64,000 nt of DNA from positions 2,418,001 to 2,482,000 of the forward strand of contig NC_013946.1 of assembly GCF_000024425.1 (NCBI RefSeq). The letters run 5' to 3'. Below are positions 1 through 64,000 of this stretch, in pieces. Source of the stretch: Meiothermus ruber DSM 1279. GTDB lineage: Bacteria; Deinococcota; Deinococci; Deinococcales; Thermaceae. How positions within the stretch are numbered: the first letter of the stretch is position 1; each line of letters opens with the position of its first letter. The position numbers were made by a program, and so were the translations under genes. A model generated the notes under the pieces. That model did not search any database. It was not told where the DNA came from and saw nothing but the letters and a program-made list of their open reading frames with translations.

Positions 1-59
1 TGGAAGGGGCCAGCCCCCCCGAGCAGCCCCTGCAGGCCTGGTGGGAGCGTTTTGGTTAG
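1..59 (+). CDS. 3' end of an unidentified gene (partial)
   Basis: A reading frame enters from the left edge in frame 3 and ends at a TAG at 57-59, leaving about 18 residues ending in QAWWERFG. The tail is too short to assign a family. It could also be chance, because a GC-rich stretch this short often stays open. It is listed because the next gene is on the other strand and the sequence up to the stop has coding-like third-position GC. Confidence 0.35.
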   Translation, partial: EGASPPEQPLQAWWERFG

Positions 60-162
60 GGTTTCCCAGTCCGTGGCAAATTGGACTGCGATGATTCATG
101 CGGCTTCACAAGGGTACACATCAAGTCAAAAATCGCACCACACATCAGATCCCACAGGCAAA

Positions 163-187
163 CAACCCCAGTCGCCTGACCGGGGTT
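163..187 (-). terminator. Possible terminator of the sugar ABC ATPase gene
   Basis: An inverted repeat with arms AACCCCAGTC and GACCGGGGTT (one A-C mismatch, four-base loop) lies 20 bases beyond the stop of the minus-strand ATPase gene. On that strand it is followed by a weak T-rich stretch (GTTTG). The position fits an intrinsic terminator but the T-tract is poor. Confidence 0.45.
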
Positions 188-206
188 GCGTTGAATGTCT
201 AGCGCT

Positions 207-1352
<1,146 letters not shown>

Positions 1353-1371
1353 TATTGGCCTCCAATCTGAT

Positions 1372-1460
1372 GCCAAGCCGCCATGCTGGCTTGGCGCGTA
1401 CCGCGTTCCCGCGCTGTGAGACCTCGCCCTGGCGAGCCCATCGGGGATTCATCTGGTACG
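1372..1460 (-). promoter_or_regulatory. Structured leader upstream of the sugar ATPase
   Basis: The 185-base gap between the ATPase start and the Fe-S gene holds a perfect 8-bp hairpin (GCCAAGCC, loop of 8, GGCTTGGC, 1372-1395), a 6-bp hairpin CTCGCC-CT-GGCGAG (about 1431-1444) and a longer-range pair GCGTACC (1395) / GGTACGC (1454) that encloses the second hairpin. This is read as a folded 5' leader or operator region. No known riboswitch class was recognised. Confidence 0.35.
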
Positions 1461-1539
1461 CGGCCAGTTTACCCAGTTTGCGCAACCAACTTCAATACCT
1501 GGCGTGACGCTGACACCCCAGGGTCTTAAAGCGGTACAG

Positions 1540-3591
1540 CTATTCGCCCGCCGGGCTGGCCTGCTTGCTTTTTAGCTGCTGCACCACCAGCTCAGAGATA
1601 TCCAGCACCCTGGGGGCCTGGCCCTCGGGTTCCTGGGCGGTCTCGAGGTTCATCATCTGCATACAGAAGGGACAGCCCACCGCAATGGTCTCGGCCCCGG
1701 TGCCCCTAAGCTCGCGGTAGCGGTGGGTAGAGACCCGCTCCTGGCCGGGCTCCTCCTCTTTCCAGAACTGGGCCCCGCCGGCCCCGCAGCAGAAGCTATT
1801 GGTGCCGTGGCGCGGGGGCTCCTTGAGCGCAAGGCCGGCCGCCTGGATGACCTGGCGGGGTTCTTGCAGCACCCCGTTGTGCCGGCCCAGGTAGCAAGGG
1901 TCGTGGTAGGTAACCGCCCCGCTCATGGGCAGGAGCTCGAGCCGCTTAGCATCAATCAGCTCGGCGATGAACTCGGTGTGGTGCTTGACCGTGTAGCGGC
2001 CGCCAAAGTCTTTGTACTCGTTGGCCAGGGTGTGGAAGCAGTGGGGGCAGGTGGTCACGATGGTCTTGGGCTTATCCGCCATGACCGCGTTCAAGGTCTC
2101 TACGTTCTCGGTGGCCAACTGCATGAACAGAAACTCGTTGCCGGCCCGCCGGGCCGCATCCCCCGTGCATTTTTCCTGCTTGCCCAGCACCGCCCAGCTC
2201 GTGCCGGACTCATGCAGAATTTCCGCGAAGGCCCGGGCGGTCTTCTGGGCGCGGGGGTCGTAGGCCGGGGCGCAGCCCACCCAGTAGAGCACCTCGGCCT
2301 CGGGGTTCTCACTTACGGTCTTGACCGGGAACGGCAGCCCCTCGGCCCAGGCCAGGCGCTTATCGGCCCCCAGGTTCCAGGGGTTGCCGTTGCGCTCCAT
2401 GCCCTTGAAGGCGTTGTTGAGCTGGGTGGGGAAGGCCCCCTGCATCATCACCTGTTCGCGCCGCACGTCCAGGATGTGCAGCATGGGCTCGTTGCCCACC
2501 GGGCAGACCTCCACGCAGGCGTTGCAGGTGGTGCAGGCCCAGAGGGCCTCTTCGTTCAGGGCAAACTCCAGCAACGGGCGGGGGCTCTCCTGGCCCGCGG
2601 CAAAAGCCGGCAGAATCTGGTTCAGCTCGTAGCGCTCGTTGATGATCAGGGCCGAGGGCGAGAGGGCCTTGCCGGTGGTGTAGGCCGGACAGACCTCCTG
2701 GCAGCGGTTGCACATGATGCAGCTATAGGCGTCCAGCAGGCGCGGCCAGGTGAAGTCCTCCAGCTTGGCGACCCCGAACTTCTCCAGCTTTTCCAGCTCT
2801 TCAAAGTCCTTGGCGATGGGCAGCAGGGCCCCTGGCTTCTCCTTCTTGAAGGCCAGGTTGAGGGGGGCCAGGAATAGGTGGATGTGCTTGGAGCGGGCAA
2901 AGTAAGGGATGAAGAGCAGAATCGAGCCGATGGCAAACCACCAGAAGAGGTGCTCGAGGACGATCAACCGGTCTACATCCACCCACAGGAACAGGTTGCT
3001 GGCCAGGCTGGCTACCGGCTGGAAGGGATCGGGGCCGTACTCGAGGTTGGCGGCCTGGGCGGCCTTGTGCAGCAGGCGGCTCCCCACGTGAAAAAGAATG
3101 AACCCACCCACAATGGCGCTATCGGTGGGGATGCCCTCGCGCACCCGCTCATGCAGGGGGGTCTTCTCGTTCCAGCTAAAGGTCTTGCGCCCCGCCCCGG
3201 AGTAACGCCGGATGAGCAGTCCGGTAATGCCGACCAGAATGAGAGCCGTGAGGATGTCGGCCACCAGGTTGTAGCCGTTCCAGAAGCCCCCCCGGGCCTT
3301 GAAGGGGAAGAAGCCATCGAGCACGTCCACCAGGTTCACGCTCAGGTAAAACACAAAGCCGTAGAACACAAAGGCGTGCAGCAGGCTCACCCAGGGCCGC
3401 TTTTTGAAGACGGTCTGCATGGTGAGGGTCTGCCACAAAGCCCGGCCCGCTCGAGCCGGCAGGTTGTCGAAGCGGTCTTCGGGCTGGCCCCGGCGGATGG
3501 CCTTGTAGACGCGGTACAGCGCCCCACCACCAAAATAAAGCGAGGCCAGCACCAGCAGCAAGAAGAGGATTTTTTCAGGTGTGGTTAGCAT
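1540..3591 (-). CDS. Membrane-bound (Fe-S) oxidoreductase, EtfD/HdrD-like
   Basis: A 683-residue membrane protein expected to pass electrons from a soluble donor to the quinone pool. About five or six hydrophobic helices fill residues 1-230 (cytochrome b / NarI-like part). Two ferredoxin-type 4Fe-4S motifs follow, CIMCNRCQEVCP near 291 and CTTCNACVEVCP near 353, and then two CCG domains (GCAPAYDPRAQ; DPCYLGRH with NSFCCGAGG) as in GlpC and heterodisulfide reductase subunit D. This order matches EtfD-type proteins that reoxidise electron-transfer flavoprotein during fatty acid oxidation. The start has GGGAG upstream. No etfAB genes are nearby, so the partner is inferred from family knowledge only. 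Confidence 0.85.
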   Translation of the reverse strand: MLTTPEKILFLLLVLASLYFGGGALYRVYKAIRRGQPEDRFDNLPARAGRALWQTLTMQTVFKKRPWVSLLHAFVFYGFVFYLSVNLVDVLDGFFPFKARGGFWNGYNLVADILTALILVGITGLLIRRYSGAGRKTFSWNEKTPLHERVREGIPTDSAIVGGFILFHVGSRLLHKAAQAANLEYGPDPFQPVASLASNLFLWVDVDRLIVLEHLFWWFAIGSILLFIPYFARSKHIHLFLAPLNLAFKKEKPGALLPIAKDFEELEKLEKFGVAKLEDFTWPRLLDAYSCIMCNRCQEVCPAYTTGKALSPSALIINERYELNQILPAFAAGQESPRPLLEFALNEEALWACTTCNACVEVCPVGNEPMLHILDVRREQVMMQGAFPTQLNNAFKGMERNGNPWNLGADKRLAWAEGLPFPVKTVSENPEAEVLYWVGCAPAYDPRAQKTARAFAEILHESGTSWAVLGKQEKCTGDAARRAGNEFLFMQLATENVETLNAVMADKPKTIVTTCPHCFHTLANEYKDFGGRYTVKHHTEFIAELIDAKRLELLPMSGAVTYHDPCYLGRHNGVLQEPRQVIQAAGLALKEPPRHGTNSFCCGAGGAQFWKEEEPGQERVSTHRYRELRGTGAETIAVGCPFCMQMMNLETAQEPEGQAPRVLDISELVVQQLKSKQASPAGE

Positions 3592-3616
3592 GGAACTCCC
3601 TTCAAGCGGTAAAAAT

Positions 3617-3631
3617 TTATACTGAGTATAA
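3617..3631. promoter_or_regulatory. 15-bp palindrome between divergent genes
   Basis: TTATACT-G-AGTATAA is a perfect inverted repeat with a single-base centre. It lies 26 bp upstream of the EtfD-like gene and 69 bp upstream of the divergent small membrane protein. Each arm contains a TATACT-like -10 element, so a dimeric repressor bound here would cover promoters in both directions. The binding protein is unknown. Confidence 0.45.
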
Positions 3632-3699
3632 GTTTATTGGTCGCCTGGACGGATATCAAGTGCGGGGCTTTACCTCAACCCATCGTACAATGCAGGGCG

Positions 3700-3936
3700 A
3701 TGAGTACCTTCGTGCTGGCCTGGATCTTGCTGCTGGTGTTTGCCGCTTTTAACAACTACATCATCTACCGGCTTCTGCGGGAGCGCAACCGCACCGACTT
3801 GATGTGGATTGGCGTGGTCGCCACGGTAATACCGGTGGCGCTTTTTGCCCTGTGGCCGGGGGCGCTGACCCTGATGTCGTTCCCGCTTTTGCAGAGCATC
3901 GGGATGCTGTTGATCATGCGCCTGGCGCAGCGCTAG
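3700..3936 (+). CDS. Small membrane protein of unknown function
   Basis: A 78-residue protein starting MSTFVLAWILL with two or three hydrophobic helices, about residues 3-21, 33-50 and 54-72, separated by a basic loop (RLLRERNRTD). The ATG at 3700 is preferred to an upstream TTG at 3637 because the helix begins right after it and a weak CAGGG lies upstream. No family is recognised. It is transcribed divergently from the EtfD-like gene and ends two bases before the convergent CAP-domain gene. Confidence 0.6.
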   Translation: MSTFVLAWILLLVFAAFNNYIIYRLLRERNRTDLMWIGVVATVIPVALFALWPGALTLMSFPLLQSIGMLLIMRLAQR

Positions 3937-3938
3937 CC

Positions 3939-4409
3939 CTAGCGTGGCTGGGCCAGCACCACCGTCCAAGCGTAACCGACCCTCGAGAGCCCCGCCCCGG
4001 CCTCGGTGTAGTAGGGATTCATGATGGCCCGGCAGTGTACCGGCGAACGCAACCACCAGCGCACGGCCCGCGCCGGGTCGCTACTACGGCCCTTGAAGAT
4101 AATTTCTGACATGCGCAGGTAACCATAACCGGCCCTGGCAACCCGCACCCGCGGCCCCACCCCCTGGTAGTAGTGCGACATAAAGCCGTAGCGTCCCATG
4201 TTCAGGGCATGCTTCTTAGCGGCTAGGGCCAGGGTTGCGTTGTAACGCAAGGGGGGTAGCCGGACACCACCACCACCCCCACGGCAGGCCACACCCCGGG
4301 CCCGTGCATCGTTGAGCAAGGAGAGAATTTGCGTCTCGAGCTGAGTGGTGGACTGCGCCACTGCCAGCGGGCCAATCAGAGCAATAAGCACCCAGACCAC
4401 CCTTTTCAT
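3939..4409 (-). CDS. Exported CAP-domain (SCP/PR-1-like, YkwD-type) protein
   Basis: A 156-residue protein with a cleavable signal peptide (MKRVVWVLIALIGPLAVAQ) and one CAP domain. Recognisable CAP elements are the helix with KKHALNMGRYGFMSHYYQ, the stretch SEIIFKG, AVRWWLRSPVHCRAIMNPYYTEAGAG (normally W-x-x-S-x-x-H-x-x-x-I/L), and the final YAWTVVLAQ strand. Two cysteines (CRGGGG region and VHC) could pair. Bacterial YkwD-like proteins are extracellular and mostly of unknown function, so none is assigned. It converges on the small membrane protein gene with a two-base gap. Confidence 0.85.
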   Translation of the reverse strand: MKRVVWVLIALIGPLAVAQSTTQLETQILSLLNDARARGVACRGGGGGVRLPPLRYNATLALAAKKHALNMGRYGFMSHYYQGVGPRVRVARAGYGYLRMSEIIFKGRSSDPARAVRWWLRSPVHCRAIMNPYYTEAGAGLSRVGYAWTVVLAQPR

Positions 4410-4467
4410 AGGACTGCCGATAAGCTACCACCCCACCACCCCCTCAGGCAACCCCAGCGGCCCGGAT

Positions 4468-4917
4468 TCACACCAGGGTAAAGCTTAAGAAAGCAAAAAG
4501 AATACCCAGGACGGCGCCCACAGCGACCTCGAGGTAGGTGTGGCCCAGCAACTCCTTGAGGGGCTCGGGCCGCGGGCCGTGGGCGAAAACTGCACGAAAC
4601 TCCTCAAACAGGTCGTTCAGGCGCTCGGCGTGCAGCCCGGCCGCCCGGCGAATACCGGTGGCATCGTACATCACGATGATAGCCAGCACCACCGCAATGG
4701 CGAAAAAGGCGCTGCCCACCCCCTCGGTAATGCCCACCCCTGTGGCTAAAGCGGCCACCGTAGCGGAGTGGGAGGAGGGCATGCCACCGGTCTCGGCCAG
4801 GCGTTCCCACTCCCAGCGGCGCTCCACCCAGTAGTAGATAAACAGCTTGAGAAGCTGTGCCACCACGCTGGCTAAGACAGCCGTCCAGAGCACCTGGTTA
4901 GAGAGCAACTCACCCAT
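4468..4917 (-). CDS. DUF212 / divergent PAP2 family membrane protein (YuiD-like)
   Basis: A 149-residue integral membrane protein of the divergent PAP2 (DUF212) family, related to phosphatidic acid phosphatase and vanadium haloperoxidase folds. The family core GGMPSSHSATVAALATGVG (residues about 43-61) and YDATGIRRAAG are present. Three or four hydrophobic helices are visible. The biochemical activity of this group is not established. It lies directly downstream of folD with a short gap and may be the last gene of the asp23-like/nusB/folD transcription unit. Confidence 0.85.
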   Translation of the reverse strand: MGELLSNQVLWTAVLASVVAQLLKLFIYYWVERRWEWERLAETGGMPSSHSATVAALATGVGITEGVGSAFFAIAVVLAIIVMYDATGIRRAAGLHAERLNDLFEEFRAVFAHGPRPEPLKELLGHTYLEVAVGAVLGILFAFLSFTLV

Positions 4918-4953
4918 AGTCAGCGCTACCTGCCAGATTCTACCTTCATGGGG

Positions 4954-5835
4954 TTAGCGCGCCGCCTGCAACCGCTCGCCCGTGGGCCTGCCCCGCCGCC
5001 GCATGGCCGCAATCACCGTGTTGTAAAGCAGCATAGCCACCGTCATAGGGCCCACGCCGCCGGGCACCGGGGTCAGGGCCGAGGCCACAGCCGCCACCCC
5101 CGGGGCCACATCCCCTACCAGGATGTCGCGGCCTTTTTCGTTCTGGCCCACGCGGTTGATGCCCACATCCACCACCACCGCGCCCGGTCGCACCATCTCG
5201 GGCGTAATGAGGCCGGCTTTCCCCACCGCCGCCACCAGAACATCGGCCCTGCGGCAAACCGCGGCCAGGTCTTGGGTGCGCGAGTGGGCCAGGGTCACGG
5301 TGGCGTGCTCCCGCAACATCAGCGCGGCCAGGGGCTTGCCCACCAGGTTGCTGCGCCCCACAATCACCACTTCCTTGCCGGCCAAGGGAATCTGGTAGTG
5401 CTTCAGAAGGCGCATAACCCCGGCCGGTGTGCACGACTCCAGGGCTTCCAGCCCCATCCACATCCGCCCAGCATTGACCGGGGTCAGGCCGTCCACATCC
5501 TTGAGGGGATCGATGGCTTCCAGCACGGCATTGAAATCAACCTGCCTGGGCACCGGCGACTGCACCAGGATACCATCCACCTCGGGGTCGGCGTTGAGCC
5601 GGGCAATGTGGGCCAGCAGCTCCTCTTGCGAGGTACTTTCGGGGAACACATCCACCTGGCTGGAGAGTCCAAGTCTTTTAGCCTGCCGATCCTTTAGACG
5701 CACATAGGCCACCGAGGCCGGGTCATCCCCCAGCCGCACCACCCTCAGGTGGGGTACATAGGGTAAGGTGGCGAGCAGGGTTTGCAGCTCCTGATAAACC
5801 GCCTCGGCAACAGGAGGGCCGGATAGTTCTAGCAT
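4954..5835 (-). CDS. folD: Bifunctional methylenetetrahydrofolate dehydrogenase / methenyltetrahydrofolate cyclohydrolase
   Basis: Cytoplasmic one-carbon enzyme that oxidises 5,10-methylene-THF to 10-formyl-THF in two steps. The 293-residue product has the catalytic-domain signature SVAYVRLKDRQAKRLG with the catalytic Tyr and Lys, the conserved DGILVQSPVPRQVDFNAVLEAIDPLKDVDG, and the NAD(P)-binding region VVIVGRSNLVGKPLAALML. The start at 5835 (MLELSGPP) is favoured by GAGGTG 6 bases upstream; a TTG six codons earlier is less likely. The order asp23-like, nusB, folD is conserved in many bacteria, which supports all three calls. Confidence 0.96.
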   Translation of the reverse strand: MLELSGPPVAEAVYQELQTLLATLPYVPHLRVVRLGDDPASVAYVRLKDRQAKRLGLSSQVDVFPESTSQEELLAHIARLNADPEVDGILVQSPVPRQVDFNAVLEAIDPLKDVDGLTPVNAGRMWMGLEALESCTPAGVMRLLKHYQIPLAGKEVVIVGRSNLVGKPLAALMLREHATVTLAHSRTQDLAAVCRRADVLVAAVGKAGLITPEMVRPGAVVVDVGINRVGQNEKGRDILVGDVAPGVAAVASALTPVPGGVGPMTVAMLLYNTVIAAMRRRGRPTGERLQAAR

Positions 5836-5878
5836 GGCGCACCTCGAGGTCAAAAGAAGATTTTGGTATGCAAGCGGC

Positions 5879-6337
5879 CTAGTCGCTCTTGGCTACCGCC
5901 GATAGCTCACCCGCTTCAATGCGTTTGAGCAAACGGGCTAAAACCCCGTTGACAAAGCGCCCAGAGTCCTCGCCGCCATAGCGCTTGGCAATTTTGACCG
6001 CCACCTCGATCAAAGGGGCATAGGGCGTGGGCTCGAAGAGCATCTCATAGGTCGCCAGGCGCAAAACCGCCAGGTCGGTCTTAGCCATCTGGCTGAAGCT
6101 CCACCCCTCAATGGTGCTGGCCAGCGCTTCATCCACCGTTTGCTGTTGCGCTGCATAGCCCTGCACCAGGCGCTGGGCGAACAAGAGCCCCTCATGATCG
6201 AGCACATCGGCTTCCTGGTCGGCCTCCTCGGGTTCGACTTCCTGGGTGGCGTGCTGCCAGGCCGCCTCGAGCGGAACCCCGCCCACAGCGTGCTCAAACA
6301 GCACCTTAAAGGCCAGTTCACGCGCTTTACGCCGCAT
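5879..6337 (-). CDS. nusB: Transcription antitermination factor NusB
   Basis: A 152-residue all-helical RNA-binding protein that with NusE binds boxA during rRNA transcription. It has the typical start RRKARELAFKVLFEH, the central DEALASTIEGWSFSQMAKTDLAVLRLATYEML block, and the C-terminal EVAVKIAKRYGGEDSGRFVNGVLARL motif. The length is slightly above the usual 140 because of an acidic insert near residues 28-45. GGGGGT precedes the ATG. It lies between the asp23-like gene and folD. Confidence 0.96.
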   Translation of the reverse strand: MRRKARELAFKVLFEHAVGGVPLEAAWQHATQEVEPEEADQEADVLDHEGLLFAQRLVQGYAAQQQTVDEALASTIEGWSFSQMAKTDLAVLRLATYEMLFEPTPYAPLIEVAVKIAKRYGGEDSGRFVNGVLARLLKRIEAGELSAVAKSD

Positions 6338-6408
6338 GCGACCCCCAGCTCAAGCAGCACAGACAACAGCCCAGGTCAACGCGCTTGAAGCGCCCGGCAA
6401 AAAACATA

Positions 6409-6744
6409 CTAGGCTGCATGGGGCTCCTTATACTCCACAGCCACCACCGTAACGTTGACCGCCTTAACCTTGAGGCCCGTGGAGGCCATTAAGACCTCCC
6501 CCACGGTTCGCTGAGCCTCCTTGGCCGCTTCGATTACGGATCTACCGTAATCCACACACACGTTAAGGTCAACCACCAGGGTGTCCCCTTCGCGCTCCAC
6601 GCGCACCGGGCGTGAGCGCCGCCCCGACAGCATCTCGCCCACACTCCGGCCACCCGCCTGGGCCAGGCGCAACCCTTTTTGCCCCTCCAGCGCCAGCGTC
6701 ACCAGGCTGACCAGGGCCGATTCGGAAAGGTCGTAGTCCACCAT
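6409..6744 (-). CDS. Asp23/Gls24 family protein (DUF322)
   Basis: A 111-residue cytoplasmic protein of the Asp23/Gls24 envelope-stress family. Visible family features are SESALVSLVTLALEGQKGL, the GRRSRPVRVEREGDTLVVDLNVCVDYGRS strand region and the C-terminal GLKVKAVNVTVVAVEY. Family members sit at the membrane or relate to cell-envelope homeostasis, though their exact role is unclear. It is the first gene of the unit leading to nusB and folD. Confidence 0.88.
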   Translation of the reverse strand: MVDYDLSESALVSLVTLALEGQKGLRLAQAGGRSVGEMLSGRRSRPVRVEREGDTLVVDLNVCVDYGRSVIEAAKEAQRTVGEVLMASTGLKVKAVNVTVVAVEYKEPHAA

Positions 6745-6831
6745 GCCCGTAGTTTACCTGCTTGTGAGCCTCGAGCGCACCCACCCCCAAAAGCAGTTGG
6801 GGCAGGCCAGCCCCCTTAACAAACCCATCCT

Positions 6832-7902
6832 TCAGTACGGCAGCGGCCAGGTTCGGAAGTAGTCCCGAATGCGGCCCCACAAACCCACCAGCCCCCGGGG
6901 TTCCAGAATCAGGAACAACAGAATGAGCACCCCAAAAGCCACGCTGCGCCAGGCCGAGAGCTGGGCCACGTACTGCGGCCCGAAAGCCCCGGCAATCACG
7001 CTCAGGATTTCGGGGATCAGGACGATAAACAAAGCCCCCAAGACCGCGCCCAGCACCGTGCCAGCCCCGCCCACGATCACGATGGCCAGGTACTGGATGC
7101 TAAAGGCAAGCACGAAGTTCTCCGGGGTCACCGCCCCAATCAGGTGCATCAGGATACCCCCGGCAATGCCCCCGTAGAAGGCAGAAAGGGCAAAAGCCGT
7201 GAGCTTGGAGCGCACCAGATCTACACCGGAGAGCTGGGCCGAGAGATCGTTATCGCGCACGGCGAACCAGGCCCGGCCCGCCCGGGTTGAGAGCAGGCGC
7301 TTGGCATAAAAGAACATGGGGATGGCAAACACCAGGCCAAGGTAGTACACCACCCGGTCGTCGGCCAGGGGCAGCCCCAGAAAAGTGCCCTCCGCCGGAA
7401 GACTGCGGCCGGCCACCCCCCCGGTGAAAGCAGTCCAACGCTTGAAAACATAGTCGGCCAGGAACTGAAAGGCCAGCGTAGCGATGGCCAGGTAGGCCCC
7501 CTTGATGCGCAGCGAGGGGATGCCCAGCACAATCCCAATCAGGGCGGCCACCAGCCCACCGGCCAGGATACCCAGGGGGGCCAGGTCGCCCGAGAGGTGG
7601 CTCGAGACATAGGCGCCAATGCCCACAAACGCGGCCTGGCCCAGCGAAATCTGGCCCGCGCCCCCCACCAGCAGGTGCAGGCCCAGGCCGGCCAGGGCTG
7701 CTATCAGAATCTGGGTGGTTACAAACAGCGGGTACTGCGGCAAGAGCAAAGGCAGCACCAGCACGCCAATAATTGCCACGGCCAGCCAGAAGCGCCCCTG
7801 GGGGGTGCTGGCGTAGGCCTCGTCCTGGCGGTAGTCTTCGCGCACCGTACGCGAGAAGCGGCGGCTAAAGGCATCGGTTAGGGTTTGGCTCAGGCGGTAC
7901 AT
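6832..7902 (-). CDS. livM: Branched-chain amino acid-type ABC transporter permease LivM
   Basis: A 356-residue inner-membrane permease with about 9-10 helices. The family signatures GLHLLVGGAGQISLGQAAFVGIGAY and the EAA-like cytoplasmic region around RDNDLSAQLSGVDLVRSKLTAFALSAFYGGIAGGI are present. The N-terminal 37 residues are polar and cytoplasmic. It is the last gene of the six-gene Liv unit and follows the acyl-CoA synthetase. The substrate may be a carboxylic acid rather than an amino acid, given the embedded ligase; that is inference. Confidence 0.92.
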   Translation of the reverse strand: MYRLSQTLTDAFSRRFSRTVREDYRQDEAYASTPQGRFWLAVAIIGVLVLPLLLPQYPLFVTTQILIAALAGLGLHLLVGGAGQISLGQAAFVGIGAYVSSHLSGDLAPLGILAGGLVAALIGIVLGIPSLRIKGAYLAIATLAFQFLADYVFKRWTAFTGGVAGRSLPAEGTFLGLPLADDRVVYYLGLVFAIPMFFYAKRLLSTRAGRAWFAVRDNDLSAQLSGVDLVRSKLTAFALSAFYGGIAGGILMHLIGAVTPENFVLAFSIQYLAIVIVGGAGTVLGAVLGALFIVLIPEILSVIAGAFGPQYVAQLSAWRSVAFGVLILLFLILEPRGLVGLWGRIRDYFRTWPLPY

Positions 7903-7956
7903 GACGGGTTTCCTCGGAGGTTCAACAGCAGCATCTACAACGCATCGGTCGCTTCC

Positions 7957-9861
7957 TTAGGCACGCACCTTGGGTTCATCCATCGGCCTGCCCACATCGG
8001 CAATCTGCACCTCGGCCTCGAGGGTACCCTGGCCCTCGAGGTAGCGGATGGGCAGCGTCAGCTTTACCTTTCTGGAGCCATCGTACAGCGCGGCCAGCAA
8101 AGCTGCGTAGCGCGCCTCCACCGTCCCCCGCTTGACCTTGCGGGTGCGGGTGATCTCCTCGTCGTCGGCGTGCAGCTCTTTGGGCAGGATGGCAAAGCGG
8201 CGCACCTTGAGCTCTTCGGGTAGGCTCTCACAAGCCATCCTGAGCTCCTGGGCAATCAGCTCGTAGACCTGCGGGTTGGAGGTCAGGCTCTGGTAGGTGG
8301 TAAAGATGATGCCGCGCTTGCGCGCCCAGTTCTGGGTGTTCTCGGGGTCAAGCTCAATCAGGGCCGTCACAAACGGCTTGCCGTGGCCGATCACCACCGC
8401 CTCGCGGATGTAGGGCGAGTATTTGAGGCGGTTCTCCAGGAATTGCGGCGCAAAGCGGGTGCCGTCGGCCAGGGCCCCCACCTCCTTGAGCCGGCCCAGC
8501 AGCACCAAATGGCCGTTTTCGTTAAAGAAGCCCGCATCGCCGGTACGGAACCAGCCGTCCTCGGTAAAGGTTTCCCTGGTAGCGGCCTCGTTCTTGAAGT
8601 AGCCCGCGAACACCTGCCGGCCCTTAACCTGAATCTCGCCATCCTCGGCGATGCGCACCTGGGTATTGGGCAGGGGCTTGCCCACCGTCTCGGGCGGGGT
8701 GTCGCCGGGCAGGTGGGCCACGCTGGTGGCCGCGGTCTCGGACTGGCCGTAGACCTGGCGGATATCCACCCCCAGCGCGCGGAAAAAGGTGAACACTTCG
8801 GGGCCCAGCGGGGCCCCCCCCGTGGCGGCGATGCGGCAGGCTGCCAGCCCCATGCGGGCCCGGAGCGGGCGGGCCACCAGCGGGTAGGCCAGGGCCCGAG
8901 CCAGGTTGAGCCCAAAGCCAATGGGCTCTTTGCGGAACTCGCGCTGGGCGCACTCGAGCAACACCCCCATACCCCAGCGGTAGACGGCCTTCTTGAGCCC
9001 GTCGGCGTCCTCCATCCGGCTGCGCACAATGGCCGCTGCATCCTCCCACAGCCTTGCCGGGGCCAGATAAAAGTCGGGCTGCACCTCTTTGACATCCTCG
9101 CGCACGGTGATCACATCCTCGGGGAAGTGCACCACCGTGCCGTCGGTAAGGTTGCGCACCACCGTGAGCATCTGCTCGCCAATCCAGGGCAGCGGCAGGT
9201 ACGAAAACACCCACTCCCCGCCGCGGATGCTGATGGTCTCGCGGCCCGCCTCGGCCCCGGCGATCAGTTGGGCGTGGGTCAGCATGGCCAGCTTGCTGCG
9301 GGCCGTGGTGCCGGAGGTGGGCGCCAAGAGCGCCACCGTATCGGGCCCCACCTGGGCTTGCGCGGCCCGCACAGCCTGGCGGTTTTTCTCGGCCTGGCCC
9401 AGCTCCAGCACGCTGCTAAAGGGCCGTACCCGCTCGTTCCAGTACTTGCTCATGCCGGCCTCTTCCCAGACCAGCACAAACTTTAGCTTGTCCAGGTGGG
9501 GCAGCACCTTATCCAGTTGTTCTTCGTCCGAGACCACAATGCCCGCGCACTCGGAGAACTCGATGAAGTAACCCACCTCCTCCGGCATGGCATCGGCGTA
9601 GATGCCCATGGGCATGGCCCCTACAGTCTGGGCCGCCAGTTCGGATATGACCCACTCCGGTGCGTTCTGGCCCAGGATGGCCAGCACTCTACCCGGCTCC
9701 AGGCCCAGTTCCAGCAACCCCCCCGCAAGCTGCTCGACCTTCTCTTTGAGGTGGGCCCAGGAGGTGGTCTCCCACACCCCCAGGCGCTTAACCCGCATCG
9801 CAGGGGCGTTGGGCCTGGTCTGGGCGTGATGGGCCAGAAATTCAATCAGGGTCTGACTCAT
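7957..9861 (-). CDS. AMP-forming acyl-CoA synthetase (long-chain fatty acid/aromatic acid CoA ligase-like)
   Basis: A 634-residue adenylate-forming enzyme that activates a carboxylic acid with ATP and CoA. The P-loop is LLAPTSGTTARSKLAMLTH near residue 180, a variant of the usual TSGTTGxPKG that keeps the lysine. YGQSETAAT, GEIQVKGRQVFAGYF and GWFRTGDAGFFNENGHLVLLGRLKE follow in order. The length matches long-chain acyl-CoA synthetases. Its ATG overlaps the stop of livG (ATGA at 9858-9861), which implies translational coupling with the transporter. A role in trapping the imported acid as its CoA ester is a reasonable inference. Confidence 0.9.
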   Translation of the reverse strand: MSQTLIEFLAHHAQTRPNAPAMRVKRLGVWETTSWAHLKEKVEQLAGGLLELGLEPGRVLAILGQNAPEWVISELAAQTVGAMPMGIYADAMPEEVGYFIEFSECAGIVVSDEEQLDKVLPHLDKLKFVLVWEEAGMSKYWNERVRPFSSVLELGQAEKNRQAVRAAQAQVGPDTVALLAPTSGTTARSKLAMLTHAQLIAGAEAGRETISIRGGEWVFSYLPLPWIGEQMLTVVRNLTDGTVVHFPEDVITVREDVKEVQPDFYLAPARLWEDAAAIVRSRMEDADGLKKAVYRWGMGVLLECAQREFRKEPIGFGLNLARALAYPLVARPLRARMGLAACRIAATGGAPLGPEVFTFFRALGVDIRQVYGQSETAATSVAHLPGDTPPETVGKPLPNTQVRIAEDGEIQVKGRQVFAGYFKNEAATRETFTEDGWFRTGDAGFFNENGHLVLLGRLKEVGALADGTRFAPQFLENRLKYSPYIREAVVIGHGKPFVTALIELDPENTQNWARKRGIIFTTYQSLTSNPQVYELIAQELRMACESLPEELKVRRFAILPKELHADDEEITRTRKVKRGTVEARYAALLAALYDGSRKVKLTLPIRYLEGQGTLEAEVQIADVGRPMDEPKVRA

Positions 9862-10613
9862 GCACTCCTCCCCAGATAAGCCTCGGCCACGCGGGGGTTC
9901 TCCCGCACACCCGCCGGGGCTCCCTGGTACAAGACCTCACCGTAGGACATCACCAGTACCCCGGTCGAAAGCTCCAGCACGGCTTTAAGGTCGTGTTCCA
10001 CCAGCACCAGCGTGACGCCCCACTCGCGCCGGGCGTCCAGCAGGAAGCGGGCCAGGTCTTGTTTTTCCTCCAGGCTGAGCCCGGCCATGGGCTCATCCAG
10101 GAGCAGCAGCTTGGGCCGACCAGCCAGGGCTCGAGCCACCTCCACCCGCTTTTGCAAACCGTAGGGCAGGGCCCCGGCCGGTACGTGGCGGTACGGTGAG
10201 AGGTGCAGGTAGTCCAGCACCTCTTCGGCGTGGTGGCGAATCTTCCATTCGATCTGGGCTTTGGGCATCAGGTCGGTGTAGCCGCCCACGGCCAGCTCGG
10301 CCCCCAGCTTGACGTTGTCCAGCACGGTCATGCCGCGGAAGAGCTCGAGGTTCTGGAAGGTGCGCCCCAGCCCCTTGCGCACCCGCTGCTGGGGGCTCTG
10401 GCCGGCCAGGTCTTCGCCCATAAACACCACCCGACCCTGCTGGGGCCTGTACAGCCCCGACAGCACATTAAGCAGGCTGGTCTTGCCCGCCCCGTTGGGG
10501 CCAATCACCGCGAACAAATCGCCCTCCGCCACGCTAAAACTCACCCCGGCCAGCGCTTTGACACCCCGGAAGGAAAGGTGCAGGTCGTGGGCCTCGAGCA
10601 GCGTTTTAGACAT
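9858..10613 (-). CDS. livG: Branched-chain amino acid-type ABC transporter ATP-binding protein LivG
   Basis: A 251-residue cytoplasmic ATPase. Walker A is GPNGAGKTSLLN, the signature region is ALPYGLQKRVEVARALAG, Walker B is LLLLDEPMAGLS and the switch is VLVEHDLKAVLELS. The LivG-type insert between Walker A and the signature (GLGRTFQNLELF) is present. The start at 10613 (MSKTLLEAHDL) is supported by AAGGAGG 7 bases upstream; an in-frame ATG 18 codons earlier has no such site. The gene lies between livF and the acyl-CoA synthetase, which it overlaps by four bases. Confidence 0.95.
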   Translation of the reverse strand: MSKTLLEAHDLHLSFRGVKALAGVSFSVAEGDLFAVIGPNGAGKTSLLNVLSGLYRPQQGRVVFMGEDLAGQSPQQRVRKGLGRTFQNLELFRGMTVLDNVKLGAELAVGGYTDLMPKAQIEWKIRHHAEEVLDYLHLSPYRHVPAGALPYGLQKRVEVARALAGRPKLLLLDEPMAGLSLEEKQDLARFLLDARREWGVTLVLVEHDLKAVLELSTGVLVMSYGEVLYQGAPAGVRENPRVAEAYLGRSA

Positions 10614-10703
10614 GGCGAACCTCCTTGCCGTAGGGTGGCACAAGAAGGGTAGGCGGAAGTGCCCCACCTGCTCCCCTGCTCGCCACCCACGTTTTTCTCG
10701 AGA

Positions 10704-11489
10704 CTATACCCATCGCTTTCTCCTCCGATACCGCTTGGCCTCCGAGAAACCTCCGACCACCGCACCCCCTAAGTAAAACTCCATCACGTCGGCATCGGCC
10801 TGGGCTTCCTGGGCGGTGCCCTCGAAGACCACCCGGCCCTGCTCCATCACATACACCCGCTCCACGATGGAAAAAGCCGCCCGGGCGTTCTGCTCCACCA
10901 GCACCAGGGTGAGGCCCTTGTCGCGGCGCAGCTCGTCCAATACCCGCATGACCTCCTCGGTCAGCTTGGGCGACAGGCCCAGGCTGGGCTCGTCCACCAC
11001 CAGAATCCTGGGCTCGGTCAGGAGGGCCATACCCAGCAAGAGCATCTGCTGCTCACCACCCGAAAGGTAGCCCCCCTGCTCGAAGCGGCGCTCGTAGAGG
11101 CGGGGGAAGCGGGTAAAAATCTCGTCGGTCAGCTCTTTCTGGCGCTGGGGGGTCAGCTTGTGCCCTGCGGCCCGCAGGTTTTCGATCACGGTCAGGTAGC
11201 GAAAGATGGGGCGGCCCTCGAGGATGGCGGTCAGGCCCAGGCCCGCCACCTTGAGCGCGGGCAGGTGGCTGATATCCTCTCCACCCAGGGTAATTCGACC
11301 GTCCAGCACCCGCCCGTCGTACTGCGGCAACAGCCCGGAGATGGCCCGCACCAGGGTGCTCTTACCCGCCCCGTTGGGGCCCAGCAGCGCCACCGCCTCG
11401 CCAGCCCCGGCCCGCATGCTCACCCCCTGCAGGGCCAGGATGACCCCCCTGTAGACCACTTTTAGGTTTTCAACGTTGATTTCGGCCAT
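10704..11489 (-). CDS. livF: Branched-chain amino acid-type ABC transporter ATP-binding protein LivF
   Basis: A 261-residue ATPase, partner of LivG. It shows Walker A GPNGAGKSTLVRAISG, LivF-type EGRPIFRYLTVIENL, signature YLSGGEQQMLLLGMALL, Walker B ILVVDEPSLGLSP and LVEQNARAAFSI. AAGGAG lies 7 bases before the ATG. The C-terminal 20 residues after EFYLGG are basic and not part of the family core. It is the third gene of the Liv operon. Confidence 0.95.
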   Translation of the reverse strand: MAEINVENLKVVYRGVILALQGVSMRAGAGEAVALLGPNGAGKSTLVRAISGLLPQYDGRVLDGRITLGGEDISHLPALKVAGLGLTAILEGRPIFRYLTVIENLRAAGHKLTPQRQKELTDEIFTRFPRLYERRFEQGGYLSGGEQQMLLLGMALLTEPRILVVDEPSLGLSPKLTEEVMRVLDELRRDKGLTLVLVEQNARAAFSIVERVYVMEQGRVVFEGTAQEAQADADVMEFYLGGAVVGGFSEAKRYRRRKRWV

Positions 11490-11524
11490 TCAAACGCTCC
11501 TTGGATAGTGGGGATGTCCTCCCT

Positions 11525-12439
11525 TCACACCCGCTCGATGCGGTGCTGGCCAAACAAGCCATAGGGGCGGAACAGCAGCACCAAGAGCACAATCAGGAAG
11601 GGGATGGCCTGGGTGATGCCGGGCAGCAGGGACTCGAGGTAAAGTTGCGAGAAGGCCTCGATCAGGCCAATCAGCAGGCCTGCCACCACCGCACCCGGTA
11701 CCGAGTCGAAACCCCCTAGAATAGCTACCGGGAAGACAATCAGTCCGAGCAGAATCAGATGGTGGCCGGGGCCGCCACCCCCCGCCGCGCCCGCCAGAAA
11801 CGCACCGCCAATGGTAGCCATCACGGCCGAGATGCCCCAGGCCACCGCCACCACTCGAGGCGCATTGATGCCCATGGCCAGCGCAGCGGTTTCACTCTCC
11901 GAGACCGCCCGCAATAGCACCCCGTAGCGGCTGTATTTGAGTGCCAAAACCAGCAAAATAGCCAGGGGTAGGGCCAGAATCAGGCTCCACACCGCTTTAG
12001 AAGAAAGAAACACCCCCCCCAGGCTAAAGGCCAGGTTGGGCATCTCCTTGGGTAACTGGGAGATATCAGCGGCCCCCATGGCTTTCTGGTCGGGGCCCCA
12101 CAGGATGAGGGTGGCCCCGTCCAGGGTGGCGGCCAGACCAATGGTTGCCATAATCACCGCCACCACGTTTCGCCCCAGGAGGGGCCGCACAAACCCCCGT
12201 TCGACCAGCACCCCAAAGATAAAGGCCAGGGGCAGGGCCAGCAGAATGGCCAAGAACAGCGGAAAAAAAAGCGACATGGTGTAGGTCAGGTAAGCACCAA
12301 TGAGCATGAACTCCGCTATGGCAAAGTTGACCACGCTGGTTGCGCGGTAGACCAGCACAAACCCAGCGGCAATCACCGCATACAGCGCACCATTGGCCAG
12401 GCCGTTGAGGGCGGTTTGGATGACTAAGGCCAGATCCAT
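11525..12439 (-). CDS. livH: Branched-chain amino acid-type ABC transporter permease LivH
   Basis: A 304-residue inner-membrane permease with about eight helices. Family markers are ALYAVIAAGFVLVYRATSVVNFAIAEF near the N-terminus, RAVSESETAALAMGINAPRVVAVAWGIS in the EAA region, and FPVAILGGFDSVPGAVVAGLLIGLIEA. It forms the membrane channel with LivM. It follows the binding-protein gene with an 86-base gap and precedes livF. Confidence 0.95.
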   Translation of the reverse strand: MDLALVIQTALNGLANGALYAVIAAGFVLVYRATSVVNFAIAEFMLIGAYLTYTMSLFFPLFLAILLALPLAFIFGVLVERGFVRPLLGRNVVAVIMATIGLAATLDGATLILWGPDQKAMGAADISQLPKEMPNLAFSLGGVFLSSKAVWSLILALPLAILLVLALKYSRYGVLLRAVSESETAALAMGINAPRVVAVAWGISAVMATIGGAFLAGAAGGGGPGHHLILLGLIVFPVAILGGFDSVPGAVVAGLLIGLIEAFSQLYLESLLPGITQAIPFLIVLLVLLFRPYGLFGQHRIERV

Positions 12440-12525
12440 GTTTTCCTTTAGGCGATTTTTGCGACAGGCCCGAGGGCCCGGGCCAACCAGCGGTCAGCTC
12501 CCGACCCTCGAGCCCCCAAGGCAGC

Positions 12526-13719
12526 TTAGAGTTTTGAACCGTCCACCCAGTCGGTGATGGCGTCGAAGCGGCCATCCCGCACGTTGGCCCGCCAGAGCTT
12601 GGTAAAGGGCAGTCGGTGGTTCACCCAGCGCATGTTGCGCACCTGGCCGCCAGCGTTGTAATCGCCCAGGCTCTCCAGGGCCTCGATCATGCCGGGGCGG
12701 GTCAGCTTGCCCGCCGCATGCGCCCGGCGCATGGCCTCGGCGATCACATCCACGGCCATCCAGGAACCCATGTAGTAGGTGGTGCGGTACGAGAGATCGC
12801 GGCCTTTAGAACGGCGCAAAGCCCGGATCTGCTCCACCGCCGGCACCGTGGTGTCGTAGTAGTAGGCGTTGTGGTAGGTCACGATGAAGCCATCGGCCGC
12901 CGCCCCGGCCCGCTGCATCAGGGCCAGCTCAGCCGAGTAGTAGGTGCCCATAAAGGTAGCCCGGACGCCCTGTTCGCGGGCCGCCCGCACCACCAGCGGT
13001 TCTACGGTGAGCACATAGCCCTGCATAATCACGAAGTCGGGCTGGGTCTGGCGCAGCTTGGTCACGATGGGGGTGGCATCGGCGATGGCCAGGGGGGTGA
13101 CTTCCTCACCCACAATCTGGAAGCCCAGTTTGGCCGCACGGTCTTTTATGAAGGGAATGGGGTCGCGGCCGAACTCGGAGTTGGAGTAGCAGAGGAAAAT
13201 TTTGGCCCCACGCCCCCTTTGCAAGCGAATCTGCTGCAGCAAAGCCCCGGCCATATCGTTGTAGGTGGGGCCAAAGACGAAAATGGTGGGGTAGGTGTTG
13301 GGATCGGCCAGCTCGTTGGAGAAAGAGGTGGCGGTGTAGGGCAGGCGCAGGCGGGTAATCTCGGGGGCCAGGGCTTTCGAAAGGCCGGTGGAGTCGCCGT
13401 AGACAAACACCAGCTCTTCCGGGCTTTCGCGCTGCACAATGCGATTGAAGGCAGCCGTTCCGCGGGCCACATCGTAGCCGTCGTCCTCGACCACCAACTC
13501 AAAGCGCCTTCCTCCGATACCACCGCTGTCGTTGATGCGATCGGCGGCATCGCGGAAAGCGTCCAGGGCCGCATTACCCGCAAAGGCAAAAGCACCCGTG
13601 AGGGGGAGAATGGCCGCGAGTTTGACCGGCCGGGCCTGGGCGCGGGCAATCATCCAGGGACTGTACACGGTAGAAGCAGCTAGACCAGCTTTAAGTACTT
13701 GCCGACGGTTCATCTTCAT
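12526..13719 (-). CDS. Branched-chain amino acid-type ABC transporter substrate-binding protein (Tat signal)
   Basis: A 397-residue type I periplasmic binding protein of the LivJ/LivK (Peripla_BP_6) family. It opens with MKMNRRQVLKAGLAAS, a twin-arginine motif close to S/T-R-R-x-F-L-K, so export is probably by Tat in folded form. The mature part has VKLAAILPLTGAFAFAGNAALDAFRDAADRIN, a typical ligand-pocket opening, and VYGDSTGLSKALAPEITR. The ATG at 13719 has GGAGGAAG upstream; the longer frame begins seven codons earlier. It leads the Liv operon. The ligand is not predictable from sequence. Confidence 0.92.
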   Translation of the reverse strand: MKMNRRQVLKAGLAASTVYSPWMIARAQARPVKLAAILPLTGAFAFAGNAALDAFRDAADRINDSGGIGGRRFELVVEDDGYDVARGTAAFNRIVQRESPEELVFVYGDSTGLSKALAPEITRLRLPYTATSFSNELADPNTYPTIFVFGPTYNDMAGALLQQIRLQRGRGAKIFLCYSNSEFGRDPIPFIKDRAAKLGFQIVGEEVTPLAIADATPIVTKLRQTQPDFVIMQGYVLTVEPLVVRAAREQGVRATFMGTYYSAELALMQRAGAAADGFIVTYHNAYYYDTTVPAVEQIRALRRSKGRDLSYRTTYYMGSWMAVDVIAEAMRRAHAAGKLTRPGMIEALESLGDYNAGGQVRNMRWVNHRLPFTKLWRANVRDGRFDAITDWVDGSKL

Positions 13720-13923
13720 GCACTTCCTCCTCGAGAGCAACTTCGGTTGTGTTGTGCACCTAGAATACTATGCCCCCTCGAGTTTTGTGTACCCGGTTCA
13801 AAACCATCTGGCTTATGGCGTCCACCGAACGGTCTAGCACGGCGGCGCATTGGAAAGCCCTTTTCTTCGGCGCGTGTTGTTGAAGGCTCGAGGCCGGATC
13901 CCCACGTTTTGTCAGGATGCCTA

Positions 13924-13953
13924 TTGGCAAGCCCTTTGCTGGAGGGTTAGGCT
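13924..13953 (+). promoter_or_regulatory. Probable leaderless promoter of the PaiB-like gene
   Basis: TTGGCA (13924-13929), an 18-base spacer and TAGGCT (13948-13953) end six bases before the ATG at 13960. This puts the transcription start at or next to the A of the start codon, as in leaderless mRNAs common in the Thermaceae. No ribosome binding site intervenes. Confidence 0.55.
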
Positions 13954-13959
13954 GGTCGA

Positions 13960-14568
13960 ATGTATCTACCCCAGCACTTTGCCGTGACCGACCCAGCGGT
14001 GCTGTTCGACCTGATGCAGCGGTTTAGCTTTGCCACCCTGGTCTCGGTGCACGAGGGCCGGCCTTTTGCCACCCAGATACCCTTTACGGTCTACCCCGAG
14101 CGCAACCTGCTGGCCAGCCACATGGCCCGCGCCAACCCCCAGTGGACCAGCTTCGACCAGAACCAGGAGGTGCTGGTGATCTTCCAGGGTGACCACAGCT
14201 ACATCTCCCCCACCTGGTACGCAAAGCACCCCAGCGTACCGACCTGGAACTACATGACCGTCCACGCCTACGGCAAGGTGCAAATAGTCGAAGAGCCCGA
14301 GGCGGTGAAAGCCCTGCTGCACGATCTGGTGGTGTCGTACGAGCAGCAGTGGAAGATGGAGGAGCTTCCCCAGGACTACCTGCACGGTATGATCAAAGGG
14401 ATTGTGGCCTTCCAGATCGAGATTACCCGGCTTTTTGGCAAGTTCAAGCTCTCGCAAAACCGCAGCCGGGCCGACCAGGAGCGGGTTATTGCCGCCCTGG
14501 AGCAAAGCCCCCATCCCGGCGATCGGGCCGTTGCCCGGCAGATGAAAAAGCGTTTGGAACAGGTATGA
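13960..14568 (+). CDS. FMN-binding negative transcriptional regulator-like protein (PaiB family)
   Basis: A 202-residue protein of the PaiB family with a split-barrel flavin-binding fold. Typical sequence runs include MYLPQHFAVTDPAVLFDLMQRFSFATLV, the HMARANPQW block, VIFQGDHSYISPTWYAKHPSVPTWNY and GIVAFQIEITRLFGKFKLSQNR. In Bacillus PaiB affects sporulation and protease genes, but most members are uncharacterised and may be flavin oxidoreductases. The stop codon overlaps the start of the following acetyltransferase gene (ATGA), and PaiA of Bacillus is also an acetyltransferase, so the pairing is suggestive. Confidence 0.9.
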   Translation: MYLPQHFAVTDPAVLFDLMQRFSFATLVSVHEGRPFATQIPFTVYPERNLLASHMARANPQWTSFDQNQEVLVIFQGDHSYISPTWYAKHPSVPTWNYMTVHAYGKVQIVEEPEAVKALLHDLVVSYEQQWKMEELPQDYLHGMIKGIVAFQIEITRLFGKFKLSQNRSRADQERVIAALEQSPHPGDRAVARQMKKRLEQV

Positions 14569-15203
14569 ACCCCCACCTCACCCAACCCATCACCCTCGAG
14601 GGCCGCCTTGTCCGGCTCGAGCCCCTCACCATGGCACACCTGCCCGCCCTGCTGGAGATCGCGCAGCTCGAGGAATACCCCTACACCGCCGTGCCCAAAC
14701 CGGAGGTGGGGATGCGGCGCTATATTCAAGCCGCCCTGAACGAGCAGGCCCAGGGGCAGGCCCTGCCCTTTGCAACGGTGGACAAGCAATCCCATCGCGT
14801 GGTGGGCAGCACCCGCTTTATGGCCTTCGAGTACTGGCCCTGGCCCGAAAACAGCCCCCACCACCGCCCCCAGCAACCCGATGCGGTGGAGATCGGCCAC
14901 ACCTGGCTGGCCCCACCGGCCCAGCGCACCGGCCTCAACACCGAGGCCAAGCTCTTGATGCTCACCCACGCCTTCGAGGGGCTGGGGGTGCGCCGGGTGA
15001 CGCTCAAGACCGACGCCCGCAACCTGCGCTCACGCCGGGCCATTGAGCGGCTGGGGGCGCACCTCGACGGGATTCTCCGCGCGCACCGCCCCGCGGCCGA
15101 CGGCGGCATCCGCGACAGTGCGATGTACAGCATTCTGGCCGAGGAGTGGCCGGCAGTTAAGACCCGGCTTTTGTACTTATTAGCCCAGAGAAACCCCGCT
15201 TGA
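14565..15203 (+). CDS. GNAT family N-acetyltransferase (RimJ/RimL type)
   Basis: A 212-residue acetyltransferase. It starts MNPHLTQPITLEGRLVRLEPL, typical of the RimJ/RimL subgroup, and has VGSTRFMAFEYW, EIGHTWLAPPAQRTGLNTEAKLLML (acetyl-CoA pyrophosphate-binding region) and RRVTLKTDARNLRSRRAIERLGA. The substrate could be a protein N-terminus, amino acid or antibiotic. The ATG at 14565 overlaps the stop of the PaiB-like gene, so the two are translated together. A longer in-frame reading from 14349 runs inside the upstream gene and is rejected. Confidence 0.9.
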   Translation: MNPHLTQPITLEGRLVRLEPLTMAHLPALLEIAQLEEYPYTAVPKPEVGMRRYIQAALNEQAQGQALPFATVDKQSHRVVGSTRFMAFEYWPWPENSPHHRPQQPDAVEIGHTWLAPPAQRTGLNTEAKLLMLTHAFEGLGVRRVTLKTDARNLRSRRAIERLGAHLDGILRAHRPAADGGIRDSAMYSILAEEWPAVKTRLLYLLAQRNPA

Positions 15204-15343
15204 AGGTTGTGATATCCGCTTTAGCCCGCCCCCGTGTGTGAGGCGGTGTACTCGAGCCCCTTCAGATTCAGATGCCGCCGGTCGTGGCCGGCCAGCATGG
15301 TTACAGAGAGGCTCGAGGCTGTCTTGGTGTAATCGCCCAGGGT

Positions 15344-16660
15344 TCAGGCCCCAGCAAAGGACAACTCGGCCACCTCGACCATGGGCGAGCCCACGATGCC
15401 CATCATGGGGTTCCACTCGAGCTCGCTACCCAGGGCGGTGATGCGGTTGAGCAGCTCCAGGAAGTTCCCCGCCACCGTGAAGTTCTCCACCGGGTGGGCC
15501 ACCTCGCCCCCCTCCACTTTGAGGCCCAGGGCCTGCAGGCTAAACTCCCCCGAGATGGGGTTGGCCCCGGCGTGCAGGCCCATCAGGTCGGTGACCACGA
15601 TGCCGCTGTCCATCTGCACGCCCGCGCCGGGCTCTACGAACAGGTTGCTGGGCGCAATGCCCAGCACCCCCTTGTAGTTGCGGGCGGCGTGGCCGGTGTT
15701 CTCCACCCCCATCTTGCGGGCGGTCTCGGAGTTATGGGCAAAGGTGCGCAGGATGCCCTTCTCGATGAAGACCGTGCGCCGGGCCGCGGTGCCTTCGGCG
15801 TCGAAGGGGCGCGAGGCCAGCCCGTCCGGTAGGGTGGGGTCGTCTACCAGGGTGAAAAGTTCCGAGGCGATTTTCTGCCCCACCCGGCCCGCCAGCAGGC
15901 TCTTGCCCTCGAGCACGTTCTTGGCCGAGAGCAAAAACCAGCCCATCATGCCCAGCAGTTGGGCAAAGGCCTTGGGCTCGAAGTAGGCTTTGTAACGCCC
16001 GGTTTTGAGGGGGCGGGCCCCCAGCAAGCGCCCGGTGCGGTGCAGGAACTGCTGGGCGGTGCGGCCGGGCTCGAGGGCGTGGAACTCCTTGGAAAGGTCG
16101 AACTCGTAGCCCTGCTTGAGGCTATGCCCCTCGCCCATCACGGCGCTGGTCAGAAGCAGGGCGTAGCCGTTGCGAAAGGCCCCCGAGACCCCCTGGGTGG
16201 AGCCCAGGGTGGCCTGGGTCTCGTTCTCGGAGTAGCGGGTCATCTGCACCTGCCGCACCCGGGGGTCGGCCCGCAAAGTAGCCTCGAGGTTCAGAGCCGC
16301 CTGGCGCTTTTGCTCCAGGGGGGCCGAAAGCCCCTCACCCAGCAGGTCGTGCTGGCCCAGGGCACCCCCCGCCGGCAGGAACCCCCCAGTCTCGGACTGC
16401 AATAGGGCATTCTCGTGGGCCTCCTGCAGCACCCAGTCGAGCGCTTCCGGGGTGCGCTCCTCGGTGTAGGCGTAGCCGGTTTTGCCCTCCACCACCACCC
16501 GCACCCCCACCCCGCCCTGGGTGGCCTGGGTGATCTCTTCCACCTTGCCGCCGTGGGCCTGGATGGTGAGTTCGCGGGTGTGGGTGGCCAGCACCTCGGC
16601 CTCGAGGCCCAAGGCGCGGGCTTTTTGTAGTAGATAATCCCTGGCTTCTTCAAAGGTCAT
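15344..16660 (-). CDS. pmbA: TldE/PmbA family metalloprotease subunit
   Basis: A 438-residue member of the TldD/PmbA (U62) family. It has family blocks GVGVRVVVEGKTGYAYTEE, ARNYKGVLGIAPSNLFVEPG and MGLHAGANPISGEFSLQALG, but no HExxxH motif, which marks it as the TldE/PmbA partner. In E. coli TldD and TldE form a heterodimer that degrades unfolded peptides and matures microcin B17. The start at 16660 (MTFEEARDYLL) follows AAGGGGG. The gene begins 25 bases after tldD and is surely co-transcribed. Confidence 0.93.
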   Translation of the reverse strand: MTFEEARDYLLQKARALGLEAEVLATHTRELTIQAHGGKVEEITQATQGGVGVRVVVEGKTGYAYTEERTPEALDWVLQEAHENALLQSETGGFLPAGGALGQHDLLGEGLSAPLEQKRQAALNLEATLRADPRVRQVQMTRYSENETQATLGSTQGVSGAFRNGYALLLTSAVMGEGHSLKQGYEFDLSKEFHALEPGRTAQQFLHRTGRLLGARPLKTGRYKAYFEPKAFAQLLGMMGWFLLSAKNVLEGKSLLAGRVGQKIASELFTLVDDPTLPDGLASRPFDAEGTAARRTVFIEKGILRTFAHNSETARKMGVENTGHAARNYKGVLGIAPSNLFVEPGAGVQMDSGIVVTDLMGLHAGANPISGEFSLQALGLKVEGGEVAHPVENFTVAGNFLELLNRITALGSELEWNPMMGIVGSPMVEVAELSFAGA

Positions 16661-16685
16661 GGTTCTTCCCCCTTGGTAGAGCGGC

Positions 16686-18080
16686 TCAGGCCTGGCCCCC
16701 CACCACAATCTCGGAGATCAAAAGGTGCGGCTGGCCCACCTCCACCGGCAGGCTGCCCGAGAGTGAGCCGCACATGCCGGGGCCCATCTCGAGGTCGTCC
16801 GAGACCGCCACAATTTTCTGGATGCTCTCGGGGCCCTTGCCCACCAGCATGGCCCCCCGCACCGGCTCCTCGATGCGCCCGTGGCGGATGATGTAGCCCT
16901 CCTTGACCGCAAAGTTGTACTCACCGGAGCCGGGCCGCACCTGCCCCCCGCCCATATCGGCGGCGTAGAGGCCGTACTCGATGCCCTCGAAGAGTTTTTC
17001 CTTAGGGGTGGTGCCGGGGGCGATAAAGGTATTGCGCATCCGGCTGGTGGGGGCAAAGGTGTAGTCCTGGCGCCGCCCCGAGCCGGTGGGCCGGTAGCCG
17101 GTGAGCAGGCTGCCCAGCCGATCCACCATGTAGCTTTTGAGCACCCCGTTCTCGATCAGCACGGTGCGCTCGGTGGGCCTTCCCTCGTCGTCGAACTCCT
17201 GCGAGCCCCAGCCGTGGGGGGTGGTGCCGTCGTCGATGTAGGTCACGCAGTCCGAGGCCACTTTTTCGCCCAGCTTGTCGGAGAGCACACTGGCTTTTTT
17301 CGCGACGGAAGTGGTTTCCAGGAGGTGCCCCAGGGCCTCGTGGAAGATCACCCCGCCAAAGCCGTTGCCAATTACCACGGGCATGGTGCCGGCGGGGGCC
17401 GGTTTGGCCCGCAGGTTGGTGAGGGCCTGCAGGCCGGCCCTGCGCCCGACCTCGGCGGGGGGGTAGCGGTCGAAGAGCTCGAGGCCCACACTGAGCCCCG
17501 GCCCCATCACCCCGGTCTGCATCCCGCTCTCGTCCTGGGCGATGGCGGTCACGTAGAGACGGGTGCGCACCCGGCGATCCTCGGCCCAGGTGCCCTCGCT
17601 GGTGGCCACGAGCACCTCCTGCTCCCACTCCATCAGGTTGGTCTGCACCTGCTTGATCTGGGGGCCGACCTGGGCCCCGGCCTCGGCCTCGCGGAGGCGC
17701 TCGAGGCGGTAGCGCTTGTCTTTGGTGCTAAAGGGAACCTGGGGGGCGTGCAGCCCCTGGGCCACCACCTTGCGAAAATCGAGGCCGCCCCGGCCCAGCG
17801 CGTCCACCTGGCCCGCCTGGCCCTTGAGCTGAACCAGGGTCTCGGTGACCTCGAGCAGGCCCTGGGGGCTCAGGTCGTTGGTGTAGGCATACACCACCTC
17901 GGTGCCGTAAAAAAGCCGCAGCCCGGCCCCGTACTCGAGGCCGCTGGTGGCCTCCTTCACCTCGCCCGAAAGCACCCGCAAGGCCCGCCGCCGCCAGCGC
18001 TCCACATACAGCTCTGCGAAATCGGCCCCACCCTGCCGGGCACGGCGGAGCACATCTCCCACCAATGCTTCGTCTAACAC
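16686..18080 (-). CDS. tldD: Metalloprotease TldD
   Basis: A 464-residue catalytic subunit of the TldD/TldE protease. The zinc motif HEALGH is near residue 249, followed by LLETTSVAKKASVLSDKLGEKVAS, the conserved DDGTTPHGWGSQEFDDEG and GLYAADMGGGQVRPGSGEYNF. The start codon is GTG at 18080, supported by AAGGAGG just upstream. It is the first gene of a two-gene unit with pmbA. No peptide-antibiotic genes are close, so a general role in peptide turnover is likely. Confidence 0.94.
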   Translation of the reverse strand: MLDEALVGDVLRRARQGGADFAELYVERWRRRALRVLSGEVKEATSGLEYGAGLRLFYGTEVVYAYTNDLSPQGLLEVTETLVQLKGQAGQVDALGRGGLDFRKVVAQGLHAPQVPFSTKDKRYRLERLREAEAGAQVGPQIKQVQTNLMEWEQEVLVATSEGTWAEDRRVRTRLYVTAIAQDESGMQTGVMGPGLSVGLELFDRYPPAEVGRRAGLQALTNLRAKPAPAGTMPVVIGNGFGGVIFHEALGHLLETTSVAKKASVLSDKLGEKVASDCVTYIDDGTTPHGWGSQEFDDEGRPTERTVLIENGVLKSYMVDRLGSLLTGYRPTGSGRRQDYTFAPTSRMRNTFIAPGTTPKEKLFEGIEYGLYAADMGGGQVRPGSGEYNFAVKEGYIIRHGRIEEPVRGAMLVGKGPESIQKIVAVSDDLEMGPGMCGSLSGSLPVEVGQPHLLISEIVVGGQA

Positions 18081-18129
18081 ACAACCTCCTTGTAGCTAAC
18101 CCAGCCTAACAGACTAAAGGCCCAAGCAA

Positions 18130-18170
18130 AACCCATATGGGTTGCATTTTGTGCGGTCGTCTGACCGCAC
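18130..18170. promoter_or_regulatory. Two adjacent palindromes upstream of the amidase gene
   Basis: AACCCATATGGGTT at 18130-18143 is a perfect 14-bp palindrome. Eight bases later GTGCGGTC-GTCT-GACCGCAC (18151-18170) is a perfect 8-bp stem with a four-base loop. They lie between the divergent tldD and amidase genes. There is no T-run, so a terminator is unlikely; operator sites or a folded leader are possible. Confidence 0.4.
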
Positions 18171-18246
18171 CGTGCTTCTGCTCATAAAGCTCGCTGCGCA
18201 AAGTCCTCATCCCAAACTTTGGGGCCTCTATAAACTAAAAACTGTT

Positions 18247-19464
18247 TTGAAGGCGAACCGTTTCCCACTGAGTTTACTGATGGCCGCCCTCCTGAGCACC
18301 GGCGCGCTGGCCCAGAGCCTGCCGCCCATTCGCATTGGCGACCAGCCGGGGTTTACGCGGGTGGTGCTGGACTTACCCAAAGAGGCGACCCACCAGATTG
18401 AGCCGCTGGGCGCTGCGCTGCGGGTGACCCTGCCGGGTCAGACCGTCACACCCGGCCTGCACTTTGTGAGCCTGCCGGAGCTGGCCGGGTATGTGCTCGA
18501 GCAGCACGAGAACCAGGCGGTGCTGATCCTGCTGACCCCCCAGGGGGTCACGCCCCGCTCCGGCTACAAGACCATGACCCTGGCCGCCCTGCAGGGCGAC
18601 GGGCAGCGGCTGGTGATTGATCTATCCGGGGCCTTTGTGGATACCAGCCCGCTACCGGCCTTCCCGGAGTTTCGCTTTGTAAAGGCCAGCGGGCGGCGCT
18701 TTTCGGTGGTGGTGGACGCCGGGCACGGCGGCCCCGACCCCGGCGCCTTGGGCCCGGTGGTGGAAAAAGCGGTGAACCTCGAGGTGGCCCTGCGGGTGCG
18801 CCGCTTTTTGCAAAACGCGGGGGTGGAGGTCACCCTGACCCGCGAAAGCGATACGGCCTTTTCACCCGACAAGCGCACCGACCTGGCCCAGCGCGTGGCC
18901 CTGGCCGAGGGCAAAGATCTATTTGTCTCTATCCACGCCAACGCCGCCGCACCGACCCGCGCCGACGCCTGGTGCGGCCTCGAGGTCTACTACTACAGCC
19001 CCACCACCACCCGCCCCTTTTTCCCCTCCCCGGCGCCGCTCCTGCCCGCCCCTCCCCCCCTTGCGCTCAACCCGCTGGATGCGCTCGAGGCCGCCCAGTC
19101 CACCCCGCTCGACCCCGGCGCCCAGCCCAGCCCCGAGGATGTCAACCCCATCCCACCGCAGAGCCTGCCCACCCCCACCCCGCAGATGGACTCGCTGCGC
19201 CGCATGGAGCTCTCCCGCACCCTGGCCACCCGGGTGCTCTCGTACACGCTGGGGGCCACCGCTGCCGTCAACCGTGGGGTGCGCAGCGCCGACTTCTTCG
19301 TGATCCGCTACACCGGCGTTCCGGCCATCCTGGTGGAGATGGGCTACCTGAGCCACCCCATCGAGGGCCAGAACCTGCGCGATACCAACTACCTCGAGCG
19401 CATCAGCTACGGCATCGCCCGGGGGATCCTGGAGTATCTGGAAAACGACCACCCGTTCAAATAG
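18247..19464 (+). CDS. N-acetylmuramoyl-L-alanine amidase with AMIN domain and proline-rich insert
   Basis: A periplasmic or exported peptidoglycan hydrolase (Amidase_3). From the TTG at 18247 the product has about 405 residues: a signal peptide ending ALAQS, an AMIN-like domain ([17 protein letters not shown]), and the catalytic domain with zinc ligands in [17 protein letters not shown] in [10 protein letters not shown], and SIHANAA, plus the catalytic Glu in [11 protein letters not shown] proline-rich insert of about 60 residues interrupts the catalytic domain after GLEVYYYSP. The start is uncertain: TTG at 18142 and GTG at 18151 are also in frame, but these would put a long polar tail before the signal peptide. 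Confidence 0.88.
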
Positions 19465-19483
19465 GCTTTCTCGGCGGAGGGAT

Positions 19484-21145
19484 ATGCCCAGTTGCCTTGA
19501 CCAGACCCAGGCCACGCCCGTCGTCCAGCATCCAGCCGCTCCTTCGGCTCGAGGGGCCGTCTTCACCCGCCCTGAGGTGGCGGAGTTCATGCTGGATCTG
19601 GTGGGCTACACCCCCGACCAACCCCTGTATCAGCAGCGCATTCTGGAGCCGTCGTTTGGGGATGGTGTGTTCCTGCTAGCCATCCTGCGCCGGCTGCTGG
19701 CGGCGGCCAGGCGGGCCGGGGTTTCGGAGCTGGCCGGGGCCATCCGGGCAGTGGAGCTGCACTCTGAAACCTTCGAGGCCACCCACCGCGCGGTGGTTGC
19801 GCTGTTGCAGCAGGAAGGCTTCAGCAGGCACCTGGCCGACCAATGGCTGATTCAGGGGGATTACCTGCTGTGTTCACTCGAGGGACCTTTCCACTACGTG
19901 GTCGGCAACCCGCCCTACGTGCGCATGGAGACCGTCCCCCCTACCCTGCTGGCCGAGTACAGAAAACGCTACGCCACCATGTACGACCGCGCCGACCTGT
20001 ACATCCCTTTCATTGAGCGTTCGCTATCGCTGCTGGCGGAGGGGGGTGCGCTGGGATTCATCTGCGCCGACCGCTGGGTCAAAAACCGCTACGGCGCCCC
20101 GTTGCGCCAGTATGTGGCCGACAACTTTCATCTCAAAATTTTCCTTGACATGGCCCATATGCCGGCCTTCCGCTCTAAAGTAGCAGCTTACCCGGCCATC
20201 GTGGTGATCAGCCGGGAAGCGCCGGGGCCCACCCGCGTTGTTCGCCCGGCGAGCCTCGAGCCAGGCCAGCTCACCCGGCTTGCGGAGGTGCTGCGGGCCA
20301 GCACCCTGCCAGAAGGCAGCGGGGTGCGGGTGGCCCAGGTCACCCGCGGCGCAGCGCCCTGGCTGTTCCTTGCACCCGAGCAAAGGGCTTTGCTGGAGCG
20401 GCTCGAGCGCAGCTTTCCCAGCCTCGAGGAGGCGGGCTGCCGGGTTGGGATTGGGGTGGCGACCGGGGCCGACCAGGCCTTTATCGGCGACTTCGAGGCC
20501 CTCGAGGTAGAACCGGATCGCAAGCTGCCCCTGGTCACCACCCAGGACATCGGCTCAGGCGAGGTGCGGTGGGGCGGCAAGGGTCTTATCAACCCCTTTA
20601 GCGAGACGGGTGATCTGGTCGATCTTCGCTGCTACCCCCGGCTGCGCGCTTATCTAGAAGCGCGCCGGGAGGTGATAGCCAGTCGACACTACGCCCAGCG
20701 GTTTCCGGCGCAATGGTACCGCACCATCGACCGGATCGTACCCTCGCTGGCCAGAACGCCCAAGCTCCTCATCCCCGATATCAAAGGCCGGCCCCATGTG
20801 GTGTTTGAGCCGGGGCGGCTGTACCCTCATCACAACCTCTACCACATCACCTCCGAATCGTGGGATCTGCGCGCACTCCAGGCGGTGCTGTTGTCGGCGG
20901 TGGCCCACCTGTTTGTCGCGGCCTATTCAACCCAGATGCGCGGGGGCTATCTGCGCTTTCAGGCCCAGTATTTGCGGCGCATCCGCATCCCACCCTGGGC
21001 CAGCGTACCCCAGAATATCCGGCAAGCCCTCCTCGAGGCCGCCCAGAAGCGCGATGTGTCAGCCTGCAACCAGGCCGCCTTTCGGTTGTACGGCCTTAGC
21101 GAGGAAGAAAGCGCTGTTCTCGAAAGGTTATACGCAAGCACGTGA
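19484..21145 (+). CDS. Solitary N6-adenine DNA methyltransferase (gamma class, Eco57I/PaeR7I-like)
   Basis: A 553-residue type II DNA methylase. It has the X-I region [14 protein letters not shown] followed by [16 protein letters not shown], and the catalytic motif IV GNPPYV near residue 145, in gamma-class order. The rest ([58 protein letters not shown]) is the target-recognition part. From memory these blocks resemble methylases of the XhoI/PaeR7I type (CTCGAG), but I cannot verify the specificity. GGAGGG precedes the ATG. No endonuclease gene is adjacent: upstream is the amidase, downstream a non-coding repeat beginning at the stop codon. Confidence 0.88.
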
Positions 21146-21484
21146 TGACTCCTCGGACTGGAAGTCCAAGGCTTCTCGGGAACCACAGATACACCGCACC
21201 CGAGGGCTCCGTCCGAGCCCATAGAAAACCTTGACTCCGTATCGGCAGGCGAGCGGTATGCTTCCCGCCCCGCCTTGGCGGGGCGGATGCCACGGGTGTT
21301 CGTTTGGAGTTTTACCCATCGGACTACCCGATGGAACCCCCTACTCCAGGTTTCAAGGGGCACGGGAAGCGATGTTCCCAAGGAGATCACACCGCCCATT
21401 TGCCGCCCACTATGCTATGTGCTCCTCCGGAGCACGTGGGGAGTCCATGTGAAAACCGGGGGATTATAGCCCCCACACCCCCTC
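21143..21484 (+). ncRNA. Structured repeat copy 1 (omega-RNA-like candidate)
   Basis: First of two related non-coding elements. The main block (21143-21358) can fold into several hairpins: GGACT/AGTCC, CTCGGG (21175) / CCCGAG (21199), GGGCTC/GAGCCC, a perfect 10-bp GC stem near 21264-21285, and CCATCGG (21316) / CCGATGG (21328) nested within TTGGAG/CTCCAG. The block ends in TTTCAA(GG), after which the two copies diverge for 95 bases here. A second shared block (21449-21484) holds GGGGG-attatag-CCCCC. Ending in TCAA followed by unrelated sequence is like an IS200/IS605 right end with its TnpB guide RNA, but no tnpB is present. The class assignment is inference. Confidence 0.6.
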
Positions 21485-21507
21485 CAATTTTTGCTACCCT
21501 ACTCGGC

Positions 21508-22485
21508 ATGGAGTTCGCATCGAATTTGTTGCTTATAGCCAGCGGCGTGGTGCTGCTGTACTTTGGGGGCGAGTCGCTGGTCAAAAACGCGGTGATACTG
21601 GCCCGCAGTTGGGGCATCAGCACCATGGTGGTGGGCCTGACGGTGGTGGCTTTTGGCACCAGCAGCCCCGAGCTGGCCGCCAGCCTGGCCGCGGCCCTCT
21701 CGGGCAGCCCCTCCATCGCCATTGGTAACGTGGTGGGCTCGAACATTCTCAATATCCTCTTCATCCTGGGCCTCACCGCCCTGATCGTGCCCATCCGCGC
21801 CCAGGCCCAGTTCATCAAGCGCGAGGTGCCCATCATGCTGGGCGCAACCTTGCTGCTGTTTGTGTTCCTGTACTTCGACCAGCAGATCACCCGCTGGGAG
21901 GCGCTCTTTTCGGTGGGATTACTGGGTCTGTACATCTGGTTTCTGTACCGCAGCGGTGCAACCGAGGTAGCCGAGGTGCAGCAAGAGTACGAGCAGGAAT
22001 ACAGCCAGACCACCAAAGCCGGCTGGCAGGCCTACGCGGGGGTGGTGCTGGGGCTGGTGCTCCTGGGGGTGGGGGCCCGCCTGCTGACCCTGGGGGCGGT
22101 GGAGCTGGCCCGGGCCTTTGGGGTGCCTGAGCTCATTATTGGCCTGACCGTGGTGGCCCTGGGCACCAGCCTGCCGGAGGTGGCTGCCTCCATTGCGGCC
22201 GCCCTGCGCCGCGAGCCCGACATCGCGCTGGGCAACATCGTGGGCTCCAACATCTTCAACATCCTGGGCATCCTGGGCCTCACCGCCCTGGTGCAGCCAG
22301 TGGGCCTGCCCTGGGAGGGCATCCAGCGCGATATGTGGGTGATGCTGCTGGCCAGCCTGCTGCTATGGCCGTTTCTGGCGACCGGGTTCCGCCTGGGGCG
22401 GCGCGAGGGGGGCGTTTTCCTGGGGCTGTACGGGGCTTATGTGGCCCTGCTGATCTACAGCGCTGCTCAGCGCGGCATGGGTTGA
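21508..22485 (+). CDS. Calcium/sodium antiporter (CaCA family, YrbG-like)
   Basis: A 325-residue inner-membrane cation/Ca2+ exchanger with about ten helices in two inverted halves. The two alpha-repeats are clear: VAFGTSSPELAASLAAAL with GNVVGSNILNI, and VALGTSLPEVAASIAAAL with GNIVGSNIFNI. The hydrophilic loop between halves (YEQEYSQTTKAGW) is short, as in bacterial YrbG. The ATG at 21508 (MEFASNLL) is chosen because the reading frame upstream runs through the structured repeat. The 3' end overlaps the convergent holA gene by 19 bases. Confidence 0.93.
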   Translation: MEFASNLLLIASGVVLLYFGGESLVKNAVILARSWGISTMVVGLTVVAFGTSSPELAASLAAALSGSPSIAIGNVVGSNILNILFILGLTALIVPIRAQAQFIKREVPIMLGATLLLFVFLYFDQQITRWEALFSVGLLGLYIWFLYRSGATEVAEVQQEYEQEYSQTTKAGWQAYAGVVLGLVLLGVGARLLTLGAVELARAFGVPELIIGLTVVALGTSLPEVAASIAAALRREPDIALGNIVGSNIFNILGILGLTALVQPVGLPWEGIQRDMWVMLLASLLLWPFLATGFRLGRREGGVFLGLYGAYVALLIYSAAQRGMG

Positions 22486-23405
22486 TGCACCCGCGCCAGC
22501 GTGGCCAGGGCCCGCTCCAAGGCCAGCCGCATATCCCGGCCTGTTTTGGCCGCCTCCTCAGCCTCCAGCAGGGCCTCGAGGGCCTGGGTGATGGCCTCTC
22601 CAGACATCTTTTTAGCCAGTAACAGGGTTTGCTTGGCAGCGTAGGGGTGCATGCCCAGGGCGCTGGCGGCCACCCCCTCCCCCATCAGGGGGTCATCCTG
22701 CAGCAGGGCCCAGGCCCTAGCCACCCGCACGTACTGCCAGGAGAGCGCACCCAGAATGCGCAAGGGGTCTTCCCCCCGCTCCAGTAGCTCACGGGCCACC
22801 TTGAAGGCCTGGGTGGCTTTACCTTCGGTGATGGAACGCACCAGATCAAAGCCGGAGATGGGGGTGTCCAAAGCGACCAGGGCCTGTACTTTCTCCAGGG
22901 TGATGGGGGGCGAGGCCAGGCAGAGTTTGCGCAGTTCCTGGTCGAGGGCCTCGAGGCCCATGGCCGGGTTCTCGGCGCTGCCCTTACCCCCCACCAGGCC
23001 CGCCAGGTACGAGGCGATGGCCCCCGGTAACTTCAGGTCGTAGTGGCGGGCGCGGTTCACCACCCAGTTGGTCATCTCCTTGGGGCCAGGGGTGGGGTGA
23101 TCGCGCTTCTGGGCTTTTTCGGCGTACCACTTGCTGCGGGCCGCGGTGGGCCGGGGATCGAGCAGCAGCACCACCGCCTCGGGCGGCAGGCCTTCCAGCA
23201 CCTCCTTAAGGGGCTTCCACTCGGCCTCGGCAAGGTCGCGCAGATCCACCAGGGCTCCGCTGGGGCCAAACAGCCCACCGCTGGCCTCCTGGGCCACCAG
23301 GGCCGGCTCCGGGGGCATCAGGCGGGGGGGTAGGCCCTGCAGGCTGGCCTCCTGGAGCAGGGCCTCTCGGGCCAGAAAGCTGTCGCCGGTGAACACCTGA
23401 ATCAT
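22467..23405 (-). CDS. holA: DNA polymerase III subunit delta
   Basis: A 312-residue clamp-loader subunit that opens the sliding clamp. It begins MIQVFTGDSFLAREALLQEA, has the RDLAEAEWKPLKEVLEGLPPEAVVLLLD region, the GLEALDQELRKLCLA segment typical of HolA domain II and the C-terminal PYAAKQTLLLAKKMSGEAITQALEALLEAE. The start at 23405 is set because the frame upstream lies antisense to the second structured repeat. It overlaps the antiporter gene tail to tail. Confidence 0.88.
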   Translation of the reverse strand: MIQVFTGDSFLAREALLQEASLQGLPPRLMPPEPALVAQEASGGLFGPSGALVDLRDLAEAEWKPLKEVLEGLPPEAVVLLLDPRPTAARSKWYAEKAQKRDHPTPGPKEMTNWVVNRARHYDLKLPGAIASYLAGLVGGKGSAENPAMGLEALDQELRKLCLASPPITLEKVQALVALDTPISGFDLVRSITEGKATQAFKVARELLERGEDPLRILGALSWQYVRVARAWALLQDDPLMGEGVAASALGMHPYAAKQTLLLAKKMSGEAITQALEALLEAEEAAKTGRDMRLALERALATLARVHQPMPR

Positions 23406-23457
23406 GCGCAGTGGCAGGATACCAGATGACAGGCACTTACAGCTTAGAGTGGCAGCA

Positions 23458-23714
23458 TGACGACGCCTCGGACTGAAAGTCCAAGGCTTCCCGGGTACTA
23501 CAGCGTAGAAGCCGTATCCGAAGGCTCCGTCCGAGCCCAGAAAACCTTGACTCCGTATCGGCAGGCGTCCAGCTCTGCCACGGGTGCTCGTTTGGAGTTT
23601 TACCCACCGAACTGCCCGGTGGAACCCCCTACTCCAAGTTTCAAGGTGCATTGGGGGCGTTCATGTATCCCCGGTTTGAAAACCGGGGGATTATAGCTCC
23701 CCCACACCCCCTCT
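23458..23714 (+). ncRNA. Structured repeat copy 2 (omega-RNA-like candidate)
   Basis: Second copy, same strand as the first, lying between the holA start and the end of the DUF4160 gene, so it is not the leader of any gene here. The main block runs 23458-23646 and again ends TTTCAAGG. Compared with copy 1 the paired stem CCACCG (23604) / CGGTGG (23617) keeps pairing while one pair changes from T-A to C-G, and the CTCGGG/CCCGAG stem is replaced by GGCTTC (23485) / GAAGCC (23508). The GC-rich 10-bp hairpin of copy 1 is absent. Only about 22 bases separate TTTCAAGG from the terminal hairpins CCCCGGTTT/AAACCGGGG and GGGGGA/TCCCCC, followed by six Ts (23714-23719), a plausible terminator. Confidence 0.6.
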
Positions 23715-23735
23715 TTTTTCTAAGACCACAGGGCT

Positions 23736-24095
23736 TTACGCCGGCTCGAGCGCCGCCGGTTCGGAGCTGGGCTCGAGCGCCGCTGCAGGCGCTTCGTGTG
23801 TAGGGCCCGATTTGTGGCCCGGCTTGTCTTCTTTCTCGGCCTCGGGCCTGACCCCCTGGGTAATGGCATACTCCCACCAGAGCTGCAAAAGCTGGGGCTC
23901 GAGGTCGGCCACCATCCCCTGCAACCGGGTAAGCTCGTTGCGGGCCAGGCCGTTGTTGATCACCACACTCACCGGCTTCAAGGTGAACTTGGCCCAGGCA
24001 TCCCCGTCGCGGGTTACAAAGATGTGCGGCTTTTCCTGGGCGCTGCCCGACTTAACGTAAAAGCGAAAACCACCCCGGCGCATGAGCGTCAACAT
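23736..24095 (-). CDS. DUF4160 domain protein
   Basis: A 119-residue small protein. The DUF4160 pattern is visible: GFRFYVKSGSAQEKPHIFVTRDGDAWAKFTL, then a helix NELTRLQGMVADLEPQLLQLWWEYA. The last 35 residues are a Pro/Ala/Glu-rich tail. DUF4160 genes often pair with a DUF2442 gene in toxin-antitoxin-like loci, but no such partner is seen here. The function is unknown. The start at 24095 has AGGTT close upstream; ATG four codons later is the alternative. Confidence 0.7.
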   Translation of the reverse strand: MLTLMRRGGFRFYVKSGSAQEKPHIFVTRDGDAWAKFTLKPVSVVINNGLARNELTRLQGMVADLEPQLLQLWWEYAITQGVRPEAEKEDKPGHKSGPTHEAPAAALEPSSEPAALEPA

Positions 24096-24215
24096 AACCT
24101 GAGTTTATCCATTCGGGGGCCCTCCCGCGGTGCTTCTGACCATCTGGGTAGCACGGCATCCATCCCTTCACCATCCCACCTTCGGCCCTTCGGTTTTCGG
24201 ATAGATTGGATACCG

Positions 24216-24893
24216 GTGGACAACCGTCTGCGGCTCCTGTTGGTGCTCTTCCTGCTGGGCAGCTTTGCGCTTTTTAGCTGGCGCGGGCTGGGCGAGGTCT
24301 TTCGCGAGCGCGGGCGCTACACCGACGCCCTGGGGCTGATCCCCGCGGCCACACCGCCGCTTCGCTTTGGGGTTCCCTCGCTGCAGGAGCTTGCGGTGCG
24401 CTACCACCTCGAGCCCACCCGGGCTACCTGCTCGATCTGCCACCTCGGCTCCCTGGGCAGCAAGCAGTTCAACCCCTTCGGCCAGGACTACCAGGCCATC
24501 GTCCATCGGCTCCTGGACGAAACCGTGGGGCCCGACAGCCCCGAGTCGCGCAGCATCTTTCAGCTAAGCGCAGTGCAGATCCGCCAGGCCCTGCAGCAGG
24601 TGACCCAGGACGGGCTGGACTCCGACCGGGATGGCTTCGACAACGACCTCGAGCTCCTTTTTGGCTTTCTGCCGGGTGATGCAGCTTCCAGGCCCCGCCT
24701 GCGCGTGGAGACCCTGCAAAACTACCGCACCCGATTGCGCCAGGCCGCCCAGGAGGGCCGGCTGGAGGCCTTGCTACGCCAGGGCGCGCGACCCAGCGAG
24801 GCCCAGCCCGCCTTTTGGGGGTTTGCGGCCAACCAAACCCCCCTGGTGCGCCCAGAACGCCTGGCCCTCTATCAAGCCGCCCTCAGCCCGTGA
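24216..24893 (+). CDS. Exported mono-haem c-type protein with Asp-rich loop
   Basis: A 225-residue protein with an N-terminal hydrophobic segment (LRLLLVLFLLGSFALFSW) acting as signal or anchor. A single CSICH motif (CxxCH, near residue 70) would bind haem c covalently outside the membrane. Further on DSDRDGFDNDLELLFGFLPGD resembles a Ca2+-binding thrombospondin-3/dockerin-type loop. The start is taken as GTG at 24216; no ATG is in frame before the hydrophobic stretch. I do not recognise a named family. It could carry electrons or bind a ligand at the cell surface. It is convergent with the TRAP permease gene. Confidence 0.65.
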   Translation: MDNRLRLLLVLFLLGSFALFSWRGLGEVFRERGRYTDALGLIPAATPPLRFGVPSLQELAVRYHLEPTRATCSICHLGSLGSKQFNPFGQDYQAIVHRLLDETVGPDSPESRSIFQLSAVQIRQALQQVTQDGLDSDRDGFDNDLELLFGFLPGDAASRPRLRVETLQNYRTRLRQAAQEGRLEALLRQGARPSEAQPAFWGFAANQTPLVRPERLALYQAALSP

Positions 24894-24899
24894 ATGGTG

Positions 24900-27263
24900 T
24901 CAGTCGGCGGCCTGGGGCGAGGCGGTGCTTTTGCCCTCACCGCGCAAGAAGAAGAGCAGCCCCAACACAAAAGGAATAAAGGCCATCCAGAGGTTGGGAT
25001 AGGGGTAGAACAACGCCAGGGCCAGGAGCCCCATCACCCAGCTTTCCCAGCGCCGCAAGGGGCGGCGGGTGTAGCCAACCGTGGCCGCAGCCAGGAAGAC
25101 AATGGCCGTGGCGGTGAAGAAGAAGCGCTCGAGGATGATCAACCACCCCTCGAGGCCCGGCAGGTTCTGCAAAATCGGCAAAATCAGCAGCCCGGTGCCG
25201 GTGAAGGAGAGCAGGAAGAAGAAGCCGATGATGTACTTGGCCAGCGCCACCCGCGCCGCGTACACCCCGGTCAGGATGGGGTTGGTTTTGAAGACCGAGG
25301 CCGCCGCATAGCCCGAGAGCGCCACCGGCGGGGTCACGTCGGCCAGCACCGCGTAGTAGAAGAGGAACATGTGGGTGGCCAGGGTGGCCGCCAGCACCGC
25401 CTGCTGGGGCTCGAGGCCAAAGCCCTGGAAGTTGGCCGCGGCAATTTTGATGATGGCCGGCGCAGTGAGCGAGGCGGTGAGCACGTAGGTGGCCGTCGGG
25501 GGCACGCCCATCCCCAGAATCAGGCTGAAGATGGCCGTGACCAGGGTAGCCAGCAACAGGCTCTCCCCCGAGACCTGCCCCAAGAAGATCGAGAACTTGG
25601 AGGGCAGGCCGGTGATCACCATCATCCCGAAAATCAGGTTGGCCGCCACGATGGCCGAGCCGATGGGGATAAGCTGGCGGAAACCCTCCACCAAACCCTG
25701 GGCGATGGGCAGGAGGGCCCCCCGCAGCTTACCGGCGGCAGCCGCTGGATACACAAACGTGCCCAATAGCAGGCCCAGCGCCGCCAGCGTCACAGGCAGA
25801 ATAGGGATGTTGCCGAGATCCCACCCAGCCAGCACAGGGAGCAAAGCGCCGCCGATGGCCAGCCCAATGCCCAGGGGCAGGCCCACCTTGTAGGCGGGGC
25901 TTTGCATGGCCTCGGCCAGCGGGGCCGGCCGCAGGGTGGGGTCGAGGTAGCAGATGAGCACAAAGGCCAGCGAGGCCAGGTACACCGCGGTGGCCACCTC
26001 GGTGCCCAGAAAGAGCAGCACCACAATCAGCACAATCGGGATGAAGATGGTGCTGTAGCGCAGGGCATAGCGTTTTCCTAGCGGAATGTCTGCGCCCACC
26101 GGGGGCAGCTTGGCCTTGCGGGTATAAAACTCGTTGAAGGTGAGAATCCCCAGCAGGTACAGAAGCATGGGCCCCAGGGCCATGATCACCACCCACAGAT
26201 AGCTGATCTGCAGGATCTCGACCATCACAAAAGCGATGGAACCCAGCACCGGCGGCGTAATCAGGGCAATGGTGCCTGCGGTGGCCACCAGGCCGGCGGC
26301 GATCATTTTGTCGTAGTTGGCTTTTTCGTAGAGGGGCTTGGTCAGGGTGGCCACGAACTGGGTATCGGCCGCCCCGGAGCCGCTGAACATTCCCATAAAC
26401 ACCGAGGCGATGCCGGTCACCCGGCCCGGGGTCTGGGGGGTGCGGCCCACCATGGCCAGGGCGATGTTCGCCACCACCTTGCCCAGCCCCAACGCCCCAA
26501 TCAGGCCCGAGAGGATGGTGAAGTAGACCAGGTACTTGGCCGAAACCCCGGTAATCAGGCCGTAGATGCCGGCCTCGGTTTCGTTGTAGGTTTTACCCAG
26601 GATCAGGTCGATGCCGTTTTTGGCTCCACGGAAGGTGCCGGGCACGTACTGGCCGTACATGTTGTAGGTCAGGAAAAGCAGCACCAGCGAGGGCATGATG
26701 GGGCCCAGCAGCCGGCTGACCAACCCCAGCACCAGAATGATGACCGTAAAGGACATGGCCATATCCCAGCCCGCGGGAATTACCGCCCGGTTGACCAGCT
26801 CCTCGTAGTAGCGCACCTGGTAGGCCCAGGGCGCGATGGCCAGCAAGGCCGCGGCGATGTCGGCATAGCGCCGCAACCGGGGTAGCAGGTTGGGCCCCAC
26901 CGCCAGGGCCCAGGCCAGGCTGCCCATCAGTTTGCCCGCGAGCGGAATATCCACACCCGGTACGTTGGGCACCCAGAAGGTGTACAGAAAGGGCAGCGAC
27001 AAAAGCGCAAACACCCAGGCCCCTATAGTGGGACGGGCGGCCTGGAGCTGAGAGGTAATCAGGTAACCCGCCACCAACAGCAGCAGGACGTGGGTAGCCC
27101 GCCGTAGCTGCACCTGATCCAGGATGCTGATGTCCAGCCGGCTCAAGGGCGTAAAGGGGTGAAGCACCAGGTACAAGCTGAACAATGCCGCTGCTAGGAG
27201 GATAAACCAGATAAGGCGTCCCAGCGGGGTGGTTCTACCCGCACTGTCTCGAGGTATCTCCAT
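24900..27263 (-). CDS. TRAP transporter fused permease, TAXI type (4TM/12TM)
   Basis: A 787-residue inner-membrane protein joining the small (DctQ-like) and large (DctM-like) TRAP permeases, as is usual for TAXI-TRAP systems. About 18-20 hydrophobic helices are visible. DctM-type signatures include FMGMFSGSGAADTQFVATLTKPLYEKANYDKM and GMGVPPTATYVLTASLTAPAI. It uses an ion gradient to import organic acids or amino acids. The ATG at 27263 follows GGAGG by 7 bases. The gene lies downstream of its binding-protein gene with an intrinsic terminator between them. Confidence 0.93.
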   Translation of the reverse strand: MEIPRDSAGRTTPLGRLIWFILLAAALFSLYLVLHPFTPLSRLDISILDQVQLRRATHVLLLLVAGYLITSQLQAARPTIGAWVFALLSLPFLYTFWVPNVPGVDIPLAGKLMGSLAWALAVGPNLLPRLRRYADIAAALLAIAPWAYQVRYYEELVNRAVIPAGWDMAMSFTVIILVLGLVSRLLGPIMPSLVLLFLTYNMYGQYVPGTFRGAKNGIDLILGKTYNETEAGIYGLITGVSAKYLVYFTILSGLIGALGLGKVVANIALAMVGRTPQTPGRVTGIASVFMGMFSGSGAADTQFVATLTKPLYEKANYDKMIAAGLVATAGTIALITPPVLGSIAFVMVEILQISYLWVVIMALGPMLLYLLGILTFNEFYTRKAKLPPVGADIPLGKRYALRYSTIFIPIVLIVVLLFLGTEVATAVYLASLAFVLICYLDPTLRPAPLAEAMQSPAYKVGLPLGIGLAIGGALLPVLAGWDLGNIPILPVTLAALGLLLGTFVYPAAAAGKLRGALLPIAQGLVEGFRQLIPIGSAIVAANLIFGMMVITGLPSKFSIFLGQVSGESLLLATLVTAIFSLILGMGVPPTATYVLTASLTAPAIIKIAAANFQGFGLEPQQAVLAATLATHMFLFYYAVLADVTPPVALSGYAAASVFKTNPILTGVYAARVALAKYIIGFFFLLSFTGTGLLILPILQNLPGLEGWLIILERFFFTATAIVFLAAATVGYTRRPLRRWESWVMGLLALALFYPYPNLWMAFIPFVLGLLFFLRGEGKSTASPQAAD

Positions 27264-27329
27264 ACGCAAACCTCCAAAAACTCGTTGAGCGATTATACCG
27301 AGTTCATAAGAGGCTGTAGCACCTATGAA

Positions 27330-27357
27330 AAAGCTCCCCCGGGCTCGAGGGAGCTTT
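27330..27357 (-). terminator. Intrinsic terminator between TAXI binding-protein and permease genes
   Basis: On the minus strand AAAGCTCCC, a ten-base loop and GGGAGCTTT run into TTTTTC. This is a good rho-independent terminator placed between the binding-protein stop (27374) and the permease start (27263). It would let more binding protein than permease be made, a common arrangement for binding-protein transporters. Confidence 0.75.
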
Positions 27358-27373
27358 CAGGGCTAGGCCGGGT

Positions 27374-28375
27374 TTAGCGGATGGCTCCGACCTCGCGCAG
27401 GTACTTTATGGCCCCTGGGTGGAAGGGGATCACGGTTTTCTGGTTGTACAGATCTACGGTGTTCTTGAGGGTGGTGTCGCGCGCGGCGGCAGTGGCCGTC
27501 ACCAGGGTCTGCAGGTTGCCGAACACCGCTTTCATGATGGCAGCGGCCAGGTCGTCGGGCATGGAGGCCGGGCAGAGGAAGACGTTGCCGGTGAAGAGGG
27601 CGAAGACGTCGTCTTTGGTGCCATAGGCGCTCTTGGGCAGCCTGCCGGTGGTGATGATGCCGGGGAACTCCTTGAGCAGCAGTTGGGCAGTGGGGCCGGT
27701 GCGGGGCGAGTCCACCAGCTTGATCTGGTCACCTTTGCGGGCCAGGCTCTGGGCCAACTCGACCACGCTCGAGGTCGGCACACCCCCTACCCAGAAGTAG
27801 GCGTCAATGGTGCCCTCGGAAAGGGCCTTGGCCGACTCGGCAGCAGGCAGGCGCTCGCGCTTGGCAAACTCACGCGGATCCACCCCCGCCCCCTTGAGCA
27901 CCAAGAGGGCCAGGTTCTCGGTGGAGGAGCCGGGCTGGCCGGTCGAGACCCGCTTGCCCCGCAGGTCGCCCACAAACCTGATGCCCGACTTTTCGGTGGT
28001 CACAATGTGAATAAGGCTCGGATACATGTAAAACATGATCCGCTGCATATCGGCCTTGCGCTGGGCAAAGCGGGGCTCCTCACCAGTGTAGGTGACCAGG
28101 GCCGAGTCGGTGGTGGCCAGGGCACAGTAGTAGGTGCGGGAGGCAGGATCGGTGCGGTCGCGCAGCAGCAACAGGTTGTCGTAAGAACCCCCGGTCTGCT
28201 GGGCGGTGGCGTCGGCCACCCCAGCCTCGCTCAGGATTTTGGCAACAGCCTGCCCGTAAAAAAAGAACACCCCACCGGTGCTACCCGTAGGGATGACCAC
28301 CCTGGGGCGCTGCTGGGCTACGGCCCAGCCCGCCAGCAACGCCAAGGCGACGATGGTTAGTTTCCAAAACTTCAT
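27374..28375 (-). CDS. TAXI family TRAP transporter solute-binding protein
   Basis: A 333-residue periplasmic binding protein with a Sec signal peptide (MKFWKLTIVALALLAGWAVAQQ). TAXI-family features are VVIPTGSTGGVFFFYGQAVAKILSEAG at the mature N-terminus and RGKRVSTGQPGSSTENLALLVLKGAGVDP in the middle, then AYFWVGGVPTSSVVELA. Some TAXI proteins bind glutamate or other dicarboxylates; the ligand here is unknown. Transcription probably starts at the TTGACT/TAAACT promoter about 100 bp upstream. Confidence 0.94.
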   Translation of the reverse strand: MKFWKLTIVALALLAGWAVAQQRPRVVIPTGSTGGVFFFYGQAVAKILSEAGVADATAQQTGGSYDNLLLLRDRTDPASRTYYCALATTDSALVTYTGEEPRFAQRKADMQRIMFYMYPSLIHIVTTEKSGIRFVGDLRGKRVSTGQPGSSTENLALLVLKGAGVDPREFAKRERLPAAESAKALSEGTIDAYFWVGGVPTSSVVELAQSLARKGDQIKLVDSPRTGPTAQLLLKEFPGIITTGRLPKSAYGTKDDVFALFTGNVFLCPASMPDDLAAAIMKAVFGNLQTLVTATAAARDTTLKNTVDLYNQKTVIPFHPGAIKYLREVGAIR

Positions 28376-28473
28376 TCAAGAACCTCCTGAAACCGGCTCG
28401 GGAGCAAGCGCTGGGTCGCACCCAAACCCAGTACAGGCCGATGCGACCACGGGTTTTGCTTCCGGCTGTGGAC

Positions 28474-28501
28474 AGTTTACATTGTGCGCCCAGCAAGTCA
28501 A
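28474..28501 (-). promoter_or_regulatory. Promoter of the TAXI-TRAP genes
   Basis: On the minus strand TTGACT (28501-28496), a 16-base spacer and TAAACT (28479-28474) match bacterial sigma-70-type elements. The start codon of the binding-protein gene is about 95 bases downstream. Confidence 0.65.
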
Positions 28502-28582
28502 GAGACACAGGCAACATCCGCTTTATGGGACGAATCACCGTCTGGCATCACCCCGGGAGGCATTGAAAAATATCCAGAGCGA

Positions 28583-28604
28583 AAACTGACCCACGGGTCA
28601 GTTT
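28583..28604. promoter_or_regulatory. 22-bp palindromic operator upstream of the MFS exporter
   Basis: Arms AAACTGACCC and GGGTCAGTTT flank a two-base centre (AC), a perfect 22-bp inverted repeat ending 17 bases before the GTG start of the MFS gene. The size and form suit a TetR-family repressor dimer. No regulator gene is adjacent. Confidence 0.6.
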
Positions 28605-28621
28605 AGGAGTATGATGGGCGG

Positions 28622-29869
28622 GTGCTTGCATTAGCCTTGTTGCGTGACCCCAGATACCGTACCTACTGGATCGCACTGTTTCTCTCCCAACTGGGCACCT
28701 GGATGCAGGCCGCCACCCAGGGCTGGCTGGTGCTCGAGCTCACCAGCAGCGCCGAACGGCTGGGTCTGGTGGTGGCCTTGCAGTTTCTGCCCTCGCTGTT
28801 GTTCTCCATACCCGCGGGCGTGCTCTCCGACCGCTACAGCCGCCGCAACCTGCTTTTCATCACCCAGGGCGGCATGGCCCTGCTGGCCTTAAGCATGTTT
28901 GTGCTCATCGCCGGCGGCTGGGTGCGCTACGAGCACGTGCTGGTGTTTGCTTTCCTGTACGGCATGTTCAACGCCGCCGACCTACCGGTGCGGCAGGCCT
29001 TCACGGTGGAGCTGGCCGGCAAAGAGCGCTATCCGGGCGCGATTGCCCTCAACTCGTTCGGCTTCAACACCTCGAGGCTCGTGGGCCCGGCCCTGGCGGG
29101 GTTGCTGATTGCGGGTTTTGGCCTCTCCTGGAGTTATCTAGCCAATGCCCTCTCCTTTTTGCCGCTCATCGTAGTGTTGTTCGGTGCACCCAATCCCAAA
29201 GTAGAGGCCAAGCGCGATGGGGTCTTGCGGGAGGCCCTCGAGGGCATGCATTTTGTATGGGGGCATCCTTTGGTGCGGCAGGTGGTGGTGCTGGTAGGCC
29301 TGACCAGCCTCCTGGGTATGAACTTCCAGACCATCGTGCCAGCCTACGCACGGCTCGAGCTCAAGCTCGATGCCCAGGGCTTCGGCTTCCTGATGTCGGC
29401 GGTGGGGCTCGGCTCCATTGTGGCGGCCCTTATCCAGGCCCTGGCTTCCAGAGCCCGCCCCCTGCGGGCTGTGCTGGGCAGCGGCTTGCTGGGCCTGGCC
29501 CTGATGGGCCTGGCCCTGCCGCTCCCCCCGGCCTGGGTGGCCTTTATTTTCGGCCTGGCGGGTCTGGGCATGATCACCACCCTGATCAACTCCAACACCA
29601 CCGTGCAGCTCCTGGCCCCCGACCGCATCCGGGGCCGGGTGATGTCGGTCTACTCGATGGTTTTGTTGGGCTCCGGCCCGCTGGGAGCCTACATTTCAGG
29701 GCTGCTGATCGACACCCTGGGGGCCCGCTTTGGCGTGGCTGTTATGGGTCTGCTTACCCTCTCGGCAGCCCTCTGGATGTCCCGCTTTCCCTGGCCCAAA
29801 ACCCTGGCCCACACACCCCCACCCACAGCCGAGCCTTCGGTTCCGCCCCCACAGGTTGCCTCGGACTGA
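28622..29869 (+). CDS. MFS transporter (MFS_3, enterobactin-exporter-like)
   Basis: A 415-residue membrane transporter with 12 predicted helices. It starts LLRDPRYRTYWIALFLSQLGTWMQAATQGWLVLELTSSAERLGLV, typical of the EntS/MFS_3 branch, and contains GVLSDRYSRRNLLFITQ between helices 2 and 3. Substrates in this branch include siderophores, macrolides and other small molecules. The start is GTG at 28622. A strong palindrome just upstream suggests inducible repression. The C-terminus is a short Pro-rich tail. Confidence 0.88.
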   Translation: MLALALLRDPRYRTYWIALFLSQLGTWMQAATQGWLVLELTSSAERLGLVVALQFLPSLLFSIPAGVLSDRYSRRNLLFITQGGMALLALSMFVLIAGGWVRYEHVLVFAFLYGMFNAADLPVRQAFTVELAGKERYPGAIALNSFGFNTSRLVGPALAGLLIAGFGLSWSYLANALSFLPLIVVLFGAPNPKVEAKRDGVLREALEGMHFVWGHPLVRQVVVLVGLTSLLGMNFQTIVPAYARLELKLDAQGFGFLMSAVGLGSIVAALIQALASRARPLRAVLGSGLLGLALMGLALPLPPAWVAFIFGLAGLGMITTLINSNTTVQLLAPDRIRGRVMSVYSMVLLGSGPLGAYISGLLIDTLGARFGVAVMGLLTLSAALWMSRFPWPKTLAHTPPPTAEPSVPPPQVASD

Positions 29870-29893
29870 CCTGGTGCGGGTATCCTGTGCAAG

Positions 29894-30742
29894 GTGGAGA
29901 TGCTACCGGCCCTCGAGGCCCGCTACCAGATGCACCTGACCCCCTTGGCCGGGGGCGCCGAGGCCCGCACCTTCGCCGGGGATGGGCTGGTGTTCAAGGT
30001 GTACCCCCCCACCTCCCAGCCCGGCGGCATCTACGCCGCGCGGCTCGAGGCGCTCAACATGACCAAGGCCGGGCTGGGTGACTGGGTGGTGGAGACCTAC
30101 AACCTGAACCAATACGGCATCCTGGTCACCCGACGCTATCCAGGGGCCAACTTCACCCCCGAGCGTTTCCACCAGGCCGCCCTGGAGGAGCTGGCCCGGT
30201 TTTTCGTGCGTCTCCATGCCATCCCAGAACCCGGGGTGGTCAGCCGCACCCGCCTGCAAGACCGCCTCCAGCAGTTTGGCAGCACCCTGCACGACCTGCC
30301 CCAGGCCCGGCAGTTGGTCGGCTGGCTTTGGGCGCATATCGAAGAAGTGGCCGGAACCCCCCAGGCCTTCTGCCACCGCGACCCCCACGCCGGCAACATT
30401 CTCCTCAAGCACCCCGAGGCCCAGGGGGTGCCGGAGGCCCTGGTGGTGGACTGGATACGCGCCCAGCCCGACGACCCCGCCCGCGATCTGGCTATTCTGA
30501 CCACCGGAACCCTGGTGATGCTGGGGGAGGCGCAGGCCCTGGCCGCCTTGCGGTATATGGTGTCGTGCTACCCCCAGCCCCAGGCCCTGTGGCGCCGTCT
30601 GCGCTTCTGGGTTCCGCTCACCTACCTCCACGACATGCACTGGTTCCGCACCAAAGAGCCCAACGGCTTCGAGGCCGCGGTTGCCGACAAGCTGCCCAAA
30701 GCCCTGCGGTTCTACCAGGAGTTCAGCCCAGAGCTGGCCTGA
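29894..30742 (+). CDS. Aminoglycoside phosphotransferase family protein
   Basis: A 282-residue protein-kinase-fold enzyme of the APH/choline kinase family. The catalytic loop is FCHRDPHAGNILL (HxDxxxxN) near residue 160 and the metal-binding segment is ALVVDWIRAQPDDPARDLAIL, with DW in place of the usual DF/DW variants. The N-terminal part (LAGGAEARTFAGDGLVFKVY) supplies the ATP-binding lysine. Such enzymes phosphorylate sugars, amino alcohols or aminoglycosides; the substrate is unknown. The start is GTG at 29894 or ATG at 29900. It follows the MFS gene after 24 bases. Confidence 0.85.
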   Translation: MEMLPALEARYQMHLTPLAGGAEARTFAGDGLVFKVYPPTSQPGGIYAARLEALNMTKAGLGDWVVETYNLNQYGILVTRRYPGANFTPERFHQAALEELARFFVRLHAIPEPGVVSRTRLQDRLQQFGSTLHDLPQARQLVGWLWAHIEEVAGTPQAFCHRDPHAGNILLKHPEAQGVPEALVVDWIRAQPDDPARDLAILTTGTLVMLGEAQALAALRYMVSCYPQPQALWRRLRFWVPLTYLHDMHWFRTKEPNGFEAAVADKLPKALRFYQEFSPELA

Positions 30743-30787
30743 TATGATTTGCCCCCACCCTCACCGCGGTGTTACGATTCACTGAGC

Positions 30788-31414
30788 ATGAAACTGACCG
30801 TGGTAGACCACCCCCTGGTACAGCACAAGCTGGCCATCATTCGCGATAAGAACACCGGTAACAAAGAGTTCCGCGAACTCATGGAAGAGGTCACCATGCT
30901 CATGGCCTACGAGGCCATGCGCGACCTCGAGCTCGACCCGGTCACCATCGAAACCCCCCTCACCACCATGACCGCCCATATGCTTTCAGGTAAAAAACTG
31001 GCTGTGGTGGCCATTTTGCGGGCCGGCCTCATTATGGTGGATGGCATTCTCAAGCTGGTTCCCGCGGCCAAAGTGGGCCACATCGGCCTCTACCGCGATC
31101 CCAACACCTTGCAGCCGGTGGAATACTACTGCAAGCTACCCTCCGACATTGCCGAGCGGCGGGTCTTCCTCACCGACCCCATGCTGGCCACCGCAGGCAG
31201 CGCCGTGCACGCCCTTTCAATCCTGAAAGCCAAAGGAGCCCACCACATCAAACTGATGAGCATCATCGCTGCCCCGGAGGGGATCAAGCGGGTACAGGAG
31301 GCCCATCCCGACGTCGAGATTGTGGTTGCCGCCGTAGACAGCCACCTCAACGACCACGGCTACATCGTGCCTGGCCTGGGCGACGCCGGCGACCGAATTT
31401 ACGGAACCAAGTAA
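30788..31414 (+). CDS. upp: Uracil phosphoribosyltransferase
   Basis: A 208-residue salvage enzyme making UMP from uracil and PRPP. It begins [23 protein letters not shown], has [30 protein letters not shown], the PRPP-binding loop [17 protein letters not shown] and the C-terminal uracil-binding [16 protein letters not shown]. The length equals that of typical UPRTases. The ATG at 30788 is used; 13 codons upstream remain open but look non-coding. A promoter TTGCCC-N18-TACGAT precedes it. Confidence 0.97.
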
Positions 31415-31419
31415 AGCAG

Positions 31420-31448
31420 TTACATTCCTCACCCATTCGCGGTAGGCT
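31420..31448 (+). promoter_or_regulatory. Promoter of the WecA/MraY-like gene
   Basis: TTACAT (31420-31425), a 17-base spacer and TAGGCT (31443-31448) lie 12 bases before the ATG. TAGGCT is a recurring -10 form in this window. Confidence 0.5.
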
Positions 31449-31460
31449 GGGTCAATTGGG

Positions 31461-32579
31461 ATGATCGAGTTTCTGAAATCCATTGGCATTGCCAACCCAA
31501 GCGGTTCGGGCTGGCTAATCGTGATTTTTACCTTTGTGGTGGCCTGGGTGGTCACCTGGCGGTTCATGCCCAGGGTGCGGCAGTTTGCCCTCAAGGTGGG
31601 CTGGGCCGACCAGCCCAATGCCCGTCGCCTGAACAAAGAACCCCTACCCAACGCGGGCGGTCTGGCTATCTTTTCAGGTGTGGTCGCTGCTTTGATTGTA
31701 GCCACCACCTTACGCCCCATACTGATTCAGGAAGTACAGGTTCAGGTACTGGCTATTTTGCTGGGTGGGGCCATCCTGGTGCTGGTGGGCTTTGTGGATG
31801 ACCAGTTCGGCCTGCCACCACTGTTTAGGCTTTTGGTGCAATTGCTCGCCGCTTTACTGCTGGTCGCAGTGGATATCCGCTTTCACGCCGCTTTCGGCAC
31901 TGCGCTCGACCCCTTCTGGGGCGTGATGCTAACAGTGGTATGGGTCATCGGCGTCACCAACGCAGTTAATCTGATGGACGGCATAGACGGGCTGGCTGGC
32001 GGCATCGCCTTTATTACCGCTATGAGCCTGCTGGCAGTATCAGCCCAGAACCCCCAGTGGGCTGCGGCCACACTGGTGCTGGCTGCACTCGCAGGGGCCG
32101 CGCTGGGCTTTTTGCGGCACAACTTCTATCCCTCTAAGATCATCATGGGCGATGCCGGAGCTTACTTCTTCGGCTACGTCCTGGCTGCCACGGCCCTGCT
32201 GGGCAGTCTCAAAGTTACCACGGTATTCTCGCTGGTTCCCACCGCGCTTTTTTTGCTGCTGCCCATCCTGGATACCACCCAGGTCTTTGTTCGCCGACTG
32301 CTCAGACAGCAAAACCCTCTATCCACCCCAGGCAAGGACCATATCCATCACCGACTGCTGGCCCAGGGCTTCTCACAGCGCCGCACCACTGTCACCTTGT
32401 GGGTGGTGACCCTGCTGTGCAATCTGATTGCCATGCAGGTGCAGGGGGTCAGCCCGCTGGTTATCGGGGTCACCGCCGCAGGGACTACCTCCCTGCTGGG
32501 GTTTACCGTTTGGCGTAGGCTCAGGGCCGTCTGGAAAGAAGCCAGGCCTGCGCCAATTAACCCTGGCCAGGTGCCCTAA
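31461..32579 (+). CDS. Glycosyltransferase family 4, undecaprenyl-phosphate GlcNAc-1-phosphate transferase-like
   Basis: A 372-residue polytopic membrane enzyme of the WecA/MraY family with about 11 helices, transferring a sugar phosphate from a UDP-sugar to undecaprenyl phosphate. Catalytic motifs are present: VGFVDDQFGLP (DDxxD-type), the NAVNLMDGIDGLAGG motif, FYPSKIIMGDAGAYFFGY and the cytoplasmic histidine motif GKDHIHHRLLAQGFS. The absence of MraY-specific sequence and the HIHHRL motif favour WecA-like teichoic acid or polysaccharide initiation. Its composition is less CTCGAG-rich than its neighbours. Confidence 0.92.
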   Translation: MIEFLKSIGIANPSGSGWLIVIFTFVVAWVVTWRFMPRVRQFALKVGWADQPNARRLNKEPLPNAGGLAIFSGVVAALIVATTLRPILIQEVQVQVLAILLGGAILVLVGFVDDQFGLPPLFRLLVQLLAALLLVAVDIRFHAAFGTALDPFWGVMLTVVWVIGVTNAVNLMDGIDGLAGGIAFITAMSLLAVSAQNPQWAAATLVLAALAGAALGFLRHNFYPSKIIMGDAGAYFFGYVLAATALLGSLKVTTVFSLVPTALFLLLPILDTTQVFVRRLLRQQNPLSTPGKDHIHHRLLAQGFSQRRTTVTLWVVTLLCNLIAMQVQGVSPLVIGVTAAGTTSLLGFTVWRRLRAVWKEARPAPINPGQVP

Positions 32580-32591
32580 AGCAGGCCCTGG

Positions 32592-32996
32592 CTATGCCCG
32601 CACCAGAGCAGCTCGAGCCCGGTCGGCCATCTGGTAGAGCTTCTCTTTGGTTAGGGGAAACTTGCCCTCGAGCACCAACCCCTGGCCTTCTTCCCAGTGG
32701 GCGTGGTAGTGCACGTGCCCGCCCGGCACCCGGAAGGCCACGTGCTTGAGCTTGGCATGGCGGGGCGAGACCGAGGCGAAAAAGAAGGGTTCCCCTCGTT
32801 CGTCCGACAACGAAACCGCCATCATGGTGGTGGGTAGTTGGTAGGGGCGCTCCATGCGGTAGATGAAGTCGGGGAAGTCGGATTCCTTGCTGAACTGCAC
32901 GCCTTTTTCGGCAGCGTATTCCTTCATCCACTCGATAACCTGCACCCAGGCCCGGTAGAGCATTTCCTCGTGTTTGTGGTCGTGCGCAGCACTCAT
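32592..32996 (-). CDS. Uncharacterised conserved-looking protein
   Basis: A 134-residue soluble protein. It starts MSAAHDHKHEEMLYRAWVQVIEWMKEYAAEKG and includes a His-rich GHVHYHAHWEEGQ segment near residue 97 and a C-terminal helix LTKEKLYQMADRARAALVRA. No family is recognised. It is convergent with the glycosyltransferase gene and has its own start 118 bases from uvrC. The many histidines could bind a metal, but that is speculation. Confidence 0.7.
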   Translation of the reverse strand: MSAAHDHKHEEMLYRAWVQVIEWMKEYAAEKGVQFSKESDFPDFIYRMERPYQLPTTMMAVSLSDERGEPFFFASVSPRHAKLKHVAFRVPGGHVHYHAHWEEGQGLVLEGKFPLTKEKLYQMADRARAALVRA

Positions 32997-33114
32997 GGCC
33001 CTTAGTTTAGCGGTTTGGGGGCATAAAGTCTAAAAAACACCGGCATTTTCTTACAGCCCAGCTCCAGAGTCAGGTCACACAAAGCCCGGAGGGCTGTACT
33101 AGGATAGGGCTCAG

Positions 33115-34911
33115 ATGCGGCTCGAAGACCTCCCCCCACTCCCCGAAACGCCGGGCGTGTACCTTTGGAAAACCGGTGAGCGCATCGTTTATGTGGGCAA
33201 AGCCAAAAACCTAAAGGCCCGCGTGACCAGCTATTTCCACGCCGAGGGTAAGGGCCTGCGCATCTGCCAGGAGGCCACCCAGCTCGACTTTATCGTGGTG
33301 CGCGACGAGGTGGAGGCGCTTTTGCTCGAGGCCAACCTCATCAAGCACCACCGCCCCCACTACAACGTCCTGATGAAGGACGATAAGCACTACCCCTTCC
33401 TCAAGCTCACCCAGGAGGAGTGGCCCATGCTGATGGTGGTGCGCCGGGTGCAGGACGACGGGGCCCGCTACTGGGGGCCCTTCCCCGATGCGTCGGCGGT
33501 GCGGCGGATCAAGCGCCTGGTGGATCGCTTCTTCCCCTTACGCAAAAACTCCGGCTTCCCCTTCAAGAAAAGGCGCTACCCCTGCCTGAACCACGCCATG
33601 GGCCGCTGCCTGGCGCCCTGTGTGGGCCAGGCCGACCCAGCGCAGTATCAAATGACCGTGCGGCAGGTGGAAAACCTGCTGGACGGCAAAATTGAGGTCC
33701 TCTACGAGAGCCTCGAGCAGCAGATGCGCCAGGCGGCCAGAAACCAGGACTTCGAACGGGCTGCAGAAATCCGCGACCAGATCAGTGCGGTGCGCAGCTT
33801 TTTTGGTACCAGCCAGCAAGCCTACGACCCCGAGCTGGGCGACCTGGACTTCCTGGGCTTTGCCCGGGCGGGCGACTACGCCCTGATCCAGCACTACCAG
33901 GTGCGCGGGGGCCAGATGCTGGGGCGCATCAGCCGCTTTGTGGAGGGGGTTAAGGAGGCCAGCGACGCCGAGTTGCTGGAAGCCTTCCTGCGCGACTACT
34001 ACCTCGAGGCCACCCCCCTGCCGCCGCTGGTGCTGCTCCCCTTCGAGCTGGAAGCTCAGGAGGCTTTCTCGGCATTCCTGAGCTCCAAAGGGCGCAAAGT
34101 GGAGGTGCGCGTCCCCCAGCGCGGCGAAAAAACCCGCCTGATCGAGCTAGCCCAGCACAACGCCCAGACTGCCTTGCAGACCGAACTCAAGCTGATGGAG
34201 CGCAAGGGCGACCACCCCGGCCTCAAGGGGCTGATGGAGGTGCTGGGGCTCACCCGCCGCCCCTATCGCATCGAGGGCTACGACATTTCCAACCTGTTGG
34301 GCGAAAGCGTGGTGGGTTCCATCACGGTCTTTGAAGGGGGCCGCCCCAAGAAAGCCGAGTACCGCCGCATCAAAATTAGGGGCCTGAAGGGCCAGCCCGA
34401 CGACTTTTTCTCGATGGAGCAGACCATCCTCCGGCGCTTCACCGGCAGCCTGGCCGAACAGATGCCCATCCCTGACCTGATTCTGATTGACGGTGGGCTG
34501 GGCCAGGTGCGGGCCGCGCAAAAAGCCCTGCAGCAGGCCGGGCTGGAGATTCCGCTGGTGGGGCTGGCCAAGCGTGAAGAAACCCTGGTCTTGCCCGACG
34601 GAAAAACCATCGCCCTGCCCCTGAATCATCCTGCGCTGCAACTGCTCATCTACCAGCGCGACGAGACCCACCGCAACGGCCTCGAGTTCCACCGCAAGCT
34701 GCGCAACCAGAAAGCCCTCAAGAGCATCTTCGACGATATTAAGGGCATCGGCCCGGCCCGTAAGCTGGCCCTGATGAACCACTTCTCGACCCTGGAAGAG
34801 CTCAAAGCCATGAGCGTGGAGGAGCTGGCCAAACTGCCGGGCTTCGATAAGCGCAGCGCCCAGGCCGTGCTAAAGGCGCTGAGCAATCTGCCGATGGAAA
34901 CCAAGGTATGA
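33115..34911 (+). CDS. uvrC: Excinuclease ABC subunit C
   Basis: A 598-residue nucleotide excision repair nuclease that makes both incisions. The GIY-YIG domain is at residues 8-85 (PGVYLWKTGERIVYVGKAKNLKARV), a Cys-rich stretch follows (CLNHAMGRCLAPCVGQ), then the UVR motif (AARNQDFERAAEIRDQISAVR) near 205, the RNase H-like endonuclease (YRIEGYDISNLLGESVVGS; DLILIDGGLGQV) and C-terminal helix-hairpin-helix motifs (IKGIGPARKLALMNHF). The last codons touch the start region of the restriction-modification module. Confidence 0.98.
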   Translation: MRLEDLPPLPETPGVYLWKTGERIVYVGKAKNLKARVTSYFHAEGKGLRICQEATQLDFIVVRDEVEALLLEANLIKHHRPHYNVLMKDDKHYPFLKLTQEEWPMLMVVRRVQDDGARYWGPFPDASAVRRIKRLVDRFFPLRKNSGFPFKKRRYPCLNHAMGRCLAPCVGQADPAQYQMTVRQVENLLDGKIEVLYESLEQQMRQAARNQDFERAAEIRDQISAVRSFFGTSQQAYDPELGDLDFLGFARAGDYALIQHYQVRGGQMLGRISRFVEGVKEASDAELLEAFLRDYYLEATPLPPLVLLPFELEAQEAFSAFLSSKGRKVEVRVPQRGEKTRLIELAQHNAQTALQTELKLMERKGDHPGLKGLMEVLGLTRRPYRIEGYDISNLLGESVVGSITVFEGGRPKKAEYRRIKIRGLKGQPDDFFSMEQTILRRFTGSLAEQMPIPDLILIDGGLGQVRAAQKALQQAGLEIPLVGLAKREETLVLPDGKTIALPLNHPALQLLIYQRDETHRNGLEFHRKLRNQKALKSIFDDIKGIGPARKLALMNHFSTLEELKAMSVEELAKLPGFDKRSAQAVLKALSNLPMETKV

Positions 34912-34922
34912 TTAGTAGGGCT

Positions 34923-35849
34923 ATGACAGAACTGAGCATCAAAAACAGGTTTGATTCAGAAGCATACGTGGTTATCTATCCTGGTGACTGCACAGAGTTA
35001 CTCAAACAAATCCCAGATGCCAGTATCTCTTTGGTGATCACCTCGCCACCCTACAACATTGGAAAGCCCTACGAAAGCCGTAAAGCCTTGGATGCTTATC
35101 TGGCCTGGCAAGAGGGCGTTGTCAAGGAATCTGTCCGCGTGCTCAAGCCAACCGGCAGTCTGGTGTGGCAGGTTGGGAATTACGTGGATAACGGTGAAAT
35201 CCTCCCGCTTGATATGCTTCTTTTCCCTATCTTTACCAATTTGGGATTAAAGCTTCGCAATCGCATTGTATGGGCGTTTGAGCATGGGCTTCATGCAAAG
35301 CGCCGTTTTTCCGGGCGCTACGAGGTGGCTTTGTGGTTCACCAAAACTGACGAGTACACCTTTAATCTGGACAGTGTACGGGTTCCGCAGAAATATCCCA
35401 ACAAAAAACATTTCAAGGGCCCCAAAAAGGGTGAGCTTTCAGGCAACCCCTTGGGCAAAAATCCCGGTGACGTGTGGGTATTTCCCAATGTTAAGGCCAA
35501 TCACGTAGAAAAAACCGGCCACCCTGCGCAGTACCCCGTGGAGCTGGTGGAGCGTTTTGTCCTAGCCTTAACAGAAGAGGACGACTGGGTTTTGGATCCG
35601 TTCGGTGGATCGGGAACCACCCTCATTGCTGCTTTGATGCACAGAAGGCGGGGGGCTATGGCCGAGATAATCCCCGATTATGTTGAAATTGCTCAGCAAC
35701 GCCTTCGCGAAGCCTGGGAAGGCCGTCTGCGGGTGAGGCCCATGGAGCGCGAAGTATATGACCCTTCCGGTAAAGGCGCTTACATTCCCCCTCGTGCCGT
35801 TGACCTACAAGCCATCTGGAACCCTCCCTTACTGGTAGAACCCAAATGA
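34923..35849 (+). CDS. Type II DNA methyltransferase (TSPPY, beta-class; probable N4-cytosine)
   Basis: A 308-residue DNA methylase. Motif IV is VITSPPYN near residue 45 and motif I DPFGGSGTTLIAAL comes later, near 225, which gives the beta-class order. TSPPY is most often seen in N4-cytosine methylases. The start at 34923 is used; ATG at 34908 overlaps the uvrC stop and is equally possible. The stop overlaps the endonuclease start (ATGA at 35846-35849). Base composition is clearly more AT-rich than the flanking genes and contains no CTCGAG, which suggests horizontal gain. Confidence 0.9.
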   Translation: MTELSIKNRFDSEAYVVIYPGDCTELLKQIPDASISLVITSPPYNIGKPYESRKALDAYLAWQEGVVKESVRVLKPTGSLVWQVGNYVDNGEILPLDMLLFPIFTNLGLKLRNRIVWAFEHGLHAKRRFSGRYEVALWFTKTDEYTFNLDSVRVPQKYPNKKHFKGPKKGELSGNPLGKNPGDVWVFPNVKANHVEKTGHPAQYPVELVERFVLALTEEDDWVLDPFGGSGTTLIAALMHRRRGAMAEIIPDYVEIAQQRLREAWEGRLRVRPMEREVYDPSGKGAYIPPRAVDLQAIWNPPLLVEPK

Positions 35850-36394
35850 GAATCGTCTATGAGTACTCCCATTTAGGCGGTCGAGAGATTCTCCAGGTGC
35901 GTTTTCCAACAGTGCTGGAAGAAATCTATGCCGTTATCAAAGAAGTAAGTGCTGTTCGGGGCAAAAAAAGTAAAGAAAAAACCAAACTGGGTAAAGAACT
36001 CTACGCACCCAAAATCATAAACCAACGCCTGAAGGAGGCCTTCCACAAGCGAGGTTTTCACGAACTCAGGGACTACTACGACATTCGGCTGCCAGGCCAG
36101 GAGGAGCCGGTGGTTCGCGGAGCCTACAAGCAGATAGATTTCTTCAAAGAACGGGTTCTCGTCGAGGCTCAGTTTGGGAAATACGCATTTATGTTCTACG
36201 ACATGGCTAAGTTTCAGTACTTCTTCAACGAAACCAGGGCCGATGTGGGGGTCGAAATTGTACCGGCTTATGCGCTGCACAAGGAAATGTCCTCGGGCGT
36301 GGCTTACGGTGAGCAGCTCATCTACGATATCGAGCGGCTAAAACGACACTTTCCCGCCGTGCCCGTTCACATCATTCTGATTGATGCGGGCTGA
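35846..36394 (+). CDS. Type II restriction endonuclease, BglII/BstYI family
   Basis: A 182-residue endonuclease overlapping the methylase gene. The family core is present: YKQIDFFKERVLVEAQFGKYAFMFYDMAKFQYF, in which the spaced acidic residues (D-x9-E-x-Q) form the metal site, followed by VGVEIVPAYALHKEMSSG. BglII (AGATCT) and BstYI (RGATCY) belong to this family, so a GATC-centred target is expected but not proved. The gene is small compared with BglII (223 residues). It closes the two-gene restriction-modification unit. Confidence 0.88.
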   Translation: MRIVYEYSHLGGREILQVRFPTVLEEIYAVIKEVSAVRGKKSKEKTKLGKELYAPKIINQRLKEAFHKRGFHELRDYYDIRLPGQEEPVVRGAYKQIDFFKERVLVEAQFGKYAFMFYDMAKFQYFFNETRADVGVEIVPAYALHKEMSSGVAYGEQLIYDIERLKRHFPAVPVHIILIDAG

Positions 36395-36452
36395 TTTATT
36401 GTCATAGGCGCGCCTCTTTCACAACAAAGCCAGTAGCGGTAGGCTTACCCCT

Positions 36453-37469
36453 ATGGAAACCGTGCGTGTGGCCCTGATGGGGGGCGGAACAGTCGGGAGC
36501 GCTTTTGCACAGCTTTTGCCCGCGCACCAAGCCCGCTTTAGTGCGCTGGGCGTCAAGGTCGAGCTGGCTCGAGTGCTGGTGCGCGATATAGAGAAAAGCC
36601 GCCCTGGCATTCCCTCGAGGCTCCTGACCAACAACCCCAAAGGTTTTCTTGACGATGTGGACGTGCTGGTGGAGGTGGCCGGGGGCACCACCACCGCCGG
36701 CGACCTGGTCTTGCAGGCCCTGGAGATGGGCCTGCCGGTGGTCACGGCCAACAAAGCCCTGCTGGCCGAGCGCTGGGACGAGCTGCGCGAATACGCCGAG
36801 CAGGGCGACCTGCATTACGAGGCCAGCGTGATGGCCGGAACACCCATCATCGGGGCCTTGCAAAGCCTGTGGGGCAACCAGACCCTGGAGATGCACGGCA
36901 TTGTCAACGGCACCTGCAGCTACCTCATCCGGCGCATGGAAGAAGGCGCTAGCTACGAACAGGCCTTCAAGGAAGCGGGCGACCTGGGCTACCTCGAGGC
37001 CGACCCCAACCTGGACGTGGGCGGCATTGACTCAGCCCACAAGATTTGCGTGCTGGGGCGGCTCACGGTAGACCCTGGGCTCTCCTGGGAAAAGGTCTTG
37101 CGGCGCACTCGAGGCATCCAGCACCTCACCCCGGAGCTGCTCCGGCAAGCCCGGGCCGAAGGCTACGCCATCAAGCTGGTGGCCAGCCTCTACCCCGAAA
37201 ACGGCGAATGGGTGGCGGCGGTACGCCCGGTGCGCCTGCCCGCGTCGCACCCGCTGGTCACCATGGGCAGTGGGCGCAACGCCATGGTCTACCGGGGCGA
37301 GCCGGTCGGGCAGTTGGTCTTTGCCGGGGCCGGGGCCGGCGGGGGTGTGACGGCCAGCGCCGTGCTGGGTGACCTGTACCGGGTTCTGCTCGGTACGCCC
37401 GGCCACCTGCCCATTCCCAGCGCGACCCCCCTACCCCAGCAAGCCGTGGAGCAGCTCGAGGAGGTGTGA
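36453..37469 (+). CDS. hom: Homoserine dehydrogenase
   Basis: A 338-residue enzyme converting aspartate semialdehyde to homoserine with NAD(P)H. The nucleotide-binding start is VALMGGGTVGSAFAQLL and the catalytic signature is GDLGYLEADPNLDVGGIDSAHK. AGTPIIGAL and NGTCSYLIRRM are also typical. It ends without the C-terminal ACT domain found in many bacteria, as in short thermophile enzymes, so threonine feedback through ACT is not expected. A promoter TTCACA-N16-TAGGCT ends seven bases before the ATG, so the mRNA may be leaderless. Confidence 0.96.
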   Translation: METVRVALMGGGTVGSAFAQLLPAHQARFSALGVKVELARVLVRDIEKSRPGIPSRLLTNNPKGFLDDVDVLVEVAGGTTTAGDLVLQALEMGLPVVTANKALLAERWDELREYAEQGDLHYEASVMAGTPIIGALQSLWGNQTLEMHGIVNGTCSYLIRRMEEGASYEQAFKEAGDLGYLEADPNLDVGGIDSAHKICVLGRLTVDPGLSWEKVLRRTRGIQHLTPELLRQARAEGYAIKLVASLYPENGEWVAAVRPVRLPASHPLVTMGSGRNAMVYRGEPVGQLVFAGAGAGGGVTASAVLGDLYRVLLGTPGHLPIPSATPLPQQAVEQLEEV

Positions 37470-37638
37470 GGCCTTGGTTGGTGTTTGATCACCGGAGCTA
37501 CCCATGCACACCCGTATGTTCGTAAAAGAGGTTTTGTGCGAAAGCCAGGAAATACATGCCCCATTCACCCAGGCCCAAACCCCCCAGGGGCGGTTGAGCG
37601 GTTCGAAGGAGCATAGGGCTTTATCATAAATACCCATC

Positions 37639-38937
37639 ATGGTTCGCTACCACAGCACCCGCGATCCCCATAAAAAACTGGTAACTTTCGAGGAAGCCTT
37701 GCTCAAAGGGCTGGCCCCCGATGGGGGGCTGTACATCCCCGACCGCATTCCCCACATTGCACCGGAGGCCTGGTTGGGCGCCCGCTCCCTTGCCGAGGTG
37801 GGCGTGGCGGTTCTGGGAGAATGGCTCAAGGGGGATATTCCTGTCTCCGACCTGGAAGCCATCGTCCACGATGCCCTGAACTTCCCCTGTCCGCTGGTAA
37901 AGCTATCGGACGACCTGTACGTCCTCGAGCTCTTCCACGGCCCCACCCTTTCCTTCAAAGATTTTGGGGCCCGCACCATGGCCCGCCTGATGCAGTATTT
38001 TCTGCGCAAGCGCGGTGAGCGCCGCATCATCCTGGTAGCCACCTCGGGCGACACCGGCAGCGCCGTGGCCGATGGCTTTGCCGGGCAGGAAAACATCGAG
38101 GTGGTCTTGCTCTACCCTAAAGGCAAGGTAAGCGAGGTGCAGGAGCGCCAGCTCATCACCCAGCGCCCGGGCGTACGCAGCTTCGCGGTGGAGGGCACCT
38201 TCGACGACTGCCAGCGCATGGTCAAGGAGGCCTTCGTAGACCCCGAACTGGCCCACCTACCCCTGAGCAGCGCTAACTCCATCAACATTGGGCGCCTGCT
38301 CCCCCAGGCCCTCTACTACCTGTGGGCCGTCGCACAGCTTCACCGCCACACCCAGATCACAGAGGTGAATTTCTGCGTCCCCAGCGGCAACCTGGGCAAC
38401 CTGATGGCCGGCCTCCTGGCCGCGCTGATGGGGCAGCCTGTCCACCGCTTCATCGCTGCCCATAACGACAACCACTTCTTCCCCGACTTTCTGCAAGGCA
38501 AGGCCGAAGCCTACCAGTTCCACCCCACCATCGCCACCCTCTCTAATGCCATGGACGTGGGCGCCCCCAGCAACTTTGAGCGCCTGTACACCCTGCTAGG
38601 GGCAGAAAAGCTGCGGGCCTGGATCTGGGGTACTACGGTGACGAATGAGGCCACCCTCGAGCGCATGCAAAAAACCCACGAGACCTACAGCTACGTGGCC
38701 TGTCCGCACACTGCCGTCGGCCTGGAGGCCCAGGCCCGCTACCGCCAGCAGACTGCCGACCCCACCCCCATTATCAGCCTGGCCTGCGCCCATCCAGCCA
38801 AGTTTCCCGATGTGGTGCTGAAAGCCCTGGGCCAGGAACCCCCCCGCGAGCCAGCGCTGCAAGCGCTCTACAGCCGCCCCACCCAGGTGCAGGCCATCGG
38901 CCCAACCCTACAGGCCCTCAAAACCTTCCTGCTTTAG
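37639..38937 (+). CDS. thrC: Threonine synthase
   Basis: A 432-residue PLP enzyme converting O-phosphohomoserine to threonine. It has YHSTRDPHKKLVTFEEALLKGLAPDGGLYIPD at the start, the PLP-lysine motif FHGPTLSFKDFGARTMARLMQY, SGDTGSAVADGFAG and the NFCVPSGNLGNLMAG block. It follows hom after 169 bases. No homoserine kinase gene (thrB) is in the window. The overall length matches the bacterial/yeast longer type. Confidence 0.96.
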   Translation: MVRYHSTRDPHKKLVTFEEALLKGLAPDGGLYIPDRIPHIAPEAWLGARSLAEVGVAVLGEWLKGDIPVSDLEAIVHDALNFPCPLVKLSDDLYVLELFHGPTLSFKDFGARTMARLMQYFLRKRGERRIILVATSGDTGSAVADGFAGQENIEVVLLYPKGKVSEVQERQLITQRPGVRSFAVEGTFDDCQRMVKEAFVDPELAHLPLSSANSINIGRLLPQALYYLWAVAQLHRHTQITEVNFCVPSGNLGNLMAGLLAALMGQPVHRFIAAHNDNHFFPDFLQGKAEAYQFHPTIATLSNAMDVGAPSNFERLYTLLGAEKLRAWIWGTTVTNEATLERMQKTHETYSYVACPHTAVGLEAQARYRQQTADPTPIISLACAHPAKFPDVVLKALGQEPPREPALQALYSRPTQVQAIGPTLQALKTFLL

Positions 38938-38939
38938 GG

Positions 38940-39090
38940 GGTGGGGCCCGCTTCGTTAAACGGCCCGTTACGGGCACGTTGTGCCAGTCATAACCGCCAC
39001 AATCGCCCTTAACGAAGCCACGCAATCTGCAACCAAAGCAAGCCAGCGCCGATAACGGCCCGATTACGGCCGAATACGTACCCTTTTCAT
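38940..39090. other. Intergenic region rich in inverted repeats
   Basis: Between thrC and the methyltransferase gene, CTTCGTTAA (near 38950) and TTAACGAAG (near 39008) form a perfect 9-bp inverted repeat 50 bases apart. Inside lies GGCCCGTTACGGGC, and a related run CGATAACGG...CCGATTACGG sits near 39052. CGTTA-type words recur five times. It may be a folded leader of the downstream gene or a binding array; no known class is recognised. Confidence 0.35.
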
Positions 39091-39123
39091 CAAACAGCCG
39101 TATATGCAACCCAGGGGATTGGT

Positions 39124-40326
39124 ATGAAAAAACTCAAGGCCTGCCGCTCGTGTGGTTCAGGTGAGCTGATGAATTTTTTAAGCCTGGGAAGAATTCCACT
39201 CTCGAGCATCCTGAGCAGCGACCAACTGACCACCCCCGAAGAACGCGGCAGCCTCGAGGTCGCCTTTTGTCGGCGTTGCAGCCTGGTGCAGCTTGCCGGC
39301 GACACCCTCGAGAGCCCCCGGCCGGCTCCCCTACCCTGGGCGGAAGGCTTGCTCGAAGGGCTTCCAAACAGTCACCGGATCGGCCCACGAACGGTGGTGG
39401 TAGCCCTTGAAGGCAGCCATCCAGCCCTGTTGCATCAGTTCGTGGAGGAAGGGGCCAGCGTGCTTTACCTCGAGCCCCATCCCGGGCAGGCCCGGGCTGC
39501 CTCCGGCAAAGGTATCCACATCCGCGAGGAGGCCTTCAATCGCAGCTACGCTAAAGCCCTGCTCGACGAAGGTATCCAGGCGGAGGTAATCCTGGCCAAC
39601 CAGCTACCCGCCCACAGCAGCGACCTTAACGGCTTGATCGAAGGTCTGGCCGCCCTGCTCGATCCGGGGGGCGTGGCCGTGCTGGAACTGTCCTACGTGC
39701 GCGCGCTGCTCGAGGCCCGGCAGTTTGGGCATTTTGCACACCACCGGCTCCACTACTTCTCGGTACATGCCCTCCACCAGCTCGCCAGCCGCCACGGCTT
39801 GCGGCTTCTGGCGCTCGAAGAGCTAGCCGCAGGCTACCTGCGATATTTCCTGGGCAAAAACCAACCAACCGAAACCCTGGTAGACCGGTACCTGGAAAAA
39901 GAACAGCAGCTTGGTCTGACCGATTCAACCTATTACCTGGAGTTTGCCTCTCACGTCGCTGCGGTACGCGAAGCCCTGGTCGCCCTGCTCACCGAGTTGC
40001 GCGCGCGCGGCCAAAGGGTGGCGGCTTTTGGAGCCAACTCCTACTGCATGACCCTGCTCAACTACGTGGGACTGGGTCGTGAGGTTATCGATTTTGTAGT
40101 TGATGAGGATACGAGCACGCACGGGCGCTTTCTGGCCGGGGTGCATATCCCCATCCACGCAGCAAAAAAGCTGCTGGAAGCCCGGCCTGACTATCTGCTG
40201 CTGGGCTACCTACCCGACGAGCTCCCCGCGGCGCTCGAGGCCTATCTTCAAGGGGGCGGCAGGCTCGTGGTGGCCGCCCCCTACCCCAACATTCTGAAAT
40301 CCCTCATTATGCAGCCTGACCGATAA
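39124..40326 (+). CDS. Zinc-binding, C-methyltransferase-like class I SAM methyltransferase
   Basis: A 400-residue protein with the three-part layout of sugar C-methyltransferases: an N-terminal zinc-binding region with CRSCG and CRRC (CxxC pairs, residues about 7-50), a central Rossmann domain, and a C-terminal domain with VAAFGANSYCMTLLNYVG and VDEDTSTHGRFLAGVHIPI. YFSVHALHQLASRHGL is also typical. The SAM-binding glycine-rich loop is poorly conserved (VVVALEGSHPALLHQFV instead of an EIGSNDG-like motif), so activity may be altered. It lies alone, followed by a strong terminator. Confidence 0.75.
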   Translation: MKKLKACRSCGSGELMNFLSLGRIPLSSILSSDQLTTPEERGSLEVAFCRRCSLVQLAGDTLESPRPAPLPWAEGLLEGLPNSHRIGPRTVVVALEGSHPALLHQFVEEGASVLYLEPHPGQARAASGKGIHIREEAFNRSYAKALLDEGIQAEVILANQLPAHSSDLNGLIEGLAALLDPGGVAVLELSYVRALLEARQFGHFAHHRLHYFSVHALHQLASRHGLRLLALEELAAGYLRYFLGKNQPTETLVDRYLEKEQQLGLTDSTYYLEFASHVAAVREALVALLTELRARGQRVAAFGANSYCMTLLNYVGLGREVIDFVVDEDTSTHGRFLAGVHIPIHAAKKLLEARPDYLLLGYLPDELPAALEAYLQGGGRLVVAAPYPNILKSLIMQPDR

Positions 40327-40679
40327 ACCGCAGGCTCCGTACCACCCCGAGAACCTGGGCGCGGATGGGGTCTGGGAACCTCGTTCCCAGGCTTTTCATT
40401 CGGCAGTACCGCTCACTTTGACAAGCCTAAACGATGCTACCGATGTGCATGGCGGTGAAGGGTTCAAGCAAAACAATACCAGTCGTTCGTAAGCAGGCCT
40501 GGTTTAAAAGGAGGATCCCCGGCTGGCAACCGGGGAGCTACATGAAGCGTCTGGCAGATTTATCATAACATATGACGCATTTTTAATCAACATACCGCAA
40601 GTTACTGTGACTAATGTGAATATTGTTCACATAAAAACGGTCATATGTCACGTATTTAGTTTACACTTTGCATTACACG
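40327..40679. other. 353-bp convergent intergenic region with AT-rich island
   Basis: No gene is visible. It holds the terminator of the methyltransferase gene, then a hairpin CCCCGG-N7-CCGGGG (near 40525-40545) similar in form to the ends of the structured repeats. From about 40560 to 40665 the DNA becomes markedly AT-rich and contains nested inverted repeats: CATATGAC (40568) / GTCATATG (40641), TGTGAA-TATTG-TTCACA (near 40614-40631) and GTGAC/GTCAC around them. This could be a protein-binding array, a transposon remnant or a segregation site. Confidence 0.45.
40372..40397 (+). terminator. Intrinsic terminator after the methyltransferase gene
   Basis: CTGGGAAC, a three-base loop CTC and GTTCCCAG form a perfect 8-bp stem followed by GCTTTTC, 45 bases after the stop codon. 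Confidence 0.8.
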
Positions 40680-41027
40680 CTATGCGCCTCTCCAGCCTTC
40701 AAATGCTTCCTGGAAGCGCGCCTCAAGCATCGGCTGAACGCCTGTAACAAACCGCTGGTATCGCTCAAGCAGTTCCAACGCCTCTGCCGTGAGGGCGCTG
40801 CCCCCACCCCCTTCACCGCCCGAGAAGCGCTCGAGCAAAGCAAACCCCAAGCCGGTCTCCGCTTGCCTAAGGCGATCCCATGCCGTGCGGTAGCTTAGCC
40901 CAACCGCTTTGGCCCCAGCCTTGAGGCTGCCTTGCTCAGCCACCGCCTGCAGTAATCGTAAGGTGCCCGGGCCCAGCATAAAGCTACCCGAATCGGACTC
41001 AAGCCAGAATTTCATCCTGAGCCGCAT
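40680..41027 (-). CDS. ModE-like winged-helix regulator (N-terminal domain only)
   Basis: A 115-residue LysR-type helix-turn-helix protein matching the DNA-binding half of ModE. The motif LLQAVAEQGSLKAGAKAVGLSYRTAWDRL and the wing GFALLERFSGGEGGGGSALTAEALELLERY are characteristic. The C-terminal molybdate-binding (TOBE/MOP) part of full ModE is absent, so it either needs a separate sensor or responds to something else. No molybdate transporter is in the window. The start may be ATG 41027 or ATG 41015. Confidence 0.85.
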   Translation of the reverse strand: MRLRMKFWLESDSGSFMLGPGTLRLLQAVAEQGSLKAGAKAVGLSYRTAWDRLRQAETGLGFALLERFSGGEGGGGSALTAEALELLERYQRFVTGVQPMLEARFQEAFEGWRGA

Positions 41028-41223
41028 GGCCTAAGCCTACACGAGGGCGGGGTAATCCGCAGCCTTTCGTTATCTGCCTGCGTTATCACATCGTTTCGTA
41101 CCAGAATGCCCTGGGTATGCAAGTAACGTCGGAAATTGCTTGTGGTTAAGGGCAGTGTTCCCCAGGCTTCACGTAGGTGTTATGGGCAGTTAGATACAGT
41201 TTAGATAGCCGCGTGGTCTGCAA

Positions 41224-43089
41224 ATGAAAAGCCTCAAGTCTTCGCTCCACCAGATTCAAGACCGCTTTACAAAAGACGTGTTGTATGGCGAAGTGGTCGG
41301 TAGCGCCAGCGACTGCGGGGTCATCCGGCTGGGGGTAGATGCCGAGGCCAGAATCTCGGTGGAGTCGGGCGCTCTGCGCTTCGCACCACTGGACACCCCT
41401 GGCTGGGGCCGGCAGGGCATCGCCTACGGGCCTTTCGTGCGGCAGGCTGGCCTGGCCTTTGGGGTTTTCATGCTCAACGGGCACAACAACTCCCAAACCT
41501 TCCCCCAGCACGCCGGGACTCCACATCGCTCCTCCAGAGGACGGCCCTGCCCCAACCTCAAAAGCCCCTTCAAGACGCATTTTTCATCGACGCTGCTGCA
41601 AGAGAATCTGGCGGTGGGCTGGTTTGACCACCCCGTACCCATACAGCCCCTCGAGACCGGCCAGGCCTTCGTGATGCAAGGCCATCCCACCGCCAACGGC
41701 AGGCTATGTGCGGCCACGGTACAAGGACTGCATCACCTGCTTTTGGACATACCAAACATTCCCATCTATTTTCTCTCGGTGCTCCGCGAGAAAGGGGTCA
41801 TCTTTTACGCCGGTTCCATCACGGGTAACCGACACCTACCCGCACTACCCAGGCTACGCCCGCTGGCTATAGACCCCTACGATCTGGGCCCGTCAGCGCT
41901 GTACGCTGGAATTTACCAGTCCATCCTGGGAGAAAATGGGGCGCAGGCCGATACCCGGGTGTATGGGGTGCGGGTGGTGCACGTGCCCGAATGGCAGGGG
42001 TACGGCACGGCCCTAATTGTAGACCCACAGCCCCAGCTTGGGCGCAAGGCCGCCCTGGGAGGGGTCTGGCAGCTAGAAGGGCCGGGCAGGCTGCTAGATC
42101 CCAAGGAACCGGGGGGGCTGTTCCATGTACGGCTTACAGCACCGGCCAGTCTCATCTGGCGCTACCGTGACCCGGATCACTACCTGGCCCTCGAGCTAAG
42201 CCCTCAGGAGGTTCGGCTGCACCTGCGGTATGGGGGCAAGCTGTATGTGCTGGCCAGAGAACCCCACCCCTACCCCACCCAGGATCCCCACTGGGTGCAG
42301 GTGCTGGATGACGGTCAGGCCCTGAACATCACCCTGGACGGCAGCCCGCTCTTCAGTGAAAAACCTGTGCTCGAGCCCCGTCTAGGCCAGGAAACCGGGG
42401 TTGGTTTGAAAGGACAGGCCGCCGACCTCGAGGTGCACCCCAGAGAAATAACGCTGCCCCCCACACTGGAGCTGGGCCAGCCATGGCAGGCAAAAGGCCA
42501 GCAAACCGTCTTTGCACCCTACCTCAACCAGGCTGCCGAAAACCTATTGATCACCTGGGAGCCCACCATGGGGCCCGGCACCTTGATGCCCGCCGAGGGC
42601 GGCCTAACCATCGAAGCTGCGGGCCTCGAGCGCACCGTCTACACCATCCCCTGGAATCACCCCAACTTTGCCGACCTGGAATGCGAAATTCTGCCCCCCG
42701 AAAAAAATAGAAAACGGCAAGCGCAGAGCCGGGCTGGGGTCTGCTTCTGGCAGGACGCCCAGCACCACCTGCTGGTGGCCTTGTCCCTCGACGAAACCGA
42801 ACAAGCGGTGGTGGGGCTGCTGCGCTTTGCCGGCTACGAAGATCCCCACAGCAAAGTCTGGACGCAGGTGACCGGCAGGCTCTATTACGGCGTGCCCGTA
42901 AGACTTCGGGTGGTCTGCGACGGGGGGCAGTTTCAGGTCTACCTCGACGATGAACCCGTGCTGTATCGGGCCCTTCGCGACATCTACCCAGGTGCCGACC
43001 GCTTGCAGATTCGACGGGTAGGACTGGCCCTGAGCGGCTACGGCGAAGATACCGGCAGTATCTTTCGCACCTGGATTGCACGAAAATAA
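41224..43089 (+). CDS. Large uncharacterised protein with lectin-like (concanavalin-type) regions
   Basis: A 621-residue soluble protein without signal peptide. I do not recognise the N-terminal 280 residues (MKSLKSSLHQIQDRFTKDVL onward). Two later parts look like beta-sandwich LamG/DUF1080-type domains: about 300-400 (FHVRLTAPASLIWRYRDPDHYLALEL with QVLDDGQALNITLDGSPLF) and 490-620 (ADLECEILPP, AGVCFWQDAQHHLLVALSL, VRLRVVCDGGQFQVYLDDEPVLY). Such folds bind carbohydrates or act in glycoside hydrolases, but no catalytic motif is clear. It stands alone and ends at a perfect palindromic terminator. Confidence 0.75.
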   Translation: MKSLKSSLHQIQDRFTKDVLYGEVVGSASDCGVIRLGVDAEARISVESGALRFAPLDTPGWGRQGIAYGPFVRQAGLAFGVFMLNGHNNSQTFPQHAGTPHRSSRGRPCPNLKSPFKTHFSSTLLQENLAVGWFDHPVPIQPLETGQAFVMQGHPTANGRLCAATVQGLHHLLLDIPNIPIYFLSVLREKGVIFYAGSITGNRHLPALPRLRPLAIDPYDLGPSALYAGIYQSILGENGAQADTRVYGVRVVHVPEWQGYGTALIVDPQPQLGRKAALGGVWQLEGPGRLLDPKEPGGLFHVRLTAPASLIWRYRDPDHYLALELSPQEVRLHLRYGGKLYVLAREPHPYPTQDPHWVQVLDDGQALNITLDGSPLFSEKPVLEPRLGQETGVGLKGQAADLEVHPREITLPPTLELGQPWQAKGQQTVFAPYLNQAAENLLITWEPTMGPGTLMPAEGGLTIEAAGLERTVYTIPWNHPNFADLECEILPPEKNRKRQAQSRAGVCFWQDAQHHLLVALSLDETEQAVVGLLRFAGYEDPHSKVWTQVTGRLYYGVPVRLRVVCDGGQFQVYLDDEPVLYRALRDIYPGADRLQIRRVGLALSGYGEDTGSIFRTWIARK

Positions 43090-43118
43090 AGATTCAACCA
43101 CAATCGGGGCCGAACGAA

Positions 43119-43150
43119 GCTCCAGCGTAAGCTTACGCTGGAGCCCTTTC
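43119..43150 (+). terminator. Palindromic terminator between convergent genes
   Basis: A perfect 26-bp palindrome (43119-43144; arm GCTCCAGCGTAAG) followed by CCTTTCTGTC on the plus strand, 29 bases after the stop of the 621-residue protein gene. It lies between two convergent genes and may also slow transcription from the other side, though no T-run exists there. Confidence 0.75.
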
Positions 43151-43159
43151 TGTCAAAAA

Positions 43160-44206
43160 TCAACCGATGCCTTCGGCTACTTCTATGCGCAGCAAGGCGC
43201 GCACATGCTCGAAATGGTTGACGATGGTGGCCACCGAAGAACCGGCAAACAGCAGCCCGAGGGCCAGGTTACCGCGTTCACTTAGCACCAGCGAACCCGA
43301 GTCGCCCGGCGCCGAGATATTGGTGGTCACGATCTGGTCAATAAACCGCGCGACCCGTCCGGCGCCGTAGTTGACGTCCACCGTAGCCCCCAGCACCGTA
43401 ATGCGGCCGGTGGTCAGGTTGGTGGTACGGCCGGTCTTCTTGACCCGCTGCCCCACCAAGGTCTTGGAACGGGGCTGCCAGCCCTGCACGTAGCCATTCC
43501 AGTAAATCTCCCGGTCAAGGTCGTGGAACTGTCCCTCGGCAATGGCTGCATCGACCAGGTTGCGATGCAGGCCCCGTGGCACCGGGGGCTCGAAGGTGAT
43601 GGGAACAAAGCGGCTCAGGCGGGCGATGAGATCCGCCGGTAGACCCCCCCCATCGAAGACCCCTGGCTGCAGGATTGGGTCGCCCGGCCTGGCATCGTTG
43701 GAGTTGGCCAGCACATGGTTGTTGCTGAGAATGTAAAAGCGCGGTGGAATACCCAGGCCGTGCGCGGGCGGGCTCACGCTAGCCCCGGGCAGAAAATCGT
43801 ACGCCGCCGTGGCCATCGTACCGGCAGTAATCTTAAAGTGGCCCACGCTATAGCCGCCCTCCACAGGCCGTACGCGCCGGGTCAGGGTCTGTATACCGGG
43901 TTCTTCGGCGTTCCCTGCGAACACCTCCCCAATAGCCAGCACATCGGTCTGCATATCCCCCAGCTTGGCTGGAATCAGATCAGCCCGGCTGAGCTGGCTG
44001 CGCTCGAGTTTTTGGCTGACCAGCACCACCAAAGCCGGCTCACCGGTCGGCTCGCCGTTCTTCCACTTGACACCCACCCCCATCCCACGCACGTTCGAAC
44101 GCATGGCCTCGGGCGCCAGAAAATCGTCCTGTACAGCCAGCTTAGCCTTCTCCGCTTCGGCCTGGGCGCTGGCCGAAAGCATGGCTTTGGCTTCATTAAT
44201 CGCCAT
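43160..44206 (-). CDS. Trypsin-fold serine protease-like protein with N-terminal prodomain-like region
   Basis: A 348-residue protein. The chymotrypsin-like triad can be placed as H in YILSNNHVLA (about 165), D in NLVDAAIAE (about 218) and S in APGDSGSLVL (about 300). Residues 35-95 (MGVGVKWKNG, ALVVLVSQKLERSQL, KLGDMQTDVLAIGE) are not part of the protease fold and resemble the neighbouring 77-residue protein. There is no obvious signal peptide, although the first 30 residues are helical. AGGGGGT precedes the ATG. Some related bacterial and plant NAL1-type proteins share this form; substrates are unknown. Confidence 0.8.
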   Translation of the reverse strand: MAINEAKAMLSASAQAEAEKAKLAVQDDFLAPEAMRSNVRGMGVGVKWKNGEPTGEPALVVLVSQKLERSQLSRADLIPAKLGDMQTDVLAIGEVFAGNAEEPGIQTLTRRVRPVEGGYSVGHFKITAGTMATAAYDFLPGASVSPPAHGLGIPPRFYILSNNHVLANSNDARPGDPILQPGVFDGGGLPADLIARLSRFVPITFEPPVPRGLHRNLVDAAIAEGQFHDLDREIYWNGYVQGWQPRSKTLVGQRVKKTGRTTNLTTGRITVLGATVDVNYGAGRVARFIDQIVTTNISAPGDSGSLVLSERGNLALGLLFAGSSVATIVNHFEHVRALLRIEVAEGIG

Positions 44207-44293
44207 ACCTACCCCCTACATTTAGGTAGTACTCGGTAAATTCAAGATGCCAATAATCCAGACCTAAAGCCGATGACCCTGAACCAGGACGCC

Positions 44294-44527
44294 CTACTTG
44301 TGAGCCTCGAGCGCGCCTGCTTCGCGCACCCGCACCGGCACCCCCTCGAGGTAACTGGGCACCCGCTCGTGTGGTTGCAAAGCCTCGAGCGGCAGCTTGC
44401 GGCTTACCAGCACCACCACCACCTCCCGGCCCTGCTCCTGCCCCCACCCCACCCCCACCACGTTGGGTAGGGCCATCAGGCCAGGGGTGTGCCGCTCGAG
44501 CAGCGCTTGTAGGGCTTCCTTGGTCAT
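44294..44527 (-). CDS. Stand-alone prodomain-like small protein beside the protease
   Basis: A 77-residue protein starting MTKEALQALLERHTPGLMALPNVVGVGWG. The run EVVVVLVSRKLPLEALQPHERVPSYLEGVPVRVREAG matches the N-terminal region of the downstream protease in order and spacing (VVLVSRKL versus VVLVSQKL, VPSYLEGVPVRV versus IPAKLGDMQTDV). The start at 44527 has GGAGGG upstream. It is transcribed first and the protease follows after 87 bases. A role as folding helper or inhibitor acting in trans is inference. Confidence 0.75.
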   Translation of the reverse strand: MTKEALQALLERHTPGLMALPNVVGVGWGQEQGREVVVVLVSRKLPLEALQPHERVPSYLEGVPVRVREAGALEAHK

Positions 44528-44778
44528 ACACCCTCCATTTCTCCCGGTGTGCTTTCGCGAGCAAGCCACCAAAGAGGCAATTCGGTGCTACCGGCTTACA
44601 CCGTGCACCTATGCTAAACGCCCTGTCGTTACGTAGGCGTTACAAAACCCCCTTTTGGTCTTAATACAAGACACCTCAACCGCACACGCCTGCACCTGCA
44701 CGGTATATCGAGACGCGGGCCCAGCGCGTCTGGTATCGAGGTCAACAGCAACCGAATGGACTGGGCGGTCTCCTGGAA

Positions 44779-45930
<1,152 letters not shown>

Positions 45931-45973
45931 ATCCGTAGATTGTCTCGAGTTTGAGGCCCCAGGTCAAGGGCAG

Positions 45974-46498
45974 CTAGAGCCGCTCGAGCCAGCCCATCGC
46001 CCGCCCCGGAGGCTTCACCGGCCAAGCACCCCGCCGCATGTGCTCCTCAACCTGCTGCGCTGCGCGCAGGGCCTGCTCCACCCATTCAGCCGGGTAGAGC
46101 GGGGCTTTGGCTGCGAACTCCTCGAGGTCGAAGGTCTGGCAGGTGTGGTCGGCCTTGCACTTGACATCTATTTCCAGGTCGTACTGCCAGATGCGATCGG
46201 GCTCGAAGCGCGGGGGCGTCTGGATGTTCCAGTAGTACTCGAGCACCCTTCCCTCCGCGTCCAGGTCGGGGCCGCCCGAGTACCAGCGGCCTACAAAAAA
46301 CGCGACGTAGGCCTGGTGGTTCACCCGCAGCACCCGCCGCTTGCTCTCGTGGTGGAACTCAAAACCCAGCGGCATGTGCACAAGCAGCCCTTCTTCGCGC
46401 TGTTCACACACCCGGGCCTCCCACCAATAGTGCAGGGTGTGGGCCGGGTATTTCCAGAACTCGATGCGCACAACCTGTCCCGTCGGGTAGCGGATCAT
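45974..46498 (-). CDS. DUF402 domain protein
   Basis: A 174-residue protein of the DUF402 (FomD-like) family, a beta-barrel group with nucleotide-hydrolysing members. The conserved acidic pattern is seen in WYSGGPDLDAEGRVLEYYWNIQTPPRFEPDRIWQYDLEIDVKC, followed by the helix DLEEFAAKAPLYPAEWVEQALRA. The true substrate is unknown. It is divergent from the paa operon. Confidence 0.82.
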   Translation of the reverse strand: MIRYPTGQVVRIEFWKYPAHTLHYWWEARVCEQREEGLLVHMPLGFEFHHESKRRVLRVNHQAYVAFFVGRWYSGGPDLDAEGRVLEYYWNIQTPPRFEPDRIWQYDLEIDVKCKADHTCQTFDLEEFAAKAPLYPAEWVEQALRAAQQVEEHMRRGAWPVKPPGRAMGWLERL

Positions 46499-46569
46499 TT
46501 GGTATCCCCAGAGGTCATCCTAGCAGGCCATCAATATCACGACCGTTCTGGGTCTGTGCGCAAATCACT

Positions 46570-46623
46570 TTGATTTTTGAGGTGCCTCGAGCTAAACTAG
46601 CAAAAACTAACGAGCGTTAGTTT
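46570..46623 (+). promoter_or_regulatory. paa promoter with PaaR-type operator
   Basis: TTGATT (46570-46575), a 17-base spacer and TAAACT (46593-46598) form the promoter. Directly after the expected start lies a perfect 20-bp palindrome (46604-46623) with arms AAACTAACG and CGTTAGTTT. Its core CTAACGAGCGTTAG fits the published Thermus PaaR consensus CNAACGNNCGTTNG exactly. PaaR is a TetR-family repressor released by phenylacetyl-CoA. The regulator gene is not in this window. Confidence 0.8.
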
Positions 46624-46640
46624 GGTAGGTGGGAGGAGAT

Positions 46641-47612
46641 ATGCCAATCAAGTACGGAGTACCCAGCGACCCCGACTACAACGAGCGCCTGCGCGAGTTT
46701 GAGGCCCGCATCGCCCGCGGGGAAAAGATCGAGCCCGGCGACTGGATGCCCGAGGAGTACCGCCGCCAGCTCATCCGCATGATTTCCCAGCACGCCCACT
46801 CCGAGGTGGTGGGGATGCTGCCCGAAGGGGCCTGGATCACCCGCGCCCCCACCCTCAAGCGCAAGATGATCCTGGTGGCCAAGGTGCAGGACGAAGCCGG
46901 CCACGGCCAGTACCTCTACCACGCCGCCGAGACCCTGGGCATATCGCGCGAGGCCATGCTGGAAGCCCTGCTCTCGGGCAAGGCCAAGTACTCCTCCATC
47001 TTCAACTACCCCACCCTGACCTGGGCCGACATCGGCACCATCGGCTGGCTGGTGGACGGGGCCGCCATCAAGAACCAGACCATGCTGGCGGCCTGCTCGT
47101 ATGGCCCCTACAGCCGGGCCATGGTGCGCATCTGCGCCGAGGAGACCTTCCACCACAAGCAGGGCAAGGAGATGGTGCTCCTCTACGCCAAGGGCACACC
47201 CAAGCAGCGCCAGATGGCCCAGGACGCCATCAACCGCTGGTGGTGGCCGGCCCTGATGATGATGGGCCCCCACGACAAGGACAGTCCCAACACCGAGATT
47301 CTGGTGCGCTGGGGGATCAAGACCAAGACCAACGACCAGGTGCGCCAGGAGTTCATCAACGAACACGCGCCCGAAATCCTGGAAGCGGGCCTCACCATCC
47401 CCGACCCCGCGCTGCGCTACGACGAGGCCACCGGCAACTGGTTGCACGGCCCCATCAACTGGGACGAGTTCTGGCAGGTGGTGGGGGGCAACGGCCCCAT
47501 GAACAAAGAACGCCTGGAAGCCCGTCGGCGGGCCCATGCCGAGGGGGCCTGGGTGCGCGAGGCCCTGGAGGCCTACGCCGCCAAGAAGCAAAAGACCGCC
47601 GTCGCGGTGTAG
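46641..47612 (+). CDS. paaA: 1,2-phenylacetyl-CoA epoxidase subunit PaaA
   Basis: A 323-residue catalytic subunit of the di-iron phenylacetyl-CoA epoxidase. Iron-ligand helices include [20 protein letters not shown] (ExxH) and [16 protein letters not shown] (ExxH). The N-terminal [34 protein letters not shown] is also typical. The start at 46641 (MPIKYGV) follows GGGAGGAG; a start four codons earlier would remove that site. It is the first gene of the PaaR-controlled paaABCD unit. Confidence 0.96.
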
Positions 47613-47630
47613 TGCTGCGGAGGAGGCTCT

Positions 47631-48194
47631 ATGGATACACAGTGGCCCCGCTGGGAAGTCTTCAAGCAGGACACCCCCCACAAACCCCATCAGGCGGTGG
47701 GCTCGGTGCACGCCGCCGACCCCGAACACGCCCTCCTGACCGCCCGTAACGTCTTTGCCCGGCGGCCCCAGGCGGTGAGTATGTGGGTAGCTCGAGCCGA
47801 AGACATCTACGCCTGGACCAGAGAGGAGATTCTCGAGGGCCTGGCAACCGCCAAAGCCGATACCGGCCTGGGCACGGCCTGCCGATACCTGGTTTTCCGC
47901 AAAACCAGCCACAAGCGCTCCATGACCTTTGTGGACCATGTGGGCGAGGTGGAGGCCACGAGCCCCGAGGAGGCCCTCCAGCAGGCCCAGGCCCGGTTCA
48001 CCGATACCACCGCCCTGGCCTGGTGGGTGGTGCCCGCCGATAAGGTCTACCAGAGCGACCCCAGCCCGGAGACGGTGGAAAGCTGGTTTGCCCCAGCCAA
48101 AGATAAAACCTACAAGCAGCAGCAGTACTACGCCACGGTGGGTTCTCATATTAGCAAGCACAAACGGGGGCGGGGGGTGGAAGATGAGGAATGA
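47631..48194 (+). CDS. paaB: 1,2-phenylacetyl-CoA epoxidase subunit PaaB (tandem duplicated)
   Basis: A 187-residue structural subunit, about twice the length of the usual 90-95 residues. It contains two PaaB units: residues 8-60 ([41 protein letters not shown]) and 86-150 ([41 protein letters not shown]). The second ends in a basic and acidic tail. GGAGG precedes the ATG. Its end overlaps paaC by 11 bases. PaaB bridges PaaAC dimers in other bacteria, so a tandem form may replace a PaaB dimer. Confidence 0.9.
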
Positions 48195-48942
48195 AGTCCG
48201 CGAGGCCCTGATCGCCAAGCTAACCGCGCTGGCCGACGACGAGGTCATCCTGGCCCACCGCAACAGCGAGTGGGTCGGCCACGGGCCCATTCTGGAAGAA
48301 GACATTGCCCTGGCCAACATCGTGCAGGACGAGCTGGGCCACGCCACCCTGTGGTACGGCCTGCGCCAGCAACTCGACGGCTCCGACCCCGACCAACTGG
48401 CCTTTTTCCGCGACGCCAACCAGTACCGTTGCTGCGAGCTGGTGGAGCTGCCCAAAGGCGACTGGGCCTTCACCATGCTGCGGCAGTACCTGTTCGACCT
48501 TTACGAGGCGTTCTGGCTCGAGGCCGCCCGGCACAGCACCTACCAGCCTCTGGCCGATGCCGCGCAGAAGATTATCCGCGAGGAGCGCTTCCACCTGCAG
48601 CACACCCGAGCCTGGATAGAACGGCTGGGCCAGGGCACCGAGGAGTCCAACCGGCGCTTGCAGCAGGCCCTGGAGATGCAGTGGGGCTATGCCCAGCAGC
48701 TTTTTGTGCCCATCCCCGGCGAAGAACTGCTGGTAGCCGAGGGCATTGTGCCCGACCTGGCCTCTGTAAAAGAACGCTGGCTCGAGCACAGCACCCGCCA
48801 CCTGCAAGCCGCTGGCCTCAAGCTGCCCATCAACCCCGGCTACCAGCCCACCTCCCGCACCTACCACACCGAGCACCTGTGGAGCATCCTGGCCGAGATG
48901 CAGTCCACTGCCCGCTGGGACGCTGAAGCCAAGGTTTGGTAA
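48184..48942 (+). CDS. paaC: 1,2-phenylacetyl-CoA epoxidase subunit PaaC
   Basis: A 252-residue ferritin-like structural partner of PaaA. Family runs include [43 protein letters not shown] and [20 protein letters not shown], and [11 protein letters not shown]. The start at 48184 (MRNEVREA) lies inside the 3' end of paaB and follows GGTGGAAG. A longer in-frame reading upstream runs through paaB and is rejected. Confidence 0.95.
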
Positions 48943-48943
48943 C

Positions 48944-49438
48944 ATGACCGCCCTACCCAGTACCGAGCAAGTCTGGAAGGCCCTGGCCCAGATTCCCGAC
49001 CCCGAGATCCCGGTGATCAACGTGGTCGAGATGGGCATTGTGCGGGGGGTGGAGATTGAAGGCCACAAAGCCACCATTACCATGACCCCCACCTTCTCGG
49101 GCTGCCCGGCTCTGCACCTCATCCGCGAACAGCTAACACAAACCGTCCGCTCGCTGGGCTTCGACCCAGTCGAGGTTAAAACCGTGTTATCGCCGGCCTG
49201 GAGCACCGACTGGATTAGCCCGGAAGCCAGGGAGCGCCTGCGCCAGTATGGGATTGCACCTCCCAAACCCAGAGGCGCGCAGGACTTTTTGATAGAGCTC
49301 GAGGCCGCCCCCACCCCCTGCCCACGCTGTGGTTCCCTCAACACGTCCGTCAAGAACACCTTCGGCCCCACCCTGTGCAAGGCCATCTACGTCTGCAACA
49401 ACTGCCAGGAACCTTTCGAAAGCTTTAAGACCGTGTAG
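48944..49438 (+). CDS. paaD: Phenylacetate degradation protein PaaD
   Basis: A 164-residue protein of the MIP18/DUF59 family needed for maturation of the epoxidase, probably in Fe-S or metal insertion. It has [20 protein letters not shown] and [11 protein letters not shown], and a C-terminal zinc ribbon CPRCGS...CNNCQ. It begins one base after the paaC stop. The usual reductase gene paaE is not next to it; a lipoprotein gene follows instead. Confidence 0.94.
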
Positions 49439-49533
49439 ACAACAAAAAACCCCGCTTTGGGTCAAATCTAACCAAGCGACCCCCGGGCGGGGGTGTACAA
49501 TTCTCTTGCTCCTAAGAGCAAAGGGGGGTATTT

Positions 49534-50121
49534 ATGAAGCGTATAGCACTACTTGGCGGCGTTCTGGCTTTGGCTTTGGCTGGTTGTGGACTGGTCAGCA
49601 GCCCGCCCATCACAAACCCTTTTGGGCTCGAGGGACAGCAAACCTCCATCAACCTCGGCCCTAGCTCGGCTGCCACCGGCAACCTGAACGTCACTGCCAC
49701 CTTCAACGACACCACCCTCAATCTTCCGGTCACGCCCACCGGATTCAACTACAACCTGGCTATCTCGGGGGTTTCGCTAAGCGGCAGCAGCTGCCCTTCC
49801 CCACTGCCCGCCAGCGTCAACGTCTCGATGAATTTGAGCCTCACGGTCTCCGACAACCCTTCATCTGGGCCACGGCAGGCCTCTGCCACTGCCAACAACG
49901 TGCAATTTACCCTAAACCAGTCGGGTAGCAGTTATACCGTTGCCAACTTCAGCGCCACATTGAGCTTCTCCAACCTGCAAACCCTGCTGGATATCCTGCA
50001 AAACGGCGGGCAGAACGACGCAACTCTTAGCGGAACGGTGAATACCACCAGCAACCCCGATCTGGCCGGCTGCACCCTTACCATCACCTGGGGTGGCGGT
50101 CAGGGGATTTTGCGGTTCTAG
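49534..50121 (+). CDS. Predicted lipoprotein of unknown function
   Basis: A 195-residue exported protein. The signal peptide MKRIALLGGVLALALAGC ends in a lipobox (LAGC), so the mature protein should be lipid-anchored at Cys18. The rest is Ser/Thr/Asn-rich with beta-type alternation (GNLNVTATFNDTTLNLPV; SVNVSMNLSLTVSD) and no recognised domain. Upstream, TACAAT (49495) is a likely -10 element and a small hairpin TTGCTC/GAGCAA sits in the leader. GGGGGG lies before the ATG. A strong terminator follows. Confidence 0.75.
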   Translation: MKRIALLGGVLALALAGCGLVSSPPITNPFGLEGQQTSINLGPSSAATGNLNVTATFNDTTLNLPVTPTGFNYNLAISGVSLSGSSCPSPLPASVNVSMNLSLTVSDNPSSGPRQASATANNVQFTLNQSGSSYTVANFSATLSFSNLQTLLDILQNGGQNDATLSGTVNTTSNPDLAGCTLTITWGGGQGILRF

Positions 50122-50183
50122 CCTCCAGCCCAAAAAAACCGGGCAACGCGGGCGGCGCAACTCCAGCCTGGCTTGCTTGGTGC

Positions 50184-50216
50184 ACAGGCGGCCCCGGGCG
50201 GGCCGCCTGTTGTTTC
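50184..50216 (+). terminator. Intrinsic terminator after the lipoprotein gene
   Basis: ACAGGCGGCCC, a five-base loop and GGGCCGCCTGT form a perfect 11-bp stem followed by TGTTTC. Confidence 0.75.
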
Positions 50217-50286
50217 AAAAGGGCGGCCGAAAGCAGTTCTATCTTCAACCAGGCATGGCCAAAAGGGGTGTAATGTATCTCGGCAA

Positions 50287-51288
50287 TTAATCCCGCACGG
50301 CCATGCGCCGGGCCACATACACCAGGAACGGCGCTCCAATTCCGGCAATCAGAATTCCCACAGGCGTCTCCAGCGGCTTGTCAATCAGGCGCGCCGCCAG
50401 ATCTGATAGCAGCATTAAACTCGCACCTAGAATCGCCGATAAAGGGATCACTTGACGATAATCCGGGCCCACCAGGCCCCGGGCCGCGTGGGGTACCATC
50501 AGCCCCAAAAAACCAATCGGCCCTGCCACACTCACCGCAGCACCGGCCAGCAACACAGCCAGGGTTGTGCTCACCAGTCGAACAACTTCCACCCTGGTTC
50601 CCAATCCACGGGCCACATCCTCTCCAAGGCTAAGCAAGTTGATCTGATGAGACAAGATCAGGGCTAGCAGCAAAGCGGGCACAGCCCAAGGTAGCAGCGT
50701 CCAGACGTGTTCCCAGGTACGGCCGGCCACACTGCCCGACAAGCTGAATAAAACCCCTCGAGTGCGGTCTTCAAAGATAATCAGTAAGAAGCTGGCAGCA
50801 GCGCCCAGCATGGAGCCCACAGCGATACCGGCCAGGGCCAGGCGAACCGGCGTAAGGCCCACGCTCAGGGTGATGCTGTATACCAGCGCTGCAGCACCAA
50901 CCCCACCCAGGGCGGCCACCACCACGGTACTCCAGGGCGGCAGGCCCGGGAAAAAAACCAGGGCCACCAGTATGGCCAGCACGGCCCCAGCATTAACCCC
51001 CATAATCCCAGGCTCGCTGAGCGGGTTGCGTGTAATGCCTTGCATCATAGCCCCGGCCACGCCCAGACAAGCCCCTACCAACGCAGCCACGATCGCCCTT
51101 GGAAGACGCAATGTGTGCACAATAAGGGCATTGTTGCTGCCCTCCGGATGGAACAGCAGGCGCCACACCTCATCCAGTGGAATGTTGGCGGCCCCCAGGG
51201 AGATGGCTAAAAGAAAGGAAAACACCAGCAGTCCTAGGGCCAGCAGATATACCAGCAGCGTTGGGGCTAACCTTCTGGAATAGATCAT
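50287..51288 (-). CDS. FecCD-type iron-siderophore ABC permease (last gene of uptake operon)
   Basis: A 333-residue inner-membrane permease of the BtuC/FecCD family with about nine or ten helices. Characteristic blocks are LRLPRAIVAALVGACLGVAGAMMQGITRNPLSEPGIMGVNAGA and GPIGFLGLMVPHAARGLVGPDYR. The start at 51288 (MIYSRRL) is four bases after the binding-protein stop. It pairs with the adjacent binding protein and the FecE ATPase. Confidence 0.93.
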   Translation of the reverse strand: MIYSRRLAPTLLVYLLALGLLVFSFLLAISLGAANIPLDEVWRLLFHPEGSNNALIVHTLRLPRAIVAALVGACLGVAGAMMQGITRNPLSEPGIMGVNAGAVLAILVALVFFPGLPPWSTVVVAALGGVGAAALVYSITLSVGLTPVRLALAGIAVGSMLGAAASFLLIIFEDRTRGVLFSLSGSVAGRTWEHVWTLLPWAVPALLLALILSHQINLLSLGEDVARGLGTRVEVVRLVSTTLAVLLAGAAVSVAGPIGFLGLMVPHAARGLVGPDYRQVIPLSAILGASLMLLSDLAARLIDKPLETPVGILIAGIGAPFLVYVARRMAVRD

Positions 51289-51292
51289 GGGT

Positions 51293-52228
51293 TTATGGGG
51301 TGGGTATCTTGAAGCTATAGGCTCCGCTAGCGGGTTTATCAGCCAGCAAACCGCTGTCAATCAACTCAGCCAGGATAAAGCGGGTGGCCAGGGGCCCTCG
51401 ACCACGGGTCCAGTTATCCCGATCGAACTCGTAGACCCGCCCTTGCCTGGCTGCTTCCAGCCGAGACCACAAGGGGTTGCGCGCCCAGCTTCGCACGATG
51501 GGGGTTTCATCAGGCGCGGTGAACACCACCAGGGTGGCCGGATTAAGGGCCACCAGACCTTCCAGCCCCACCTGGTACTGGGTTTGGTTGTTTTGCGGTT
51601 TAGCCAGGCTCTTACGGCCGAGGCGTTCTAATAGGGAGCCGATGAAGCTCTCGCTGGAGTGCACGGTAAAACTACCGGGTGTGGCCACCGCCAATAGCAG
51701 CGGGGGTGCTTTGGGGTTTGTAAAGGCGCGCGCCTTGAGGAGCAAGCGCTCCTGATCCTGTAGAAGTTTCTGCGCCTGGGCCTCGCGCCCTACCAGGCGA
51801 CCAATCTCTAATACCTGTTTGTTGAGGTCATCGAAGCTTCCGCGCCGTGAGGAAAAGGCCACCACCGGGGCAATACGCTGAAGCTGAGGTATCAAGTCCT
51901 TGTGCACAAAGGTATCGGCGATGATGACCTGCGGTTGCAGCGCCAGAATGGCTTCCAGGCTTGGCACCGCCCTCGAGCCAACCGAGGTTACACCCACCAC
52001 CCGGTTGCGCAGGTACGGTGGCACCCCCCGATCCCCCCCTTGCGTTCCGATGGCTGCACCCACAGGGGGTACGCCCAGGGCTATCAACGTGTCCAAAAAA
52101 CTATACTCCAAGGCCACCACCCGTTTTACGGGTGTTTCCAGGCTCAGGGTGCCCAAATCATGGCTAACCTGAATTTGGGCCAGAGCCAAACCGCTTAGAA
52201 CCAGCAGCGCCAGCAGGCGGCTTATCAT
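51293..52228 (-). CDS. Iron-siderophore ABC transporter binding protein
   Basis: A 311-residue class III periplasmic binding protein with signal peptide MISRLLALLVLSGLALAQ. The N-terminal lobe has TPVKRVVALEYSFLDTLIALGVPPVGAA, then VGSRAVPSLEAILALQPQVIIAD, the pattern of FecB/FhuD-like proteins. Ligand could be a ferric chelate, haem or cobalamin. ATGA at 52225-52228 overlaps the ATPase stop, so translation is coupled. One of five such binding proteins within 10 kb. Confidence 0.92.
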   Translation of the reverse strand: MISRLLALLVLSGLALAQIQVSHDLGTLSLETPVKRVVALEYSFLDTLIALGVPPVGAAIGTQGGDRGVPPYLRNRVVGVTSVGSRAVPSLEAILALQPQVIIADTFVHKDLIPQLQRIAPVVAFSSRRGSFDDLNKQVLEIGRLVGREAQAQKLLQDQERLLLKARAFTNPKAPPLLLAVATPGSFTVHSSESFIGSLLERLGRKSLAKPQNNQTQYQVGLEGLVALNPATLVVFTAPDETPIVRSWARNPLWSRLEAARQGRVYEFDRDNWTRGRGPLATRFILAELIDSGLLADKPASGAYSFKIPTP

Positions 52229-53049
52229 GCTTTCTCCTCCACTCGTTCGTCCACTATTAGAGGCTCTTTACGTGCAAGGGCATAGGGAATGCAGTAAGGC
52301 CGGCCGGTTTCGGGATCCCGCAAGAAATGCGCCTTAAGGCCAAATACCTCCCGGAGTATTTGCTCGTTCAGCACCTCCTCCGGCACGCCCTGGGCCACCA
52401 CCCGGCCCCCATTCACCACAATCAATTGATGAGCAAAGCGGGAGGCCTGATTAAGGTCGTGCAGCACCATAACCACCGTCTTACCTTCCTCCCGATTGAG
52501 CCGCACCAACAATTGCAGCACCTCCAATTGGTGGCTGAGGTCTAGGTAGGTGGTGGGCTCATCGAGCAGCAAAATAGGGGTCTGCTGGGCCAGGGCCATT
52601 GCTATCCAGGCCCGCTGGCGCTGCCCCCCCGATAGGGTCTCCAGGGCGCGGCTGGCAAAAACCGTCATGCCGGTCTGGGCCAGGGCCCACTCCACCGCTT
52701 CTCGATCGGACTTAGTGCGTCCGCCCAGGGTAGACTGGTAGGGGTAGCGTCCGAACCATACCAGCTGCTCCACGCTCAGGCCCTCGGGGGCCTGTGGCAT
52801 CTGGGGCAGTATCGCCAGTTTTTTTGCCACCACCTTGGTCGGAAGGTGCTGGATCATCTTTCCATCCAGCAGCACAGAACCCTGTCTGGGCGGTAAGAGC
52901 CGGGCCAGGGAACGCAAAATGGTGGACTTCCCGCAGCCGTTGGGCCCAATCAAGACCGAGATCTGCCCCTGTGCAATGGAAAGATTAAGATCCTCGACGA
53001 CCAGGCGTCCGTCGTAGCCCAGGTATAGCTGATTGGTGGATAGATTCAT
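52225..53049 (-). CDS. FecE-type iron-siderophore ABC ATPase
   Basis: A 274-residue cytoplasmic ATPase. Walker A is GPNGCGKSTILRSLARLL, signature LSGGQRQRAWIAMALAQ, Walker B ILLLDEPTTYLDLSHQLEVL and switch VMVLHDLNQASRFAH, all typical of FecE/FhuC. The C-terminal ALARKEPLIVDERVEEKA is extra. It is the only ATPase of this class in the island and must serve both permeases. Its start overlaps the upstream permease stop by four bases. Confidence 0.95.
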   Translation of the reverse strand: MNLSTNQLYLGYDGRLVVEDLNLSIAQGQISVLIGPNGCGKSTILRSLARLLPPRQGSVLLDGKMIQHLPTKVVAKKLAILPQMPQAPEGLSVEQLVWFGRYPYQSTLGGRTKSDREAVEWALAQTGMTVFASRALETLSGGQRQRAWIAMALAQQTPILLLDEPTTYLDLSHQLEVLQLLVRLNREEGKTVVMVLHDLNQASRFAHQLIVVNGGRVVAQGVPEEVLNEQILREVFGLKAHFLRDPETGRPYCIPYALARKEPLIVDERVEEKA

Positions 53050-54053
53050 CGTGCTCGTCCCACCCTTCGCATCAGGTATAAGAAGTAAGGTGCGCCCACC
53101 AGGGTGGTCAGCAGTCCGGCAGGTATCTCTAAAGGCGGCACCAGCCCTCGAGCCAGCGTATCTGCTACAACCACCAGGATGGCCCCCAGCAGCAAAGAGA
53201 CCGGCAGCAGCAAATGGAACCTCGAGCCCACCAGCAGCCGGGCCGCATGGGGTGCAATCAGTCCCACAAACCCCAGAATGCCTGTTCCTGTCACCGCCAC
53301 GGAGGCCAGGGCTACTCCCAGCAAAAGGGCCACCAGCCGGCCCAGCTCCAAACGCATACCCAGGCTCTTGGCGGTGGCATCACCAAAACTGAGCACATCC
53401 AGCTTCTGGTGAAGCACCAGCGCCAGCGGGATAAGGAGAAGCGCAAAAGGCAGCACCCTCCAAAGGCGTTCCCAGTCCGCCCCATACACCGTGCCCACCA
53501 GGAAAGTTAGGGCTTGGGCCACCCCATCGTCGGCCCGCACCAGAATCAACCGGCGCAAAGCGTCCAGCGATGCTTCTACCGCCACGCCAATCAGGGCCAG
53601 GCGTATAGGCAGCACCTCCCCGGTGCGGATAGAGAGCAGGTAGACCAGCACAAAAGCCAAAAACCCGCCCAGGCAGGCCCCCACCGGCAGGGCCCAGAGC
53701 GGGGCCTGTGGCAGCAGAATCAGGGTAAAGACTGCGGCCAGACCTGCCCCAGCCGCTACGCCCACAATGTCCGGCGAGGCCAGCGGGTTCCGCACCACAC
53801 CCTGCAAGATGGCCCCGGAGGCGGCGAACATAGCCCCGCAAAGAGCCCCCACCAGGATGCGCGGCATGCGTAAATCGTAGAGAATGCGGGCATGGGTATC
53901 CTCGGCATGGCCCAGGTGGCCAAGCGCTTGCAGCACCTCGGCAAAGCTCATGCGCACCGCACCAACCCCCAGCGCGGCGATACCGACCACCACCAGCCCC
54001 AGGGTGAGCAGGGGAATGATTGCAAGTTTCAGGCCAGCCCATGCGGCCTTCAT
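53046..54053 (-). CDS. FecCD-type iron-siderophore ABC permease
   Basis: A 335-residue permease, paralogous to the one at the operon end. It shows LRMPRILVGALCGAMFAASGAILQGVVRNPLASPDIVGVAAGAGL and TGILGFVGLIAPHAARLLVGSRF. The start at 54053 (MKAAWAGLK) is used, as the 19 residues upstream overlap the flavodoxin end. The two permeases may form a heterodimer, or each may work with FecE as a homodimer. Confidence 0.93.
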   Translation of the reverse strand: MKAAWAGLKLAIIPLLTLGLVVVGIAALGVGAVRMSFAEVLQALGHLGHAEDTHARILYDLRMPRILVGALCGAMFAASGAILQGVVRNPLASPDIVGVAAGAGLAAVFTLILLPQAPLWALPVGACLGGFLAFVLVYLLSIRTGEVLPIRLALIGVAVEASLDALRRLILVRADDGVAQALTFLVGTVYGADWERLWRVLPFALLLIPLALVLHQKLDVLSFGDATAKSLGMRLELGRLVALLLGVALASVAVTGTGILGFVGLIAPHAARLLVGSRFHLLLPVSLLLGAILVVVADTLARGLVPPLEIPAGLLTTLVGAPYFLYLMRRVGRAR

Positions 54054-54087
54054 AGGGCCAACACCCCTGCGGTGCACAGCCCGGCCT

Positions 54088-54618
<531 letters not shown>

Positions 54619-54634
54619 CTGACTTTCCCACCTC

Positions 54635-55000
54635 TCAGTTGGTCATGCGCCAAGCCGCTTCCGCCTGAGCCATCGGAGGGGATTGACGCAAGCGCTGCCG
54701 GGCCACAAAGCAAAGGTGCCGAAGTTCGGCCCACTCGAGCGGCTCCAATCGAAGGCCGACATTCCCCACCCACAACCGGGTGGTACGGGCCTGTGGGCTG
54801 GCCTCGAGGAAGCCGTCCTGCCTGGGCTCCGACAGGGTGCGGTTGGAGCCCAGGAAGTCCTCGAGGCGGGCGAAATCCTTGGGGGCTAGGTGTAGGGTGA
54901 GGTTATCCCAGGCCAGATGAATGATGCCGTCGCAGCAGTTGCAATAGCCGACAAAGCGGTACTCTGAAAGCTTTGCGATGATCCGGGTGTGGTTGCACAT
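54635..55000 (-). CDS. Small Cys-rich protein (possibly DUF6686-like)
   Basis: A 121-residue protein opening MCNHTRIIAKLSEYRFVGYCNCCDGIIHLAWDNLTLHLAPKDFARL. The C-N-H near the start and C-N-C-C cluster near 20 look like a metal or Fe-S site. The rest has ARTTRLWVGNVGLRLEPLEWAELRHLC. The pattern recalls a small uncharacterised family (DUF6686-like), but I am not certain. It lies between a binding-protein gene and flavodoxin with very short gaps, so a part in iron handling is likely. Confidence 0.7.
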   Translation of the reverse strand: MCNHTRIIAKLSEYRFVGYCNCCDGIIHLAWDNLTLHLAPKDFARLEDFLGSNRTLSEPRQDGFLEASPQARTTRLWVGNVGLRLEPLEWAELRHLCFVARQRLRQSPPMAQAEAAWRMTN

Positions 55001-55003
55001 AGC

Positions 55004-55933
55004 TCACCTACGCAACATAGCAGTGATGACCGCATTCACCAGGGTCTCGGCCGAGAGAGGGCCGCCAAAGGTCCAGGTCTGACCCGAAAGCCGGTAAGCC
55101 CGGTTATTCTTGACAGGTTCCAGGTTCTTCCACAACGGCTCCACACTGGGGTTTAAAAAGACATTGTCATCGTCTTGCACGATGTAGAAGAAGTTATCGG
55201 CCCTAATGGAGGCCAGACCTTCCAACCCCAACGTGCTGTAGCCATACAGTTGGGGGCGATCCGACCAGGCGTTTTTCAAACCTATGCGCTCGAGAATTTC
55301 AGAGGCAATGCTGTTGCGGGTAAAAAGCCGCATGGTGCCCACGTTCTGGCTGGTAAAAGCCTGTACCAGGACAAAACTCTCACCGCTGCGCTTGGCCTGT
55401 TGCAGGAGCTGCCGGGCCTGGGCAAAGCGGGCTTCCATCTGAACCCGCACCCGGCGGCCCTGATCGCCCTTGCCCACCAGCTCTGCTACGGTCTGGAAAT
55501 CCTGCAAGACGCGCGCAAACTGGCTGCTGCCATCCTCTGGGAACGGGTTAAAAGCAATGGTAGGCGCGATTTGGGAGAGCCGGCCATAGGTCTGGGTGAT
55601 CCGAAAGCTGGGTGCCAGAATCAGGTCGGGCTTGATGGCCGCAATTCGCTCGAGGCTGGGCTGCTGGCGCGTACCCACATCCGGCACACTGCGGTCGAGC
55701 GCAACCGGGATCTTGACCCATTCGTGGTAGCCGCGAATATCAGCCATGCCCGCTGGCTGTAGCCCCAGCGCCAGCAGGTATTCGGCGTAGGTCCATTCCA
55801 GGGCCACCACCCGTTTGGGGGTACCCACCACACAGGTCTCACCCAACGCATGTTGGACAAGCCGACCTGTGCAAGCCTGGGCAGCAGTCAGCGAGGCCAG
55901 AATAAACAGAAACCCGGAAATTAATCGCTTCAT
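55004..55933 (-). CDS. Iron-siderophore binding protein
   Basis: A 309-residue periplasmic binding protein with signal peptide (MKRLISGFLFILASLTAAQA). The mature start CTGRLVQHALGETCVVGTPKRVVALEWTYAEYLLALGLQPAG is nearly the same plan as the next paralogue and includes two cysteines that may form a disulfide. GTRQQPSLERIAAIKPDLILAP follows. FecB/iron(III) dicitrate or hydroxamate binding is the usual role. Its stop is three bases before the Cys-rich gene. Confidence 0.92.
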   Translation of the reverse strand: MKRLISGFLFILASLTAAQACTGRLVQHALGETCVVGTPKRVVALEWTYAEYLLALGLQPAGMADIRGYHEWVKIPVALDRSVPDVGTRQQPSLERIAAIKPDLILAPSFRITQTYGRLSQIAPTIAFNPFPEDGSSQFARVLQDFQTVAELVGKGDQGRRVRVQMEARFAQARQLLQQAKRSGESFVLVQAFTSQNVGTMRLFTRNSIASEILERIGLKNAWSDRPQLYGYSTLGLEGLASIRADNFFYIVQDDDNVFLNPSVEPLWKNLEPVKNNRAYRLSGQTWTFGGPLSAETLVNAVITAMLRR

Positions 55934-55949
55934 ACAGCCTCCTTACAAA

Positions 55950-56852
55950 CTAGGGGGTTCTCAACAAGAACCGTTCCAGGTCATCCAGCACCTGGCTGGC
56001 TGCCAGCGGCCCTATGCCCAGATACCAGTGGTCGTCCTCAACCCGTATAGCCCGCCCACGCTGCACCGCGGATAAACGGCGCCATAGGGGATGGTTTAGC
56101 ACCGCGTTCAGCTCAGTTTGGTTGGGATCCCCATAGGCGGCGTAAAAGATGTAGTCGGCATCCATATCGGCGATGCGTTCTTGAGAGATAAACTCGGCGA
56201 ACTTGTCGCTGTCCTGGCTCTTGGGCCTGGGCAAACCTATATCCGCCAGGATGGTGCCGATGAAGTTGGCCTTGCAGTACAGGCGAATCTGGCCCGGAAC
56301 GAAACGTACCATGCTCACGCTTGGCAGGTGCCCACGACCCCCCAGGCGGTTGCGCAACTGGGTGACCCGCCGCTGGTACTGGGCCAGCAACACCTTGGCC
56401 TGGGTGCTTCGTCCCAGGGCTTCTCCCACCAGAAGCAAGTTCTCCTTCCAAACCACCCCCACCGTCTCGGCCATTACAGTAGGGGCGATGCGCGAAAGCT
56501 GCGGATAAATCTGACCGTGCCGCAGCTTGTTACTGAGAATAAGGTCGGGCTTTAGGGCCAGTATTTTCTCCAAATTAGGCTGCTGGATGGTGCCCACCGA
56601 CTGAATCCCCTCGGTTAGGCTCAGCAAGTAGCCTTGAAATGGCTGGCCCGGCGCGGTGACCGCCCCAACCGGTTTAACGCCAAGGGCCAGCGCGCTGTCG
56701 AGTTCGCCGGTGTCCAGCACCACAACCCGCTGGGCTACCTTGGGCACGCAGGTTTCGCCCATTGCGTGCTGAATTAACCGGCCCTGGCAGGTCTGTCCCA
56801 GCGCTGTTGTGGCCAGGCTCGCCACAAAAAGTAGCACCCAGGCTCTTTTCAT
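55950..56852 (-). CDS. Iron-siderophore binding protein
   Basis: A 300-residue paralogue with signal peptide ending ALGQ. The mature N-terminus CQGRLIQHAMGETCVPKVAQRVVVLDTGELDSALALGVKPVG is typical of siderophore-binding proteins, and [23 protein letters not shown] follows. It shares the Cys...Cys layout with its downstream neighbour. Its ATG overlaps the SRPBCC stop (ATGA at 56849-56852). Confidence 0.92.
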   Translation of the reverse strand: MKRAWVLLFVASLATTALGQTCQGRLIQHAMGETCVPKVAQRVVVLDTGELDSALALGVKPVGAVTAPGQPFQGYLLSLTEGIQSVGTIQQPNLEKILALKPDLILSNKLRHGQIYPQLSRIAPTVMAETVGVVWKENLLLVGEALGRSTQAKVLLAQYQRRVTQLRNRLGGRGHLPSVSMVRFVPGQIRLYCKANFIGTILADIGLPRPKSQDSDKFAEFISQERIADMDADYIFYAAYGDPNQTELNAVLNHPLWRRLSAVQRGRAIRVEDDHWYLGIGPLAASQVLDDLERFLLRTP

Positions 56853-57256
56853 ACGGTTTCCTCTACCAGGCTTTTTAGATGCCTGAGCATGGCTTGACAG
56901 ATCTTTTGATTGCCGCGCTCCAGGTTCTCGAGGGTGTATCTGGCGTAATGCGGGGTTTCCATCGAGCAGCGCACCTCGGTATGGCCGTCCACCTCCCGCA
57001 AGGTAAACAAGAAATCCCTTGTGGCAAAGCTCAGCCCAAATACCTCAGGCGGCTGTAGGCGGGTGAGCCTACCGGGAAAGCGTGGGTGCTTGGGAAAGCT
57101 AAAGTAGAGCTCAGCCCCCTCGCATAAAGAACCCTCGAGGCGCAGGAGGGTGTTTTTGATCCAACGTGGGGCCAGCTCAAAATCGGTCAGAACAGCCCAA
57201 ACCCGGTCGCGCCGAGAGGCGATCACCAGACTGCTTTCGACGTGAACGGAAGCCAT
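56849..57256 (-). CDS. SRPBCC family protein
   Basis: A 135-residue protein with a helix-grip (START/SRPBCC) fold. The opening VESSLVIASRRDRVWAVLTDFELAPRWIKN is the classical polyketide-cyclase-like start, and the end helix HYARYTLENLERGNQKICQAMLRHLKSLVEE closes the cavity. Such proteins bind hydrophobic ligands. Placed between binding-protein genes and coupled to both, it might handle the chelator or a lipid; the ligand is unknown. Confidence 0.82.
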   Translation of the reverse strand: MASVHVESSLVIASRRDRVWAVLTDFELAPRWIKNTLLRLEGSLCEGAELYFSFPKHPRFPGRLTRLQPPEVFGLSFATRDFLFTLREVDGHTEVRCSMETPHYARYTLENLERGNQKICQAMLRHLKSLVEETV

Positions 57257-57258
57257 CG

Positions 57259-58215
57259 CTAGCGTACCTTCTCCAGGATCAGCCGGGTCAGGTCGTTGGA
57301 GTTGCGCAAGCTCACCAGCGGTCCGCTGTAGGGGCTATAGGCCTCGGGAAGGTAAAGAATGCTCTGGTCTTTCAAGCGTTTGCCCACAGGGCTTTCAAAA
57401 AACGCTTTGGAGCCGTCGTACTGACCACCCGGAGGAAACACCACCACCAGGGTCTCTTTATCTAAGGAGAGCAGGGCCTCATCGCTGATAGGGGCTCCAA
57501 CGTTGAGGGTGATCTTGTCCGGGGTAAAGCCATCCTTGAAACCCAGCTCGCGCAGGTCTGGCATCAGCCGCACCCCGGTGTAAATCCAGTTGGCCCCGCC
57601 CGCAAAAGGCGCGATAACCACCACCTTGGGGTACTTCTGGAAGACACCAGCAGCCCTCAGCCGGGCGGCGTTGCGCCGGTTGTTCACCGCCACCTGCTCG
57701 ATAATCGCCTCGGCCTGGGCGGTGCGGCCAAAAATCCGCCCCAGATCGCGCAGCCCCCGCTGCCAGAACCCCTCGCCCCCCTCCTGGTAGCCGATAGTGG
57801 GCGCGATGGCCGAGAGCTTGTCGTAGTGTTGGTTGCCCTGCCAGGTCAGGCGTACGATGAGATCGGGTTTCAAAGCCAGAATGGTCTCGAGGTTCGGCTG
57901 GATCCAGCTACCCACATACACCGGGTTGTTCAGGCGGGCACGGGCCAAAAACCCCTTCCTCAGAACCTCTGGCTTTACCCGCCCGGCCTCGACGTCGGCG
58001 GGTGTAAGGTAGGCGCTGCCTAGGCCCACAATTCGGTCGGAAACGCCCAGCGCCGTCAGCCAACCCAGGGCTTCTTCATCCAAAACCACCACGCGCTGTG
58101 GGGTTTTATTTAGAGTCACGCTGCCTTCGTCGTGCTTGATGGTTAGGGGAAAGGTACCCTGGGCCAGCGCCACAAACAGAAGACCAAAAAGTGCTACCAA
58201 GACTGCTTTTTTCAC
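57259..58215 (-). CDS. Iron-siderophore binding protein (first gene of uptake operon)
   Basis: A 318-residue periplasmic binding protein with signal peptide [62 protein letters not shown] and [24 protein letters not shown] are family features. It uses a GTG start at 58215, with AGGAG upstream. It is most like the 60096-61031 protein in its mature N-terminus (TI-R/K-HD-G). The promoter is 58274-58303. Confidence 0.92.
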
Positions 58216-58273
58216 TGTCTGCTCCTCTTCGCAAGCGCATCTGTGCTGCGCTCGAGCGGCATTCGCAAAGGGA

Positions 58274-58323
58274 AGTCTATTGGGTGTTGCTTTATAAAGT
58301 CAAGTATTCCACTCGGATTTATC
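58274..58323 (-). promoter_or_regulatory. Promoter and upstream box of the ten-gene uptake operon
   Basis: On the minus strand TTGACT (58303-58298), an 18-base spacer and TAGACT (58279-58274). Directly upstream of -35 lies GATAAATCCGAGTGGAATAC (58323-58304). The same box and promoter occur before the five-gene operon at 62840-62889 with only a few changes. The box is placed as for an activator or a repressor touching RNA polymerase. Confidence 0.7.
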
Positions 58324-58378
58324 GGCCTTACTCCAGACCAGGCGCCGTATTAGCTCAGTCTGCAACCCACACAAGGCC

Positions 58379-60085
58379 CTAAGCCGACGTCGTATCCAGC
58401 CTGCGCTGATAGGCTTCGGGATCCCAGGGAACACGGGTTCGCTTTACGGTTGGATCGGGGATGGGCACCGCCGAGAGCAGGGCTTTGGTGTAATCGTCCT
58501 GCGGGTTGCGGTAGATGGTGTGGGCATCGGCCAGCTCTACCAGACGCCCCCTGTACATAACCGCCACCCGATCCGAGATGCTCTCCACTACAGCCAGGTC
58601 GTGTGAGATGAAAAGCAGGGTTAGCCCCAGGGTTTTCTTTAGTTCCCTGATGAGATCGAGAATCTCAGCTCGAATGGAGACATCCAGCGCAGACACGCAC
58701 TCATCGGCCACAATAAAGTCGGGGTTGAGCGCCAGGGCTCGAGCAATACCGATGCGCTGGCGTTGCCCACCAGAAAACTCGTGTGGGTAACGGCGGGCCA
58801 TATCGGGGTTGAGCTGCACCATCTCCAGCAGTTCGGCCACCCGCTGGTTACGCGCTGCGGCTGTTTTGTGGGTGTTGTGAATTAGCAAAGGCTCGGCCAG
58901 GATATCCCCCACGGTCATGCGCGGGTTGAGGCTGGCGAAGGGATCCTGGAAGATTATCTGTAGCCGCCGGCGCAGCGGCCGAAGTTCGTGTTTGGGCAGA
59001 TGGGTGATGTCCTGTCCATCAAATATGATGCGGCCGCCCGTGGGTTCAATCAGCCGCAGGATGCACCGGCCTACCGTGGTTTTACCGGAGCCGCTTTCGC
59101 CTACCAGTCCCAACACCTCTCCCTTGTGTATTTTCAGACTCACGTCGGACACAGCCTTTACATAGCCCTGAACACGGTTTAGAAGACCACCCCGCAGCGG
59201 GAACCACTTTTGCAGGCGCTCAATTTCCAGCAGCACAGGTGGCTCTTCCGGTTTGGGCGGGGCCGGTTTAGCCATATCAATGCGCGGGACAGAAGCGATA
59301 AGACGCTGGGTGTAGGCTTCCTTAGGAGCTGCAAAAATCTCTCTAACCCCCCCCTCCTCCACCTTGACCCCGTGCTGCATGACCACCACCCGATCGGCCA
59401 TCTCGGCCACCACCCCGAGGTCGTGGGTGATAAAGAGCACACTGGTCTGAATCTCCGACTTAAGCTTGTTGATCAGCTCCAGAATCTGGGCCTGAATAAT
59501 CACGTCCAGGGCGGTAGTGGGCTCGTCGGCAATCAGCAGGCTGGGCTTGCAGGAAAGCGCCATGGCGATCATAACCCGCTGTCGCATGCCCCCAGACATC
59601 TGGTGGGGATAATCTGCGAATCGCCGGTGTGGATCGGGAATTTCCACCAGGTTGAGCATCTCTATAGCCAGGGCCTTGGCCTCCTGGCGGCTTTTTCCTT
59701 GATGGAGCCGGATGGCCTCCACAATCTGTTCACCCACGGTGTAGACCGGGTTTAGCGAGGTCATCGGTTCCTGAAAAATCATGGCGATGTCGTTGCCGCG
59801 GATCCGGCGCATCTGCGCCTCCGTCAGACCGATTAGATCCTTTGGCTGCCCATCCTTGCCCCGAAACCAGACCTGGCCGGATACAATCCGCCCCGGCGGG
59901 CTGGGTATGAGCCGCATAATGGCTAAACTGGTTACACTTTTACCCGACCCCGACTCCCCAACCACCGCCAGCGTCTCGCCTTTATCGATGTGAAAGGACA
60001 GGTCGCGCACGGCCTGAATCACCCCGTTATCGGTGGTGAACTCAACTGTTAGCTGGTTGACTTCCAGTATTCGATCCTGTTTCAT
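58379..60085 (-). CDS. Fused OppD-OppF-type ABC ATPase
   Basis: A 568-residue cytoplasmic protein with two ATPase domains, as in YejF/GsiA. Domain 1 has [33 protein letters not shown] and [13 protein letters not shown]; domain 2 has [33 protein letters not shown] and [14 protein letters not shown]. Such ATPases drive peptide, nickel or opine-metallophore importers with OppBC-type permeases. None is present here, so its partners must be elsewhere. AAAGGAG precedes the ATG at 60085. It is the last gene of the five-gene operon. Confidence 0.93.
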
Positions 60086-60095
60086 GCAGCTCCTT

Positions 60096-61031
60096 TCAGC
60101 GTCCCAACAGCAAGCGGGCAATTTTTTCCGCCCTGCGCAGGTCGGTGATGGGGCCCCCTTGGGGTTCTTGAAGATCCAGCTCGTAGCGGTACAAGGGCAC
60201 CTGTGTTGTTTTGAGTACGCGCTCGCTGGTTAATTCCGGATACCGGCCATCGGGGGTTTTGGCTCGTATGTACAGCACAAAGTCGGTATTGCTTCGGCTT
60301 ATGGTAGCCAGGGCCTCCGGCGAGACCGGCTGGTACGAACCGTCTTTGATCTCCACACCCGGTACGTTGGCCAGGCGAAAACCCAGTCGGGCCAACGCGA
60401 TGGAGTAGTTAAACTTTGGACCAAACACCCCGGTAAACTGCTCGTTGTACAGGAAAAGCGAGGTAACGCGGGGGTTCTTAGCCACAAAAGGAGCCAGCCG
60501 CCCACGCCAAACCCGCATCTGGGCATCGTAATCGCGCAGAACTTTCTGAGCCTGCTGGGTTTGATTGAGGGCTCTTGCCGTTTCTAAAAAAGCCGTACGC
60601 CACCCTGTAACTGGATCGCGGTTAAACTCCCAAGCCAGCACCGGGGCTATTTTCTTCAAGCCCTCTATGGCCTCCGAGGTTCCCCAGACCAGTATTAGGT
60701 CGGGCTTGAGCGAGAGCACGGCCTCTAGCGAGGGTTGCATGGAGTTGCCCACATAGATGGCTGGGCCAAGCTGGCTGGGCGAGTAGTAAGTAAGGCCGCT
60801 GACCACTTCGCCCAGCCGGGCGGCCTGTATTCGGCTAGAACCATAGCCAACCGGCTTTACTCCCAGCGGTATCAAGAGTTCTAATAACTCCTCTCCCAGG
60901 GCCACCACACGCTCGGGCTTTTTTGCGATTGTGGTTTCGCCCGCATCGTGTCGGATGGTCAGCGGGTAGGCGGTCTGAGCGCCGGCGAGCAGGCTCCAGC
61001 AAAAAGCTACGATCATCAGGTTCCGTATCAT
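60096..61031 (-). CDS. Iron-siderophore-type binding protein
   Basis: A 311-residue periplasmic binding protein with signal peptide [62 protein letters not shown] and [25 protein letters not shown] mark the FecB/FhuD class rather than the peptide-binding class, in spite of the OppDF-type ATPase next door. The ATG overlaps the end of the VOC gene (ATGA at 61028-61031). Confidence 0.92.
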
Positions 61032-61771
61032 CGTTCTCCTTTCTCATCCCCAAGAACGGGCTCGAGGATGGGGTCACCCAGAAGGTAAATGGCCACGCCC
61101 TGGGTCTGGGCTCGATCCAGCCCGCCCTCGAGCGGATGCCGGGTGCGCAAGATAAGCGTTTGCAAACCCTCTTCAATGGAGGTCTGCAAGTACAACAGGT
61201 GAGATCCAATGGTAAAGACGGCGCGCCGCCCCTGGGCGGTATTCTCAAAAAAACCCGACTGCCCCAAAAGCCGGCGGAAGCGAAGCGTTTGACCCAGCAG
61301 GTTAGGGGTATGCAAACAAAGCGCATGCAAACCGACCACCCCATTGGGGTGCTGGGATGGAAGGTGGATGGGTTGTGGCATCAGCGGGTTGAAAAGTAAG
61401 GGCAGTGGAAACCAGGGCAGGGCCAGGTGCGGACACCATCCTCCCAGGGTCTCATAGCTCAGATCCTGGGCCCGGAGGTGGGCCTCGAGCTCAGCAAAAG
61501 AAGCTTTCGGGGTAAGGCAAAAGTCCAGCAAGCGGCGTTGTTTGTATTGAACCAGGCGGCTTTGCAGAATCTCCCCTCCTTTAGCCAGGAAGCGCTCCAG
61601 CCCACCTTGGCGCGGTAAAAACTCCAGCAATACGCCATCGGGCAGGTATATCCAAGCCCCGCCCCAATGGGGGCTGCTCACCACTGCAAAACCGAGGTCG
61701 CGAAAGCTTTGCACGGCCGCCTCGAGGTTCTCAAAGCGAAGCAAGATATGGGAAACGCGAAATTCAAGCAT
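61028..61771 (-). CDS. VOC (glyoxalase/bleomycin-resistance fold) protein
   Basis: A 247-residue protein starting MLEFRVSHILLRFENLEAAVQSFRDLGFAVVSSPHWGGAWIYLPDGVLLEFLP, the typical first VOC module. A second, weaker module begins near residue 130 (PNGVVGLHALCLHTPNLLGQTLRFRRLLG) and ends with DPILEPVLGDE. VOC proteins include dioxygenases, isomerases and resistance proteins; no specific function can be given. Its ATG follows directly on the stop of the small upstream gene. Confidence 0.8.
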   Translation of the reverse strand: MLEFRVSHILLRFENLEAAVQSFRDLGFAVVSSPHWGGAWIYLPDGVLLEFLPRQGGLERFLAKGGEILQSRLVQYKQRRLLDFCLTPKASFAELEAHLRAQDLSYETLGGWCPHLALPWFPLPLLFNPLMPQPIHLPSQHPNGVVGLHALCLHTPNLLGQTLRFRRLLGQSGFFENTAQGRRAVFTIGSHLLYLQTSIEEGLQTLILRTRHPLEGGLDRAQTQGVAIYLLGDPILEPVLGDEKGER

Positions 61772-62086
61772 TCACACCCCCCACGCCAGACCAGGTTGCA
61801 AACCCCCCAGCAAGCGCATCTTCCTGAGACCTCCTTCACTCAGAGCACCCTGCCGCCCCGCCTCAAGGCAGGCCGATCGCCGTGCGGCCGCGTGGCCGTG
61901 GTAAAGAAAATGCATTTCTCCGCCCAGATTAGTCGGATTTTGGGCTCGAGGCGCACCCTTCCCATAGGAACAATCCCTACCTGCAAAGGCTTGAATCCAG
62001 CAAGCCACCTGGGGGTTTAGCCATCGCCGAGCGACCGTCTGCGAAGGTTCAGGAGGTTGCAGGGCTTGGCTTAGCACCACCAACAC
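61772..62086 (-). CDS. Small uncharacterised protein in the five-gene operon
   Basis: A 104-residue reading frame filling the whole gap between the nitroreductase and VOC genes. It starts with GTG at 62086, eight bases after GGAGG and three bases after the nitroreductase stop, and ends TGA right before the VOC ATG. The product begins VLVVLSQALQPPEPSQTVARRWL and has three cysteines and a basic middle segment (HFLYHGHAAARRSACLEAG). No family is recognised. The exact fit between neighbours supports reality; codon use is only moderately typical. Confidence 0.55.
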   Translation of the reverse strand: MLVVLSQALQPPEPSQTVARRWLNPQVACWIQAFAGRDCSYGKGAPRAQNPTNLGGEMHFLYHGHAAARRSACLEAGRQGALSEGGLRKMRLLGGLQPGLAWGV

Positions 62087-62088
62087 CC

Positions 62089-62691
62089 CTACTCCCTCCA
62101 GACCACCTTCTCTTCCCACGGCTTGCGGCGGGCTTTTGGCCATGGAATTGCCGGTCGGCCAACATATAGGAAACCCAGCAGTTTGTCGGGCGGCTCCAGG
62201 CCCACAAAGCGGGCGGTGTTTTCGTGCCGCACTGGCAGCCCAGAGGTCCAGAAGGCCCCCAAACCCAAGCTGGCCGCAACCAGATGGGCATTCTGTACAG
62301 CGCAGGCTACAGCCGCTATCTCTTCCCACTCAGGAATCTTGGGATGGGTGCCTATCCGCACACCGATCGAGATCCAGACCGGCGCTTTCCAGACCCGCTC
62401 CTTCTGGGCGATCCAGGCCGACTCCTGAAAGGCCTCACCCGTAAACGCCAGGCGGTAGCTCTGGGCAAAGGCTTCGCCTAGGGCGCGCCTTGCTTCGCCG
62501 CTAAAAACCGTAAAACGCCAGGGCTCGGTTAAGCCGTGGGTTGGGGCATAGTTTGCGGCCTCGAGCATCCACTGGATGTATTCCATCGGGATGGGCTCGG
62601 GGGAAAGCTGGTCCTGATGGATGCTGCGGCGCCTACGGATCACATCCATAAGCATTTCCAACTCGGCGGGGAGGGCCGTATCTTCTATCAT
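62089..62691 (-). CDS. Nitroreductase family flavoprotein
   Basis: A 200-residue FMN enzyme of the nitroreductase fold (YdjA-like). The FMN-binding start is MDVIRRRRSIHQDQLSPEPIPMEYIQWMLEAANYAPTHGLTEPWRF, with HLVAASLGLGAFWTSGLPVRHE and the C-terminal DKLLGFLYVGRPA. It reduces quinones, nitro compounds or possibly ferric chelates. In this operon a role in reductive metal release is possible but unproved. GGAGGTG lies just before the ATG. First gene of the five-gene operon. Confidence 0.9.
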   Translation of the reverse strand: MIEDTALPAELEMLMDVIRRRRSIHQDQLSPEPIPMEYIQWMLEAANYAPTHGLTEPWRFTVFSGEARRALGEAFAQSYRLAFTGEAFQESAWIAQKERVWKAPVWISIGVRIGTHPKIPEWEEIAAVACAVQNAHLVAASLGLGAFWTSGLPVRHENTARFVGLEPPDKLLGFLYVGRPAIPWPKARRKPWEEKVVWRE

Positions 62692-63024
62692 TAGAACACC
62701 TCCGGGGCCCGCGTTCTGCCTCGAGCACAGATGGTTTTGAGGATGGTTTCCCTTCAGGGCAGACCGTTGGGGTTGGGACGGCTTTTCAGCATGCGGGTTG
62801 TCAGGCCCAGCAAGGGTATTCAGCCTTCACAACGACCACAGTCTAAAATCGTCAACCCACAAAGTCAACTATTCCAGTCGGATTTTATCAATATAAAAAC
62901 GATAACCAATCTCAGCAGGGGAAAGCACCCAAGCCCACGCCTGGCATGTTTCGCATCAAAAACGGTTTGCGCAATACCAATCTGATTTACACAGTCTTGG
63001 AGCAGGCAGGACTAAACTTGACCC
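62692..63024. other. 333-bp divergent intergenic region
   Basis: It holds the promoter of the five-gene operon (62840-62889) and a 5' leader of about 145 bases. The leader contains a 12-codon frame (62754-62792, MLKSRPNPNGLP) without a ribosome binding site, which is not called a gene. On the plus strand TAAACT seven bases before the ATG of the AAA ATPase gene suggests a leaderless start, but no -35 element is convincing. Confidence 0.5.
62840..62889 (-). promoter_or_regulatory. Promoter and upstream box of the five-gene operon
   Basis: On the minus strand TTGACT (62868-62863), a 17-base spacer and TAGACT (62845-62840). Directly upstream lies GATAAAATCCGACTGGAATA (62889-62870), nearly the same as the box before the ten-gene operon. 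The shared core is ATCCGA-(G/C)-TGGAATA. Confidence 0.7.
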
Positions 63025-64000
63025 ATGACCAAGGCCCGAACCCTCGGCGAACTCAAGCGCACCTACCCCCTAGAGAAATTGCGTCGCAGCGTAAAGGACG
63101 AAGCGCGGGAGAACCTGATCGCCAAACTCCGCGCGGGTGAGCGGCTTTTCCCCGGTATTCAGAGCTACGACGACTCGGTGATTCCCAGCCTGGTCAATGC
63201 CATCCTGGCCCGGCACAACTTCATTCTGCTGGGCTTGCGCGGGCAGGCCAAAAGCCGCATCTTGCGCCAGCTCACCGAACTTTTGGACGATGAAGTGCCG
63301 GCCCTGCCCACCGAGATCCGCGACAACCCCCTCTTTCCCCTCTCGGCCGAGGCCAAGCGCCTGCTGGAGGAGGCCGGCGACGACGCTCCCATCGTCTGGA
63401 TTCCTCGCTCGGAGCGCTACGTGGAAAAGCTGGCCACCCCCGACACCACCGTGGCCGATATTCTGGGCGACATTGACCCCATCAAGGCCGCCAAGCGCGG
63501 CACCGGGCTGGCCGACCTCGAGGCCGTCCACTACGGCCTCTTGCCCCGCGCCAACCGGGGCATCTTCGGCATCAACGAGGTGGCCGACCTGGCCCCCAAG
63601 GTGCAGGTGGCGCTTTTCAATATCCTGCAAGAAGGCGACGTGCAGATCCGGGGCTATCCGGTGCGCCTTGAGCTCGACGTCTGGATTGCCTTCACCGCCA
63701 ACCCCCAGGACTACACCGCCCGCGGCAAGATCGTCACGCCCCTCAAAGACCGCATCGGCTCGGAGATCCGCACCCACTACCCCCGCACCCTCGAGGAGGG
63801 CCTTTCCATCACCCGCCAGGAGGCCTGGGTCGCTCGTGCGGAAGGAATGTACATTCCCGCCTACGTGGCCGAGGCTTCGGAGGCGGTGGCCTTTGTGGCC
63901 CGCGAGGACAAGCGGGTGGACAAGACCTCGGGGGTCTCGCAGCGCCTCTCCATTAGCTTGCTGGAACTGGTGGCCTCCAATGCCGAGCGGCGGGCCCTGC
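63025..64000 (+). CDS. MoxR/ChlI-like AAA ATPase (partial, runs off the right edge)
   Basis: The first 325 codons of an AAA ATPase resembling magnesium chelatase subunit I. The start is [21 protein letters not shown] at 63025. A variant Walker [10 protein letters not shown], is near residue 75, Walker B-like [35 protein letters not shown] near 182, and the sensor 1 region [27 protein letters not shown] near 217. Such ATPases remodel partner proteins together with a von Willebrand A-domain protein, probably encoded beyond the window. The chlorophyll pathway is not implied. Confidence 0.85.

Follow-up and report, generated by a model that had tools for sequence, protein, structure and literature searches.

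Mini-elements of the IS200/IS605 type in Meiothermus ruber and other Thermaceae carry predicted stand-alone omega-RNA genes

TnpB is thought to retain its own transposon by cutting the empty donor site. Stand-alone (trans) omega-RNAs have reportedly been described for IscB (Altae-Tran 2021). A close comparison for TnpB is the omega-RNA of ISDra2, in which positions −5 to −3 take part in a pseudoknot and positions −20 to −17 form a UUUA loop (PMC10097598). The sotRNAs of haloarchaea overlap tnpB (PMC12558985). The palindrome-associated transposable elements (PATEs) of Haloquadratum walsbyi (PMC3119063) were presented as non-coding DNA elements at a time when omega-RNAs had not yet been discovered.

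The window analysed here, a stretch of 64,000 nt from M. ruber DSM 1279 (NC_013946.1), contains two related minus-strand copies (Table 1) that we interpret, with a probability of about 0.7, as PATE-like, non-autonomous mini-elements of the IS605 type that code for stand-alone omega-RNAs driven by a promoter; TnpA would move them, and they would probably guide TnpB in trans. Like PATEs, the elements are transposase-free, have near-terminal palindromes of the IS605 type and cause no target duplication, and some derive from deletion of an IS605 core; unlike PATEs, they keep a promoter and a complete omega-RNA scaffold, and have an added folded 5′ domain conserved across genera. As predicted separate omega-RNAs, they resemble sotRNAs and the trans omega-RNAs of IscB, which are seen as transcripts of their own; sotRNAs differ in overlapping tnpB, and the omega-RNAs of IscB in being another RNA family.

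Table 1. Positions in the window of the two mini-elements and their parts.
Feature	Positions	Strand	Details and basis
Mini-element copy 1 (342 bp)	21142..21483	−	Left end 21483, right end 21142; boundaries from the 31-element alignment
Copy 1 left end (LE), subterminal hairpins and GGGGGCTATAATCCCCC (the earlier "second block")	21394..21483	−	
Copy 1 extended −10 position	21386..21391	−	TGTGAT here (weakened); TGTGGTACAAT/TATAAT in most copies
Copy 1 structured 5′ RNA domain	21226..21381	−	Covariance model R2, 151 bits; pair counts
Copy 1 omega-RNA scaffold / right end	21142..21220	−	Covariance model R1, 75.6 bits
Copy 1 predicted guide GTGCTTGCGTATAACCTTTC, host sequence beside right end	21122..21141	−	After ...GTCATCAC; analogy with ISDra2
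Mini-element copy 2 (263 bp)	23457..23719	−	Target TTAG, plus strand 23720-23723
Copy 2 left end	23652..23719	−	97 % identity to LE of this genome's tnpB element
Copy 2 5′ domain	23543..23650	−	R2 match, 120.8 bits; alignment; promoter and P0 hairpin deleted
Copy 2 omega-RNA scaffold / right end	23457..23538	−	R1 match, 68.1 bits
Copy 2 predicted guide GCTGCCACTCTAAGCTGTAA	23437..23456	−	Position beyond right end

An earlier, sequence-only reading had noticed the two copies as a structured, RNA-like repeat, and the relationship is real: they share blocks of 84, 46, 43, 33 and 29 nt with 84–100 % identity. Its observation that neither tnpB nor tnpA lies nearby holds for the surrounding 11 kb. 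The repeats are not due to chance: matches to the 5′ domain were listed 69 times, with E values as low as ~1e-41, and they come from 20 of the 50 Thermaceae genomes searched. The same reading suggested orphan TnpB guide RNAs or PATE-like elements, which was right in kind and mistaken as to the strand, the right end and the start of the guide.

Alignment of 31 elements from Thermaceae genomes, in minus-strand direction, showed that they start after TTAG with AGAAAAGAGGGGGTGTGGGGGAGCTATAATCCCCC and end in ...GAGTCGTCAC, beyond which the sequences are unrelated. The boundaries after TTAG and after GTCGTCAC are sharp in nearly all scored insertions, about 30 of 32 of which have the TTAG target. 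For many elements, the two flanks put together align with an uninterrupted site in a relative that lacks the element; there is no duplication, identity is 91–100 %, and most of the alignments are ungapped over the junction (for instance, L071 versus G039, 100 %; L052 versus G025, 99 %; L016 versus G023, 99 %). These are non-autonomous elements of the IS200/IS605 (PATE-like) type, with shared ends and insertion at a fixed motif without target duplication. The left flank of element L041 (joined query positions 900–972) is a dispersed repeat of ca. 72 nt, present in many copies in G007 and G018 (81–90 %) and without relation to the element.

The element-free relatives G017 and G021 read AAAAATTAG directly followed by GTG at the insertion site of copy 1, indicating that its target is TTGG, a mutated TTAG (plus strand, 21484–21487), and that ca. 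6 nt are missing from its left end. The corresponding empty site of copy 2, in relative G016, is TCTTAG immediately followed by GCTACC. Copy 1 lies at the stop codon (window 21137–21147) of a gene for an Eco57I-type methylase (19484–21145), which ends in ACC TAA in relatives and here in ACG TGA, contributed by the right end of the element. In about 12 further insertions, the element likewise sits where a long reading frame ends, the stop codon being contained in TTAG or in the complementary CTAA. Copy 2 is directed into holA (window 23405–23456; DNA polymerase III delta, minus strand), so that any transcript from it would enter the holA leader.

The sequence-only reading took the plus strand and placed the junction of scaffold and guide at TTTCAA. 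In the minus-strand RNA, this motif corresponds to CCUUGAAA, the 5′ strand of the internal stem P1, in which CCUUGA pairs with UCAAGG, and the copies diverge past it because promoter and first hairpin are missing from copy 2. The sharp end ...GTCGTCAC of nearly all copies and the empty sites put the guide junction at the opposite end, at 21142 and 23457. The boundaries and empty sites rule out the plus-strand reading with TTTCAA as the scaffold end. The second block shared by both copies does exist, and its role is a different one: it is the left end of the transposon, because the same 69 nt precede the tnpA/tnpB pair of this genome.

Searching the whole genome (a single contig of 3,097,457 bp) by blast with copy 2 identified a complete third copy (L003/L077), the relic of a right end (L006/L009) and a locus matching the second block only (L004/L008). 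The left end in this last locus is directly upstream of the single TnpB gene of the genome, on the minus strand, which identifies the second block as left end and the opposite side of the repeat as right end; the LE segment of copy 1 also precedes tnpA/tnpB in L008 and in other autonomous elements. The mini-elements thus share their ends with the autonomous tnpA/tnpB element of the same genome (LE, 97 %; RE, near-identical, the right end of the third copy being almost identical to that of the tnpB element). From its sequence, the single TnpB (376 aa) looks intact, with three TnpB Pfam domains and homology to the solved TnpB of ISDra2 (E 3.5e-60). The only cognate TnpA found in the genome, close to TnpB, lacks its middle part through an in-frame internal deletion; the element of a relative (L074) has a full-length-looking tnpA. 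The region of L008 with the tnpA deletion (3030–3299 and 3390–3630) contains, just upstream, a second left end and a fragment of the tnpB N-terminus, and represents nested IS605 remains. The relic in L009 (3235–3310; genome about 2984234–2984309) is a lone right end without a left end.

The final 66–120 nt of the elements fold into stem 1 (GGGCUC-GGACG-GAGCCU), stem 2 (UCGG..CCGA, extended to a variable degree) and, at the terminus, a long stem 4 whose loop is UUUA or UUCA, followed by AGUCGUCAC; the loop of stem 1 (GACG) can pair with CGUC just ahead of the element end, forming a pseudoknot. This matches ISDra2 in stem 1, stem 2, stem 4, the pseudoknot at −5 to −3 and the guide derived from the flank (PMC8612924, PMC10097598), the loop of stem 4 being at −21 to −18 in the Thermaceae elements and at −20 to −17 in ISDra2. 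In contrast to ISDra2, the mini-elements have no tnpB in cis, target TTAG instead of TTGAT, have their own promoter directly upstream and contain an extra 5′ domain. Copy 1 has stem 1 (GGCUC-GGACG-GAGCC), stem 2, stem 4 and a pseudoknot strand, GUCAUCAC, with one pseudoknot pair lost. A stem that had appeared to be rebuilt between the copies was interpreted correctly only in part: CTCGGG/CCCGAG is stem 2 of the scaffold, and GGCTTC/GAAGCC from copy 2 is not homologous to it, with UUCGG/CCGGGAA being kept in that copy.

A covariance model of the scaffold (R1) matched 37 of the 50 Thermaceae genomes and had no match in 61 genomes from elsewhere in the phylum. Of 151 matches examined, 60 are situated 8–9 or 34–35 nt past the TNB domain of a TnpB, so scaffolds fused to tnpB, which the earlier reading had proposed to look for, occur in many Thermaceae genomes. 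Another 52 have at least 1.3 kb upstream and no TnpB domain there among the matches listed, which is how we define stand-alone, at least one such case (L186) being a tnpB pseudogene; the remaining 39 are too close to contig ends to be classified. Certain genomes with copies, such as G021, G025, G012 and G019, have no R1-linked (cognate) TnpB, and their copies are therefore orphans or relics. Rfam yielded nothing relevant for the window or related loci at gathering or permissive thresholds, so that this suggested check returned no match above the gathering threshold.

The 5′ domain consists of hairpin P0, the closing stem P1, a P2-P3 arm and a P4 arm. Its covariance model (R2), run on the same 50 Thermaceae and 61 other genomes, gave at least 69 matches, spread over 20 genomes from four genera of Thermaceae, and none in the other genomes of the phylum. 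Species with named matches to the family include Meiothermus taiwanensis, M. hypogaeus, M. rufus, Thermus scotoductus and T. altitudinis; T. scotoductus DSM 8553 (G039) has around 20 near-identical copies. Among the matches listed, a scaffold follows 4–33 nt after the 5′ domain in 49 of 69 cases, the others being at contig ends, in gaps, or beside scaffolds that are weak or not among the matches listed, and none of these 5′ domains was found linked to tnpB. Matches to an 18-nt motif in other phyla were at chance level (an estimated 30 or so chance matches are expected in 257 Gb), and searches of plasmids and phages found left-end fragments only. The domain is not an ordinary tnpB remnant, as blastn gives no match with the autonomous elements apart from their ends; it could conceivably descend, at a distance, from the 3′ end of tnpB (GCTCGCCTGCC.. 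versus CTCGCCTACAAAGCGGAG..). Small palindromes (TCCGCCCCGCCAAGGCGGGGCGG; GGCGGCGCTTTCTTCGCCGCGAAGCGGGGTG; GCGCCGCGCTACGGCGCGG), apparently mobile micro-palindromes, are inserted in loops of the RNA (window 21259–21286, L013, L020, L051, L046 and L061).

We scored a hand-written structure on 23 stand-alone copies against slid and shuffled controls. For the whole structure, 96.9 % of cells were paired, versus 32–54 % when slid, and 44 cells had two-sided changes, versus 15.5 ± 2.9 after shuffling. The 5′ domain alone was 95.9 % paired, with 11 two-sided cells against 4.5 ± 1.6, beating every shuffle; these concern four pairs with two-sided changes, a number reached by 115 of 500 shuffles of these 23 close copies. 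When the divergent homologues L036, L078, L169, L181 and L067 were included, 19 of the 42 pairs of the 5′ domain had two-sided changes, the alignment having been fitted to the model. L078 has a rebuilt P2 stem, GUCAAGGU/ACCUUGAAC, which encloses the conserved loop strands AGGGGGUU...GUAAAA. Two-sided changes are also present in scaffold stems 1, 2 and 4 (helices 10, 12 and 13); the pseudoknot GAC(G)/(C)GUC is retained in 97.8 % of cells and shows little covariation because it is nearly invariant. The compensated change first noticed in the window, T-A at 21319/21331 versus C-G at 23607/23619, is genuine, the pair being U-A in 15 and C-G in 6 of the 23 copies. Wider covariation and exact empty sites in relatives, which the sequence-only reading had also proposed to seek, were hence both found.

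In most mini-elements, the first hairpin is immediately preceded by TGTGG-TACAAT or TATAAT. The equivalent position in autonomous elements, before tnpA/tnpB, has TGTGC-TATCAT or TAGCAT, so that the mini-elements resemble products of internal deletion in which the promoter of the element has been brought next to the omega-RNA, an origin by deletion also proposed for the core-deleted PATEs of Haloquadratum (PMC3119063). At least four other 5′ forms occur between the promoter and an intact scaffold (L029, L071/L072, L067/L170 and L151-L156). The scaffold comes directly after the promoter in L029, and the insert of L151-L156, from a fifth genus, is a piece of the 3′ end of tnpB. A hairpin in the latter changes from CGCCUAC/GUAGGCG to CACCUAC/GUAGGUG and CACCUGC/GCAGGUG, with two compensated changes in a sequence that is non-coding there. 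Genome G049 contains these six stand-alone elements and one tnpB-linked scaffold.

The elements might instead be inert PATE or MITE relics, IS605 deletion derivatives that spread because TnpA recognises their ends and whose RNA folds are functionless leftovers. This would agree with the core deletions behind PATEs in Haloquadratum (PMC3119063), as well as with the decay of the window copies, the deleted TnpA of this genome and the several genomes without cognate TnpB. We nevertheless consider it unlikely: TnpA should require the terminal hairpins only, yet in several deletion forms the promoter is retained together with the entire scaffold, stem 1 and pseudoknot strand included, stand-alone copies show two-sided compensatory changes both inside and outside the terminal hairpin, and the near-identical multi-copy sets of T. 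scotoductus suggest recent activity.

IS605 TnpA acts on folded single-stranded DNA ends, and the internal hairpins could serve transposition of single-stranded DNA, for instance in the folding of the excised circle, and not a guide RNA. A single-stranded preference has indeed been noted (PMC10278001), but autonomous elements with the same ends have no such internal stems, the 5′ domain varies among mini-element types, G-U pairs are common among one-sided changes, and the stems are preceded by a promoter and followed by the pseudoknot of a TnpB scaffold, all of which make this explanation very improbable. We give equally little credence to a domesticated or regulatory RNA, with the 5′ domain having a role of its own, such as guiding a dead TnpB or regulating neighbours, and the omega-RNA being its carrier. 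The conservation of the domain over four genera, the rebuilt arms of divergent copies and an RNA longer than the 116-nt ISDra2 scaffold would fit; however, neighbourhoods are not conserved, the insertions are at scattered TTAG sites with empty orthologous sites in relatives, and no dead TnpB is linked.

We therefore favour stand-alone omega-RNA genes. As judged from their sequence, the two copies have lost their own genes and keep both ends and a complete putative guide-RNA gene. Dozens of related elements in Thermus and Meiothermus have this unit behind a promoter, so the mini-elements probably depend on full-size relatives for TnpB and transposase. The left end would bring the parental tnpA/tnpB promoter, which copy 2 no longer has, and the folded 5′ domain would replace the genes; the right end is a whole omega-RNA scaffold, so the host DNA just outside would become the guide. 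Transcription from the left-end promoter should produce an RNA of ca. 200–300 nt whose last part is host sequence. A TnpB supplied by a full-size element could bind this RNA in trans and may trim its 5′ side, as TnpB processes the 5′ side of its own mRNA (PMC10278001). The TnpA of full-size relatives would move the element as single-stranded DNA, and the TnpB complex would cut TTAG plus guide, that is, the donor site left empty by TnpA excision, so that repair would restore the mini-element. The sequences show anatomy, distribution and structural selection; the guiding of TnpB in trans is a probable prediction. The system of the window genome is probably largely inert, because the −10 of copy 1 is weak, that of copy 2 is lost and TnpA is deleted; both window copies are probably partly decayed relics.

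More tentatively, at somewhat under even odds, IS605 elements may have repeatedly lost tnpA/tnpB and kept the promoter, becoming omega-RNA genes that parasitise TnpB and TnpA, with one lineage gaining a covarying 5′ domain of new role, candidates for which are stability at high temperature, processing or preferential capture of TnpB. PATEs, TnpB omega-RNAs and stand-alone omega-RNAs of IscB are already known. With respect to Rfam and the literature searched, tnpB-less, promoter-driven omega-RNA mini-elements with a conserved extra RNA domain appear new; we found no description of tnpB-less omega-RNA mini-elements there, which is weak evidence, with subscription papers covered in part.

The family offers natural, promoter-driven, thermophilic omega-RNAs, as predicted, whose target motif and guides are known, and the idea of guiding in trans is thus directly testable in Thermus. 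Should guide-only elements make use of TnpB in trans, the enzyme would be a shared good open to cheaters, which would bear on the persistence of tnpB and on the rise of separate guide-RNA genes, as in the tracrRNA and crRNA of CRISPR.

Follow-up and report, generated by a model that had tools for sequence, protein, structure and literature searches.

A solitary PaeR7I-type adenine methylase in a Meiothermus genome crowded with its predicted target, CTCGAG

The solitary adenine methylase encoded in the 64,000-nucleotide stretch of the Meiothermus ruber DSM 1279 genome analysed here (the window) is probably an orphaned member of the PaeR7I family, kept by a host that was already full of CTCGAG sites. 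On this reading the gene would derive from a PaeR7I/XhoI-type restriction-modification system that has lost its endonuclease and kept the modification half. It occupies a single locus in a Meiothermus subclade (M. ruber, G017, M. taiwanensis (G021) and G005) and is retained by purifying selection within a CTCGAG-dense lineage, where a standing methylase may serve to make the genome immune to PaeR7I/XhoI-type systems carried on mobile DNA. The iteration of CTCGAG would be a distinct phenomenon at the level of the DNA, found widely in the order. The methylase is of a known kind in an unusual setting, and the iteration of the word, which does not need the methylase, is the more interesting of the two.

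The methylase, its predicted target and its missing partner

The open reading frame is intact, starts at an ATG and encodes 553 residues. Its Pfam matches are to Eco57I (E 2e-22) and N6_Mtase (21.0 bits, cut-off 20.4), with TaqI_C scoring 23.8 over residues 397-500, under the cut-off of 26.5. Among solved structures the best match is M.BseCI (E 5e-25), and further matches are to two adenine methyltransferases (E 5e-9) and to M.TaqI (E 4e-7). Alignment places the NPPY motif and the order of the motifs in the gamma class, the roles of the motifs, including GAVFT, being those usual for such motifs, and shows an in-frame insertion in the copy from G021. The amidase, trp, hydrolase, dnaA and dnaN genes mentioned here and below were named by eye. 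The features of the locus are collected in Table 1.

Table 1. Features of the methylase gene and its surroundings, in window coordinates
Feature	Position	Strand	Basis or remark
PaeR7I/XhoI-type gamma-class N6-adenine DNA methyltransferase, solitary; predicted product CTCG(m6A)G	19484..21145	+	homology, Pfam, alignment
GAVFT N-terminal motif, residues 24-28	19553..19567	+	G24, A25, F27 and T28 invariant in alignment
Catalytic NPPY, residues 142-145	19907..19918	+	invariant in 8 aligned proteins
C-terminal region, residues ~377-505; target recognition likely here	20612..20998	+	strongly conserved with PaeR7I-type enzymes
GGAGGG, possible ribosome-binding site	19476..19481	+	unusually near the ATG (2 nt)
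Upstream neighbour, amidase-like	18142..19464	+	ends 19 bp before the methylase
Stretch of ~344 bp directly 3' of the methylase	21143..21486		absent here in G017 and G021
Imperfect copy of the 21143-21486 repeat	23458-23650 and 23677-23713		the other copy directly follows the methylase
145 CTCGAG sites, predicted targets, spread over the window	1..64000		count

At this locus G017, G021 and G005 are collinear with the window. In G016 (L171, L172, L193), a close relative without the gene, the sequence homologous to the window ends precisely at the stop codon of the amidase-like gene, at 19464, and resumes elsewhere in the opposite orientation, a rearrangement at the methylase locus. A complete-looking restriction pair lies elsewhere in the window, at 34908-36394, where a PF01555 methylase of 313 aa precedes an endonuclease of the BglII family (182 aa, E 3e-20).

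Similarity to PaeR7I-type enzymes extends over the full length of the protein at 53-65% identity. A collection of plasmids yielded 76 matching records, with identities from 64% to 53% among the 25 listed; the annotated plasmid gene paeR7IM encodes a protein 64% identical over 97% of the methylase and is directly followed by paeR7IR, and the same layout of methylase and then endonuclease occurs on plasmids of Paracoccus, Nitratidesulfovibrio, Phaeobacter and Aeromonas. Genome contigs yielded at least 557 relatives, and in 78 of the 80 best of these a PaeR7I/XhoI-family endonuclease match lies downstream of the methylase. The endonuclease match begins no more than 46 bp past the end of the methylase match in 76 of the 78, and 97 and 505 bp past it in the other two; nine of the 78 are shorter than 200 aa, full length being about 246 aa. 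The two relatives without such a match are that of M. taiwanensis, where 4 kb were searched, and that of an Acidobacteria MAG, where just 1.2 kb of contig lies beyond the gene. The share of paired genes among the more distant relatives may be lower than among these best 80 of at least 557.

PaeR7I is described as recognizing CTCGAG, with the fifth base methylated to m6A (PMC3031569), and in Photorhabdus luminescens TT01 CTCGm6AG was reported at 28 of 28 sites and assigned to plu2709/plu2710 (PMC6092372). Two other Photorhabdus species in our scan carry the methylase gene with an endonuclease match, one full length and one partial. Judged by its sequence, the M. ruber protein is a PaeR7I/XhoI-type N6-adenine methyltransferase, and because CTCGm6AG is the proven product in this family, the target is very probably CTCGAG, with the adenine N6-methylated on both strands. 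The original prediction, of a 553-residue gamma-class methylase resembling the XhoI/PaeR7I enzymes, agrees with the intact frame, the NPPY motif, the gamma motif order and the full-length likeness to paeR7IM; homology likewise supports CTCGAG as the most likely of the two targets then proposed, the other being bare TCGA, and the check named at the time, whether the closest homologues have another proven target, came out in favour of CTCGAG.

The endonuclease that accompanies nearly all of the best relatives was sought in several ways. A profile search for PF04555, the XhoI family, found no match in any of 28 genomes (M. ruber and 27 relatives); control genomes also gave no match, and the model was then checked on two PaeR7I-family endonucleases, which scored 355 and 301 bits. 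With four PaeR7I-family endonucleases as tblastn queries, the window gave nothing credible, the best match having an E of 0.88; the short flanks of the Meiothermus homologues and the 4 kb that follow the M. taiwanensis gene were likewise negative. These searches uphold the earlier view that the enzyme has no endonuclease partner: the adjacent endonuclease of a complete PaeR7I-type system is lacking, and the gene is an orphan methylase in the usual sense, one maintained while its cognate endonuclease is absent. Maintenance is evident from the frame, which is open in M. ruber (G000), G017, G021 and G005, with no stops, and from dN/dS values of 0.16-0.24 in six pairs. The methylase is under purifying selection. 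In a quick tree of 92 rows the four Meiothermus copies form one solitary clade (SH-aLRT 94), and two copies from a neighbouring genus, g3, join G108 on long branches, a join that the program flags as possibly false. G108 itself, another member of the order (L187:8950-11281), has a PaeR7I-type methylase (51%) whose endonuclease match is divided between two frames; the gene seems to be on its way to becoming an orphan, sequencing error being the alternative.

CTCGAG iteration in the genome and its relatives

It is clear that CTCGAG is extremely abundant in M. ruber, as the original prediction had stated. The 145 copies in the window compare with 13.4 +/- 3.9 (maximum 24) in 100 dinucleotide-preserving shuffles, and CTCGAG is by far the strongest 6-base palindrome there; the genome, a single contig of 3,097,457 bp, contains 7,570 copies, against 1,239 of the reversed word GAGCTC, and a 400-kb sample of it (L151-L170) contains 928, against 91 expected. 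In ORF-based gene models from this sample, 582 of 1,090 Leu-Glu pairs are written CTC-GAG, where codon usage predicts 177, CGA makes up 72% of the 87 Arg codons at positions where it completes CTCGAG and 7% overall, and TCG makes up 50% of the 167 Ser codons in CTCGAG context and 22% overall; outside ORFs of at least 200 aa the sample has 1.96 sites per kb. Codon usage can be rejected as the cause, since the word is enriched in every codon frame and outside genes, and the iteration acts at the DNA level. Spacing is near random (dispersion 1.18 in 230 bins), and in M. ruber 89% of the bases that flank the word are G or C, against 63% by composition, a figure uncorrected for codon position; in family f3 the values are 57% and 52%. 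Far above expectation genome-wide and in relatives, with codon usage offering no explanation, CTCGAG here resembles in these respects a highly iterated palindrome (HIP). The PvuII word CAGCTG is strongly depleted, with 2 copies in the window where 32 are expected and 27 in the 400-kb sample where 204 are expected; a Meiothermus PvuII-like C-REase fusion has been described (PMC3850674).

The distribution of the gene was followed through 50 genomes of the family of M. ruber (f1), with per-kb densities based on rounded genome sizes; they include 18 of its own genus, two each of genera g2 and g3 (together 22) and 27 of g4, probably Thermus. Homologues of full or nearly full length, 47-89% identical, are present in G017, G005 and G021, which with M. 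ruber makes 4 of the 18 in the genus, and in both g3 genomes (G003, G004); neither g2 genome has one. Five further matches in the family, at 28-34% identity, lie inside open frames of 1,334-1,489 aa, four of them in genomes that have no full or near-full homologue. In every one of the 22 genomes from the genus of M. ruber and its two neighbours, CTCGAG occurs 1.4-3.4 times per kb, no less than twice as often as the control word, and the gene is present in six of these rich genomes and missing from 16. Density in the 27 g4 genomes is lower, 0.6-1.1 per kb, and amounts to 0.7-1.8 times that of the control word, though two 20-kb samples stand at 2.4 and 2.8 times expectation.

G016, which may have lost the gene recently, has 7,762 CTCGAG in about 3.2 Mb, a density like that of M. 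ruber, and keeps 97 of 111 window sites, while G021, which has the gene and equal overall identity to the window, keeps 80 of 98 (p 0.26). In every relative compared, CTCGAG is retained better than the average word of the same letters: 87% against 62% in G016 (97/111 and 1458/2367), 91% against 66% in G017 (110/121 and 1680/2557), 82% against 58% in G021 and 60% against 43% in G005. Its retention ranks 5th of 69 frequent words in G016, 2nd of 71 in G017, 5th of 49 in G021 and 7th of 12 in G005, so that single words, some of them overlapping CTCGAG, are kept equally well or better. Gains and losses of the word inferred from three-way alignments are similar (14 and 10, and 13 and 12 when other species are used). 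Within the genus the four carriers, a single clade, have 2.19-2.44 sites per kb and the 14 non-carriers 1.39-3.07 (p 0.08). The gene is not needed to reach or to keep this density; as a requirement for abundance it is rejected by the 16 rich genomes that lack it and by G016, where density and retention are no lower. We infer that the methylase arrived after the density had arisen.

Beyond the family the pattern in the order is patchy. Of 111 genomes sampled across the phylum, 54 have CTCGAG at no less than twice the control word and 16 have less of it than of the control word; G053, from the family of the rich G050-G052, has 683 copies in 2.3 Mb. In the richest genomes, G054-G057 of family f3 and G051-G052 of f2, density reaches about 6-8 per kb, and samples of 5-40 kb contain the word at about 16 to 63 times the expected number; G057 alone among the six has a homologue, and it is 28% identical. 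The same six genomes (L177-L185) contain GAGCTC only 2-25 times each, and several other palindromic hexamers, among the lowest five listed per genome, are near absent from the samples. A match to the methylase family profile was found in nine of the 111 genomes and in eight of the 28 with at least 2 CTCGAG per kb. That density is reached by 8 of 9 carriers and 20 of 102 other genomes (p 5e-5, or p 0.009 with the five carrier lineages counted once each). Carriers are thus concentrated in CTCGAG-rich genomes, and there is therefore some tie between the word and the enzyme, which we read as rich hosts keeping the methylase; the reverse, an enzyme that helps to enrich the word, is also possible.

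Weighing the explanations

One plausible explanation for the retention of the gene is protection, because the 7,570 XhoI sites leave the genome unusually exposed to incoming PaeR7I/XhoI-type systems. We regard this, tentatively, as the likeliest reason for keeping the methylase, and an epigenetic use of the CTCGAG sites as a lesser possibility. As to the word itself, it is conceivable, with somewhat less assurance than for protection, that CTCGAG is a HIP in many members of one Deinococcota order, produced by a sequence-directed process independent of any one methylase (repair, conversion or selection on chromosome structure), and that Meiothermus, already full of the sites, only later took up a mobile PaeR7I methylase and domesticated it.

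Four kinds of methylase were surveyed across the relatives (PF01555, PF00145, PF02086 and PaeR7I-type), and the survey brought up a competitor to the PaeR7I-type gene as the family's CTCGAG marker. A solitary-looking beta-class PF01555 methylase of 287-298 aa lies near trp genes in M. ruber (G000 1,545,099-1,545,959; L022:7100-7963), and if this vertically inherited enzyme were the real marker, the PaeR7I-type gene would be redundant. Its distribution within the family is in its favour: 21 of the 22 CTCGAG-rich genomes have it, all but G017, which is 84% complete, as does one of the 27 g4 genomes (G024). In M. ruber, G005 and G001 it lies downstream of a trpB-like gene, and one and the same hydrolase-like ORF follows it in these three genomes and also in G004; its copies are 64-98% identical to that of M. 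ruber across the carriers outside g4, and its dN/dS, for comparison with the PaeR7I-type gene, is 0.09-0.18 in three pairs. Outside the family, however, it has no match at E 1e-40, and the CTCGAG-rich genomes G050, G096 and G097 lack any PF01555 match. Within g4, G024 has the gene (61%), yet a 20-kb sample of it gives 19 sites against 6.7 expected, much like the 18 against 7.3 of G029, which lacks the gene. We consider this explanation unlikely.

The m5C methylases (PF00145) are rejected as a common factor, occurring in 11 of the 22 genomes. Every one of the 22 has at least one D12 methylase (PF02086), with an open frame of 358-503 aa in 18, and this family too is rejected, with a match in 9 of 22 genomes of a second set, eight over the cut-off, and none in the CTCGAG-rich G050, G051 (58% complete), G096 and G097. 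Among the PF01555 methylases of f2 and f3, the 8 of 14 matches compared include no family common to all, and one pair reached 66% identity. Each rich lineage may have an unseen CTCGAG methylase of its own.

A further possibility, and the one suggested in the original prediction, is that the methylase and the abundant CTCGAG form a single regulatory or genome-organizing system, in which the sites are selected because they are methylated. The most over-represented palindrome is the predicted target, the word is kept better than the average word of the same composition (as in G016 and G017), the methylase is under purifying selection, carriers are concentrated in rich genomes, and within the genus density tends to be higher with the gene, at the p of 0.08 given above; an orphan CTCGAG methylase with origin-proximal site clusters has been described in Nocardia (PMC4752239). 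Against this stand the 16 of 22 rich genomes of the family that lack the gene and the six densest genomes (about 6-8 sites per kb), with their single distant homologue. M. ruber, moreover, has no CTCGAG cluster at dnaA-dnaN: the stretch from 1 to 3 kb, which covers the end of dnaA to dnaN, has no site in either of its 1-kb bins, and the first kb has 5. The proposed link, by which the methylase would account for the abundance, is not supported, on these counts and on G016, which has no fewer sites without the gene, and we regard such a system as improbable.

That the methylase is an inactive, functionless relic is very unlikely: its endonuclease is lost, 14 of 18 members of the genus lack the gene and the G021 copy has its insertion, but the frame open in four genomes, the dN/dS of 0.16-0.24 and the intact catalytic motif all argue for function. 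The idea of a TaqI-like enzyme acting on bare TCGA can be set aside with near confidence, for although the protein matches M.TaqI and, weakly, TaqI_C, and TCGA too is enriched in the window (302 against 126 expected), the TaqI likeness is local (96 residues) where the PaeR7I likeness is full length, and 145 of the 302 TCGA sit inside CTCGAG, leaving 157.

Comparison with known systems

In its full-length similarity, Pfam make-up, invariant catalytic motif and predicted CTCGm6AG product, the M. ruber methylase resembles the PaeR7I/XhoI-type restriction-modification systems (paeR7IM; plu2709/plu2710), and it differs from them in having no endonuclease partner. The hosts differ as well. Those that restrict have few CTCGAG sites, 28 in P. 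luminescens, whereas the Meiothermus host has thousands; near the 78 paired relatives the word is at 0.33 of expectation (66 against 201) and is missing from 41 of the 78 loci. One methylase family is thus found in opposite settings, with few sites beside its nuclease and in a site-crowded genome after the nuclease has been lost.

The orphan CTCGAG methylase of Nocardia (Blow 2016; PMC4752239) is comparable in two features, its solitary state and its word. Its sites are reported to cluster near dnaA, unlike those of M. ruber at dnaA-dnaN. The main text of that paper does not name Meiothermus; a later passage, citing it, gives AAGm6AYC and GGCm6AGC as the REBASE motifs of M. silvanus DSM 9946, and that passage is silent on CTCGAG (PMC7037351).

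Parallels with the HIPs of cyanobacteria, HIP1 and the alternate HIPs, are closer as regards the word. In both cases a GC-rich palindrome occurs far above expectation, at one or more per kb across related genomes, and in some genomes a methylase able to mark the word is present (Elhai 2015; PMC4390886). The main text of that paper, in which neither Meiothermus nor CTCGAG is mentioned, describes most cyanobacterial HIPs as occurring roughly once per kb, and states that every cyanobacterial genome with highly over-represented words has a putative methylase capable of acting on them; it also points to genomes that are rich in HIP1 yet lack a CGATCG methylase, and suggests that methyl-directed repair drives the iteration (PMC4390886). 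In the literature searched, consisting mostly of papers available without subscription, we found no report of CTCGAG iteration in this phylum. Here the word and the phylum are different, densities reach about 6-8 per kb, and CTCGAG abundance does not follow any of the methylase families tested. How highly iterated palindromes are created and kept up is a question known from cyanobacteria, in which the word usually occurs together with a methylase that matches it. In Meiothermus and its relatives the two are partly apart: density is similar within the genus with or without a CTCGAG-type methylase, and the denser related families mostly lack one, so that these genomes offer a natural experiment separating methylation from iteration.
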